A stretch of DNA of 64,000 bases from the NCBI RefSeq assembly GCF_020921035.1, contig NC_063156.1:806001-870000 (forward strand). The letters are read 5' to 3'. The stretch is from Rhodamnia argentea (taxonomy: Eukaryota > Streptophyta > Magnoliopsida > Myrtales > Myrtaceae). Numbering within the stretch: the stretch's first letter is position 1; every line of letters starts with the position of its first letter. The notes beneath the pieces are model-generated. The model saw nothing but the letters and a program-made list of their open reading frames with translations. It was not told the origin of the DNA and searched no databases. Shown piece by piece: positions 1-64,000 of the stretch. The position numbers and the translations under genes are program-made.

Positions 1-2274
1 GCTGTTCGTCGCCCTTTCTTGTATGGTGGCCGCCACGGGAGGAATTATCTTCGGATACGACATCGGTATTTCGGGTATGTTTGGTTCGATTTTCTTGCAG
101 TGATACCTGGCTCAGGCTCGGTCTTAGCAGTTTCATCGCGTTTATACGTACAAGTAACTTAATACGACGAATTAGAACAGTACCATGTTACTTAAGCTAA
201 TAACAGTACTACAGAACAGACAGGCTTGTAGTGTCCTTTCCAATTATGGATGATCCAGTGATCAAGGCTGATAAAAGACGGAACAAATTCAGGCCACGTT
301 CATATGTGTTGGGGGTGCTTGTTGTGATCTCATGGCAAGACAGTTGCAGGAGGTCAGTGCGAGATTCCATTGAAGAGATTGAGCTGCTAACGCTAGTGAT
401 TGTGGAATTAATGCTGAGTTTCCATTTGTTTAGGCTGAGAGTTTGTATGTGAGCTCAACTTTCTAAGGCATGCTTTAGTCTCTTTCCTAACCATGAAAAG
501 GATCCTCCTGCGAGATATCACTAGTAACCTCGCGAAAATTAGCTGAAAGATATGCTACACGGTCATTTCTTTTCAGGTGGAGTCACCTCAATGGAACCAT
601 TTCTGAAGAAATTCTTCCACGATGTGTATGATAGCATGAAAGAAGACACCAAGATCAGCAACTACTGTAAATATGACAGCCAACTCTTGACCTCATTCAC
701 ATCCTCCTTGTACATATCCGGCCTTGTGGCTTCCCTCTTCGCTTCCAGAGTCACAAGAGCTTTTGGACGAAAGCCATCCATTCTTGTTGGCGGGGCTTCC
801 TTCCTTGCGGGCTCGGCCCTCGGAGGCGCGGCTTCTAATGTGTACATGCTGATATTTGGACGCATTCTGCTTGGCGTCGGGGTCGGCTTCGCAAACCAGG
901 TACTAACACACTAGCTGTTTGGGAGACTTATCTTCGACTTGTTTTGGTTACATTTCTGCTCGACATATCACGAGCTTTTGCTAGGTGAATCACTTCCTTG
1001 GTATGGTCATGACAATCACGAAGAAGTAATTCAAAACAACAACATTAATTTCTTCAGTAATCTCTGTTGATTTTTCAAGCATTGTCCTAGACAAGCCTTA
1101 CATACCTCTGATCATTCTTCTTCTAAAGTTTCTGGACTGTCATGTTCAAGAGGAAATATGTTTCGCTACATAATCCATTCGATGACTGTTTGATTTGCAG
1201 TCGGTCCCTCTGTATATCTCAGAGATGGCACCTCCAAGACACCGAGGACTGTTCAACAATGGCTTCCAATTCTGTGTAGGAATTGGGGTTCTGTCAGCTA
1301 ATCTCATCAACTATGGTACAGAGAAAATTGAAGGTGGTTGGGGTTGGAGAATCTCCTTAGCCATGGCTGCAGTTCCAGCTTCAATTCTCACACTCGGTTC
1401 GCTTTTCCTCCCCGAAACACCCAACAGCCTAATCCAGAGAAGCGACGATCATGAAAAGGCCGAGACGATGTTACGGCGCATACGGGGAGTTGATGATGTC
1501 CAAGCAGAATTGAACGATCTTGTCAAAGCAAGCTCAATCTCAAAAACTGTCGATCACCCATTCCGAAATATAATCCGAAGAGAATATAGACCTCAACTGG
1601 TCATGTCCATTGCCATTCCCTTTTTCCAACAAGTGACAGGAATCAATGTTATCTCATTTTATGCGCCGGTTTTGTTCAGAACAATTGGTTTAGGAGAAAG
1701 CGCTTCTCTTTTATCAGCAGTTGTGACGGGTCTCGTGGGAACTATTTCGACATTCATATCCATGCTCTTGGTGGATAAGCTCGGTCGAAGAAAGTTGTTC
1801 ATGATTGGGGGTGTTCAAATGCTTGCCACGCAAGCAATGGTCGGAGGAATCATGGCTGCCAAGCTTGGAGATCACGGAGGAATCGGCAAAGCTTACGGAT
1901 ATTTGGTACTTGTTTTGATATGCATATATGTTTCCGGGTTCGCCTGGTCGTGGGGACCGCTTGGGTGGTTGGTCCCGAGCGAAATATACCCACTAGAGAT
2001 CCGATCAGCAGGACAGAGCATAACAGTCGCGGTTGGATTTCTCTTTACATTCTTAGTTGCGCAAACATTTTTATCTATGTTGTGCCACTTCAAGTCGGGG
2101 ATATTCTTCTTTTTCGGCGGGTGGGTGGTGATCATGACAGCTTTCGTGTATCTATTGTTGCCGGAGACGAAGAATGTGCCGATCGAGCAGATGGATAAGA
2201 TCTGGAGGGAGCATTGGTTTTGGAAGAACGTAGTGGGAAAAATGGATGTTCACACTAACAAAACTGAAGCATGA
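1..2274 (+). CDS. Sugar transport protein (STP-type hexose/H+ symporter), 5' end outside window
   Basis: Major-facilitator monosaccharide carrier of the plant STP family, expected to import hexoses with protons at the plasma membrane. Exons read as 1-74, 577-899 and 1201-2274, with GT-AG introns and matching phases. Exon 1 encodes the end of membrane segment 1 with FGYDIGISG, which carries the aspartate implicated in proton coupling in STPs. Exon 2 starts GGVTSM and holds the FGRKPS loop motif. Exon 3 opens [12 protein letters not shown] and contains [53 protein letters not shown] and [11 protein letters not shown], ending WREHWFWK plus a short tail. About 489 residues are visible against about 510 normally, so only about 20 N-terminal residues are missing. 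No frameshift or stop is seen. The family call is firm; the paralogue number cannot be decided here. Confidence 0.93.
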
Positions 2275-2947
2275 TCTTTCTATTTGCAATAGTGTATCCA
2301 TAAACTCATAATGAAATTCACAGAGGCTCTTGCTGCTGTTTGAACCATTTTCACTACTAATTGTTTGATATCATCTCATTGGCCTCTGGCACTGAAAGAA
2401 CAAAAGTCCCATTGGTCTTCACTCTGTCGTTCCTAGCAAGTCAATCTAACCACCAATTATTTAAGGAGAAGGACCACCAAAGTAGTGAATGCTGGTCCTA
2501 TGCGAGATGGACGGACTCAACTGTTCTCTTTAACAACATTGACAGATTTTGTCTTCAAAAAAGAGAGACAAAGTTAAAGCACTCGATCATGACCGTGAGA
2601 GTGACATGGACAAAGAAATGTTTAGATGAATCGCTAGCCAAAGTTGGAATTTGCAGGCTTGTCTTCTGGTATGACTTTAGCAACAGCAGTTTCTTCTACA
2701 ATTAGATATAATAACACGTAGGGATCTTCTATTATTCTTATAGTATCGAACAAGCTAGTGGCTGATCACAGTTTGGGATATAGGCCCGACGAAAATGTCC
2801 TTCCCGTTTTCGACCCCTTGTGCTGCCAGAGAGTCCCGGATGATTTGAGCCCGCTAATATAGCAGGAAGGACCGGTCATTTGGCTATCTTTCGTTTCATA
2901 TCCGTAACGTGTGTTATCGGAGGAAGCCCGTGGCTGTAGGAGAAGCT
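2275..2947. other. Intergenic spacer between the two STP genes
   Basis: I see no supported gene here. It holds the 3' flank of the first STP gene and presumably the promoter of the second. A frame open from 2361 to 2705 starts at TTG, not ATG, and resembles no family I know. Confidence 0.5.
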
Positions 2948-5178
2948 ATGGAGTACGGAGGAACATGTAGATACAATGGAAGAATCACTCCGACTGTTGT
3001 CTTTGCTTGTGCAGTGGCTGCCACCGGTGGCATTAATTTCGGCTATGACATTGGCATATCAGGTTTGTTCAGCCATTTCGCAGGGTAACGTTTGTTTTCA
3101 TATGTTTTGGTTACTGTTTGACGCTTATGAGATAGAGCTTCTTCCGAGTTTAGAGAGGGTCGAACATTTTTCGTCGGTGCTGACAGAAGAACATATCTTT
3201 TCTTAAGGTGGAGTTACATCGATGGAGCTATTTTTGAAGAAATTCTTCCCGGAAGTTTATCATAAGATGGAAGAATGTTGAAGTTGGTGAATATTTCGGG
3301 TACCATTATTTTTCATATCGGGCACGCCCACATGAGCTTAGAGAAATTGAAGTATGATCCGACAACATATGACTCACGCGCACGGAATGCGATGATTCGG
3401 GGGCAATGCTTCCTAAACGGAGGGTCCCACCGATCGGTCAGCGAGCGGAGATTTTGCTCCCGATGAGCGGGCGGGGATTTGGGGGCAGTGCCACCAAAAT
3501 AATAATGGGTTTGGATTTGTGTTTAAATTGGCCCGTTTGCTATGGGATCAAAAGGATTACAATATGCTTAGGTTTTGGACCCAGTTTAGGTTATACATAT
3601 ATTGTGCTCGTATGAGAGATTATTATAACGAGTTGTGTTGCTGAAAAAATCAATATCATAGTGAAATCTCTTTGCAGAACGTAACCTTATTCTGAGATGA
3701 ATCTCGATAAAACTGTTCGTCGTCTATTTTTTTTTTATTATATATGTGATGTTTTGAATCGGTTTGCGATACATCCTTTCAAAGAAAGACTCAGGGATAA
3801 GCAACTACGGCAAATTTGACAGCCAACTCTTGACCTTATTCACTTCCTCCTTGTACATAGCTGGCCTTGTAGCTTCCTTCTCTGCCTCCTCGGTCACTAG
3901 ATATTTTGGACGCCGGCCTTCCATTCTTGCTGGCGGGGCTGCTTTTCTTGCCGGTTCAGCTCTTGGAGGTGCGGCTTCCAACGTGGCCGTGTTTTACTTG
4001 GGACCGGAGTCGGCTTCGCGAACCGGGTCCTTATGTTTTCGTACTAGGACTGCAATCATCAAGACTACACGATTGTGCTTTTCTAAGCCACTTGTTGATT
4101 TGCAGTCAGTCCCTCTGTACATCTCCGAAATGGCGCCTCCATGTCATCGAGGATTTTTCAACAACGGCTTAGAACTGTGTCTAGGAATCGGTGTTTTATT
4201 TGCTAATCTCATCAACTACGGAGCCGAGAAAATAGAAGGGGGTTGGGGCTGGAGAATCTCCCTAGCCATGGCTGCAGTTCCTGCATCAATCCTAACACTC
4301 GGCGCATTCCTTCTCCCCGAACGACCAAACAGCTTAATCCAGAGAAGCAGCGACATTGGAAAGGCCAAATCCATGTTGCGGCGAATCCGAGGCACAGATG
4401 ATGTTCAAGCAGAGCTAGACGATCTCATCAGAGCGAGCTCGATCTCGAAAACTGTCCACCATCCATTCAGAAACATCGTCCAAAGGAAATACAGGCCTCA
4501 ACTAGTCATGTCCATAGCCATTCCCTTTTTTCAGCAAGTCACAGGAATCAATGTCATTTTGTTCTACGCCCCCGTGCTCTTCAGGACAATCGAATTAGGA
4601 GAGAGTGCTTCTCTTTTATCAGCAGTCATGACCGGCGTCGTCGGAGATGTTTCAACATTCATATGCATGCTTCTAGCGGATAAGCTTGGTCGAAGGAAGC
4701 TGTTCATGATCGGGGGTGTCCAAATGCTCGCGACGCAAGTAACGGTCGGAGGAATAATGGCAGCTAAGCTCGAAGATCGCGGTGAAATCAGCGTGGCCTA
4801 TGCATATCTGGTAATTGTCTTAGTATGGTATACGTCGCCGGGTTCTGCTGGTCGTGGGGACCTCTCGGGTGGTTGGTTCCCAGCGAGATATTCCCCTTGG
4901 AGATCCGATGGGCAGGGCAGAGCATAACGGTTGCAGTCGGATTTCTCTTCATATACCTAGTGGCGCAGACGTTTCTGTCCATGCTGTGCCACTTCAAGTC
5001 GGGGCTGTTATTCTTCTTCGCTGGGTGGGCCGCGATCATGACCGTGTTCGTGCACCTGTTGTTGCTGGAGACAAAGAAGGTGCGGATCGAGCAAATGGAC
5101 AAGATCTGGAGGGAGCATTGGATTTGGCAGAAGATTGTGGGCGGAAACGATGCCGAGACCCATAAGATCGAAGCCTGA
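2948..5178 (+). pseudogene. Tandem STP pseudogene broken by an LTR insertion and frameshifts
   Basis: Second STP copy, closely similar to its neighbour. Exon 1 is 2948-3062: ATG, then a typical N-terminus ending FGYDIGISG, with donor GT at 3063. Exon 2 begins at 3208 (GGVTSMELFLKKFF), is interrupted at 3275, and resumes after 3786 with SGISNYGKFDSQLLT, running to about 4026. Exon 3 is 4106-5178. Damage visible against the first copy: a 506-bp insertion in exon 2; a one-base length change at the insertion point, so the flanking frames do not agree even without the insert; a net 16-base loss near 4000-4015, just before the exon 2 donor; and a one-base loss near 4826 that throws the [18 protein letters not shown] stretch into another frame. 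Intron 2 is also shortened to about 79 bp. A functional full-length carrier is not expected. Recent loss is likely because the rest is still well conserved. Confidence 0.88.
3276..3781. mobile_element. Solo LTR-like insertion (506 bp) in exon 2 of the STP pseudogene
   Basis: The segment starts TGTTGAAG and ends CCTTTCA, giving the TG...CA ends of an LTR. It is flanked by the 5-bp direct repeat AAGAA at 3271-3275 and 3782-3786, the expected target-site duplication of an LTR retrotransposon. It has no coding capacity. The stretch TAGTGAAATCTCTTTGCAG near 3660 resembles the 3' part of plant copia LTRs. The first STP copy lacks it at the matching position. The best reading is a solo LTR left by LTR-LTR recombination; a non-autonomous element is the alternative. 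Confidence 0.68.
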
Positions 5179-6852
5179 CTCTGCCATTTCGTTACAGAGG
5201 GACATAAGTCGATGATCGCAATCACATTTATTTCGACCGCTCTTCGTGCTCTCATTGTTTCGAACTAGATAAATTTTAGTGTCCCGATGAATGCAAGCGC
5301 TAGTAATACCCCGAAAACGGGCGCGAAGTACCCCTTTTTTTTTCTCTTTATTACTCCGTTACAAAGCGAATCCAAGAAAGGTTCAGACATGAGCGATGAT
5401 GATGGTGATGAGCATGGAGGATCCGATGAGAGAGTCAGCGAAAGGTGCGTGGGATTGAGTAATCATCGGCGTCTCTTTTGTTTGATGAGTAGCAACGTTG
5501 ATTTCAGTGTCCGAAAAACAGGAGCTTTGAGTGTCGTGAAGGCAAAGGGGCAAAAGGCAGCATGGTCAAACCAGCTTTCATCCGCACTCAAAAACTAATC
5601 CACCATGCCCCAATCTTTCCTTGACTTTTTCTCCACATCCATCAAGAACCAAAGACCCCACATCCCAAAGTTGACAAAGAAGAAGGAGAAGAAAGTCAAC
5701 AAATTAAACCCACCATCTCAATATCTAGCAAAAGAATACAGAACTACTGTTTTGATCAATGAAATAAACAAAAACCATTCTGTAGACGGATGTTGAATTT
5801 CCCCATTGTCATTTTCACCATCTTCCGCAAGAACATGGTTAAGAGATGGACATTATTGACCAAGAGTTCAAAAAGTCCTAAAAAGGGAAGGACGCTTACT
5901 ATTAACACGGTTCATCACGTTCCACCCTTAAATTCAATAAGTGATTTCATTAGAATTAGCACTTCTCATATCTCTCTCCGTTACATCGCTCAACAAAACA
6001 TGTGCTCGAATGCTCAAATAATAACAGCTCTTGTCGGTCCAGAGAGCGATACCCTGTGTTTTGCCGGTTCGATGGTCCCAAAACTCAGTTGGAACTTTCT
6101 TGTCAATGGCATCTATGCTGTACACGCAGAAGCATACAAGAACACCAGTTTTGTAGGGTTCCCAACTCCTCCACGCACTCTGTTTATTCCAATCTCAAGG
6201 TGGGGCTTCTGGCAAAATGCATGCACGGGCGGGAGAGAAGTCCGCATCTGATGACACATGACAGGACCAGCAGCAGATCAAAAGCTCGCTGGAAATTCAA
6301 ATGCCTTCGAAATTTTTTTGGGAAGGAGAAGCAGACGAAGTTGTATTTCACCTGCTGCTGCAAAATTCATTACTTAATAACGGGATGATGACGTCGTTAG
6401 GGGAAAGTTCCCCGAGTAGAAGCATCTACTGGGGTGGTGTGATTACGGTGGGGGATGTACGCAAGGTGGGACTAATTAAATTGCATTTATTTTAAGTCAA
6501 AAGAATGGGGGCCGATTGATTAGATTATTTTGGGAGATTAAAATAAGTAATTAATTATGGGTTTTAGCGGACGGGAAAAGTAGTTAACGGCAGTCGCGGT
6601 CAGAGAGTCTAACGTGTCCGTTTGATCACTTCAACAGATCACACGCAGTCAAAGAACGGCTCCGATCTTCCCGTTCCCCCCCAATTCCTCCTCCCTTTCC
6701 CACTCTCTCTCATCTCAATCCCCAAACTTCCTCGTCCTCCTCCTCTTCTTCTTCTTCTTCGCTTCACTGTTTCACTGAAGAGATGCTAGATCGCCACCGC
6801 TGAGCTCCGCTAACTTATCCGCTTTGGTACCCCATCCCACCACTCCTGCCCA
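5179..6852. promoter_or_regulatory. Intergenic region with the presumed promoter and 5' leader of the receptor-like kinase
   Basis: No supported gene. Short open frames at 5287-5598 and 5790-6388 overlap each other, resemble nothing known and are rejected. At about 5912-5995, a stretch beginning TTCATCACGTTCCACCC resembles the relic LTR sequence seen near 29500 and 51100. From about 6680 the DNA turns into a pyrimidine-rich tract (CTCCTCCTCTTCTTCTTC), typical of a plant 5' leader, ending at the ATG at 6853. I found no convincing TATA box. Confidence 0.4.
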
Positions 6853-8904
6853 ATGTCATCTCCGCCTTCGCCGCCTTTGCCGGAGCCGGCGCCGCAGCGC
6901 CTGCTTCCGGGCGACAGCCCTCCCCTGCCCTCGCGGGTCTACACCCCACTCGCCGCCTCCGCCGCCGCCTTCTCCTGCCTCCTCCTCCTCGTCGTCCTCT
7001 TCCGCAAGCTCACCCGCAAGCGCACCGCCCCCGCTGACGACGCCAAGCCGCCGTACCGGTTCTCCTACGCTGCCCTCCGCCGCGCCACGAGCTCGTTCGC
7101 CGCGGCGAACCGCCTCGGCCAGGGTGGCTTCGGCCCCGTCTTCTCCGGCTCCCTCCTGCAGCCGCTGAACAAGCCCATCGCCGTCAAGGTCATGGACTCC
7201 GGCTCTCTCCAGGGCGAGCGGGAGTTCCAGAACGAGCTCTTCTTCGCCGGTATTCTCAATTCGCCTTACACCCTCCCTGCGCTAGGGTTTTCGTTCAATA
7301 AGAAGCGTCGCAGGATGTTGATAGTCTACGAGTTGATGCCTAACGGTAATCTCCAAGACGCACTGTTACATAGAAAGTGTCCGGAGTTGATGGGGTGGAA
7401 GGAGAGATTCTCTGTTGCGGTTGATATAGCGAAAGGTATGGAGTATCTCCACTCTCTAGATCCGCCTGTTATTCATGGTGACATCAAGCCTAGTAATGTG
7501 CTTTTGGACCAGTACTTCTCGGCCAAAATCGGGGACTTTGGCCTCGCGAGGTTGAAATCAGAAAATCAGTGTGAAATTACCGTGTTGGAGAGTGATTTAG
7601 GGAAGGCTAATGGCGGATCTGAGGCTAATAAGGTCGAGGACGAGAGTAATGGTGCTGGTGTTGCTGTAGAGGATGCTGGATCTGTGCTCGAGGATACTGA
7701 GAGTGTGGCGACCACCGCATTCGAGGAATTCAATGCAGGCAGTGTGGATCAGTCGCCTGAGAGTTTTGTTAGGATTCCAATATCAGAGACATCACCCGAG
7801 GCGGTGACAGCATCTCCACAAACTATAGGAGGCATGGCAACTACATCACCGGAGGCAAACTTTGATAAGTTGAGTGTTGATAGTGGGAAGAGGACCTATA
7901 AGGGGATGATGAAGAGTGTTTCCAGGAAAGATTGGTGGTGGAAGCAGGATAGTGGGGTTGCGCAGACTGGAGTGGTGAAAGATTATGTGATGGAATGGAT
8001 TGGAACTGAAATCAAGAAGGAGAGGCCAAAGGGTGACTGGTTGGCGGCTGGTTCTTCAAGCAATGGAACTGTTACGAAACCGGATAAGAAGAAGAATAGA
8101 AAGCGGTTGGAATGGTGGGTATCCATGGATGAAGAGAAACATGTGAAGAGCACGAAGAAGGAGAAAAGAAGGCCAGCGAGGGAGTGGTGGAAGGAGGAGT
8201 ATTGTGACGAACTCGCGAGGAAAAAGAAGAAGAAGAAACGGCAAATGGGGGTTAGTGATGATAATTATGCTGAAGAAGATTGGTGGCCTAGGGATGAGGA
8301 CTTATACGCGGATAGGAAGAAGAAGAGTAAGAGTAGGAGCAGGAGGAGTAGTAGAAGTAGTGTGGACTGGTGGTTGGATGGACTGAGTGGAGAGCTATGG
8401 AGAGGTCGACGGAATAGCCATGATTTCTCTGGAGAGATTCTTAAGAGTGGTGGTATTAGTAGTACTCCCAGTATGAGGGGAACTGTTTGTTATATTGCCC
8501 CCGAGTACGGCGGTGGCAGCGATCTCTCAGAAAAGTGTGATGTGTACAGTTTTGGAGTGTTGTTGTTGGTTCTTATTGCAGGACGTCGCCCACTTCAGGT
8601 ATCTGGCTCACCCATGTCTGAATTCCAGCGTGCCAATCTTTTATCTTGGGCTCGTCATCTCGCCCGAAGCAGAAAGCTTCTTGATTTGGTTGATCAGTCT
8701 ATTCAGTCTTTGGACCGCGAACAAGCGCTTTTGTGCATCACAGTTGCTTTACAATGTTTGCAAAAGTCACCTATACGCAGGCCTTCCATGAAGGAGGTGG
8801 TGGCAATGCTTACAGGGGTCTCTGAACCACCGCAATTACCATCAGAGTTGTCTCCTTCGCCTCCCTCCCGGTTTCCTTTTAAGTCACAAAGGAAAGTCCG
8901 GTGA
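6853..8904 (+). CDS. Receptor-like serine/threonine kinase, At4g25390/At5g51770 type, with a giant activation-segment insertion
   Basis: Intronless 683-residue membrane kinase. Residues 1-30 are proline-rich, 31-50 form one hydrophobic segment (LAASAAAFSCLLLLVVLF) followed by basic residues, and there is no ectodomain to speak of. The kinase domain has glycine loop GQGGFG 89-94, AVK lysine 112, HGD at 208-210 with IKPSN, DFG 228-230, and APE 549-551 preceded by TPSMRGTVCYI. HGD in place of HRD makes it a non-RD kinase. Between DFG and APE lie about 320 residues instead of about 25-35: first acidic and serine-rich, then strongly basic with seven tryptophan-centred motifs (DWWW, EWIG, DWLA, EWW, EWW, DWW, DWW). 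From memory this insertion is conserved in the family. The start is the first in-frame ATG after the pyrimidine-rich leader. Ligand and pathway are unknown. The tandem duplication breakpoint cuts this gene at 8456-8458, but this copy is whole. Confidence 0.92.
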   Translation: MSSPPSPPLPEPAPQRLLPGDSPPLPSRVYTPLAASAAAFSCLLLLVVLFRKLTRKRTAPADDAKPPYRFSYAALRRATSSFAAANRLGQGGFGPVFSGSLLQPLNKPIAVKVMDSGSLQGEREFQNELFFAGILNSPYTLPALGFSFNKKRRRMLIVYELMPNGNLQDALLHRKCPELMGWKERFSVAVDIAKGMEYLHSLDPPVIHGDIKPSNVLLDQYFSAKIGDFGLARLKSENQCEITVLESDLGKANGGSEANKVEDESNGAGVAVEDAGSVLEDTESVATTAFEEFNAGSVDQSPESFVRIPISETSPEAVTASPQTIGGMATTSPEANFDKLSVDSGKRTYKGMMKSVSRKDWWWKQDSGVAQTGVVKDYVMEWIGTEIKKERPKGDWLAAGSSSNGTVTKPDKKKNRKRLEWWVSMDEEKHVKSTKKEKRRPAREWWKEEYCDELARKKKKKKRQMGVSDDNYAEEDWWPRDEDLYADRKKKSKSRSRRSSRSSVDWWLDGLSGELWRGRRNSHDFSGEILKSGGISSTPSMRGTVCYIAPEYGGGSDLSEKCDVYSFGVLLLVLIAGRRPLQVSGSPMSEFQRANLLSWARHLARSRKLLDLVDQSIQSLDREQALLCITVALQCLQKSPIRRPSMKEVVAMLTGVSEPPQLPSELSPSPPSRFPFKSQRKVR

Positions 8905-11900
8905 GTTTGCAACATCTGAACTATTGACGCACTTACTTCATCTTTGTGGATGGTCTGTGTAAAGAAATCCGTAGTTGTGTTTTTCATATTTTTATTTAAT
9001 GGATTTGGGTTTTTCTTCACATGCTTCTCTATCTGTTCTGATATAATTCGCAAATTTAGAATGTTCCTTATAATTATGATAGTTTGGGAGCTACTGAGAA
9101 TCAATACATGGGCGGCCCCCCCTCTTCATCTTTCCTTTGCACAACGTTTTTGGAATGCAAAAGTGGGTGGCTTTGGGTTCCTGCAGATGGTCTGTGTTCC
9201 ATATTCTTGTGATGGGTTCATTAGTAAATTTCACTAGTTTCTCATATTCAAACATTCCGTCTTTCTTCTATTTTCCTTTTCAGCTCCTGAAAAGAAACTA
9301 GCTCTGTTTATCTGCTTTCTGCTGGATTGAAAGGACATATAATTTAGTACCATCGTGGTTATGGCGTCCAGACAAAAAAGGGCAGCAAGGAAAGGACATG
9401 TTGGAACACTAATTGACTAAATCCAGAGTTGTATAAAGAGTTGCAATCAATGGGATTTCAGGGAAAGGTTGCTGATTTGCATAACTCAGTAACCAGGCAA
9501 TGTCTGTTCATTGCAATAATATCATATGAATCCATATTTTGGGTGACATGAAATCTGTTCAGCAGCATAGTTTTGAGTTATGTTCATAGTCTGCATAAAA
9601 ACTTTCACAAGAGGACACTACTTTCCTTTCCTTTCAAGTTATTAATTTTCAAGTTAAGGAGAGTATTTGGTGCAGGACTTCAGCTTAAGATGTCTTAGGG
9701 CATGTCTGGATAAGCTTCAATGTTTGAATGATATGATAAAATCCAGTTTCCCTTGATGGACCGATGATTTATATCTCTCTCAAGCAGTAGATTAAGTTGA
9801 AATGATACAGGCAGCTGGGCACAATCTCGATCCGGCTGTCACCTTTTGCTTCAGTTTGGATGGATGAATTTTGGGTTGTTTCCCCAATCCAGCATGGGCA
9901 ATTGATACTGCTTGAGAATGGGAGTTCATGATTAGTCCTAGCATAAGCTGACCAGAATTGTAGAGAGATTTTGGCAAGTTGTCAATCATGGTCTTAGCAT
10001 GCTGATAGCCATTGAGATTCTACGTGATGACACCTGTAAGTGGAAAATAGTTTGCATAATTTCTTGTTTCTTTGCTCTGTACTCTCTTGTAGATGATTGT
10101 AGGGAATGTGAGATGGGGACATGCTATATTGTTGTTTTTTGAGTCGGAAATACTGTTCTTGCACCCCATTTACCTTCTGTACATTGCTTTGTTGCTGCAG
10201 CATGGCTTACAAATGCTAATTTTGTTAGGTTCGCAATCTGGATTATAATTGTAATTTTTTTTTTTCAAAAGCTTGCAGCCTTCAGTGGTATTGGAGAGGG
10301 GATCCATATTTTAAGTTAATGGCTTTGCCGGAAGTTGCCTTGTCACCTTTCTTTTGTACATATTTGGAAGGTCTTTGCCTCTTGGGTTTGATTGATACAC
10401 GAGATTCATAGGTCTTCAACCTTAGGCGACTCGTTACTCGTTAGAATAACAAAGTCACCGCCCTCATGCATGGCATTTTTTTGCACACCAGTTTGGCCTC
10501 AGACCATATGCATAGCAATTTACGAATTCTTTCAAGCTGCTTTGTTGGTTCATGGCAAATTCAAGCACAGGTTGAAGCATGAGCAATCCAGTTGCAGGTA
10601 ATCGGAAAACAATGAACTAATTCTAAACTCCAAAGGGGAGCCAAGTGGGTGAGTATTTGGATGGAGCTCACAAACCAATTTTTGCAACGCATGTTTGATG
10701 GGCCCCATGTAGAGTGGCTAACTTGATTGGCAACAAGTTAGGGTGAAATGGGTTAATTTCAAAACAAAACCTAGTGAAATGGGTTACGTTGGGATTGCTT
10801 AAATGGCCCATATTTCAACTCATTTGCCATTCTAACAAGACAGGTGTGGGGACTTAGCTCGAAGGAAACTCAAAAAAACTCAAACTGAGATCGTGGCTCT
10901 TCTCTCTTCTCGTGTTCTCACTGATCTCTCATCCGTAGACAGCTTGATTTTTCACGTTTGAAATCACTTATGTGCCCTTTTTTATTGAACCGTCACTGCT
11001 TTCGACGCTAGTGATCGAAGCGATTCATGCTCTTTTTTATTGTCACTGCTCTCAACGCTTGGGCATCAAAAAGTTTCTAAGTTACTTTCTCCTTATTGGT
11101 TGTGCTAGAACCCTAGATCAATGGCTCATAAAACTATAAAAGGAAGTTAGAAAAACTGGAAGACTTACTTTCTAAATGTATTGCTAGTGATCTGGTAGTT
11201 TGTGGAGGTTAAGGAAATGCAGTGTGAAGTACAATTGGGAAGGAGCCATACATGCAATTTTTCAGTCATCTGGTGGTTCCGGGAGCATATGGGCTTTGTG
11301 CATTGTGTGTTGTTAAGTGGAAATTTCTAAGAATTGGAGCCCGATTGAGTTTGGTATGAATTAGGTCCAAATCGTGTCGGGTATAGTTCGCTAAAATTGT
11401 TTTCCATGAAAATGGATCAATATGTGCAAAACGGATCAAAGCGGGTCAGACCCATTTTCAACCCACGTAAACCTGACCCAACATAACCTTTTGATAGGAC
11501 TAAGTATATATATTCTCCTTATTATAAGGCTGAACACGTCTTAAGACCACATTTACAAGCCTTTCAAGAAATAATTATTCGCAAATATCACAATCTTTGA
11601 TTCATTAGAAAGCTTAGAGGTGAACTTATTCGGATATACCGACAAGCTCGCCCACAAAGCCACCAAACTCTTCGCTAATATTCCAGTCTCCAAATTAAAA
11701 TTTCTCTAAACTTTAGGTCAGCACAAGAGTTTGGTGGCTGTACTTGATATGATAGTTAATCAGATGCAAGCATCCTCAAATACTATAAGGACTTGAAATG
11801 ATTGTGCAAGATTTCGGCCTGTTGCTTCCACACCACAACCTTCTAATTTTTTTTAAGTATGAGATCTATTTTGATATTAACGAAGGATCAGAATCTGCAG

Positions 11901-12165
11901 AATCAGTTTGTGGGCTGTGAAGAATTTAGGGATTACTAAATGCGTAGGGGCTAAACTTGGTTTCCCAACTAAATCATCGGAAAATACTATTTAATCATAA
12001 TTCGGCAACTTTTTTCTACACAACGAGGATATTATCTACATATTATAGTTGGAATCAAGTAATCAATTGCCTTGTGTTTTGCATGGACACATGTATGTCT
12101 CTCCGCTGCGAACATACCCTAGCAACTATGAATGTGAACAACGTATATTATCTCGGAAACGTGCC
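8905..12165. other. Downstream region of the receptor-like kinase, no supported gene
   Basis: Matches 30206-33402 plus 38151-38227 at about 98% by eye. The TGA stop at 8902-8904 is also part of a GTGAGT donor-like string, so a spliced 3' end is conceivable but not needed. Around 10620-11510 short strings such as AAATGGGTTACGTTGGG and GGGTCAGACCCATTTT look like decayed DNA-transposon sequence. I cannot assign any coding region. Confidence 0.4.
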
Positions 12166-12705
12166 AAAAAAGTCATAAATCTATTGCATTGATACCAATT
12201 CAATTATAAATCTTTTAATTGGGTCAATTGATGCTTGAACTTGTTCACATTGGTACCAATTCAGTCTGTCAGACTAATTTACGCTGAAAATTGCTCACAT
12301 GGACGCTGGACATTCTATGTGACACGGCTGAAATTGACGTTGATATCCACCATCCATAGACCATGGCCGGTGAGGGCTAGCCTCGCTTGGGCAAGGGCGA
12401 GCACTCGCGACCCCCCCCCTCCCCTCCTCCAAACAAACACTTGGGTGCTCGCCCTCACGGGCCATGGCTGGCTACCAACCAATAGAAAAAGGAGATGGGA
12501 AAGAAATATATATATAAAACATATGTCTACGTCAATACTGGCTATGCCACACGGGGTTGCTGGATTCACGTTAGAGATTTCTGGCCTAAATTAGCCGGAT
12601 AGATTGAATTGGTACAAATATGAAAATGTTTATGATTAAATTGGCTCAATTCAAATATTTATGATTGAATTGGTATCAATATAATAGGTTTAAATTTTTT
12701 TCTTA
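12166..12705. mobile_element. Fold-back (MITE-like) element with GC-rich core, copy A
   Basis: The left arm (starting near AAAGTCATAAATCTATTGC) and the reverse complement of the right arm share ATTGATACCAATTCAAT, TGGTACCAATTCA and similar strings, so arms of about 150 bp pair imperfectly. The centre (about 12350-12490) is GC-rich and holds near-inverted GTGAGGGCTAGCC / GGGCCATGGC strings. No transposase. The partner in copy B is 38228-38775. Superfamily not determined. Confidence 0.65.
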
Positions 12706-12803
12706 TAGTTTCCTACATTTTCTGCATCCATTTCTTGTGACCGGGCGGTCCCGAGGTTTGGCAACTGGGACATGACAAAAGATATGTCACGGATTTGCTA
12801 CTT

Positions 12804-13773
12804 ATTGTAACAAAATTCAATATGGCGATAATATAAATGTCGTGAACAATATACAAATTGATAACGTAGTAAAATTGAAATTAGAACAGTACTATCACGT
12901 AACCGGAAACAAATGGAATTGCAATAATAATATTGAAAAGAAACGGTGTCGATACAAATGATACCGAGGCCTGTGTTTGACACGGTTTTCTTAAAACAGA
13001 TTCGTCCCCTCTATTACGTGCTCGAGGTTTCGTGAACGTCCGTCTCCCAGGATACAACGGTTGGTAGCGAAGAAGCAAGCACGCACCTCAAGGCTGTCGG
13101 CGAACCCGAACAAAGCGGAACCGAACACTATCGAAAACAATGCAAAATGCTGAGAGTAGAAAGAGAGAGGATTTTCGGACGAGCCAAAATTTTGGATGGG
13201 AAGCCACCTACTTCTAGGGTCGGCGGGGGACGTTTGAGAAATTGAACTATAACGGCCAATTAAATCTGCCGTTATTATGTAACGACAGAATCAATTCAGC
13301 AACCGTTTCAACATTAACTTGCTAATGAATTATAACGGCTGATTGAATCCGCCGTTATAATATTGATTTCGTAACGGCAATGCCATTAATCTGCCGTTAT
13401 AATATTGATTTCGGCAACCGTTACAAAAAAAAAAATTGTAACAATTTTGAGTTGGAAAAATAAACCGAAAGGCAAAATTGGGCCTTTCGTGAGGCCCACC
13501 TCTCGGTCTTGCATTCGTGCGCTCGCGCCCAAGTTTCAGCTCGTTGGGCCCGGGATTTGCACCCCCCCTGCGCCCGTGCGCGAGGCATAATATTTGTGTT
13601 GTGACAGTTACCACTCAAAAGGAGTGTAACTATCTATAAAACACTCTAAAGCCTTCTTTCTTTTCAATGTGGGACTAGTGTTTTTCCACTTCCCACTTCC
13701 AACTCAAGGATGTTCTTTGAGCATCAATTTCTCATTCATCCATCCTTCAATTTGTCCCATATTTCCAACACTT
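12804..13773. mobile_element. 970-bp insertion/deletion segment present only in copy A
   Basis: Copy B passes directly from GGATTTGCTACTT to TATTCTG at 38870-38874. The extra DNA in copy A is bounded by the 4-bp repeat ACTT (12800-12803 and 13770-13773). It contains three hairpins with arms TAACGGC/GCCGTTA (13249-13400), a CTATAAAACACTCTAAAG string, CAATGTGGGACTAG, and ends ATATTTCCAACA, all reminiscent of an LTR. Whether copy A gained it or copy B lost it by microhomology deletion is not settled. Confidence 0.55.
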
Positions 13774-14490
13774 TATTCTGTGCAATAATGGAAAAATTAA
13801 AAGCAATACTTTCATGGTATGCATAGCCGGGACCACCCGGCTCAAATGAATCAATATATCGACCATGGTGGTCATCTATGCTTCTTTACCAAATCAGCTA
13901 AGAAACGCAAGAACTTGTCGGCAATTTCACTCGTCGAAACTCAATAAGCGGACTGAAGAAACATGGCAATCGAGGGAGATGAGAGCGATAACGATGTCGA
14001 ATACGTCTATCAATTAAGCCCTTTTTTGTGCGTTGCGTTTTTGACTTGGAAAGCGATCGGGATAATCCGTTACGATGAATTTTTTGTTTTTCTTCGACAG
14101 TTATCATGATTTTACTTTCACTTTTTGGAGAATAATCTCTCATCTACGGGATCACAGCAGCATCAAATGCCTCCGCGCCCGCCGACCATGTCGAGCTTTC
14201 CATTCGCGATTGTAAAATCTCTCGTTTCTCTATGATGAGGGAAGACTTTTCTCTCCATCCTTTTGAACTCTTTCACTATTGAGTATGGACGCGTACAATT
14301 TGGACCTCCTTTTTGAACTTTCTGTCATGAATTCCTGATAAAGGTCGTGTGAATACATCCCTTTCACATTTGCTGCAATCGCTACTTTCACCAAGAGGAA
14401 GAGATGCTTGGGATAAACTGTAAATGGGGCTTCATTTCTCCCAAAATTCGTCACGTGAAACTCATTTTCCAGATGACGATGCATGCGCGT
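13774..14490. other. Near-identical block shared with 38874-39590, holding two minus-strand open frames
   Basis: I count about two differences in 710 bp against copy B. Two minus-strand frames are open: 14484-14230 (84 codons, starting MHRHLENEF, containing GRNEAPFTVYPKHLFLLVKV) and 14143-13898 (81 codons, very basic). I recognise neither. Because the whole block is near identical, not only the frames, the conservation does not argue for coding. Confidence 0.4.
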
Positions 14491-14639
14491 CGGTGAACGA
14501 CGTTCTCACGAAGCCGTCACATGCATGGTATTAGATTTGAGCTGCTCGAAAAAAAATTGAAGTCAAAATCTCTCGCTATGTGAGATTTTACGAGACCATT
14601 ACCAACTATTCTAAAAGTTTAAATTGTTAGATGAATGTG

Positions 14640-15285
14640 TGGTTTAATATGTAAAGAGGTAAGTGCACTGGAAGTCCTAAAATTAGTCATGAAAGTGCAA
14701 TTGAGTCTTACAACTTATAAAAAGTGTAATCGAACCCTAAAACTTGTCAAATTGGGCGAGGCCATGGCAGCCATGGGCGAGGCCCTCTCGCCTAGATCGA
14801 GGTAGCCTTACCAGCCGCAGGTGAAGCCCGGTGAGGTGGCCTCGTTCACAGCTACGCGTTCTCAAGGGTTTTGTGATGAGTCGGGTGGGTTTCGTCATGG
14901 GTTGCGATGGGTCGTGAGGTGCGGCCATGGGCGAAGTCTCCTCACCCAGATCTGCTTGAGGCTAGCCTCGCTTGCGATTCACTAGCCGCGGGCAAGGTAG
15001 CCTCACTAGCAATCTTGCACGCCTCGCCTACACCCGAGCCCTTGCTCGCTAGTCTGCGAGCTCCGACGACCTTCGCTGGCCACAAAGGAGGAAGAGCGAA
15101 AAAAATAAAGAAAGAAAAATTCAAAAATTCAAAAGTTTTTTAAATAATTAAAATGTTATTAAAACTTACCACGTTAACACCAATCGGCAATATAGACTAA
15201 ATTGACACAATTACAAAAGGTTTAGGACTGAATCGGCAAAAAAAAAAAAAAGTTTAGAATTGAATTGGATTTATGACTTTTTTGG
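14640..15285. repeat. Fold-back-like repeat with GC-rich core, copy A
   Basis: Left part carries the repeat vocabulary GTGCAATTGAGTCTTACAAC and CCCTAAAACTTGTCAAATT. The centre is GC-rich with repeated GAGGCTAGCCTCG / GGCGAGGCC strings. The right part has GGTTTAGGACTGAATCGG and AGAATTGAATTGG. In copy B the left part is missing because 14494-14777 is absent there, joined through GG microhomology. Confidence 0.5.
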
Positions 15286-16272
15286 TAATTTTCTCTCTCA
15301 AGAGCTTATGAGGTATTTTCTTTTTTCTTCACCTGTTCCTTCAGTGTCGCTGATTAAATTTTGCCAGTTCAACGCGGTTGTCCATAGTCTTGTGCCAATT
15401 AAGAAAATTAACAGCAAACATTTGCTATTCATATGCATACTTACATGAATTTTAAGGGAATAACTGAAACGATAGTTCTATATTGAGTAATTTCTTCCTA
15501 CAAAGATCTGACCATAATTTCAGTTTGTAGAAAAGTTATTATGAATAGATTAAAGTTTTCTTTATATCATGCAATTTATCGAACCAACATTTTTTGGAGT
15601 TTCGTACTTTTGTTTTGGGGTCGAAAATCAATTTACTACATTCATAAATTCAAAGGATTACATAAGGTATGGGTTTCTATACACAAAAGAACCCATAAAA
15701 TTGATGGTGGCATAACAAGCCAATTGTAAGGAAGAGTCTTCTTGCGATGTGTTACGGCGATCCTACGGTATTCCATGGCATTAGATGATAAACGCATAAT
15801 CTGAAACTACTAGTCCGAGCTTTCATTTCCACGATTTTGTTAATGTTTCATATTTACTCACGTGTCTAAATAGTTGTGGTTGATAGATTGTAACGATAAA
15901 TGATAGTCATTAAATGTGATAATTTTACTGCAATCGTTCGATTGAGAATACGGGTGAAACCTGGATAGACCATGGAGCCTGCGACATGGTAGGTTTCAGG
16001 TTCCGGAGTATGCAAATGAGGTTCTAGGTTAAAAAAAAAAAAATTAGAACTTGTTCCGATAGGTAGGTTTCAATTTTCAAATGGAACCTGTACGGAATCT
16101 GAAACCGATCTACTTTTACGTGGAGCTAAAACACACCAAATATTTAACTCAAAAACATTTATGAACTATTTATTTGGATTTATTTGTCAGATTCAAAATT
16201 TGAGATAGTTTTCATCATTTTTCCATTGATGACAACCAAATGGGACATAACTCGGCAAGATAGAAATTGAAT
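15286..16272. other. AT-rich intergenic DNA
   Basis: No supported gene. It matches 40085-41093 of copy B at roughly 96-97% by eye. Small open frames here (for example 15541-15729) show no family resemblance. Confidence 0.4.
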
Positions 16273-16700
16273 GGAATAATGACATAAATGGTTCCTAAAA
16301 TTTGACCCAATGTGCAATGTGATCCATGAACTTTTAATTTGACCAATATAGTCTCTGAACTTTAGCTCAATGTGCAATGTGGTCCATGGGTTTTCAATTT
16401 GGCTAATATGGTCTATGGACTTTTGGAACATGTTCAACTTAGTTCCTAAACTATAAGAAGACGTTCATTATAGTCCTTCGATTAATTCAAGTTCGGGGAC
16501 AACATTGGACATTTTCTTATAGTTCGGGGACTAAGTTGAACATGTTCCAAAAGTTCGGAGATCACATTGAATAAATTGAAAGTTCATGGATTACATTACA
16601 CATTGGGCTAAAGTTCGGTACTCATATTAATCAAATTAAAAGTTCATGGACCACATTGCATATTGGGCCAAAGTTTAGGGACCATTTGTGTCATTTTTCC
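16273..16700. mobile_element. Fold-back element with two arms of about 210 bp, copy A
   Basis: The left arm runs outward-in as GACATAAATGGTTCC, GTGCAATGTGATCCATGAAC, ACATGTTCAACTTAGT. The right arm is its reverse complement at roughly 85% identity by eye, with the symmetry centre near GATTAATTCAAG at about 16480. No coding capacity. The same family appears at 25579-26292, 47138-47871 and 52890-53300; the copy B partner is 41094-41521. Confidence 0.78.
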
Positions 16701-16911
16701 AAATTGGATTCATGCCACTATTTAGTTCTATAGTTTTTTTCAATCAACCTTTTCATAGAGTTTGTTTCATATTTTTTTTATTCGAAGACCATATCCGGAA
16801 CAATTGAGTTTTTTTTTCTTTATGGATTCGATTCCATGGCTTCTTCTAGAAATCGAAAAAAAAAAAAACTGGTCTAATTCATTCAAATAAAAGGAATGTG
16901 GTGAAATTATT

Positions 16912-17499
16912 TAGGGGTGAGCCATTTCGGGTTCGTCCGGATTCTCCCTCGAATTTGGAACCTACTTGTTCGGACTGATTTCTCATTTTTTAAAACTTAA
17001 AACATACTCCGTAACGGGTTTAAGGTCGTTCCCAGAATCTACTCAAGAACCAGTAATTACTTTTTTTTGTTTCATTTTTAGTTAAGCAAAATGAAAGTGA
17101 ACGCAATAACAAAACTAAAAATTTCGCACTTGTCAATAGCAACAATTCATAAAAGATGAACACGTAAAATAAATAAAACAATAAAAAAAATTCAAAAAAA
17201 TTATAGAACTTCAATCCTCAATCATCCATAAAAAATTGCTCCAAATTCTGAGCACCTAAAATAAAAAAAGAAATGCCAAAATTGTATAATAAGAAAGCCA
17301 AAGTGTATAAGTCAATTTCAATTTCGGGGTTTTGTTGATTCCCGATTTCGGTTGCTCCGAGAACTGGGAACCGAACTGCAAGTACAGGTACCTAAAAATA
17401 TGGAACCGGCAATTAGATCGGGTCTCACCAAAACCTGGAACTGGTTTAATTCCCACCATTCTGGCTTTCGGTCCTACCTTGGAACCATGCTTACCCCTA
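16912..17499. mobile_element. hAT-like non-autonomous element, full-length copy
   Basis: Ends TAGGGGTGAGC and CTTACCCCTA are imperfect inverted repeats. Flanks AAATTATT (16904-16911) and GAATTATC (17500-17507) match at 6 of 8 positions, fitting an 8-bp hAT target duplication. The same family is seen at 58766-59269 (including GCAAAATGAAAGTGAACGCAA and CACTTGTCAATAGCAACAA) and, truncated, at 41731-42138. Confidence 0.62.
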
Positions 17500-17790
17500 G
17501 AATTATCGTATTATATAAATCTCATTCATGTGCGGTGTGGGTATTTAGGTGGATAGGGTCTGGTGTTCCTTAAGAATAGTAGACCTTACCTAAGCTTTAA
17601 TTAAAGTGATTATGCTAATCAGAGGAGACTTTCAAGAATCTCTCGACACTGGAGGCCCATCAAAAGGATAATATATTACTTAAACACACCCTAACATGAT
17701 TAATACAACTCTTCGTCTTCTTCTATCTCCATCTCCATTCCAGCTCAACGCTTAGAGCACCTCCATTAGTTTTATACTTTCTGGAGCAAC

Positions 17791-18729
17791 ATGTTTCCTT
17801 TACAACCCAGCAACGATCTGTTCTATCTCCAACCAAATCAACACCCGATTCCGGAAGATCTGATCATTCATGATGAAGAAGATCTTCATGGCCTTTGTTT
17901 TACCAACCAAAAAGACAAGAACAAGGGCTTAGACGAATCTGTACTCATATCTTTTAGCGGAGGGAACAAAAGCCAAGAAGATTGTGATCCTAAGAAGGCG
18001 ATGCATCGAGACGTCGAACGGCGGAGGCGGAAAGAAATGAACACCCTTTACGCGTCTCTCAGATCATTACTCCCTCTCGAATATGTTAAGGTAATCAAAG
18101 AGGTTATCTTTTTGTTTTCGATACTTCACCCTAAATTAGGGTTTTTGTGCATGGGATTTTTAGGGGAAGCGTGCGACATCGGATCATATAACCGAGGCTG
18201 TCAATTACATAAACCATCTAGAAGTGAAGATCAATGAGATGAAAAGAAGAAGAGATGAATTCAAGAGGGGAATATCTGTTTATCTGGGATCTCTCGGACC
18301 CGAAATTCGGAGCTCCGGCACCAATTGTTCAGTGAGAGCTTTGAGTGTAAGGCCTTGTCTGGATGGAGTGGAAATAGTCATCCAGAGTGCTAACTCCAGA
18401 GACCAGGACCATAATTTTCCATTATCAAAGGTGTTGCGACTCCTGCTGGAACAAGGAATTAGTGTAGCAAGTTGTGTTTCTACTGGAACTAGTGAAATGA
18501 TATTCATCCACACCATCCAGTCCGAGGTATGCTGTGATAACCCTCATGTAAAATTGTTGTAGAATTAGGGTCTTATGTGTTATCTTAGTTTTCGAGGAAA
18601 AAAAAAATCCAAGTACAAAGAATTGATTGCCTTATTTTCTTGTTGTCTCTACTTTAGGCTTGCCATACCGGGTGCCTGGATATAGCTCGGCTGCAATCGA
18701 AACTTGACGAAGTTCTAACTGACTACTGA
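17791..18729 (+). CDS. bHLH transcription factor (bHLH118/bHLH36/bHLH120-like), three exons
   Basis: Exons 17791-18090, 18164-18526 and 18658-18729, all phase 0 with GT-AG introns, encode 244 residues. Residues 69-130 form the bHLH: basic region KKAMHRDVERRRRKEM with the H-E-R residues at 72, 76 and 80 expected for E-box/G-box binding, then helix 1 NTLYASLRSLLPLEYVK, and helix 2 in exon 2 starting GKRATSDHITEAVNYI. The C-terminal part (ALSVRPCLDGVEIVIQS, VLRLLLEQGISVASCVS) looks like the ACT-like dimerisation region common in this group, and the protein ends ARLQSKLDEVLTDY. The N-terminus FPLQPSNDLFYLQP is also typical. Expected nuclear. No counterpart exists in copy B, where the region is deleted. 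Targets cannot be read from sequence. Confidence 0.9.
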
Positions 18730-19957
18730 GTGAGAAATATGGTTTTTGCTAATCGATTGCTACGAACAGTTTCATTATTCTTTTTGATTTCCCTTATTGA
18801 TTTCACTGCACGAACAGTTTCATTATTCTTTTCGATTTCCCTTATCAATTGCACCTCTTGGATGAAGAGCTATCGTGTAAGAAATTTCTCGCCTGATGTA
18901 AGCAAGAAGAAGGTTTTCAATCCCACAAGACTTGGGTTCTCAAGAACTTTTGCAAGGTTTGTTCTCAATCAGTTTGGTAGCATCCAATCTAAATCATTTT
19001 ACAGTTAGTGCACCGAAATCGCCGTATATTATCTAAACTATTGCTATCTAGACTTGGGTTGGGTATAGCTCAACATATAAGCGTTTTCCAGGGAAAATGT
19101 TCGGTTTGTAAGGTAGTAGAGACTAGAGAGAGTACAGTCAGACTGGATGCTACTTGGCTGTCCTTGGTTACCAGGGGATCTTGTATCCCCACAGATGTAT
19201 CTTAATGTTAACTCTCAAAGAAAGTTTAAGGACTGAAAGGAATACACAGCAAAGTGATAATTAGAGGAAGTAGCAGATTCAATATATTTGTTGAATGAGA
19301 CAATATTTCCGACCTTGTTATTGCTTTTTTTTTTTTCTAGTATTTGTTGAGAGATTTCTTTTGAATCCATTATTTGATAAACCATTAAATTTTAGAATAT
19401 GGTTTGAGTGCCCAAGTTGCATGAAAACACTGAAATTTACACTTTTCCTGGGACAACCTATTCTGAAGGTTGAATTCTCCTGTGAGTAAAGCTAGTTTTT
19501 GGATTTTCAAGTCATTGGGGGCTGGTGCTTCTTATAGGATGAAGGCAAGCAAGTTTCAAACTCAAGGTTTGATTGCAGCTTTACACTGTCCTTGTGCTGT
19601 GATTCGTACTCGGCCAGGGTTGTGTTGACTGCTGATCACCATGGGTCAAGTTTGTCAGATCGTTTGGTACATAACTACAATGTTGATGGCTGAAAGACAT
19701 TGAATATAGGTGCCCCATATGTCTGTGCTCCCACTACTTTTCACCTCTTTGAATTACTATGACCCTATGACTTGTAAAATAGCAGGTGGTGGTGGAAATC
19801 AGTGTGTAAATCAAAAGGTCGGCAACCAGTTAGTTTTGTTCCATGTTGTGCGCACAGAGTTTCGGTTAAAAGTTTGATAGTCATCATTCATACCGTACAA
19901 ATTTATGTGCACCCACCATTTAAAATTTGTCATGTAACAAACAGTATGGATCATGCT

Positions 19958-19959
<2 letters not shown>
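18730..19959. other. 3' flank of the bHLH gene, no supported gene
   Basis: Present only in copy A. It contains a short direct repeat (ACAGTTTCATTATTCTTTT twice, near 18770 and 18815) but nothing I can call coding. Confidence 0.4.

Positions 19960-19992
<33 letters not shown>
19960..19992. repeat. (TTA)n microsatellite
   Basis: About eleven uninterrupted TTA/ATT trinucleotide units. Confidence 0.95.
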
Positions 19993-20211
19993 GATGTTGT
20001 TGAACTTGATTGTACATTTATTCATAAATTCATTTCTGAACTTTTTTTTTATCCAATCGCAAGTCATATATGGCTTTGAAAGTGCAACTTTGCCAGCGGA
20101 ACAAAAGTCTAGTGAAACAATAAATAGGTCCTGCCTTGAAAGGAGATAAATGGTATATCCCCAAGATTCATAGGTGGATATAACTTGCCATAATTCAAAT
20201 AGGAATATGTT

Positions 20212-21282
20212 CACTAGAAAGTCTCAAAACTTGTCACGGAAGTGCAATTGAGCCCTAAAACTTTCAAAAAGTACAATCAAGTTCTAAAACTTATCAAATC
20301 GATGCAATCAAGTCATTCAATTAACTCCGTCCAACTTGGCTAACGAAAAATGTTGACGTGAATTTTTTTAATATTTTATCTCTCCTTCATGGCTACACAA
20401 TGTCGTTTTAATCCGAATCTTATTTTTAATTTAATTTCTATTTTACATAATTAAAAAAAAAACAGAACTAGTAGCAAGGGCTGCTGAGGGCTTTGCAGCC
20501 TTCGCCGGCGACCCTCACACCCTCTCAACGACTAAAGATGGAGCTGATTCCGCAAAGAATTCAAGCTATCGAAGGAGTATAAGCTCAATGAAAACCATGC
20601 CAAGCTGGCCGGCGGGGTCCTCCACATCATAGTGACCAAGAAGATGCCTCCGCAAGCCGCCGACGCCGCATAGGGAAAACCATAAATAGGTGATGGGCTG
20701 GGATGAAACGGCTGTTGGAAGCCGGCCATGCCCGTTGGGCGATATGAACGACGACGTGTTGTGGCTCTAGACATTGTCTTTAGGCATGGGTATTGACAAG
20801 AAGAGGGCTCTGCTAGTTCTGGCGACAGTTGACCCCCGCCACCGATGGCCCTTGCCCGATATGGGTGCACGCCCTTGCCATCGGTCGGGGAGCGGGGCTA
20901 GCGACCCTCTTTGACCACTTTCCCACCATTGCCGGCCTTGCTTTCGGGCCGTGGTTGGGGTGGCGACAACGAGGGTTGCAAGCCCTCACTAGCGATTTGG
21001 ATTCTTTTATTATTTTAAATTTAGTTTATTTTTAAACTTTTAAATAAAAATTAAATTGAAAATTAGATTCGGACTAAAACGTTATCATTTTAGCTACGTT
21101 ATCGCCACATAGAAGAGAGAAAATATTAAAAAAATTTACATCAGTATTTTTCATTAACCAAATTGGACGGAGTTTACGGAATGACTCGATTGAATTTATT
21201 TAACAAGTTTTAATGCTCGATTGCACATTTTGTAAATTTTAGTACTCAATTACATTTTCGTGATAAGTTTTAGGACTTACCA
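20212..21282. mobile_element. Fold-back element of about 1.07 kb with GC-rich core, copy A
   Basis: The left arm (GTCACGGAAGTGCAATTGAG, AACTCCGTCCAACTTGGCTAA, AATATTTTATCTCTCC) is the imperfect reverse complement of the right arm (AGAGAGAAAATATTAAAAAA, AAATTGGACGGAGTT, ACATTTTCGTGATAAG). The arms are about 250 bp. The core is GC-rich (GCCTTCGCCGGCGACCCTCAC). In copy B (42139-42838) only the core and right arm remain, because the left arm fell within the deletion that removed the bHLH gene. Confidence 0.7.
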
Positions 21283-21444
21283 TATCGCATTCATGCAAAG
21301 TAGTCCTAACTTACGTGGATGGGCAACATGATTCTCAATAGAAACAATGTAAAAGGAGTTTCTATAGCTTAGTGCAATTTTTTGTAACTTCATTATCCAA
21401 GCATAATAACCAATGTAAAAGGAGTTTCTATAAACCTATTTAAT

Positions 21445-21842
21445 GGATGTCAATTCAGTCTTACACTTTTTGATTTGGCTAATTTAGTCTTAAATCTTTT
21501 GACAATTTGCCAATGTAGTTTTTTCAGCCAATCTTAGTAGAAAATCATCGACTTGGACATCGGTTGTCCAACGCCGATGTGGACAGTTTTTGTATTTTAA
21601 AAAAAATCAAAAGATTTTGAAAATAATAATTACAAAAATTGTCAAAAAGATTTTTAAGATAGCTGGGGTCTATGACAAAAATAAAAACTGTCCATGTTAG
21701 GGCTAATCATGCCACATAGCACAACTGGGGTCTATGACGGCAATTTCAAATCAAAATTAGCCAGAATAACTATATTAGCAAATCGTCAAAAGACCTAGGA
21801 CTAAATCGGCTAAATTGAAAAAGTTTAGGACTGAATCAATGC
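21445..21842. mobile_element. Fold-back MITE-like element, copy A
   Basis: Outer arms pair TCAATTCAGTCTTACACTTTTT with AAAAAGTTTAGGACTGAATC. Inner arms pair GGACAGTTTTTGT with AAAAACTGTCC. No coding capacity. Copy B partner at about 43003-43393. Confidence 0.68.
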
Positions 21843-22221
21843 ACACACAGTAGGTTTACGATCTTTATTATTATTATTTAGTTTTTGGACAACTTTCCCT
21901 CATTACTCATCTGAAGTATTTGACCGGCTTTATGCTTGTACGAGCTTATTCTACAGTACATTGTCACTGTACCATGTCTCATGCCATTGGCCATTGTGAA
22001 CCATGTGGAGTCGATACTCATTCGCCCTTGTAAATCGTTTGAGGATCTCCGAATCGGCCGGACGGTCGAGAGTGCTCTTTCGTCACGGTCCTAATGGCTA
22101 TATTTAATTATAGTCTATGCTGGCTAATTAGCATTTGGACTTTAGCAATTCTAAGATGCTGTTTTGTCCCGCATTTGTTCAATCACATTCTCAAACCGCC
22201 TCCTAAAATCCCCCTAATTAT

Positions 22222-22345
22222 TTTAAGAGAAATGATTTTCCGACAGTAGATGAAGAAACAGTACAATCTCAATCGTGGATCTACACAACATCATTACATG
22301 ATTTGCATAAAACACTCATTAATTGAAAGATCGTGTGATAATAAA
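22222..22345 (-). repeat. Dispersed repeat, one of four copies in the window
   Basis: On the minus strand it reads CAATTAATGAGTGTTTTATG, then GAGATTGTACTGTT and a GTCGGAAAATCATTTCTC end. Related sequence is found at 43773-43893 (the copy B partner), 52410-52512 and 59517-59690, the last two on the plus strand. Confidence 0.6.
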
Positions 22346-22766
22346 TTAACGACGGTAATATTAGACTATCAGGCTAGAACATGACCACACATCTCTCAAT
22401 AGGCTAGCGACTTCCTTTCTTCAAATTCCCAGACACATTAATCCCCATGGCTGTTGTTATTGTTCCGCGTTTAGCTTCAAAGTAGCCACGGGCCCCTAGT
22501 TAATGATCCCAATTCAATTAATTATACACATCTGACCCGTTCTATGACAATTTAATTCTGATTTATGAGAAAGATCAAGATGTCATTTTTCGTAATTGGG
22601 TCATTGTCCAACCCATCAACCGATGGCTTCTTAATTGATTATCAAAATGGATTGCTTGGTCAAGCTCTTAGCGGGGCTGATATTGTTAAGGAGTTCGGAT
22701 TAGAAGAATGATGCCATCGCTCGTTGAAATCAAATTAGACATTACTCAAGAATACAAAAATTAATG

Positions 22767-23131
22767 GGATGATTGTCCAAAAAGTCCTAAATATATTGTT
22801 CGGCGGTCAATTCAATTCTAAGCCTGTCAATTTTACTAATTTAGTTCTAAACCATTGATGATTTGCTAATCCAATCCTAAACCTTTTGAAATTTTGCCGA
22901 TTTAGTCACTTGGATAATTGGCAAAAAGGAGTACATTGACAAGTTGTCAAAAGGTTTAATACTAAATTTATCATTCGCCAAAAAGTTTAGGACTAAATTG
23001 GTACGAATGAAATGTTTAAGACTATAAGTTGACAGATCATCAAAAGATTTAGAACTAAATTGGCATAATTGAAAAGTTTAGAGTGGAATCGGTCATTGTA
23101 CAATAGGTTCAGGACTTCTTCGAAAATTGTC
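22767..23131. mobile_element. Fold-back MITE-like element, copy A
   Basis: The end GGGATGATTGTCCAAAAAGT pairs imperfectly with ACTTCTTCGAAAATTGTCCC. Inside are repeated TTTAGGACTAAATTGG motifs in both orientations. Copy B partner 44317-44685. It lies just upstream of the PTI1-like kinase. Confidence 0.65.
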
Positions 23132-23539
23132 CCAAAAATTAATGTATGTGTATCATAGAACATGTAGGACAAGGACTTGGAATATCTCTGCAAGAGATTC
23201 AATAAAGAAATCTCCCATTTCCAATGGCAATGCTTGGCATAACCCGACAACTGCTAGAGACACCAGCTGGAAGCTTCTGCAATAAAATACACTCTTTGTG
23301 TTCTTTTTTGTTCTCATTGTCGGCTCCATTCCGGATGCCTTGACCTCCAAGGCTGCCCTTCTGTCTTCACCATATGGCTCTTTCAGCTCTGCATAGATAA
23401 ATCAGTTTGCACTCGCGTTTTGCTTTCTTCTTGCTTGATCATCTTGGTGTCTTCTTCATCCCCCTCTCTTATCTGTCTTCATAGAGATTCACCCTCTTCT
23501 TTTCCATCTTCGCCTCTTCGCGAGTTTTCTTCCAGTAGG

Positions 23540-25182
23540 ATGATGTTCTGGAGGTGTTTATGCTGCATCTCGAAATTTGACGAACGGCCAGAGATCAGGT
23601 AAATGTTCGATGGGCCAGCTGCCGATCTTCTGTAGCCAGTATGTCGATCGAGTTCGAATGAATTTGCTTTGTTTTGACGATTTTTTCGCTATTTTGATGT
23701 ATTCTTTCTGAAGCGTGAGCAACAACAACGACTATCCATGGGAAATTTACTCTCTCAAGGAGTTGCTACACGCGACGAACAACTTCCACAACGACAACAA
23801 GATCGGGGAGGGCGGTTTCGGAAGCGTTTATTGGGGTCGAACAAGTAAAGGCGTAGAGGCAATTATGTCCATTTCTTGTGTTTCTATTTGAGATTATTTC
23901 CCTTTGTTCCATGCGAAACAATACGAATGCATGGCCTCGGTAAGACTGGATAGAGACTCCTGTAAGCTCTGTGAAACGATGTTAAACTCGACTGAATACC
24001 ATCGCAGGTTGCGGTGAAAAGACTCAAAGCGATGAGCCCGAAGGCCGAAATGGAGTTCGCGGTGGAGGTGGAGATTCTTGGCAGGGTGAGGCACAAGAAC
24101 CTTCTAGGGTTGAGGGGATTCTACGCGGGCGGCGATGAGAGGTTGATTGTGTACGATTACATGCCTAATCATAGCTTGATAACTCATCTCCATGGCCGAC
24201 TCACCGAAGATTGCTTGCTCGATTGGCCGCGAAGAATGAGCATCGTGCTCGGATCAGCTGAGGGTTTATCGTAAGTGACCTCACTGAATCGCTGGCTATG
24301 TGACCTGGTCACGACTCCTAGAATCACCACTAGCAAATCAGATTTATGGTTATGTTCGAGAACAAATTCCTCCAAACATGCTTTATTAGAAATTCAGATT
24401 CCTTAGCCATCGCACTGTAGGAACATGATTCAGTCTAGATTTTCAACTTCCTCATGGAGATTAGGTTTCTCAGCACCTTCTAGATCTGCATTTTCACTTC
24501 ATGCTGCTCAAATTTTAACCTGCGTTCTCTTGCTCATTTAAGGTACTTGCATCACGAGGTCAATCCTCACATAATTCACCGAGACATAAAGGCGAGTAAT
24601 GTCCTTCTGGACAACCAATTCCAAGCAAAAGTCGCGGATTTCGGTTTCGCTAAACTTATCCCGGACGGCGTTACTCATTTGACGACAAGAGTGAAGGGAA
24701 CGCTCGGCTACTTGGCTCCCGAGTACGCGATGTGGGGGAAAGTTTCAGACAGCTGCGACGTCTACAGCTTTGGAATATTACTCCTCGAGATAATTAGTGC
24801 CAAGAAGCCACTGGAGAAGCTTCAAGGCGGAGTGAAGCGCGACATCATGCAATGGGCGACGCCATATGTCCAGAAGGGCGCGTTCGACCACATAGCCGAC
24901 CCGAGATTGGAGGGGAAATATAAACTGGACGAGCTCAAACTGGTGGTCATGATAGCGATGCGATGCACGGATCATAACCCCGAGAACCGGCCGAGCATGA
25001 TAGAGGTCGTGCAGTGGCTCAAGGGAGGTCTGACGCGGAAGAAAGAGATCGGACATGTCATCGGCAAGGCCAAAGAAGACAATGGCGGCGATGAGGAGAA
25101 CGATACGGACTACTACGAAGGGTCTGCCATAGACGAATTTGATGACAAGAGAAAAGCATGGAAGGCAACCAAGGTGAGATAA
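23540..25182 (+). CDS. PTI1-like (At3g15890-type) receptor-like cytoplasmic kinase, copy A, catalytic residues intact
   Basis: Four exons, 23540-23598, 23714-23858, 24008-24270 and 24543-25182, give 368 residues with consistent phases. The N-terminus MMFWRCLCCISKFDERPEI has a Cys cluster suited to palmitoylation, so membrane attachment is plausible. Kinase features: EIYSLKELLHATNNF, glycine loop GEGGFG 51-56, VAVK lysine 72, HRDIKASN with Asp170, DFG 188-190, GTLGYLAPEY, DVYSFGILLLEI and RPSMIEVVQWL. The acidic C-tail ends DDKRKAWKATKVR. Intron 2 appears to use a GC donor (GAG|GCAATT), the only junction that keeps VAVKRL in frame. Of the two ATGs at 23540 and 23543 I chose the first. Family members act downstream of other receptor kinases; the specific role here is unknown. 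Copy B is at 45092-46736. Confidence 0.9.
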
Positions 25183-25578
25183 TTATTTGGAGGCGATCAT
25201 CATTTTGTATTTGTCGGTGTATTTGATGCGGCGGTTTCTCTTGTCTTCGCTCATCGATGCTCGATCATAAGATCCACGCAAGTGAAAAGCAAACGAACGA
25301 GACGACCCGACCCGGTCTTCTTGGATCTTGACTTGTCGGATGCTTCTTCATTGCATTTCCTCGCAATCTGTCTTTACTCTCTTTGCATCAACCCCTTGTT
25401 GGTTTCAATCCTTTATCCTTTGGAAGGATGACATATGTGTTAATAATTGTTGCGGAGATGTGGGTCGATGTATCATACAACTTTTCATCTTGATTTCCTG
25501 GGGAGACTATCTTTGTCTCTTCCTTTGTACACTTGAGAAGAAGTATCTCTTGCATCCCCGACGTATTATGACCAAATA

Positions 25579-26292
25579 GGAAAATGACACAAACAGTTTC
25601 TAAATTTTGAAACCCGATGTGCAATGTTATCTTTGGAGTTTTGATTTGTTCAACGTGATCCTTGAACTATTTATAAATGTTCAATCTAGACCCTAAACTT
25701 TCGATTTGTTCAATTTAGTTCCCCAGCTTTACAAAACAAAGTCAAATCAGTCCTTTTGTACTATTTACGAGTTTTCATAATTACTCTATTGCCTAGATTT
25801 AGAATATCTTTTTCCATTTCAACCCATTTCCAAAACTACCTTTTTGGTCTTTAGAAATATTGATTGACGTTGTAGTATATTTTAGTTTATGATCTCTATA
25901 ATAGTACAAGTAAAATGTCATTCAGAGTTGTATCATGTATATTCATGCTATTTTAATTTCTTAATTTGCAGATTCAACTAAATTTGAAGAAGAAAACACA
26001 GCACAAGAACTTGAAAATTTGATCTATCTAAAAATTAGGAACAAGATTTAGATTCATATGAGTACGACATACCCATGTTTTCTTTTGTTGATATAGGAAA
26101 TAGGTTATATTAAAAAGATATTCTAAAATTCGGGTAAAAGTGTGAATATGCAAATGTTGAACTTTTTTGTGGAAAATTAAGGGACTAAATTGAACATTTT
26201 GAAACAGTTCAAGGACCGCATTAAACTAATTTGAAGTACAAGGATAGCGTTGCATATTAGGTCAAAAATTGATGGACTATTTGTGCGATTCC
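25579..26292. mobile_element. Fold-back element, same family as 16273-16700, copy A
   Basis: The left arm AAAATGACACAAACAG... GTGCAATGTTATC pairs with the right arm GGATAGCGTTGCATATTAGG ... GACTATTTGTGCGATT. The centre holds about 400 bp of unrelated AT-rich DNA. No coding capacity. Confidence 0.66.
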
Positions 26293-26299
26293 TCCAAAC

Positions 26300-27132
26300 C
26301 AAATAATCACATCGTTGTGACCAATTTTTTTTCGGAAATCGAAACTCTCAATCTTAGCGACAGAAGAATTCGTCACGAACATGATTACGTACTACGACCA
26401 TTGCGTAGAAGTACCATTCGTATGAGTAGTTGTGTTGTGCCGGCAGCAATGACGTTCATGTGTCATCTTCGAAAATGCACTTTCCACATTGTGACGTCTT
26501 CATATGGTCACATGATAAGATAATCTGGCTATAGCCCACTTTCTCAATTTAATATTTTGGCCCAACGGGCCAAATTGCCGAACCCAAATCGGAGGCCCAA
26601 TCAATCATTCTGGTCTATTCCATGAGCAAGTTCAATTTATCAAAGGCGTGGCACAGGCTTTGCCACGTGCTTGTCTGAAAACTTTAGGATGCGTTTGTTT
26701 CTCAGAAAAAGAATTATTTTAAAAGATGTATTTTTAAAAATAATAATTTATGTCGCTTGAAATGATTAATCAATGAAAAATATTTTCGATATTGACAATA
26801 ATTAATATCTAAATATTTTCGAGGACTATGGAAATATTTTGTCCATAAAAAAATATATTTCGAATCAAACAAATGAAGCCCTAACGAGAAATTGTGATAA
26901 TGTATCGTGTTATCCTTTTGTATTGTAGCATTTTTTGGCCCCTGCGTCCCGAAATTCATTCTTCATTCGTTTGGCTTTGGAGGAACTCCACCACCAAAAG
27001 CGACATCCCTAACCACTTTTCAGTAATGCCATTCTGTAGATCAAGAACCTGACAGGGGTAGTGAAGATTTTTCAAAGAAGGAAGAGTTTGCAGTCGAGAC
27101 AGAAGTGAGCAAAGCATCCGGGCGAATCTAAT
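26300..27132. other. Intergenic, partly near-identical to copy B
   Basis: From about 26680 onward I count a single difference in about 600 bp against 48280-48880. No supported gene. Confidence 0.4.
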
Positions 27133-27520
27133 TGGGAAAAGTACAAAAAAAAAAGTCTTAATTCTATTGTATTGATACTAATTTACTCGTAAATTTTTTA
27201 ATTGAATCGGTTTAGTTCTAAATCTTTTTGTATTGGTACGATTTGAGTCCATCCGGCCACTTTTTACCGAAAATTGCTGACGTGAATTTCAACCATCCTA
27301 CGTGGCACGGCCGAAACCGACCTTGACATATTTAGTAATATTTTGAATTTTTTTTTGTTCTTTTTTCTTTTCTTTTCTTTTCTGTGCTTTACCTTTCTTT
27401 TTCTTTTTCTTTTTTGCTGTGGGATAGCGAGGGCTGTCGGCCGACCCTCGCCGGCCACGTGCAAGGGCCGTAGACCCTTGTCAGCCCCGGGCGAGGATGG
27501 CGAGGCCGTGATGCCCGGGC
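27133..27520. repeat. Partial fold-back element (left arm and GC-rich core)
   Basis: The arm (TTGTATTGATACTAATTTACTC, TTTTTAATTGAATCGGTTTAG, TACGTGGCACGGCCGAAAC) resembles the left arm of 12166-12705. It is followed by a pyrimidine tract and a GC-rich core with GCCGACCCTCGCCGGCC. No clear right arm. Copy B partner about 48723-49112. Confidence 0.5.
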
Positions 27521-28039
27521 GATATTGAGAGAATATGCTTTGTTTTGACAATGTGATATTGAGAGAATATGAGAAATACCCATAATTTTTCACTTGAACT
27601 TTTAAGGGTGTTCTTGACTGTTAAGAGCGAAATTCACTCTCGGCCGTTGAATTCGGGCATAGATAAATTTGGACTAAATCAACAAATCAGTATGAAGTGA
27701 AAGATGTGACACGATAATTATAAAATCGGTATATCGATATAAATTGTCCGTCACATTTCTGGGAGATGAAACAGATGATAATAACTTTGCATCATTAATG
27801 GTTTTTCGGCTATTGTAAGATAAGTTAATGACCCACGTGGATATGATTAACCCGGCTAATATAGCCTCCGATCTAAAGGCAAGAGCCGCTTTCTGTAAAT
27901 TGTCCGCAATAAGTCAAACAGGGTCATTAATTGTATGCTAAGCATAGAAAAATGGATGCTGATAGCGTGCTATTTTCCATAATACCGTGGTACTACATAG
28001 GGTGATCGATTTCCTGGCGGGGTCCGGTTCCGATTTCGG

Positions 28040-28600
28040 ATTGGGAATCGGACCGGAGGGACCAGTATTCAACTTTCGGAACCAGGGATCGGACCGGATC
28101 GACTAGTCCAATTCCTAAGCGATCCAGTGGAACCGGTCGCATGTGTTTGATACACATATTCATACATTTTTTGTATTGTGCTGCAGTGTATCACAAAAGT
28201 ATTCAACTTTTGGAACCGGGGACTAGACCGAACTAACGGGTCCAGTTCCTAACCGATCCGATGGAACCGGTCATATGTGCTTGATACACATACTCACACA
28301 TTTTTTGTATTGTGCTGTAGTGTATCACAACAATATTCAGCTTTTGAAATTGGGGATCAGACCGGACGGACTGGTCCAGTTCCTAAGCGGTCCGGTGGAA
28401 CCGATCGCATGTGCTTGATTCGCATACTCACACATTTTTTGTATTGTGCTGCAATGTATCACAACAATATTCAGCTTTCGGAACCGGGATCTGATTGGAC
28501 CGGCTGGCCCGATTCTTAAGAGGTCCAGTGAAATTGGTCACACGTGCTTGATACACATATTTTTCGCATTCTGCTGTAGTGTATCACAACAACATTGTCA
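28040..28600 (+). repeat. 134-bp tandem repeat, about four units, copy A
   Basis: The landmark ATTCA(A/G)CTTT recurs at 28067, 28201, 28334 and 28469, spacing 134, 133 and 135 bp. Each unit contains GGAACCGGTCGCATGTGCTT, ACACATTTTTTGTATTGTGC and GTGTATCACAA. Partner array at about 49630-50200 in copy B. Confidence 0.85.
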
Positions 28601-29414
28601 AGCAAAGCAAGGTCGGATGCCACTTCTCCTTACCAGCAAAGAAATCAAACTACTTCAAAAGTAGCTTCCAAAATTGTGTGATCATGATCGCTCTTACTTA
28701 ATCTACAATCTTTATATGGTTTTATACTTGAGAAAAGTCTGTAGAAGTACCTATAATAATTAAGAGTTTAAATGATTTTTTTAAAATTCAAGAAATAAAA
28801 CTAAAATTTAAAGAAACAAAATTGTCCGAGCCGTCCAGGTGGGCGGTTCCACCCCTAGAACTGGAACCGAAAGTCACTGGTTCCAATTTTATGAAATTGA
28901 GAATCGATCCGGTCAATTCTTTTTGCTCGGCTCTAGTACTGCATGCATTATTGATCCATTTGGAGTGGCAAGTTAGTCATATTGATATATGGTAACACGA
29001 CCTGATATTTGGGCCTGGCCATCAGCTAGAACCGATATATTTGTGGATATCCAGGCTTCTCTGTGTGACTCCATTGTGCCTCATGCGGATCGAGAAGATT
29101 GGGTGATGTAGTTAGCTACTCCAGCTGATCAGTTCTTCATAAGCAGTGATTGTAATGGCTAAGTAGATCTTAATGCAACCAGGGACAGAACTTCCAAATG
29201 GTTTCGCTGTCTGGATATGATCTGTGCTTTTATGTGGGTCTTGTCCAGAAAATAGAATTCATCTTTTCATGACATGTTTAGTTGCTCAGAGAAATTTTGG
29301 GAAGAGTGTATCGCGAATTCGGCCATCGTAGAACTATTCGGAGCTGGGATTGGGAGCTTCATTGGGTTAATAATCATATGAAAGGGAAAGCAATACCTGT
29401 TCAAATTTTTAAGG
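28601..29414. other. Intergenic, identical to copy B over about 590 bp
   Basis: From about 28590 to 29177 I see no difference from the partner segment of copy B (which begins near 50190). No supported gene. Confidence 0.45.
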
Positions 29415-29665
29415 TCATAACTGTTAGGATTCGATGTACAATCAAATTAAAGTAAAACATAAAGCGAGAAAGAGAAATCGAAATATGAAATTGTATCATG
29501 GTTCACCCTTAAATTAGAACTACGTCTAGTAGAGGATTCCATAATAATAAGCACATCGCACCTCTCATTACATCACTCAATTATATGTGAAAAAGAATAT
29601 ATATAGCAGGGCCCACGTACTTTTATAGAGTACGAACCACACCCCAATAATTGCAAGGATCTCCC
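29415..29665 (-). mobile_element. Relic copia-type LTR fragment, copy A
   Basis: TGTTAGGATTCGATG, then ATGGTTCACCCTTAAATTAG, ACTACGTCTAGTAGAGGATT and a TATATATAGCAGGGC string resemble the reverse complement of the 3' part of plant copia LTRs. I cannot fix both ends. It lies about 100 bp from the duplication breakpoint. Copy B partner 51005-51262. Confidence 0.4.
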
Positions 29666-29725
29666 TGGTTCATTATTCTCATTTTGTTGTTGATAACAGT
29701 GTGATATTTCCAAGGATTTCTGAGG

Positions 29726-30205
29726 ATGTCCTGTATAGAAAAGAATAGGAATTATCTTAGTAGTACTCCCAGTATGAGGGGAACTGTTTGTTATATTGCC
29801 CCCGAGTACGGCGGCGGCAGCGATCTCTCAGAAAAGTGTGATGTGTACAGTTTTGGAGTGTTGTTGTTGGTTCTTATTGCAGGACGTCGCCCACTTCAGG
29901 TATCTGGCTCACCCATGTCTGAATTCCAGCGTGCCAATCTTTTATCTTGGGCTCGTCATCTCGCCCGAAGCAGAAAGCTTCTTGATTTGGTTGATCAGTC
30001 TATTCAGTCTTTGGACCGAGAAAAAGCACTTTTGTGCATCACGGTTGCTTTACAATGTTTGCAAAAGTCACCTTTACGCAGGCCTTCCATGAAGGAGGTG
30101 GTGGCAATGCTTACAGGGGTCTCTGAACCACCGCAATTACCATCAGAGTTGTCTCCTTCGCCTCCCTCCCGGTTTCCTTTTAAGTCACAAAGGAAAGTCC
30201 GGTGA
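29726..30205 (+). pseudogene. 5'-truncated receptor-like kinase fragment fused in frame to breakpoint sequence
   Basis: Copy B begins here. The first codons from the ATG at 29726 (MSCIEKNRNYL) come from the right end of copy A. From 29757-29759 the reading frame continues as SSTPSMRGTVCYIAPEY, the last 149 residues of the intact kinase at 6853-8904. It keeps the APE motif and the C-lobe helices (DVYSFGVLLLVLIAG, RRPSMKEVVAML) but lacks the glycine loop, catalytic lysine, HGD and DFG, so it cannot be a kinase. Only six bases differ from the parent over 447 bp, two of them changing residues (DREQ to DREK, IRRPS to LRRPS). Whether it is transcribed is unknown; it has no original promoter. Confidence 0.85.
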
Positions 30206-33200
30206 GTTTGCAACATCTGAACTATTGACGCACTTACTTCATCTTTGCGGATGGTCTGTGTAAAGAAATCCGTAGTTGTGTTTTTCATATTTTTATTTAA
30301 TGGATTTGGGTTTTTCTTCACATGCTTCTCTATCTGTTCTGATATAATTCGCAAATTTAGAATGTTCCTTATAATTATGATAGTTTGGGAGCTACTGAGA
30401 ATCAATACATGGGCGGCCCCCCCTCTTCATCTTTCCTTTCCACAACGTTTTTGGAATGCAAAAGTGGGTGGCTTTGGTTTCCTGCAAATGGTCTGTGTTC
30501 CATATTCTTGTGATGAGTTCATTAGTAAATTTCACTAGTTTCTCATATTCGAACATTCCGTCTTTCTTCTATTTTCCTTTTCAGCTCCGCTGAAAAGAAA
30601 CTAGCTCTGTTTATCTACTTTCTGCTGGATTGAAAGGACATATAATTTAGTACCATCGTGGTTATGGCGTCCAGACAAAAAAGGGCAGCAAAGAAAGGAC
30701 ATGTTGGAACACTAATTGACTAAATCCAGAGTTGTATAAAGAGTCGCAATCAATGGGATTTCAGGGAAAGTTTGCTGATTTGCATAACTCAGTAACCAGG
30801 CAATGTCTGTTCATTGCAATAATATCATATGAATCCATATTTTGGGTGACATGAAATCTGTTCAGCAGCATAGTTTTGAGATATGTTCATAGTCTGCATA
30901 AAAACTTTCACAAGAGGACACTACTTTCCTTTCCTTTCCTTTCAAGTTATTAATTTTCAAGTTAAGGAGAGTATTTGGTGCAGGACTTCAGCTTAAGATG
31001 TCTTAGGGCATGTCTGGATAAGCTTCAATGTTTGAATGATGTGATAAAATCCAGTTTCCCTTGATGGACCGATGATTTATGTCTCTCTCAAGCAGTAGAT
31101 TAAGTTGAAATGATACAGGCAGCTGGGCACAATCTCGATCCGGCTGTCACCTTTTGCTTCAGTTTGGATGGATGAATTTTGGGTTGTTTCCCCAATCCAG
31201 CATGGGCAATTGATACTGCTTGAGAATGGGAGTTCATGATTAGTCCTAGTATAAGCTGACCAGAATTGTAGAGAGATTTTGGCAAGTTGTCAATCATGGT
31301 CTTAGCATGCTGATAGCCATTGAGATTCTACGTGATGACAACCCCGTAAGTGGAATATAGTTTACATAATTTCTTGTTTCTTTGCTCTGTACTCTCTTAT
31401 AGATGATTGTAGGGAATGTGAGATGGGGACATGCTATATTGTTGTTTTTTGAGTCGGAAATACTGTTCTTTCACCCCATTTACCTTCTGTACATTGCTTT
31501 GTTGCTGCAGCATGGCTTACAAATGCTAATGTTGTTAGGTTCGCAATCTGGATTATAATTGTAGTTTTTTTTTTTCAAAAGCTTGCAGCCTTCAGTGGTA
31601 TTGGAGAGGGGATCCATATTTTAAGTTAATGGCTTTGCCGGAAGTTGCCTTGTCACTTTTCTTTTGTACATATTTGGAAGGTCTTTGCCTCTTGGGTTTG
31701 ATTGATACTCGAGTTCATAGGTCTTCAACCTTAGGCGACTCGTTACTCATTAGAATTACAGAGTCACCGCCCTCATGCATGGCATTTTTTTGCACACCAG
31801 TCTGGCCTCAGACCATATGCATAGCAATTTACGAATTCTTTCAAGCTGCTTTGTTGGTTCATGGAAAATTCAAGCACAGGTTGAAGCATGAGCAATCCAG
31901 TTGCAGGTAATCGGAAAACAATGAACTAATTCTAAACTCCAAAGGGGAGCCAAGTGGGTGAGTATTTGGATAGAGCTCACCAACCAATTTTTGCAACTCA
32001 TGTTTGATGGGCCCCATGTAGAGTGGCCAACTCGATTGGCAACAAGTTTGGGTGAAATGGGTTAATGAAAAAACAAAACCTAGTGAAATGGGTTACGTTG
32101 GGATTGCTGAAATGGCCCATATCCCAACTCATTTGCCATTCTAACAAGACAGGTGTGGGGACTTAGCTCAAAGGAAACTCAAAAAACCTCAAACTGAGAT
32201 CGTGGCTCTTCTCTCTTCTCGTGTGCTCACTGATCTCTCATCCGTAGACAGCTTGATTTCACGTTCGAAATCACTTATGTGCCCTTCTTTATTGAACCGT
32301 CATTGCTTTCGACGCTAGTGATTGAATCGAAGCGACTCATGCTCTTCTTTCTTGTCACTGCTCTCAACGCTTGAGCATCAAAAAGTTTCTAAGTTACTTT
32401 CTTCTTATCGGTAGTGCTAGAACCATAGATCAATGACTCATAAAACTATAAAAGGAAGTTAGAAAAACTGGAAGATTTACTGTCTAAATGTATTGCTAGT
32501 GATCTGGTAGTTTGTGGAGGTTAAGGAAATGCAGTGTGAAGTACAATTGGTAAGGAGCCATACATGCAATTTTTCAGTCATCTGGTGGTTCCGGGAGCAT
32601 ATGGGCTTTGTGAATTGTGCGTTGGTAAGTGGAAATTTCTAAGAATTGGAGCCCGATTGAGTTTGGTATGAATTGGGTCCAAGCCGTGTTAGGTATAGTT
32701 CGCTAAAATTGTTTTCCATGAAAATGGATCAGTATGTGCGAAATGGATCAAAGTGGGTCAAACCCATTGTCAACCCACGTAAACCCGACCCAACATAACC
32801 TTTTGATAGGACTACGTATATATTCTCCTTATTATAAGGCTGAACACGTCTTAAGATCACATTTACAAGTATTTCAAGAAATAATTATTCGCAAATATCA
32901 CAATCTTTGATTCATTAGAAAGCTTAGAGGTGAACTTATTCGGATATACCGACAAGCTCACCCACAAAGCCACCAAACTCTTCGCTAATATTCCAGTCTC
33001 CAAATTAAAATTTCTCTGAACTTTAGGTCAGCACAAGAGTTTGGTGGCTGTACTTGATATGATAGTTAATCAGATGCAAGCATCCTCAAATACTATAAGG
33101 ACTTGAAATGATTGTGCAAGATTTCGGCCTGATGCTTCCACACCACAACCTTCTAATTTTTTTAAGTATGAGATCTATGTTGATATTAACGAAGGATCAG

Positions 33201-33397
33201 AATCTGCAGAATCAGTTTGTGGGCTCTGAAGAATTTAGGGATTACTAAATGCGGAGGGGCTAAACTTGGTTTCCCAACTAAATCATCGGAAAATGCTATT
33301 TAATCATAATTCGGCAACTTTTTTCTACACAACGAGGATATTATCTACATATTATAGTTGGAATTAAGTAATCAATTGCCTTGTGTTTTGCATGGAC
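30206..33397. other. Copy B partner of 8905-12092, no supported gene
   Basis: Collinear with copy A at about 97-98% by eye. No supported coding region. Confidence 0.4.
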
Positions 33398-33402
33398 ACA
33401 TG

Positions 33403-33846
33403 TGTTGAATCTCAAAGTCGCGAAGCACGTCTCAATCCTCAAGATGATCGAAGACTATCGAAAGTGAAAGATTCTCTTCACACAAGAGAAGTTTCCAAGG
33501 GAGGAGATGGATGGACTCGATAATTTACTATATTCACCTTACTTTCACCTTACTAAAACGATTACAAGACTTACCTTTATATAGGTTTAGAAACATGACT
33601 CTTGACATACTCTAGGTACATGAAAAGAACTGTCTAGATACATAGCAATAATTACATATCGGAATACTAAAAGACTCTCGAGACACACGACAAATAATGA
33701 CTCTTAAAAAACTACAAAGCAATAATGACATTAAACATGCACGTCGGATAGACGACTGTCGAAAATCGAAAAGTCTATCGACAACCATAAGAATATGAAG
33801 AGTCACACTATTGAAGATTCTAGAGTAGGCGGTGATATCTTCAATA
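33403..33846 (-). repeat. Copia 3' LTR (444 bp)
   Basis: Plus-strand ends TGTTGAAT and TTCAATA. About 22 substitutions against the other LTR (about 5%), mostly transitions. Confidence 0.93.
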
Positions 33847-33853
33847 CTCCCCC

Positions 33854-34831
33854 TCACCGACTACTATCTCTTAGGACAGATCTCGCAACCATACCAAGCT
33901 GAGTTCTAAACTCATCGAACTTTGCTGCTCCAAGACCTTTGGTGAAGATATCAGCAACTTGATCACCTGTTTTGGTGTATTCCATTTTGATCTCGCCCTG
34001 CAAGACCTTCTCTCGGAGAAAATGATAGTGTACTTCCACATGCTTTGTTCTAGCATGAAAAACTGTATTTTCTGCTAAGCTTATAGCAGATAGATTATCA
34101 CAAAACAATATTGTCGAATAATCTATCGATTGATGAAGATCATCCAATAACCGCACTAGCCACGTACTCTCCCGAGCTGCCATTGTTGCTGCTCTGTATT
34201 CAGCTTCTGTCGTCGACAGAGACACGATCGGCTGTCTTTTACTGTACCAGGATACTATTGTTGATCCAAGATTAAATGAGTATCCAGTAGTCGAGCGCCT
34301 TGTGTAGTGATCTCTAGCAAAGTCGGCATCGCAATAACCGACCAACTCACCCAATGAGACTCTCTTGTACAAAAGGCCAAAATCAAACGTCTTCTTTACA
34401 TACCTCAAGATACGCTTTGCTGCATCCAAGTGAGGCTTCCGTGGTTTCCCCATAAATCGACTTGCTACTCCCACTGCAAAAGCGATATCGGGTCGAGTTA
34501 TGGTAAGGTAAATTAGACTACCTACCAATTGACTATACATGGTCGAATCTTCTAACTCCCGACCTTCATCAGCACACGCCTTTGCATTCCCATCCAACGG
34601 AGTAGATATAGGCTTGCAATCGAGCATCCTGAACTTCTCCAAGAGATCTCGTGCATACTTCTGTTGACATAGGAATAATCCTTCCTTTGTCCGATCAATC
34701 TCGAGTCCCAGAAAGTGTTTCAGCTCTCCAAGCTCCTTCATCTGAAAACGGAGAGATAGATTGTCTCTAATTCGACATATCTCATCTTCATCATCTCCAG
34801 TAATGATGAGATCATCCACATAAACCAGCAC
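33854..34831 (-). pseudogene. Copia reverse transcriptase C-terminal part and RNase H
   Basis: An open 325-codon piece of the retrotransposon polyprotein. It carries the RT catalytic YVDD near its start and the connection [10 protein letters not shown]. RNase H motifs are [16 protein letters not shown] and FCDN, followed by HTKHV-like residues ([11 protein letters not shown]) and the DIFTK tail. It is cut from upstream RT by an in-frame stop near 34931. This is the best preserved part of the element. Confidence 0.9.
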
Positions 34832-34930
34832 GGCTACTATCTTTCCATCTTACGCCTTCACGAATAAGCTCGAATCTGCTGGGGCTACGGAATAATCATT
34901 TCTCAATAAGAATTCTGCGATCTTCCCATA

Positions 34931-35365
34931 CTATGCTCTCGGGGGTTGCTTCAAGTCATACAAAGCTTTCTTTAGCTTGCAGACATATTCTGGATGATTT
35001 TTGCTCTTGAAACCATCCGATTGCTCCATGTATATTTCTCGATCAAGCTCTCCATGAAGAAAGGCATTCTTCACATCCATCTGCCATAGATTCCACAACT
35101 TGCTTGCTGCAAGTGCTAACGTAACTCGAACAGTAGTAACTTTAGCCACTGGGCTAAAGGTTTCTTCATAATCGACGCCATACTTTTGCGAGAAACCTTG
35201 AGCGACTAGACGTGTTTTATACCTCTCTATCGACCCATCCGGTAGAGTTTTCAATTTATAAACCCATTTGCAAGATATAGGACGTACCTCTTCAGGTTTC
35301 GGCACCAAGTTCCACGTCTCATTCTTCTTTAATGCGAGATCTCTTCTTCCATGGCATTTCTCCAC
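34931..35365 (-). pseudogene. Copia reverse transcriptase N-terminal part
   Basis: Contains [53 protein letters not shown] and [10 protein letters not shown], the standard start of copia RT, including the first catalytic aspartate (MDVKNAF). The frame ends in a stop just after QPPRA. The N-terminal junction to integrase is out of frame. Confidence 0.9.
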
Positions 35366-35571
35366 TCTGCATCCTTCGATGCTTCCTCATATGTCAACGG
35401 CTCCACTGTGCCAACATCTTCGATCAACGCTGCATTGGCATACTTAGGGTTTGGCCTCCTCTGCCTCCGTGATCTCCGAAGTCGATACTCCTCTTCTTCG
35501 GGTTCCTCTACCTGACTTGGTCGAAATTCTTCTGTTACTATTCAATGCTCACCGGATGAACTTGTCGAACC

Positions 35572-36123
35572 TTATGATTGTGCTTCGACATCTTTTTCGA
35601 TAGGCTCATCCTCATCAAATTCTTTCAACCTTTCTTGAAACTCTTCTTCGATATGCTGTGAATCTGGCAATTCGACGGCTTGAGGTGACCACCATGACGA
35701 CAATTCGTCGAACACCACATTTCTCGAAATATAGCACCTCCCTGTTGTAGGATCACAGCACTTCCACCATTTTCGTTGATCATCATAACCCACGAAAAAA
35801 CATCGAACCGCCTTCTTATCGAATTTGCTGCGAAGGTGTTCTGGCACAAATGCATAACATACACATCCAAAAACTCTGAAATGACTTACCACAGGCTTGC
35901 AATTCCATAATCTCTCGTATGGTGACATGGAACCAAGCCTTGCTTGTGGCAATCTGTTAATCACATGCGCCGATGTCTTCATACACTCAGCCCAAAATTT
36001 AGGTGGAACATTCTTCGCATGTAGCATCCTCCCGCATGTCTCTGCTAGATGCCGATTCTTCCTTTCACAACTCCATTTTGCTGTAGCATATACGAACAAG
36101 TAAATTGTCGACGTATCTTGCAC
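35572..36123 (-). pseudogene. Copia integrase C-terminal part, shifted frame
   Basis: Continues integrase after a frameshift near 36060-36110: [35 protein letters not shown], and the GKKAVRCFFVGY-like segment (FDKKAVRCFFVGYDDQRKWW). The acidic tail ends at a stop before RT. Confidence 0.88.
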
Positions 36124-37514
36124 TCTCGCAAATACTTCGTGAATTCATTAGAAGTATATTCTCCCCCGTTATTAGTACGAAGGCAAAGAATCTTCTTGCC
36201 CACTTCACTTTCTATCTTCTCCTTAAACTCCTTAAATTTGATAAATGCCTCAAATTTATCTTTCATAAAATCAACCCAAACATACATGGAAAATTCATCG
36301 ATAAATATGATCATATACTTTGATCTACCAATAGACGATTGCTTCATTGGACCAAACACATCCAAGTGAATGAGCTCGAGAGGCGTACGAGCTTTGAACG
36401 ATGATTCCTCATAAGAAAGCTGATGTGCCTTTCCATGCTGGCATCCAGCACAGACCACATCTTCTTGAACTTCCAACCGGGGGAGGCCATTCAGCATATT
36501 CTTCTGCATTATCACTTTCAACTCGGCGGTGGACGAGGCAGCGAACTCGTCTTGCACCTCCGTTGCAACAGACGCATGAAAATCCCATTCCACATTGTCA
36601 TCGAAATCACTCCTCTTCGATGATGCTGCGATATTTCCTTCAACTCTCTTTCCTCGACAATCTTTGGCGAAATGACCTTCTTTGCCACGGACGTAACATC
36701 GTCCACTACGTTTTTTGTCATTGCCATAGCGGTTCCGCCAAGCTCCCCCTGATCGAAGGCTCGTCTCTCCTAGACGCTTTTTCCATTGTCCATGAGCTAG
36801 CTGCTTTTGCATTTCGACATGACTTTTTCCCGGCTTGTCATCTCTATTGTCAACACCGATTCTCCTCTGGCCCTTGAACCCTCTTTTATCACCGAAGAGG
36901 GCACTCTCATCTCCCTTAATCAAAACCTTAGATATTTGATTATCTAAAGTTTCTTGATTGGCCAAAATATTCTCCAGTTCGGTCAACGTTGGTTGAGTTG
37001 CCCATCCACGAGTAGCCGTAACAATACCATTATACTCCAGCTTTAACCCGTGAATAATAATCCTTCTCATTCTCGTTTCGGAGATGGCATTATTCGGATC
37101 TAGCTTCGAAATTTTGTCACAAATAGACTTAACTTTGGAGAAATACTGACTCACCGTCATATTTTGTTGTGACATCGACAGCATCTCGTTCTCCAACCTT
37201 TGCAACTTGAAATCATTCGACCTCGCGAACAACGCTGCCAAGTTAGCCCATGCCTCCTTGGGAGTCTGCGCACTATTTATATGCTGTAACAAGTCATCTT
37301 CAACGATCACAGCAAGAGCGTAAAGAGCCTTACCCGCTTTGATGTTCCATCTCCTCGGATCACCATCGTTTGTAGGTGCCATGGTGTTGCTTCCACCAAC
37401 AATATCCCACAAATCTTGACCCCGCAAATAAAACTGCATGCGAGTACTCCAATTATTATAATTGGAATTGTTGAGCTTCTCAATACCATTTGTCGAACTT
37501 GATACGTCCGCCAT
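36045..37514 (-). pseudogene. Copia gag fused to integrase, protease region missing
   Basis: The 489-codon frame starts with ATG 193 bases inside the 5' LTR. Gag is residues 1-330, with a zinc knuckle at 273-286 in which the second cysteine is arginine ([14 protein letters not shown]). After residue about 330 the sequence jumps into integrase at [21 protein letters not shown]. No protease active-site DTG/DSG is present and the upstream zinc-binding histidines are gone, so a large in-frame deletion has joined the two parts. The integrase core keeps the first aspartate (HLDVFGP) but reads RTNNGGEY where RTDNGGEY is usual. The frame then runs out of phase after LQQNG. Confidence 0.88.
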
Positions 37515-37706
37515 CCGATTGGTGAAAAATGCCCGGCTTGGTCCCGATCAATTGATCACAGTCCCGCATTGTACTCTGGCGGAACTTCGACGTACTCCGG
37601 TTCTCGACCACTTACACACGAACAATGGTCGCTAATCACTGTCTTCACAAACCACGCTCCGGAAGACTTGATTCACGGTCCCCGACAACCGTGCTACGAT
37701 GCCAAA

Positions 37707-38150
37707 TGTTGAATCTCGTAGTCGTAAAGCACATCTCAATCCTCAACATGATTGAAGACTATCGAAGGTGAAAGATTCTCTTCACACAAGAGAAGTTTCC
37801 AAGGGAGGAGATGGATGGACTCGATAATTTACTATATTCACCTTACTTTCACCTTACTAAAACGATTACAAGACTTCCCTTTATATAGGCTTAGAAATAT
37901 GACTCTCGACATACCCTAGGTACATGAAAAGACCTGTCTAGATACATAGCAATAATTACACATCGGAATACTAAAAGACTCTCGAGACACACGACAAATA
38001 ATGACTCTTAAAAAACTACAAAGCAATAATGACATTAAACATGCGCGTCGGATAGACGACTGTTGAAAACCAAAAAGTCTATCGTCAACCATAAGAATAT
38101 GAAGAGTCACGCTATTGAAGATTCTAGAGTAGGTGGTGATATCTTCAATA
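37707..38150 (-). repeat. Copia 5' LTR (444 bp)
   Basis: Upstream LTR in the element's own orientation. Same length as its partner and about 95% identical by hand count. Confidence 0.93.
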
Positions 38151-38227
38151 ACATGTATGTCTCTCCGCTGCAAACATACCCTAGCAACTATGAATGTGAA
38201 CAACGTATATTATCTCGGAAACGAGCC

Positions 38228-38775
38228 AAAAAAGTCATAAATCTATTGTATTGATACCAATTCAATTATAAATCTTTTAATTGGGTCAATTGATGCTTGA
38301 ACTTGTTCACATTGGTACCAATTCAGTCTGTTAGACTAATTTATGCTGAAAATTGCTCACATTGACACTGGACATCCTACTTGGCACGGCTGAAATTGAC
38401 GTTGATATCCACCATCCATAGACCATGGCCGGTGAGGGCTAGCCTCGCTTGGGCAAGGGCGAGCACTTGCGACCCCCCCTCCCCTCCCCTCCCCCAAACA
38501 AACACTTGGGTGCTCGCCCTCACGGGCCATGGCTGGCTACCAACCAACAGAAAAAGGAGATGGGAAAGAAAATATATATACACACACACGCAATGTCTAC
38601 GTCAATACCGGCTATGCCACACAGGGCTGCAAGATTCACGTTAGAGATTTCTGGCCTAAATTAGCCGGATACATTGAATTGGTACCAATATGAAAATGTT
38701 TATGATTAAATTGGCTCAATTCAAATATTTATGATTAAATTGGTATCAATATAATAGGTTTAAATTTTTTTCTTA
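38228..38775. mobile_element. Fold-back element with GC-rich core, copy B
   Basis: Partner of 12166-12705, with the same imperfect arms and core. A small ACACACACAC expansion lies near 38580. Confidence 0.62.
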
Positions 38776-38873
38776 TAGTTTCCTATATTTTCTGCATCCA
38801 TTTACTGTGACCGGCCGGTCCTGAGGTTTGGCAACTGGGACATGACAAAAGATATGTCACGGATTTGCTACTT

Positions 38874-39590
38874 TATTCTGTGCAATAATGGAAAAATTAA
38901 AAGCAATACTTTCATGGTATACATAGCCGGGACCACCCGGCTCAAATGAATCAATATATCGACCATGGTGGTCATCTATGCTTCTTTACCAAATCAGCTA
39001 AGAAACGCAAGAACTTGTCGGCAATTTCACTCGTCGAAACTCAATAAGCGGACTGAAGAAACATGGCAATCGAGGGAGATGAGAGCGATAACGATGTCGA
39101 ATACGTCTATCAATTAAGCCCTTTTTTGTGCGTTGCGTTTTTGACTTGGAAAGCGATCGGGATAATCCGTTACGATGAATTTTTTGTTTTTCTTCGACAG
39201 TTATCATGATTTTACTTTCACTTTTTGGAGAATAATCTCTCATCTACGGGATCACAGCAGCATCAAATGCCTCCGCGCCCGCCGACCATGTCGAGCTTTC
39301 CATTCGCGATTGTAAAATCTCTCGTTTCTCTATGATGAGGGAAGACTTTTCTCTCCATCCTTTTGAACTCTTTCACTATTGAGTATGGACGCGTACAATT
39401 TGGACCTCCTTTTTGAACTTTCTGTCATGAATTCCTGATAAAGGTCGTGTGAATACATCCCTTTCACATTTGCTGCAATCGCTACTTTCACCAAGAGGAA
39501 GAGATGCTTGGGATAAACTGTAAATGGGGCTTCATTTCTCCCAAAATTCGTCACGCGAAACTCATTTTCCAGATGACGATGCATGCGCGT
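38874..39590. other. Near-identical partner of 13774-14490
   Basis: About two differences in 710 bp, including TATGCATAGCC versus TATACATAGCC at the start and GTCACGTGAAA versus GTCACGCGAAA at the end. The same two minus-strand frames remain open. Confidence 0.4.
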
Positions 39591-40085
39591 CGGCGAGGCC
39601 CTCTCGCCTAGATCGAGGTAGCCTTACCAGCCGCAGGTGAAGCCTGGTGAGGTGGCCTCGTCCACAGCTACGCTTTCTCAAGGGTTTCGTGATGAGTCGG
39701 GTGGGTTTCGTCATGGGTTGCGATGGGTCGTGAGGTGCGGCCATGAGCGAAGTCTCCTCACCTAGATCTGCTTCAGGCCAGCCTTGCCTGCGACTCACTA
39801 GCCGCGGGCAAGGTAGCCTCACTAGCAATCTTGCATGCCTCACCTACACCCGAGCCCTTGCTCGCTAGTCTGCGAACTCCGACGACCTTCGCCGGCCACA
39901 AAGGAGGAAGAGCGAAAAAAAATAAAGAAAGAAAAATTCAAAAATTCAAAAGTTTTTTAAATAATTAAAATGTTATTAAAACTTACCACGTTAACACCAA
40001 TCGGCAATATGGACTAAATTGACACAATTACAAAAGGTTTAGGACTGAATCGGAAAAAAAAAAAATGTTTAGAATTGAATTGGAT
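39591..40085. repeat. Truncated GC-rich repeat, copy B
   Basis: Core and right part of 14640-15285. The left 284 bp seen in copy A (14494-14777) are absent. It differs from copy A at about 3%. Confidence 0.5.
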
Positions 40086-41093
40086 TTATGACTTTTTTAG
40101 TAATTTTCTCTCTCAGGAGCTTATGAGGTATTTTCTTTTTTCTTCACCTATTCCTTCAGTGTCACTGATCAAATTTTGCCAGTTCAACGCGGTTGACGGT
40201 CTTGTGCCAATTAAGAAAATTAACAGCAAACATCTGCTATTCATATGCATACTTACATGAATTTTAAGGGCATAACTGAAACAATAGTTCTGTATTGAGT
40301 AATTTCTTCCTACAAAGATCTGACAATAATTTCAGTTTGTAGAAAAGTTATTATGAATAGATTAAAGTTTTCTTTATATCATGCAATTTATCGAACCAAC
40401 ATTTTTTGGAGTTTCATACTTTTGTTTTGTGGTCGAAAATCGATTTACTTCATTCATAAATTCAAAGGATTACATAAGTTATGGGTTTCTATACACAAAA
40501 GAACACAAAAGAACCCATAAAATTGATGGTGGCACAACAAGCCAATTGTAAGGAAGAGTCTTCTTGCGATGTGTTACGGCGATCCTGCGGTATTCCATGG
40601 CATTAGATGATAAGCGTATAATCTGAAACTACTAGTCCGAACTATCATTTCCACGATTTTGTTAATGTTTCATATTTATTCACGTGTCTAAATAGTTGTG
40701 GTCGATAGATTATAACGATAAATGATAGTCATTAAATGTGATAATTTTACTGCAATCGCTCGTTAAGAATGCAGGTGAAACCTGGATAGACCATGGAGCA
40801 TGTGACATGGTAGGTTTCGAGTTCCAGAGTATGCAAATGAGGTTCTAGGTTCAAAAAAAAAATGTAGAACTTGTTCCGATAGGTAGGTTTCAATTTTCAA
40901 ATGGAACCTGTACGGAATATGAAACCGATCTACTTTTACGTGGAGCTAAAACACACCAAATATTTAACTCAAAAACATTTATGAACTATTTATTTGGATT
41001 TATTTGTCAAATTCAAAATTTGAGATAGTTTTCATCATTTTTTCCATCGATGACAACCAAATGGGACATAACTCGGTAAGATAGAAATTGAAT

Positions 41094-41521
41094 GGAATAA
41101 TGACATAAATGGTTCCTAAATTTTGACCCAATATGCAATATGATCCATGAACTTTTAATTTGACCAATATAGTCTTTGAACTTTAGCTCAATGTGCAATG
41201 TGGTCCCTGGGTTTTCAATTTGGCTAATATTGTCTATGGACTTTTGAAACATGTTCAACTTAGTTCCTAAACTATAACAAGACGTTCAATATAGTCCTTC
41301 GATTAATTCAAGTTCAAGGACAACATTGGACATTTTCTTATAGTTCGGGGACTAGGTTGAACATGTTCCAAAAGTTCAGATATCACATTGAATAAATTGA
41401 AAGTTCATAGATTACATTACACATTGGGCTAAAGTTCGGTACTCATATTAATCAAATTAAAAGTTCATGGACCACATTGCATATTGGGCCAAAGTTGAGG
41501 GACCATTTGTATCATTTTTCC
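41094..41521. mobile_element. Fold-back element, copy B partner of 16273-16700
   Basis: Same two-armed structure and length. Confidence 0.75.
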
Positions 41522-41730
41522 AAATTGGATTCATGCCACTATTTAGTTCTATAGTTTTTTTCAATCAACCTTTTCATAGAGATTGTTTCATATTTTTTTT
41601 ATTCAAAGACCATATCCGGAACAATTGAGTTTTTTTTTTCTTTATGGATTCGATTCCACGGCTTCTTCTAGAAATCGAAAAAAAAAACTGGTCTAATTCA
41701 TTCAAATAAAAGGAATGTGGTGAAATTATT

Positions 41731-42138
41731 TAGGGGTGAGCCATTTCGGGTTCGTCCGGGTTCTCCCTCCAATTTGGAACCTACTCGTTCGAACCGATTT
41801 CTCATTTTTTGAAACTTAAAACCTACTCCGTAACGGGTTTCGTGTCCGTTCCAGAATCTACCCAAGAGCCGATAATTACTTTTTTTTGTTTCATTTTTAG
41901 TTAAGCAAAATGAAAGTGAACGCAATAACAAAACTAAAAATTTCGCACTTGTCAATAGCAACAATTCATAAAAGATGAACACTTAAAATAAATAAAACAA
42001 TAAAAAAATTCAAAAAAAATTATAGAACTTCAATCCTTAATCATCCATAAAAAATTGCTCCAAATTCTGACCACCTAAAATAAAAAAAGAAATGCCAAAA
42101 TTGTTTAATAAGAAAGCCAAAGTGTATAAGTCAATTTC
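41731..42138. mobile_element. hAT-like element truncated by the copy B deletion
   Basis: Begins TAGGGGTGAGCC like 16912-17499 but loses its right part where the sequence jumps from GTCAATTTCGG straight to GTGAAACCCGTGCC, copy A position about 20589. Confidence 0.65.
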
Positions 42139-42838
42139 GGTGAAACCCGTGCCAAGGCGGCCGGTAGGGTCCTCCACATCATAGTGACCAAGAAGATGCC
42201 TCTGCAAGTCGCCGATCTTGCATAGGGAAAACCATAACTAGGTGATGGGCTGGGATGAAACGGCTATTAGAAGCCGGCCGCGCCCGCTGGGAAATATGAA
42301 TGACGGCGTGTTATGGCTCTAGACATTGTCTTTGGGCATGGGTATTGACAAGAAGAGGGCTCTGCTAGTTCTGGCGACAGTTGACCCCCGCCACCGACAA
42401 CCCTTGCACGATATGGGTGCACGCCCTTGCCATCGGTCGGCGAAAGGTGGCGGCAACCCTCTTCGACCACTTTCCCACCATTGCTTGCCCTTTCGGGCCA
42501 CGGTGGGGTGGCGGCAATGAGGGTTGCAAGCCCTCACTGCTGGTTCGGATTCTTTTATTATTTTAAATTTAGTTTATTTTTAAAGTTTTAAAGAAAAATT
42601 AAATTAAAAATTAGATTCGGACTAAAACGTCATCCTTTTAGCTATGCCATCGCCACATAGAAGAGAGAAAATATTTAAAAAATTCACATCAACATTTTTC
42701 ATTAGCCAAATTGGACTGAGTTTACGGAATGACTTGATTGCATCCATTTAACAAGTTTTAATACTCAATTGCACATTTTGTAAATTTTAGGACTCAATTG
42801 CACTTTCGTGATAAGTTTTAGGACTTTCATGTGAACAT
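42139..42838. mobile_element. Fold-back element missing its left arm, copy B
   Basis: Core and right arm of 20212-21282. Divergence from copy A reaches about 11% over the first 180 bp, the highest seen in the duplication. Confidence 0.62.
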
Positions 42839-43002
42839 ATCGCATTCATGCAAAGTGGTCGTAACTTACGTCAATGGGCAACATGATTCTCAATAGAAAC
42901 AATGTAAAAGGAGTTTCTATAGCTTAGTGCAATTTTTTGTAACGTCATTATCCAAGCATAATAACCAATGTAAAAGGAGTTTCTATAGACCTATTTAATG
43001 GA

Positions 43003-43393
43003 TGTCAATTCAATCTTACAGTTTTTGATTTGGCTAATTTAGTCCTAAATCTTTTGAAGATTTGTCAATATAGTTTTTTCAACCAATTTTAGCAGAAAAT
43101 CACCGACTTGGACAAGAGCTGTCCAACACCGACGTGGACAGTTTTTGTATTTTAAAAAAAATCAAAAGATTTTGAAAATAATAATTACAAAAATTGTCAA
43201 AAGATTTTTAAAATAGCCGGGGTCTATGACGAAAACAAAAACTGTCCACGTCGGGGCCGACCAAGCGACATAGCAAAGCTAGGGTCTATGACAGCAATTT
43301 CAAATCAAAATTGGCCGGAATGACTATATTAGCAAATCGTCAAAAGATCTAGAACTAAATCGGCTAAATTGAAAAAGTTTAGGACTGAATCAA
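43003..43393. mobile_element. Fold-back MITE-like element, copy B partner of 21445-21842
   Basis: Same arms. The inner GGACAGTTTTTGT / AAAAACTGTCC pair is retained. Confidence 0.62.
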
Positions 43394-43772
43394 TGCACAC
43401 ACAGTAGGTTTACGATCTTTATTATTATTTAGTTTTTGGACAACTTTCCCTCATTACTCATCTGAAGTATTTGACTGGCTTTATGCTTGTACGAGCTTAT
43501 TCTACAGTGCATTGTCACCGTACCATGTCTCCTGTCATTGGCCATTGTGAACCGTGTGGAGTCGATACTCATTCGCCCTTGTAAATCATTCGAGGATCTC
43601 CGAATCGGCCGGACAGTTGAGAGTGCTCTTTCGTCACGGTCCTAATGGCTATATTTAATTATAGTCTATGCTAGCTAATCAGCAGCTGGATTTTAGCAAT
43701 TCTAAGATGCTGTTTTGTCCCCCATTCGTTCAATCACATTCTCAAGCTACCTCCTAAAATCCCCCTAATTAT

Positions 43773-43893
43773 TTTAAGAGAAACGATTTTCTGACAAGAC
43801 TGATCGAAACAGTACAATCTCGATTGTGGATCTACACATCATCATTACATGATTTGCATAAAACACTCATTAATTGAAAGATCGTGTGATAAT
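43773..43893 (-). repeat. Dispersed repeat, copy B partner of 22222-22345
   Basis: Same CAATTAATGAGTGTTTTATG core on the minus strand. Confidence 0.55.
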
Positions 43894-44316
43894 AAATAAC
43901 CGACAGTAATATCATACCGTCGGGCTAGAACATGACCACACATCTCTCAATAGGCTAGTAGCTTCCTTTCTTCAAATTCCCAAACAGATTAATCCCCATG
44001 GCTGTTGTTATTGTTCTGCGTTTAGCTTCAAAGTAGCCACGGGCCCCTAGTTAATGATCCCAATTCAATTAATTATACACGTCTAACTTGTTCTATGACA
44101 ATTTAATTTCGATTTATGAGAAAGATCAAGATGTCATTTTCCGTAATTGGGTCATTGTCCAACCCATCAACCGATGGCTTCTTAATTGATTATCAAAATG
44201 GATTGCTTGGTCAAGCTCTTAGCGGGGCTGATATTGTCAAGGGGTTCGGATTAGAAGAATGACGCCATTACTCGTTGAAATCAAATTAGACATTACTCAA
44301 GAATACAAAAATTAAT

Positions 44317-44685
44317 GGGATGATTGTCCAAAAAGTCTTAAATATATTGTTCGGCAGTCAATTCAATTCTAAGCCTATCAATTTTGCTAATTTAGTTTTA
44401 AACCATTGGTGATTTACCAATCCAGTCCTAAATCTTTTGAAATTTTGCCGATTTAGTCACTTGGATAATTGGTGAAAAGGAGTCTATTGACAAGTTGTCA
44501 AAAGGTTTAAGACTAAATTAATAACTCGCCTAAAAGTGTAGGACTAAATTAGTACGAATGAAATGTTTAAGACTATAACTTGACAAATCGTCAAAAGATT
44601 TAGGACTAAATTGGCATAATTGAAAAGTTTAGAGTGGAATTAGTCATTGTACAATAAGTTCAGAATTTTTTGGAAAATTTGCCCC
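44317..44685. mobile_element. Fold-back MITE-like element, copy B partner of 22767-23131
   Basis: Same arrangement just upstream of the copy B PTI1-like kinase. Confidence 0.6.
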
Positions 44686-45091
44686 AAAAATTAATGTATG
44701 TGTATAATAGAACATGTAGGACAATGACTTGGAATATCTCTGCAAGAGATTCAATAAAGAAATCTCCCATTTCCAATGGCAATGCTTGGCATAACCCGAC
44801 AAGTGCTAGAGACACCAGCTGGAAGCTTCTGCAATAAAATACACTCTTTGTGTTCTTTTTTGTTCTCATTGTCGGCTCCATTCCGGATGCCTTGACCTCC
44901 AAGGCTGCCCTTCTGTCTTCACCATAAGGCCCTTTCAGCCCTGCATAGATATATCAGTTTGCACTCGCGTTTTGCTTTCTTCTTGCTTGATCATCTTGGT
45001 GTCTTCTTCATCCTCCTCTCTTATCTGTCTTCATAGAGATTCACCCCCTTCTTTTCCATCTTCGCCTCTTCGCGAGTTTTCTTCCAGTAGG

Positions 45092-46736
45092 ATGATGTTC
45101 TGGAGGTGTTTATGCTGCATCTCGAAATTTGACGAACGGCCAGAGATCAGGTAAACGTTCGACGGGCCAGCTGCCGATCTTCTGTAGCTAGTATGTCGAT
45201 CGAGTTCGAATGAATGTGCTTTGTTTTGACGATTTTTTTTGCTATTTTGATGTATTCTTTCTGAAGCGTGAGCAACAACAAGGACTACCCATGGGAAATT
45301 TACTCTCTCAAGGAGTTGCTACACGCGACGAACAACTTCCACAACGACAACAAGATCGGGGAGGGCGGTTTCGGAAGCATTTATTGGGGTCGAACAAGTA
45401 AAGGCGTAGAGGCAATTATGTCCATTTCTTGTGTTTCTATTTGAGATTATTTCCCTTTGTTCCATGCGAAACAATACGAATGCATGGCCTCGGTAAGACT
45501 GAATAGAGACTCCTGTAAGCTCTGTGAAACGATGTTAAACTTGACTGAATACTATCGCAGGTCGCGGTGCAAAGACTCAAAGCGATGAGCGCGAAGGCCG
45601 AAATGGAGTTCGCGGTGGAGGTGGAGATTCTTGGCAGGGTGAGGCACAAGAACCTTCTAGGGTTGAGGGGATTCTACGTGGGCGGCGATGAGAGGTTGAT
45701 CGTGTACGATTACATGCCTAATCATAGCTTGATAACTCATCTCCATGGCCAACTCGCCGAAGATTGCTTGCTCGATTGGCCGCGAAGAATGAGCATCGTG
45801 CTCGGATCAGCTGAGGGTTTAGCGTAAGTGACCTCACTGAATCGCTGGCTATGTGACCTGGTTACGACTCCTAGAATCACCACTAGCAAATCAGATTTAC
45901 GGTTATGTTCGAGAACAAATGTCCTCCAAACATGTTTTATTAGAAATTCAGATTCCTTAGCCATCGCACTGTAGGAACATTATTCAGTCTAGATTTTCAA
46001 CTTACTCATGGAGATTAGGTTTCTCAGCACCTTCTAGATCTGAATTTTCACTACATGCTGCTCAAATTTTAGCCTGTGTTCTCTTGCTCGTTTAAGGTAC
46101 TTGCATCACGAGGCAAATCCTCACATAATTCACCGAAACATAAAGGCGAGTAATGTCCTTCTGGACAACCAATTCCAAGCGAAAGTTGCGGATTTCGGTT
46201 TCGCTAAACTTATCCCGGACGGCGTTACTCATTTGACGACAAGAGTGAAGGGAACGCTAGGCTACTTGGCTCCCGAGTACGCGATGTGGGGGAAAGTTTC
46301 GGACAGCTGCGACGTCTACAGCTTCGGAATATTACTCCTAGAGATAATTAGTGCCAAGAAGCCACTGGAGAAGCTTCAGGGCGGAGTGAAGCGCGACATC
46401 GTGCAATGGGCGACGCCATATGTGCAGAAGGGCGCGTTCGACCACATAGCCGACCCGAGATTGGAGGGGAAATATAAACTGGACGAGCTCAAACTGGTGG
46501 TCATGATAGCAATGCGATGCACGGATCATAATCCCAAGAACCGGCCGAGCATGATAGAGGTCGTGCAGTGGCTCAAGGGAGGTCTGAGGCGGAAGAAAGA
46601 GATCGGACATGTCATCAGCAAGGCTAAAGAAGACGATGGTGACGATGAGGAGAACGATACGGACTACTACGAAGGGTCTGCCATAGACGAATTTGATGAC
46701 AAGAGAAAAGCATGGAAGGCAACCAAGGTGAGATAA
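45092..46736 (+). CDS. PTI1-like kinase, copy B: intact frame but predicted catalytically dead (pseudokinase)
   Basis: Exons 45092-45150, 45267-45411, 45561-45823 and 46097-46736 have exactly the same lengths as copy A and encode 368 residues with no stop or frameshift. The ATP-anchoring lysine is glutamine (VAVQRL, residue 72; AAA to CAA) and the catalytic aspartate is asparagine (HRNIKASN, residue 170; GAC to AAC). The glycine loop GEGGFG, DFG 188-190, APE and C-lobe remain. The family uses both changed residues for phosphotransfer, so catalysis is very unlikely, while folding and perhaps nucleotide or partner binding could persist. Other changes are mild (V58I, P79A, A108V). The GC donor of intron 2 is shared. 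Decay without frame loss could mean a scaffold or decoy role, or simply recent inactivation. Confidence 0.88.
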
Positions 46737-47137
46737 TTATTTGGAGTTGAACGTCATTTTGTATTTGTGGGTGTATGTGATGTGGTGGTTTCTCTTGTCT
46801 TCGCTTATCGATGCTCGATCATAAGATCCACGCAAGTGAAAAGCGAAAGAACGAGACGACCCGACCCGACCCGGTCTTCTTGGATCTTGACTTGTCGGAT
46901 ACTTCTTCATTGTACTTCCTCGCAATCTGTCTTTACTCTCTTTGCATCAACCCCTTGTTGGTTTCAATCCTTTATCCTTTGGAAGGATGACATATGTGTT
47001 AATAATTGTTGCGGAGATGTGGGTCGATGTATCATACAACTTTTCATCTTGATTTCCTGTGGAGACTATCTTTGTATCTTCCTTCGTACACTTGAGAAGA
47101 AGTGTCTCTTGCATCCCCGACGTATTATGACCAAATG

Positions 47138-47871
47138 GGAAAATGACACAAATAGTCTCTAAATTTTGAAACCCGATGTGCAATATCATCCTTGGACTTT
47201 TTATTTGTTCAACGTAATTCTTGAACTATTCATAAATGTTCAATCTAGCCCCTAAACTTTCGATTTGTTCAATCTAGTTCCCTAGCTTTACAAAACAAAG
47301 TCGAATCAGTCCTTCCGTACTATTTACGAGTTTTCATAATGATTCTATTGCCTAGATTTTAGAATATCTTTTTTCATTTCAACCCATTTCCAAAACTACC
47401 TTTTTGGTCTTTATAAATATTGATTGACATTGTAGTATATTTTAGCTTCTTCCTTTTTTTTGGGTAAGGGTATATTTTAGCTTATGATCTCTACAATAGT
47501 ACAAGTAAAATGTCATTCAGAGTTGTATCATGTGTATTGACGCTATTTTAATTACTTCATTTACGGATTCAACTAAATTTGAAGAAGAAAACACAAAGCA
47601 CAAGAACTTGAAAATTTGATCTATCTAAAAATTAGGAACAAGATTTAGATTCATATGAGTACGAGATACCCATGTTTTCTTTTGTTGATTTAGGAAATAG
47701 GTTATATTAAAAAGATATTCTAAAATTCGGGTAAAAGTGTGAATATGCAAATGTTGAACTTTTTTGTGGAAAATTAAGGGACTAAAAGGACTGGAATTAA
47801 ACTAATTTGCAGTACAAGGATAGCATTGCATATTAGATAAAAAATTGATGAACTATTTGTGCGATTCCTCC
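47138..47871. mobile_element. Fold-back element, copy B partner of 25579-26292
   Basis: Same arms. Near 47785 a short stretch of the right arm is deleted relative to copy A. About 25 bp are gained near 47450. Confidence 0.62.
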
Positions 47872-48722
47872 AAACCAAATAATCACATCGTTGTATGCTA
47901 TGTGTTCTGGCCAAATTTTTTTCGGAAATCGAAACTCTCAATCTTAGCGACAGAAGAATTCGTCATGAACTTGATTATGTGCTACAACCATTGCGTAGAA
48001 GTACCTTTCGTATGAGGAGGTGTGTTGTGCCGGCAGCGATGGGGTTCATGTGTCATCTTCAAAAATGCACTTTCCACGTCGTGACGTTTTCGTATGGTCA
48101 CATGATAAGATAATCTGGCTATAGCCCACTTTCTCAATTTAATATTTTGGCCCAACGGGCCAAATTGGGGAGCCCAAATAGAGGCCTAATCAATCATTCT
48201 GGTCCATTCCTTGAGCAAGTTCTATTTATCAAAGGCGTGGCGCGAGGCTTTGCCACGTGCTCGTCCGAAAACTTTAGGATGCGTTTGTTTCTCAGAAAAA
48301 GAATTATTTTAAAAGATGTATTTTTAAAAATAATAATTTATGTCGCTTGAAATGATTAATCAATGAAAAATATTTTCGATATTGACAATAATTAATATCT
48401 AAATATTTTCGAGGACTATGGAAATATTTTGTCCATAAAAAAATATATTTCAAATCAAACAAATGAAGCCCTAACGAGAAATTGTGATAATGTATCGTGT
48501 TATCCTTTTGTATTGTAGCATTTTTTGGCCCCTGCGTCCCGAAATTCATTCTTCATTCGTTTGGCTTTGGAGGAACTCCACCACCAAAAGCGACATCCCT
48601 AACCACTTTTCAGTAATGCCATTCTGTAGATCAAGAACCTGACAGGGGTAGTGAAGATTTTTCAAAGAAGGAAGAGTTTGCAGTCGAGACAGAAGTGAGC
48701 AAAGCATCCGGGCGAATCTAAT

Positions 48723-49112
48723 TGGGAAAAGTACAAAAAAAAAAGTCTTAATTCTATTGTATTGATACTAATTTACTCGTAAATTTTTTAATTGAATCGG
48801 TTTAGTTCTAAATCTTTTTGTATTGGTACGATTTGAGTCCATCCGGCCACTTTTTACCGAAAATTGCTGACATGAATTTCAACCATCCTACGTGGCACGG
48901 CCGAAACTAACCTTGACATATTTAGTAATATTTTGAATTTTTTTTTTGTTCTTTTTTCTTTTCTTTTCTGTGCTTTACCTTTCTTTTTCTTTTTCTTTTT
49001 TGCTGTGGGATAGCGAGGGTCGTCGGCCGACCCTCGCCGGCCACAGGCAAGGGCCGTAGACCCTTGTCGGCCCCGGGCGAGGATGGCGAGGCTGTGATGC
49101 CCAGGCGATATT
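48723..49112. repeat. Partial fold-back element, copy B partner of 27133-27520
   Basis: Left arm and GC-rich core only. Confidence 0.48.
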
Positions 49113-49629
49113 GAGAGAATATGCTTTGTTTTGACAATGTGATATTGAGAGAATATGAGAAATACCCATAATTTTTCACTTGAACTTTTAAGGGTGTTCT
49201 TGACTGTTAAGAGCGAAATTCACTCTCAGCCGTTGAATTCAGGCATAGATAAATTTGGACTAAATCAACAAATCAGTATGAAGTGAAAGACATGACCTGA
49301 TAATTATAAAATCGGTATATCGATATAAATTGTCCGTCACATTTCTGGGAGATGAAACAGATGATAATAACTTTGCATCAATAATGGTTTTTCGGCTATT
49401 GTAAGATAAGTTAATGACCCAGGTGGATATGATTAACCCGGCTAATATAGCCTCCGATCTAAAGGCAAGAGTCGCTTTACGTAAATTGTCCGCAATAAGT
49501 CGAACAGGGTCATTAATTGTATGCTAAGCATTGAAAAATGGATGCTGATAGCGTGCTATTTTCCATAATACTGTGGTACTACATAGGGTGATCGATTTCC
49601 TGGCGGGGTTCGGTTCCGATTTCGGATTG

Positions 49630-50200
49630 GGAATCGGACCGGAGGGACCGATATTCGGCTTTTGGAACCAGGGACCGGACCGGACCGACTAGTCCAATTC
49701 CTAAGCGATCCGGTGGAACCGGTCGCATGTGCTTGATACACATATTCATACATTTTTTGTATTGTGCTTGAGTGTATCACAAAAGTATTCAACTTTTGGA
49801 ACCGGGGACTAGACCGAACTAATCGGTCCAGTTCCTAACCAATCCAATGGAACCGGTCGTATGTGCTTGATACACATACTCACACATTTTTTGTATTGTG
49901 CTGTAGTGTATCACAACAATATTCAGCTTTTGAAATTGGGGATCGGACCGGACTGACGGGTCTAGTTCCTAAGCGGTCCAGTGGAACCGATCGCATGTGC
50001 TTGATTCGCATACTCACACATTTTTTGTATTGTGTTGCAATGTATCACAACAATATTCAGCTTTCGGAACCGGGATCTGACTGGACCGACCGGCCCGATT
50101 CTTAAGAGGTCCGGTGAAATTGGTCACACGTGCTTGATACACATATTCGCATATACACATATTTTTCGCATTCTGCTGCGGTGTATCACAACAACATTGT
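49630..50200 (+). repeat. 134-bp tandem repeat, copy B
   Basis: Same four-unit array as 28040-28600, with scattered substitutions and a short extra CATATACACATATT near 50150. Confidence 0.82.
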
Positions 50201-51004
50201 CAAGCAAAGCAAGGTCGGATGCCACTTCTCCTTACCAGCAAAGAAATCAAACTACTTCAAAAGTAGCTTCCAAAATTGTGTGATCATGATCGCTCTTACT
50301 TAATCTACAATCTTTATATGGTTTTATACTTGAGAAAAGTCTGTAGAAGTACCTATAATAATTAAGAGTTTAAATGATTTTTTTAAAATTCAAGAAATAA
50401 AACTAAAATTTAAAGAAACAAAATTGTCCGAGCCGTCCAGGTGGGCGGTTCCACCCCTAGAACTGGAACCGAAAGTCACTGGTTCCAATTTTATGAAATT
50501 GAGAATCGATCCGGTCAATTCTTTTTGCTCGGCTCTAGTACTGCATGCATTATTGATCCATTTGGAGTGGCAAGTTAGTCATATTGATATATGGTAACAC
50601 GACCTGATATTTGGGCCTGGCCATCAGCTAGAACCGATATATTTGTGGATATCCAGGCTTCTCTGTGTGACTCCATTGTGCCTCATGCGGATCGAGAAGA
50701 TTGGGTGATGTAGTTAGCTACTCCAGCTGATCAGTTCTTCATAAGCAGTGATTGTAATGGCTAAGTAGATCTTAATGCATCCAGGGATAGAACTTCCAAA
50801 TGGTTTCGCTGTCTGGATATGATCTGTGCTTTTATGTGGGTCTTGTCCAGAAAATAGAATTCATCTTTTCATGACATGTTTAGTTGCTCAGAGAAATTTT
50901 GGGAAGAGTGTATCGTGAATTCGGCCATCGTAGAACTATTTGGAGCTGGGATTGGGTTAATAATCATATGAAAGGGAAAGCAATACCTGTTCAAATTTTT
51001 AAGG

Positions 51005-51262
51005 TCATAACTGTTAGGATTCGATGTACAATCAAATTAAAGTAAAACATAAAGTGAGAAAGAGAAATCGAGATATGAAATTTTATCATGGTTCACCCTT
51101 AAATTAGAACTACGTCTAGTAGAGGATTCCACTATAATTAGCACATCGCATCTCTCATTACATCACTCAATTATATGCGAAAAAGAATATATATAGCAAG
51201 ACCCACGTACTTTTATAGAGTATGAACCATACCCCAATAGTTGCAAGGATCTCCCAGGTTCA
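51005..51262 (-). mobile_element. Relic copia-type LTR fragment, copy B
   Basis: Partner of 29415-29665. Confidence 0.38.
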
Positions 51263-51622
51263 TTATTCTCATTTTGTTGTTGATAACAGTGTGATATTTC
51301 CAAGGATTTCTGAGGATGTCCTGTATAGAAAAGAATAGGAATTATCTTGTTGTTGATAATAGTCTGGCTGCTAGTTGCACACCTGTTTTTTCGCTGTAGA
51401 GTGTTGCGGATGTATATATCCCTAATGTTCTTAGATATGTACGGGGAAGTCGCTTAATTAACAATACAAAGAGCAACATTAATCAACAAAAATATCGAAC
51501 AAAATGTCAATAATGTGTGCAATATTCGCGATCTTTAGAAGTACCAAGTTCTTCACCGTATTAACTCTTTTTATAATCCAAAAAGAAGCTTGTCCCAAAT
51601 CCCAAGGCAAATTCACATTTAT

Positions 51623-51628
<6 letters not shown>

Positions 51629-51669
<41 letters not shown>

Positions 51670-51756
51670 AAAGCTAACCCTAGCTTCCCTATTCACCGCG
51701 CGAGCGCACTGGCCCCTAGAGTTAGGATCCCTACATGCTGAGGAAACAGACACACA

Positions 51757-51798
<42 letters not shown>
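51629..51798. repeat. (AG)18 and (CT)20 microsatellites facing each other
   Basis: AG repeat 51629-51665 and CT repeat 51759-51798, separated by about 93 bp that includes a short CA run. They are mutually complementary. Confidence 0.92.
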
Positions 51799-51799
<1 letters not shown>

Positions 51800-51801
<2 letters not shown>

Positions 51802-52409
51802 GCTGGCTGGTTGATTCTTGATAAACACGGACATGGAAGAGCTCTCTGCTCAATAATCACCTCATTCACGTTCCCTGCGACTGTTTTGATTTCCACATAA
51901 GAAGGCCAAGGAAAGAAACTGTTGCATTGTAGCTATACACAGTGCAGAGTGCATCAATGGCTGTCAAAAGCTTTTTCCGTAGCTTGATGAGAAATGCTTG
52001 TGAAAGCATCGTAAAGGGCATCGAGCATGCACTCGCCCATCCATGTCTTCTCTCTTTCTTTCTTTCTGATGCCTGGCCTGCCATTTATCACCCAATCACG
52101 TACTCTCTGCCCTGCGCCCGCGCGCGAGAGAGAGAGACCTTAGTAGCTGTATGAGACGAAAGAAAGGCTGCATGAAAAAGGAAACTCGCCGGCCTAAAGG
52201 GAACCCTAAGGCTACGCTGCCTTGGAAGCTGGCACATGCTGAGAAATTTTCAGATGCCCATTTACTTGTCATTCTGTGTCCCCCCCGCCTCCTGCATGCT
52301 ATAACGGTTTGTGAAATTTTAGGGTTTTCTGAACATGGGAACATACCCTCGGTTTCCAAAAAAATAATAATGATAATAATTAGTGCGACTTTATTTATTC
52401 CTTTTTGAA
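51800..52409. other. Unassigned region with short plus-strand frames
   Basis: An ATG frame at 51957-52154 (MAVKSFFRSLMRNACESIV...) and a frame starting at TTG/ATG near 52151 are open but short and resemble no family I know. No support beyond openness. Confidence 0.25.
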
Positions 52410-52512
52410 AGTCGCTAGCCGGACAATCTGACAGCACTATCATTATTTCTGATCACATAATTTTTCAATTAATGAGTGTTTTATACAAAACACGCGATGA
52501 TTTTTAATGAAA
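52410..52512 (+). repeat. Dispersed repeat, plus-strand copy
   Basis: CAATTAATGAGTGTTTTATA followed by CAAAACACGCGATGAT. The upstream GGACAATCTGACAGC also matches the copy at 59517. Confidence 0.58.
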
Positions 52513-52889
52513 ATTTATGGGCAAGCATCTTATATGATTTCATCTCACGCGAGGTGATACGATATGGAAAATAAGTTCTACAAAATAAAAAAGAAAATGA
52601 AAAAATTTTGCCAACAGTTTTAAAGCATGATAACTAAGGAGCAGTTATGACTATTGAACATTAATAGATTAGAAAAGAATAACACGTGATCCTTTTTTTT
52701 TTTTTTGGGGGTCCGAACGATTGTGATATGAATGAGAAGAAATCAAGCATAATCCGTACCTTCTTTACCGAATCTCGCAGATTTGAAATATTGTGTGTTG
52801 TATATGTGTTTCTATATTACTTTCGGGTCTACATGGAAGCCGTCATTTCTTGTACTCATTATTCGATGCGATTGAGAAAAAAACGACGT

Positions 52890-53300
52890 AAACAGTTCAT
52901 GAATTTTGGCCTAATGTGTAATGCCGTCCCTAAATTTTTAATTTGTTCGATGCGATCCATGAACTTTAACTCAATGTGCAATGTCGTCCTTAAACTTTTA
53001 ATTTGTTCAACGTGGTCCATGAAATTTTGTTACATTTTTAATTTAGTTCCCGAACTATATGGAAATATTTAATGTTCGATGTTGTCATGGAACTTGAATT
53101 AATGGAAGAATAACATTGGATATTCTTACATAGACCATGGACTGAATAAGACATTTAGCAAAAATTCAGGGACAATATTGAGCAAATTAAAAATTCAAGG
53201 ATGAGATTGCACGTTGATTAAAGTTCAAGGACTATGCTGAATAAATTAAAGTTTAGGAATGACCTTATACCTTGGGCCAAATTTCATGAACAGTTTGTAT
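52890..53300. mobile_element. Fold-back element, same family as 16273-16700, single-copy region
   Basis: The left arm AACAGTTCATGAATTTTGGCC... GTGCAATGTCGTCC and the right arm ...CCTTGGGCCAAATTTCATGAA pair imperfectly around a centre near 53100 (GAACTTGAATTAATGG). This copy lies outside the duplicated block and shows the family is dispersed. Confidence 0.68.
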
Positions 53301-54072
53301 CACTATCTCAAAACCTTTCCCTTGATTTATCTATTACTATCGTATTCTAGTTGTAGAAACCATAAGGGTCTCTCGTTAACAGAGTGTCTCTCCAAGCACT
53401 TGTTAACCATGTCTATTAAAGAAGTACTTTCATTACCAATATAGTGATTATAAATAATATGTAAAAGACGATACGTTAAGGCTCCGTTTATTTCAAGTAA
53501 AATGAATAATTTAAAAATATTTTTCTAAAAATGACCGCTTGTATTACTTACAAAATTAATAAACAAAAAAAAATATTCATCATCCACAAAAATATTTAGA
53601 CATAATTTATTGTCGTAAATGAAAATATTATCTATTTTCAAGTAATACAAACTATCATTTTTTTGAAAAATATTTTTTGATTTATTTATTTTTTTTGCGA
53701 AATAAATGGGGCTAGAATGACAAAATTTCTTTGGATATTTAACAAAAGCTCTTGCGCCCTGGTCGACGAAGCCCCATCAATAAATAGAAGGAAGCAAAAT
53801 GAAGGAAAAGAAAACGCATAATTTACTATTTTCATGGACGTACTTGTGGATGCACACTCTGATTCTTAGTTTTACTTATTATAGTTCGAAAATAAGAATC
53901 GCAGATTTCGAGTTTTGTATACTTTATTTTGTCGGGGAGCAATAGGGGCCTTAGCCTAGACAGCCTATAATTTGTCTCGTGCCATTGCCATGCTGTTCCT
54001 TGTGGCGCTTCAACTTTTTCTTTTTATAGTAGCCTTTTTAACACCATAAAGTCCCTAAATAGTCATTTGTTT
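53301..54072. other. AT-rich intergenic DNA
   Basis: No supported gene. It contains near-palindromic AT stretches (AAAATATTTTTCTAAAAATG and its partner near 53665) suggesting another small inverted-repeat element. Confidence 0.35.
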
Positions 54073-54430
54073 TTGAGAAATTATATGACCCGAATTTTTA
54101 GTATCCTCTTATTTGTTATCTGCATTTACTATTTAGGTAGAATACCGTCACCCGTTGTTACTAAAAAAATTCAAAGAAATCTCATAAACGGAAGAAAGGG
54201 GGGAAACCGAGGAACAATTGGAAATAAAAATAAAAAAAACTTTCAAAACGAAGGGGACGAAACAAGAACATGAGGGATTCACTGAAGAAGATCCTTCTCC
54301 TTCCCTTTTTCGAGAAAAAAAGGAGGATCCGGCAAAATCGATAAAAGGAAAGAGATTCGAGTGAATGGAAAGGAAAAAACAAGAAATGGATTTAACTTTC
54401 AAGAGACATTCGTTAAAGATAGTCAAGAGT
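54073..54430 (+). pseudogene. ycf1: Nuclear plastid DNA fragment from ycf1 (Tic214)
   Basis: The frame at 54085-54180 reads [19 protein letters not shown] followed by [10 protein letters not shown], a conserved stretch of plastid YCF1. The downstream DNA, in shifting frames, retains the acidic [10 protein letters not shown]-type segment (about 54280-54305). Frames break repeatedly and the flanks are ordinary nuclear sequence. The fragment is roughly 360 bp and non-functional. Its rather well-preserved text suggests a fairly recent transfer. Confidence 0.8.
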
Positions 54431-54439
54431 GCGCATGGA

Positions 54440-55300
54440 AACACTTATGTAAGTGGATTTCCGCTCCAGAAGTGCTTCTGAAGTATAAATCCCTTTGATA
54501 ATGTAACTTCTGAAATAAAAATTCGTTTGGTAAAAACTTGTACTTCTCAAAGAAATTTCCACTTCTGAAATTGTTTTTCTCCCGATTTGATAAGTTAAAA
54601 AAAGTAGCTTCTCAACTCAAGAAGTACTTCTTGGACCAAAAAAACAAAAAAAAACTCATAAAGTACTTCTTGCCTCGCATTCTTTTCATTACGCCATCAC
54701 CCTCTTTTCGATCCGACCGGCCTTCATCAACTTCCGTTGCCGCTTATCGCCGACCACCAACACCCATCGCCACCGCCAACCACCACCATCTCCAACCATT
54801 GCTGGCCACCGGCCATCACCGCCCGCAACTACCGCTAACCACCAACCATCACCCACCCCCTCCCACCGTTGGTCGCGATGGTCGCCCACCGCCAGACGCC
54901 GGCCATGATCATCGACCATCACCCGCGGCCGCCACCTTCGACCATCGCCCTTCGCCGATCGTTGCTACCGAGTCGCCATCTCCGGCTGTCGAAGTAAAAA
55001 ATAAATAATAGTTTTTTATTTTTTAGAAGTAAATGATATTTTTTAATAATAAAAATTATTTTTAAAGAAATTTAAAAAGTTCAAAAATAAAGTAGAAATT
55101 TTTCGGCTGTCAATAATAATTCTTCTCAAAAAAATTTCTGTTAATAATGTTTTAGAAATAGAAATTTTCAACCGTTACCAAATGAATTTATATGATTAGA
55201 AATTAACTTCTAGAGTAAAAGTAGAAAAATCAATTTCCGCTTCTGAGTAGAAGTAGAAAGATTAATTTTTTGCCAGAAGTTGATTTCTAAAGCAATAGTG
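54440..55300. mobile_element. Inverted-repeat element with a CCACC-rich core
   Basis: Left flank motifs TTCCGCTCCAGAAGTGCTTCT and AAGAAGTACTTCTTGG, and right flank motifs TTCTGAGTAGAAGTAGAAAG and TTAACTTCTAGAGTAAAAG, are loosely inverted. The core (about 54700-54990) is extremely rich in CACC/GCC and so opens a His/Pro-rich plus-strand frame. Architecture matches the GC-cored fold-back elements elsewhere in the window, but the sequence family differs. Confidence 0.5.
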
Positions 55301-57544
55301 TTATCATTCGCGCTCCAAGTTTATAAAAATTCTTATATGGACAGGAATAAAAATAAAGAAAATCCGAAGTATCAAAACATCTTCGAAGTAAGAAAACAAC
55401 CACAAATTCACCTACATTTTAGGACTTATTTAAATATTTATGTACCTAAACATCATTGGTTGATAGGCTAACTATTTTCTTCGCTAGATTGTATTCTAGG
55501 CTGAGCACGACACCCTAAAATTGTTAGTGAAGGAAGACCTCCTAGGGATAAGAAGAAATTAGTCGTTGATAAGACGAGGTGTGCAATTGGAACTTTTTGC
55601 TTATTAAATTTTTCCTTAAGAATTTCAACGGATCGAGATTCTCAATCCTCTTATTCTATCTCCATCCATCGAGCGAGTGATCGAAATCTTGAAATTTTAA
55701 ATTAAATCTCGCCGGTGCCGGTGTCGATATTACATATTTGACACCTATTGCCGCGACAAGACATAAAATCATCTTGAAACATCCCTTTTTTTTTCCTCTG
55801 ATCAATTGATCTAGATTCAAGTTAATTAGACTCTAGCAATAGCATGAATCTCTTAGCTCATCTTCCATTAATCCCCACGTATGTCTTTTGGGTGTCGGCT
55901 TAGCGTCCAGCTCCAAAGGTCGAGACTAGCCAAAGCCAGAATCATGGCTCGTGATTGCTTTCGTCGCCAAATTTTGCGCGCAAACCATGAATAATTGGTT
56001 CGAACATAGGGAAAAAAAAAGGGGTTAATACTAAATATGGAAGTTGGCATATTAACTTAGGTCTAATGAGCTAAATTTATTAATAGGGTGGACCCACATT
56101 CCTGCTTATTGGCAACGGCAAAGCATGCGGATTAAAGTCGCAAATTAAGATGTTGCTTTACGGCTATGGAAACCATATATGCCTAAGAGAATGAAATTAT
56201 TAAGAGGTTCTTTTCGCTTTCAGCTAATTAATTAAGTTCTTGTCGCAATGGTGGGCGCTCGCACTGCCCCTAAGATCTACTACTATCTAGCCTTATGTAT
56301 TGTCTGTAGATAAGAGGAATGACATGGAAAGAAGGGGTCGTGCTAACAAGAAATAAATAAATGCAGGTTATACGATGGATATTAAGGAAACCTTTTCCTA
56401 AATTTTTAATTTTTTTCATGAAAGAAATGGAGCCTTAATTTATCTATACATACGAATAAGACGGGTATGATATGTGAATAGTAACAAGAAGAAAAAGAAG
56501 AAAACAGGGAATTCATTGAATTTCAAGTATCCCAAGACTCAGCCCTAGACATGCAATGATAAAACTATTCGGGACAGGTCCAGCATGAATGAACCGACAA
56601 TCATCGAATCCACTCGATCATTAGATTATTCCCTCATTCCCATCCCCGAACATTTTGAATTTCCCCAAGAACGAGGGAACCCTAAAAGAGCCGTCGAAAA
56701 TTAATTATATAATAAATCAATAAATCTGAATATATAAAATAGATAGAGAAATACGTCAAGCATACATAATAAAGAAATAATAAGGAGATAAAAATAAAAA
56801 ATAATCTGGCATCCTTATGCATGAAGATAATACTCTCGTCTTTACGGCGGAACAAAACCCCTAATCTATCTATATACCCCTCTTTCCCAATTGAATGAGT
56901 CACGCTATATAAACCACGAGAGTACTAATTGCAACGACACGAGAAGTACTTGTCACGGCCCACCGGAACACCATAAAAAGCAGGACAGTCGAATTTAATT
57001 ACTTGAGGTACGTGTCTTGAGCTTTTTGATGCATTGGTGAGATACGGCAAGAACTTGATGTAATAATGCAACCCTAAAGAATGATGCAATGTCTCATTCC
57101 TCATGCGACTTTGGGACCTCAGCCAGCCATTTCACATGTGTTCGTGATGCTTTCTCTTGGTTGCTTTCACCCTAAATCAACCTTTTTTCGCAAGCGATTA
57201 GTCTCGAACGATAGCGTAGATCGATACTCGATTTTACTTCCTCGGATTGTAATTTGAAGCATCGCGATCATCAACCCATCTCTCAATCTGTCCGATCGCC
57301 TCAAAGAAACGGTGAACTCGAGAGCATCCTAAGCGTTCATGAACGCTTTTAACACACCGAATGTGGCGTGTCATGTAACACTATAGGAGCAACCGTACGG
57401 GGCAATTTGCTTTTGAACAGAAGGGAAAGACTCGCCTTACATACATGCTACCCTCGGCGAAATCAACAAGAGAGATGGTGAAGATATAGTCGCTCATTGG
57501 TAAAACTTCCCGGTCGAGAAGGCATCAAAATGTGTACTTTTTTA
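55301..57544. other. Gene-free AT-rich DNA
   Basis: I read both strands and see no gene, RNA or clear repeat here. All open frames are short and AT-biased. Confidence 0.4.
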
Positions 57545-57905
57545 CTTTTTAGTGCCATTATGCATAGGGAAAAAGCCACAAAAGACTTTAATTATGCTCA
57601 TTATGACACATTTATTTTAAACTTCTTTTGTAACATGAAAAACCTCAAATTTATACTTATTTGACACATTGACCCTCTGTCAATATTCCTTCAGATGATT
57701 TTTCAGTCAAAATAACGTTGTTTCTTTTTCATTTAAATGGCGTAGGCGCCTTTTCAACGTCGTTTACTTTCTAGCGTCCATGTAGGCAGATTTTTAACGG
57801 TCCTCATTGAGAGAATGTTGACAAAGGGTAAATATGTTACACGGGTACAAGTTTGGATATTTAGGTGTCACAAAAAAAAGTTTGGGTGAATATGTTAGTA
57901 TTTTT
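57545..57905. repeat. Degenerate inverted-repeat element
   Basis: The left part (AAAGCCACAAAAGACTTTAA, TATGACACATTTATTTTAAAC) is the loose reverse complement of the right part (AGGTGTCACAAAAAAAAGTTTG, GTGAATATGTTAG). Arms are poorly conserved. Confidence 0.42.
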
Positions 57906-58765
57906 TAACAATTTAATATTAATATATTGTTATTTTCCTCATTGCACGTATCTCAATTAATAGCATAAAATGGGTAGCACGCGAAAAATAGTCTCGACCC
58001 CAACCTAGGAGAACCTATATTTGTTTTTTTTGTTTGTTTTTTTTAGCTGAAGAGGATGTTCTGTGTGGTCCATCGGGCCTAGTGACTCAATTATGCAGAT
58101 TTGTCTCCCCAAAAATGCGTTAATTCCCAAGATATTTGGCCATGGGCAGTGCTATAGAAACTGCAAGCCAAACTACCTTCACTCGTACTTCTATTTGTGA
58201 CATTCGAGCCTAACTCCTTAACTTAGGTTATAGTATCTGATCCTACGGCCACCTCCAATATTGGTGTCGATAATGCCTAGGGAATGGACAATTGCAGGGC
58301 AAGTTCTAAAACTTACCATTAAAAATGCACTTGTGTTCTAAAAGCTGTTGGAAAATGTATTTGAATCCTAGAACTTGCAATTTCGATGCGCCGAGTCCTT
58401 CCATTACTTCCATCAATTTTAAGTACCGGCGTGTGACCGTGTCTGTTCAACTATGAACCGAACCAGCCTTACCCGATCGGTTTAAATAGGTATTGGTTTG
58501 ATGCTTGAGTAATATATTTGAGAACCGGCTTTGATTGATTTGGCTCCCAATTGCCCACCTTGAACTGGTTTCAAAGCTGATTCTTAGATAGAACCGGCTC
58601 AAAATAAAATCCTAAAAATATTGACTTTTTCAGATTCGTCTCTCTCATTCTCACTCTCTTTGTCTCTCAGATTCAGCCTCTCTCTAACTTTCATTTCTTG
58701 TTCTTGAGATTATTGACTTGTCGGTGCAAGTTTGGTGGTGGGGATGCAATTGTTGATATACTCAG
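57906..58765. other. Intergenic DNA with a partial fold-back arm
   Basis: Around 58295-58440 the vocabulary AGTTCTAAAACTTACCATT and AGAACTTGCAATTTCGATGC matches the left arm of 20212-21282, without a partner arm. No gene. Confidence 0.35.
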
Positions 58766-59269
58766 TAGGGGTGAGCGGTTCTAAGTTTTGTCTAGGTTCC
58801 ACCTCGAACATGAAACTTATCGGTTGAAATCGGATCTCTAATTTTTGGAACCAGGGAACTAGCAAATTTACTTTTTTTTGCTTCATTTTTAGTTAAGTAA
58901 AATGAAAATGAACGCAACAACAAAAGTGAAAATCTCCCACTTGTCAATAGCAACAATCAATAGAAGATGAACACGTGATATAAAATCTAAATTATAGAAC
59001 TTCAGTTCTTAATCATCCATAAAAAAATTGCTCCAAATAGTAGCCACCTGAAAAAAAAAAAAAAAGAAGCCGCAGTGTAAAAGTCAATTTCTATTTTAGG
59101 GTTTTCTCGATTCTCGATTCTCAATTCCCGATTTCGATACCCTTGAAATCGAATCTCATAGTAGAGGTTCCTAAAAATATAAAATTGAGAATGGAAAATT
59201 GGACCGAGGTTCACCAAAATCTGGAACTAGATTGATTCACGGTTTTACCCTGGAACATACTTACCCCTA
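58766..59269. mobile_element. hAT-like non-autonomous element, third copy
   Basis: Starts TAGGGGTGAGCGG and ends ACTTACCCCTA. The interior matches 16912-17499 (AGTTAAGTAAAATGAAAATG, AACAATCAATAGAAGATGAAC, AATCATCCATAAAAAAATTGC). Flanks do not form a convincing 8-bp duplication. Confidence 0.6.
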
Positions 59270-59516
59270 TGGGATTGAACATTCCAACAGGAGCAGGCCA
59301 CCATGGTGTTCTACTTAGGAACTTATGCAAGAATGATTCATATGATGGAGCAATTAAATGTCATATATTCATTACTTGTAAGATGTAAAGACACGAAACA
59401 CGGTAAGAAAATCATGATACCCATATAGTGCCTTTAGCACGACAGTGTGACAAGATCATCGCGGAATACTAGGCATAAAATCAAATGTGGATCCCGCCAT
59501 TATTGCTATATATTTT

Positions 59517-59690
59517 TAGGAACCGCTAATCAGACAATCCGACAAGATTACGAGTTATTTCTGACTATACAATTTCCCAATTAATGAGTGTTTTATGCAA
59601 AACACGCGATGATAATGTGTGAATTTAAGGTTGACATTGTACTGTTCCCGACAATACAATTAGGAAAACATTTCTCAATATTTTTTACCA
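59517..59690 (+). repeat. Dispersed repeat, longest plus-strand copy
   Basis: GACAATCCGACAAG, CAATTAATGAGTGTTTTATG, GACATTGTACTGTTCCCGAC and a GGAAAACATTTCTC end, related to 22222-22345 and 52410-52512. Confidence 0.58.
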
Positions 59691-61630
59691 TTCATAACAC
59701 TTGCGATTGAGATTGCCGTTATACGATTGCACTGTTACCTTCTCAAATTCCATACCCACGTACACTCAAATTACACTATCCAACCAAGTTTGGGAACGCA
59801 CCCTTCCCTCATTCTAGCGTGACATGAATCATTAACCTACCTGCTAAAAAACCTGCTTAACAGGTTCAAGCTTGTATACAAGAAGGTGATCGGTTGGTTT
59901 CCGTAGTACGATTGATGTGAGGATCTCAATGCCATTTTGGAACACGATCGCAGCAAGAATAGAACTCTACCAGTCGGGTTGTTGTGGGAGGACTAACAAC
60001 CACCAGAAGCTTTAATGCATGATTTCAGATAAAACAGTCGTTTGAGGTTAATTCACAACATTGCGCTGTTTTCTTTTCAGACGAGAGGTCTTAAGCGTTA
60101 AGAGAGAATATCTATATTGGCGACTTTCATTTAATAAGGCAAAATGATTATCTTACGAAAGAAAAAGCGGTAATCTAAGTTACTCTAGAGGATGGAGATC
60201 CTTCCGTGTCTTGTCGTATTCGAATTTTTCTCGGTTCTTATGCGTTTCGCAGTGTGCTAGAGTGCCCCCTGGAGGATTATTATCATTAGCCCTAGAGGAG
60301 AAGTGTGCATTGCTCATCACAAGACTTTCTGAAAAACCCATTGAGAAAGAGAGAGAGAGAGAGAGAAGCAGAAGAAGAACAAAGAGAGAATGGCCAAAAA
60401 GACTTTGAGGGTGGGGGGGAGAGTCATTGGAGCAGGGCCATTGATGCGAGCAGTCCACATCGTCCTTCTGAACTCTGCAACGTTAAAAGCAATGGAAGAA
60501 AAGCAAAATCTTCTGTTTCCACTCAACTCCCCTCGCTATCACTTCCCCCACCTTTTTTTTTTTTTTTTTTACTTTTTTCTCACTCGACAATATTTTATTT
60601 ATCGTCCGTACGCTATTATCAACTATTAATTAAATACTTCACGAAGAACAAGTGACGTAGAAGTTGAAGCTCTGATGACTTATTCAAAGCAGGAAACACT
60701 ACTATACGAACCTATTATCTGATAGAAGCCAGTCGAAGCAGACGTGGAGTATATTTTTCCAATCGTCACTCCTTGATTGTCAAATGCATTTTTTTTTACA
60801 AGGAATATTCTCTATTTTTTTTACTATCAATTACTTCTAACCGTAGATTTATATACCATCATCGTATATTTTATATAAAATATTTATTAATTAAAAAATA
60901 ATAAAATAAAAAATAATAACAACACTGTCAAATTATTGGGTAGTAATTTTTTATTTTTTATTTTACTTGCGGCAAAGGAAACAACAGCGACATCCAACAT
61001 CAACACCAGCATTAAATGCAGCCTCGAGAAAAAAGAATGTGAGAAATTTTTAGAGCCGCTTTCCTCAGTATCGGTACAATGATTACTACTCCTAAACCCT
61101 AGTCCTCCTTCCTTCTTAGTTGTCAAGACGACACATCACAAAGCTCGGATCGTCTCGTCTGGTCTTTTATTATCATCCGGTTTAACTGAAGGGTCTTATT
61201 CACAGAGCTGTTCTTCTGTCACACCCTCTCTCTCTTTTTTCTCTTTTTAAGTATAATCTCCTTTTGCTTTAATCATCTTGTCCCCTATATCGGGTTCAAT
61301 TTGCGGGCAAGGGATAGTCCAAGTTAATTGCAAGTTCGTCGTCAACCAAAATAGATATTATTTCATAAATTTCAGTAGACGAAACGATATTTACGCTTTA
61401 AAATAAGAGACTAGCATATTCATTCCGACTGCTATCATCGTGGGAATATATGTTTGTGCTGTTGCGTCAATAGCTTTAGAAAAAACTAAAACCCCATTTG
61501 CTAACTGACCTTGGTATTCAAATCAACTTGGTGCAATGGGAAAATTTCTTCTATTGAAAGGCCTTGTTGCCCTTATGAGATAATTCTTTACTTTCATAAG
61601 TAAGACTAATGTAAATCTCGTAATGAATTC

Positions 61631-61634
<4 letters not shown>
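59691..61634. other. Gene-free DNA upstream of the trihelix gene
   Basis: Contains a short (GA)n run near 60348-60365 and poly-T tracts. A minus-strand frame 60458-60180 and a plus-strand ATG frame 60390-60629 are open but overlap each other and the GA run. I cannot support either. Confidence 0.35.

Positions 61635-61666
<32 letters not shown>
61635..61666. repeat. (CT)16 microsatellite upstream of the trihelix gene
   Basis: Uninterrupted CT dinucleotides about 215 bp before the chosen start codon, possibly within the 5' leader, where plant genes often carry CT runs. Confidence 0.92.
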
Positions 61667-61668
<2 letters not shown>

Positions 61669-61879
61669 CATATCATCTACAGATGCCCTATTTCCTTTGG
61701 CCACAAGAACTTTTTCTTAATGATATATAAGTGAAAAGCAGAGAATGATAAGCTCAACCAGTCCAGTCCTACAGTAATCTTCCTGGTTCTTCTTGTTCGC
61801 CAATTCTCGTCTGAAACTGATCCCCCCTCGTCTTTTGGCCTTTCTCGGGCCCATCTGGATGTGCGTGGGAGACACAAAA

Positions 61880-63945
61880 ATGGCTGACAACAAGGGAACT
61901 GGAGACACCCCCAAGAAGCCCCTGCCACCACCTCCACCCCCACCTCCACCTCCGCAAATCTCCCCTTCTCCCACCGAAGAAGCTACCCCCGCCGAGCCCA
62001 GAGCTCCCCCACCACCGTCTCCCGCGGTGGTCGTCACCGGAGCGCCTCCCTTCATCTCGGCCCCTTTCTTCGACCAGCACCACCCTCAATTCGAGGCGGT
62101 GAGTGTTAGTAACCCCAAAAGGCCAAGGTTTGGCGTCGGTCAATGGAAGCTCCTTACGTCTCCCCCCGAGTCGAGCCCTTCCCCGACCGCCCACCGGAAC
62201 CCGAACCCGCTGGCCCTCGCATCCACCGCCTCGTCCTCCGACACGACGTCGTCGCCTACTCAGTCCCCAATAACATCTGTCCCCACCACCTCATGCCAAG
62301 AAACGAGCAAGCTGGAAGGTGGAGGAGACCAGCAGCAATTTCAAACCCACCACCAATTCAGGAAGGGCAAGTACGTGAGCCCAGTTTGGAAGCCCAACGA
62401 GATGCTGTGGCTCGCTAGGGCTTGGCGGGTCCAGTACCAAGGAGGCGGCGGTGGCGGGTCGTCGTCGGATTCAAGAATAGATCAGAACCCACCAGCCGGC
62501 GGAGGAGATGCGGCGGCGCCGGGGAGGGGGAAGACGAGGGCGGAGAAGGACAGGGAGGTGGCGGAGTTCTTGAACCGGCACGGGGTAAACCGGGACGCAA
62601 AGACGGCGGGGACCAAGTGGGACAACATGCTGGGGGAGTTCAGGAAGGTGTACGAGTGGGAGAGAGGCGGCGAGAGAGAGCAGGTCGGGAAGAGCTATTT
62701 CCGGCTGTCTCCTTACGAGAGGAAGGTGTACCGACTGCCGGCTTCGTTCGACGAGGAGGTGTTCGAGGAGCTCGCGCAGTTCATGGGCCCCAGAATGAGG
62801 ACGACGGGACAAAGCAGAGTCTCCGCCGTCTTCGCTGACGACAGCGGTGGCGGGGTTAGGGCTCTTCCTCCTCCGCCTCCTCCTTTCAGGGACGATGATC
62901 CTACTCTACTCACTGGTATGTAATGCATCGTCATGTTCACGTGATTCCCCTCAATGCATCCTCTTTTCCTCTGCTCTTTTACTGTGTACCAACAGTGGAA
63001 CATCGTTAGCAGTAAGATTCTTCTACGAGCGATCTCACTCACGATTCATGGGTTGATCAACGAAAGAATTAATGGGTAGCTAAAAACCACGCTTTGATCG
63101 GAATGTGTGTGTTTCTTGAAAGTCAGAAGCAGGTGTAGCTTCTTCTTCTTGTTCTTCCTGTTCTTATGTCCTTCTTTTGCTTCTCATCAGTCATCATCAT
63201 CAGTGATCAAACAAGCACATTCTTTTAGAACAACCCGTAAAGTTCAGCTTCTGACTACTACGCTTGTAATTAGTGTTGTGCGCATATGCATTCTTCTTCT
63301 TGCAGCTAGGACAAAACAACTGGTTATGAGCAGTGGAGTTGAGGCTTCATCCTATCATGCTAGTCGAGGAGGAGGCCTGTTTCTAGGGTTCGAGACGTCG
63401 TCGCTCGACGTCGGGTCGGGCCCCTCGGCTTCTTCCGCCTTGAGGGAGATGCGCCGCATCGGGAAGATAAGGATGACGTGGGAGGAGTCGGTGAGCCTGT
63501 GGGCCGAGGACGGCGAGCACCACCGTGGGAGGGTGAGGCTCCAAGGGTCGAGCTTCTTGAACGCCGACGAGCTGGCCTTCTTCGACGACTCCATGGTTGC
63601 TTGCACGATGGAGGCTTTCGAAGACGGAGCTCTGAGGGGGTTCTCCGTGGACAGGTTCGTCCCCGGACAACAAGTCAAAGTCTTTGGCAGGAGGAAGTCC
63701 TCTTCTTCTACTACTTCGGTTTCTGCCTCTTCCGCAGCTTCTGGTACGTGGCACGCTTGTGTTCCTCCTTATTTAGGATTCTCATTTAGTGTGTGGTTAT
63801 TTTTTCTACATGGGTTATGTGGGCAAATGTTGTTACAACATTCAGGATATTAAGCGGGACTTTCCAATCTGACATTTCCATATGTAATTTTTGTCAGGTT
63901 TTCAAGAGAGAGTTCAGCTTCCACTGCCAGAACCCTCTTTAAGAT
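61880..63945 (+). CDS. Trihelix transcription factor, SH4 clade-like, 3' end outside window
   Basis: Exons 61880-62915, 63306-63743 and 63898-63945, all joining in phase 1, with the gene continuing past the edge. Residues 15-25 are a proline run, and NPKRPRFG (78-85) is a candidate nuclear signal. The trihelix domain spans about 166-305: helix 1 VWKPNEMLWLARAWRVQY, a low-complexity Gly/Ser loop, helix 2 KDREVAEFLNRHG, helix 3 AGTKWDNMLGEFRKVYEW, then GKSYFRLSPYERK and FDEEVFEELAQFMGPR. Exon 2 encodes a conserved C-terminal region (LREMRRIGKIRMTWEESVSLW, LQGSSFLNADELAFFDDSMV). This matches, from memory, the At1g31310/At2g35640 group to which rice SH4 belongs. An in-frame ATG at 61859 would add seven residues; 61880 has the better context (AAAAATGGC). 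Expected nuclear DNA binding. Confidence 0.88.
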
Positions 63946-64000
63946 GTGAGTGTCCCACAGTTTTCTTCTTATTAATTATGAAAGAGTGGATGATATTCTC

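Follow-up and report, generated by a model that had tools for sequence, protein, structure and literature searches.

Two kinase genes within the window (the whole stretch of DNA analysed here, 64 kb, C7:806001-870000) are duplicates of each other, and one of them lacks two residues of the active site. Copy A carries VAVK and HRD, while in copy B codon 72 has changed from AAA to CAA (VAVQ) and codon 170 from GAC to AAC (HRN), just as a sequence-only reading of this DNA had reported. These substitutions, K72Q and D170N, are present in the assembly, specific to B and very probably inactivating. We favor, at a probability of about 0.5, the reading that B is a young, catalytically dead pseudokinase of the receptor-like cytoplasmic kinase (RLCK) type that would have kept its fold and membrane end, perhaps for a non-catalytic role. 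Decay of the copy is almost equally probable.

The two genes lie about 20 kb apart inside a tandem duplication of about 21.5 kb, in agreement with the earlier claim that the kinase had been duplicated. The features of the region are:

8456..29757, + strand: duplication unit 1
17770-18562: bHLH-type reading frame in unit 1 (PF00010 within 17770-18234)
23540..25182, + strand: copy A, intact kinase gene of four exons in which VAVK and HRD are present, from exon reading and Pfam match
23540-23598, 23714-23858, 24008-24270 and 24543-25182, + strand: exons of copy A
29757..51348, + strand: duplication unit 2, which carries copy B
29757..30205, + strand: headless 3' remnant of a neighboring kinase gene, cut by the junction
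33403..38150, - strand: LTR retrotransposon found in unit 2 only, with reading frames that by eye suggest the copia type
45092-46736, + strand: copy B, whole gene
45092..45150, + strand: copy B exon 1, Cys-rich N-terminus MMFWRCLCCISKFDE, same as in copy A (0/59 differences)
45267..45411, + strand: copy B exon 2, Gly-rich loop with V58I
45561..45823, + strand: copy B exon 3, VAVQ (K72Q at codon 72), E88 retained
46097..46736, + strand: copy B exon 4, HRN (D170N), with N175, DFG, APE and the acidic tail retained

Exon lengths are 59, 145, 263 and 640 nt in both genes, for a total of 1107 nt including the stop, 368 amino acids and no internal stops. The equal exon lengths and stop-free frame previously described for B are thus confirmed, provided that intron 2 is of the GC-AG type, as the four-exon frame needs a GC donor (GAG/GCAATT) at this intron (23859-24007 in A, 45412-45560 in B). 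Since the GC donor is found in both copies, it is older than the duplication; in two paralogues of the same genome, C4 (L115) and C8 (L116), the donor is GT. A GT is also present 6 bases upstream of the GC donor, and its use would remove two residues in frame. The coding sequences of A and B differ at 32 nucleotides, equivalent to 16 amino-acid changes and 15 silent codons, and the proteins are 95.7% identical (16 differences over 368 residues).

Both proteins are recognized as kinase domains, with scores of 152.4 bits for A and 140.2 for B against PF00069 (cut-off 31.7) and of 146.1 and 140.0 against PF07714 (cut-off 23.1). When A is aligned to BAK1, residues 72 and 170 correspond to the BAK1 VAVK lysine and HRD aspartate. 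The VAIK lysine and HRD aspartate expected of a catalytically competent kinase are both found in A and both missing from B. As a pseudokinase is defined in sequence by the loss of at least one of the VAIK Lys, HRD Asp and DFG Asp, B belongs in that class, with two of the three gone and DFG present. B retains E88, N175, D188 of the DFG motif, the Gly-loop glycines and APE, and the Gly loop is altered at V58I only.

Family placement and lineage of the catalytic changes

The PTI1-like label first given to the pair does not hold. In a tree of 32 rows and about 116 columns, covering five Pti1-type loci, A, B, C4, C8 and 23 hand-picked RLK loci, A and B group with C4 and C8 (100/100), apart from the five Pti1-type loci, which make up a clade of their own (100/100), so the PTI1 or Pti1 family (RLCK VIII) name was rejected. 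The identity of A is 42-47% to the Pti1-type rows, 39-56% to the 23 RLK rows and 73-75% to C4 and C8. The Pti1 query was a fragment with at least 150 genome matches, some of them 79-88% identical over the first exon piece; five were used and less similar ones, for example at 66%, were left out. The closest solved structures to the A/B kinase domain are plant RLK domains, with BAK1 at the top. The domain starts at residue 44 after a short N-terminus, with no space for an ectodomain, and by sequence A and B appear to be of the RLCK type. A literature search combining PTI1-like, pseudokinase, plant and HRD found no paper.

The genome searched spans 346.7 Mb in 74 contigs, of which C1 to C11 measure 24-37 Mb each, suggesting eleven chromosomes. 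Of the four matches from a DNA search of it, two are A and B themselves and the others are weak, at 75-76%. A third weak DNA match, C3 (L117), is a kinase further removed from A and B, with its aligned portion interrupted by an in-frame stop, and was dropped. The outgroups for polarizing the changes were the C4 and C8 paralogues, the latter presumably At3g15890, which share the four-exon plan and carry IAVK and HRD. At residues 58, 72, 108, 170 and 303 they share the amino acid of A and not that of B, while at 132 and 338 they match B instead, 338 lying in a poorly aligned tail. In collections described as covering viruses, bacteria and archaea, two scans of viral contigs found no outgroup relative, nor did a search of genome contigs with the whole protein; a fragment query of the latter matched at least 565 stretches, of which the 80 retained were bacterial by title, and none was used.

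Among other kinase loci of the genome, K72 is found in 108/108, D170 in 107/108 and V58 in 103/107, a baseline made of the best matches to A that hence under-samples pseudokinases. It derives from 113 matches among 2277 first-look candidates, of which 108 were read, C4 and C8 included; the five rows left out were three of A/B, the second exon of C4 and one partial match (C2:23987544). Because the lysine and the aspartate are present in A, in both paralogues and in 108/108 and 107/108 of these loci, respectively, both K72Q and D170N are derived in B, and the loss of catalytic residues by B is supported, as the sequence-only reading had proposed. A natural HRN motif like that of B is found in one other kinase, which retains the lysine, falls on a long branch in another part of the tree, and which we take to resemble BIR-type receptors in sequence:

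G000:C7:24474211-24475077: HRN kinase L165, lysine retained

By codon-model reconstruction, B has acquired about 9.3 amino-acid changes and A 6.7. The model took in only those outgroup codons that fall within A residues 27-318, and sites 25, 320, 330, 336 and 338 therefore stay at a posterior of 0.5, site 338 even though both paralogues carry the residue of B. Site 258 is in conflict: the codon model calls it B-derived (0.94), yet the valine of B is the commonest residue (41/108) and the methionine of A occurs once. All three A/B differences within the 39 near-invariant columns (58, 72 and 170) are changes in B.

Constraint on copy B

The leading alternative is that B is an early non-functional duplicate drifting unconstrained, with K72Q and D170N as its first visible lesions and frame decay too early to show. 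We regard this as a serious contender, somewhat short of even odds. The clean frame, which had been considered striking, is weak evidence for so young a copy. In a simulation that takes the surrounding noncoding divergence and treats all sites alike, CpG included, a neutral copy of the age of B is free of every stop and indel with a probability of 0.12-0.14, a point in favor of decay, and the fully preserved frame was rejected as evidence for that reason. The headless kinase fragment, which has no 5' half, likewise keeps an open frame in the 148 codons compared, where 4 changes are silent and 2 are replacements; it is a weak control, short and just 1.3% diverged.

Between A and B, dN/dS is 0.27-0.37 depending on transition weighting (Fisher p 0.0004-0.005), with a bootstrap 95% interval of 0.17-0.70 at a weighting of 2.5 and a silent divergence of 5-7%. 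As an average over the pair, this ratio cannot tell which copy is constrained. In a four-gene codon model with free branch times, ωB=1 fits as well (lnL -3093.81 vs -3093.79), and the silent sites of C4 and C8 are saturated, leaving the unclocked branch-specific ω uninformative. As A and B are in one genome and of the same age, equal neutral time for both is a fair assumption. The clocked model gives ωA 0.17, ωB 0.37 and a background of 0.037; it rejects ωB=1 (p=0.018), contrary to unconstrained drift, and does not reject ωA=ωB (p=0.30). It also rejects ωB=background (p=0.0003), while for A the same comparison is not clear (p=0.09). With codons 72 and 170 removed, ωB=1 is again rejected (p=0.005) and A and B are alike (p=0.66), so that outside those two codons B looks as constrained as A; the comparisons with background then give p=0.007 for B and p=0.06 for A. 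The lower constraint on B than on the background, together with a post-duplication ω of 0.27 that is far above the background of 0.03-0.04, favors decay. The case for constraint on B depends on the clock and on C4 and C8, two paralogues that are distant and saturated at silent sites.

A second measure of constraint comes from the noncoding sequence around the genes. At plain rates, the probability of so few amino-acid changes in B is 0.24 by introns, 0.08 by the unit and 0.002 by dS. Noncoding divergence is 0.14-0.32 at sites that are CpG in either copy and 0.022-0.051 at other sites, ranges that exclude the headless coding fragment (CpG 0.10, other 0.005). With CpG sites taken apart, the neutral expectation is 16-21 amino-acid changes per copy against about 9 in B, a deficit that argues against decay, with a mean P of 0.065 (introns), 0.006 (local noncoding) or 0.008 (whole unit). 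By the intron yardstick the deficit is marginal, which leaves ωB=1 not clearly rejected. The sequence-only reading had named a dN/dS well below 1, together with expression, as support for a retained function. Such a ratio is seen for the pair and, under a shared clock, for B by itself; it is not upheld by the unclocked model or more than marginally by the introns.

The CpG class holds 11/16 of the amino-acid differences and has a pN/pS of 0.76 (p=0.33), with no clear constraint, and outside it pN/pS is 0.26 (p=0.025). The five non-CpG amino-acid differences are K72Q, D170N and those at sites 156, 162 and 338, whose posteriors of B origin are 0.04, 0.37 and 0.5, respectively; K72Q and D170N are thus the sole amino-acid changes outside CpG hotspots confidently placed on B. 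Non-CpG changes in B other than 72 and 170 are fewer than neutral (P 0.0002-0.005). This isolation of the two catalytic changes outside CpG gives the best hint of B being retained as its catalysis was lost; it is a pattern noticed after the fact and built on very few changes.

Chance alone accounts poorly for the double loss. At least two of K72, D170, N175 and D188 are changed in a still-clean copy with a P of 0.007-0.013 in the neutral simulation, and the same loss has a P of 0.001-0.010 in draws of 5 to 16 changed residues, so the substitutions in B go beyond chance for a residue set picked after the fact. The three near-invariant changes of B, with a neutral P of 0.14-0.20 by simulation and 0.01-0.23 by draws of 5 to 16, are close to the neutral expectation and count against constraint. 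The A/B pair was itself selected for looking striking, and the small probabilities are inflated by that choice. The two changes had also been described as independent hits on the active site. Both are present; however, a second catalytic loss would be free once catalysis was gone, and the two are better read as one loss of constraint.

The duplicated segment and the remaining alternatives

The junction between the units falls within a second kinase gene, the intact copy of which is at 6814-8904. By eye, that gene has HGD where HRD is expected and a long insert after its DFG motif. There is no gap at the junction, where by eye about 2 bp of microhomology are shared with each parent sequence, and no N across the 64-kb window; together these suggest a genuine duplication by end joining rather than an artifact of assembly. 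The LTR element at 33403-38150 has LTRs that are 95.0% identical and a precise empty site in unit 1, and a 5-bp target duplication, ACATG, is seen by eye. Its insertion probably followed the duplication closely, since the 5% divergence between the LTRs is similar to that between the units. Unit 2 is without 3.3 kb of unit 1 that carries the bHLH-type frame. Most of the duplication is 2-11% diverged, with near-identical patches (99.3-100%) at 13770-14493 vs 38870-39593 and also at 26900-27199 and 28700-29299 that resemble the outcome of gene conversion or of highly uneven mutation. For the A/B kinase gene itself, a recent conversion is not favored, as divergence is even (0.020-0.040) over six 300-base bins at 23300-25099. 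Elsewhere in the window, tandem sugar-transporter genes at 543-2274 and 3758-5178 are about 80% alike; the frame of the second seems, by eye, to shift near 4790-4930, and this gene may be broken.

With one assembly as the sole source, K72Q and D170N could be sequencing errors or belong to a single haplotype of B that is still segregating, or the tandem unit could be an assembler's fusion of two haplotypes. We consider this improbable, given the absence of N and the form of the junction, the fact that both changes are single-base substitutions and not homopolymer indels, and a silent divergence and unit-2-only LTR element that point to an old duplication and not to alleles. In WNK-type kinases, a lysine in the Gly loop serves as a substitute, and this kind of rescue is ruled out for B by the lack of any lysine at residues 51-60. 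That B retains an atypical phosphotransfer despite Q72 and N170 is more improbable still: some pseudokinases are active and in plant ILK1 the change from HRD to HRN even raised activity, but B is also without the ATP lysine, and D to N abolishes activity in most kinases, ILK1 being an exception (PMC9403797).

A possible non-catalytic partner for copy A

The pseudokinase reading that we prefer starts from the tandem duplication of about 21.5 kb, which had its junction inside the neighboring kinase gene and gave rise to two kinase copies, apparently of the RLCK type. Copy A has stayed canonical while B has gained K72Q and D170N, retaining an unchanged N-terminal exon, the alpha-C glutamate, the catalytic-loop Asn, DFG, the activation segment and APE. 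With the ATP-orienting lysine and the HRD aspartate both missing, B is predicted to be unable to transfer phosphate, and its fold and docking surfaces are likely the same as those of A. Less certain is that selection keeps the B protein and lets catalysis go, and that B, if expressed, would be a non-catalytic partner competing with A or scaffolding it at the membrane. The N-terminal exon of A and B has an RCLCC motif, the same in both. As OsPti1a is reported to be palmitoylated at Cys6 and/or Cys7 (PMC8960991) and the cysteine exon is the same in A and B, B may share the membrane site of A.

The nearest functional parallel to B is Arabidopsis ARLPK1 and ARLPK2, which have no VAIK lysine, carry HGN in place of HRD, keep the DFG Asp, are without an extracellular domain and do not autophosphorylate (PMC4848489). 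ARLPK1 binds an active receptor-like kinase and works with it (PMC4848489). The ARLPKs differ from B in having HGN instead of HRN, a change in the Gly loop and an N-terminal transmembrane segment, and they are established genes with phenotypes, whereas B is a near-identical young copy beside an intact neighbor, known from sequence. The ZED1/ZRK cluster of RLCK XII-2 is similar in that its RLCK genes are clustered, most being apparently pseudokinases, and one member has been proposed to be an effector decoy mimicking active kinases (PMC9539561). Unlike that cluster of pseudokinases, the present pair has one dead copy beside one intact copy, and the likeness drawn here concerns the clustering. 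A decoy role for B like that of ZED1 is possible by analogy; nothing in the data points to an effector. In tandem kinase-pseudokinases such as WTK1/Yr15, a kinase and a pseudokinase are also side by side, but as two domains of one polypeptide rather than as separate genes (PMC6170490).

We tentatively suggest, at somewhat less than even odds, that selection preserved the membrane end of B along with its fold and the surface of its activation segment, and that phosphotransfer alone was removed, all while silent divergence from A had reached no more than a few percent. Under this scenario, A and B would be a natural active/dead duo, with B as an antagonist, scaffold or effector decoy for A. About one fifth of Arabidopsis RLKs are predicted pseudokinases (PMC4718504 and PMC4848489), and pseudokinases like B are already common in plants. 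Most of these Arabidopsis pseudokinases likely diverged long ago, so that the order of events in them would be lost. If B is silent, it would represent ordinary gene death. The A/B pair, with 16 differing residues of which two are catalytic, would make it possible to test whether catalysis is given up early in a protein whose fold is preserved, or whether its loss is simply the earliest mark of decay.
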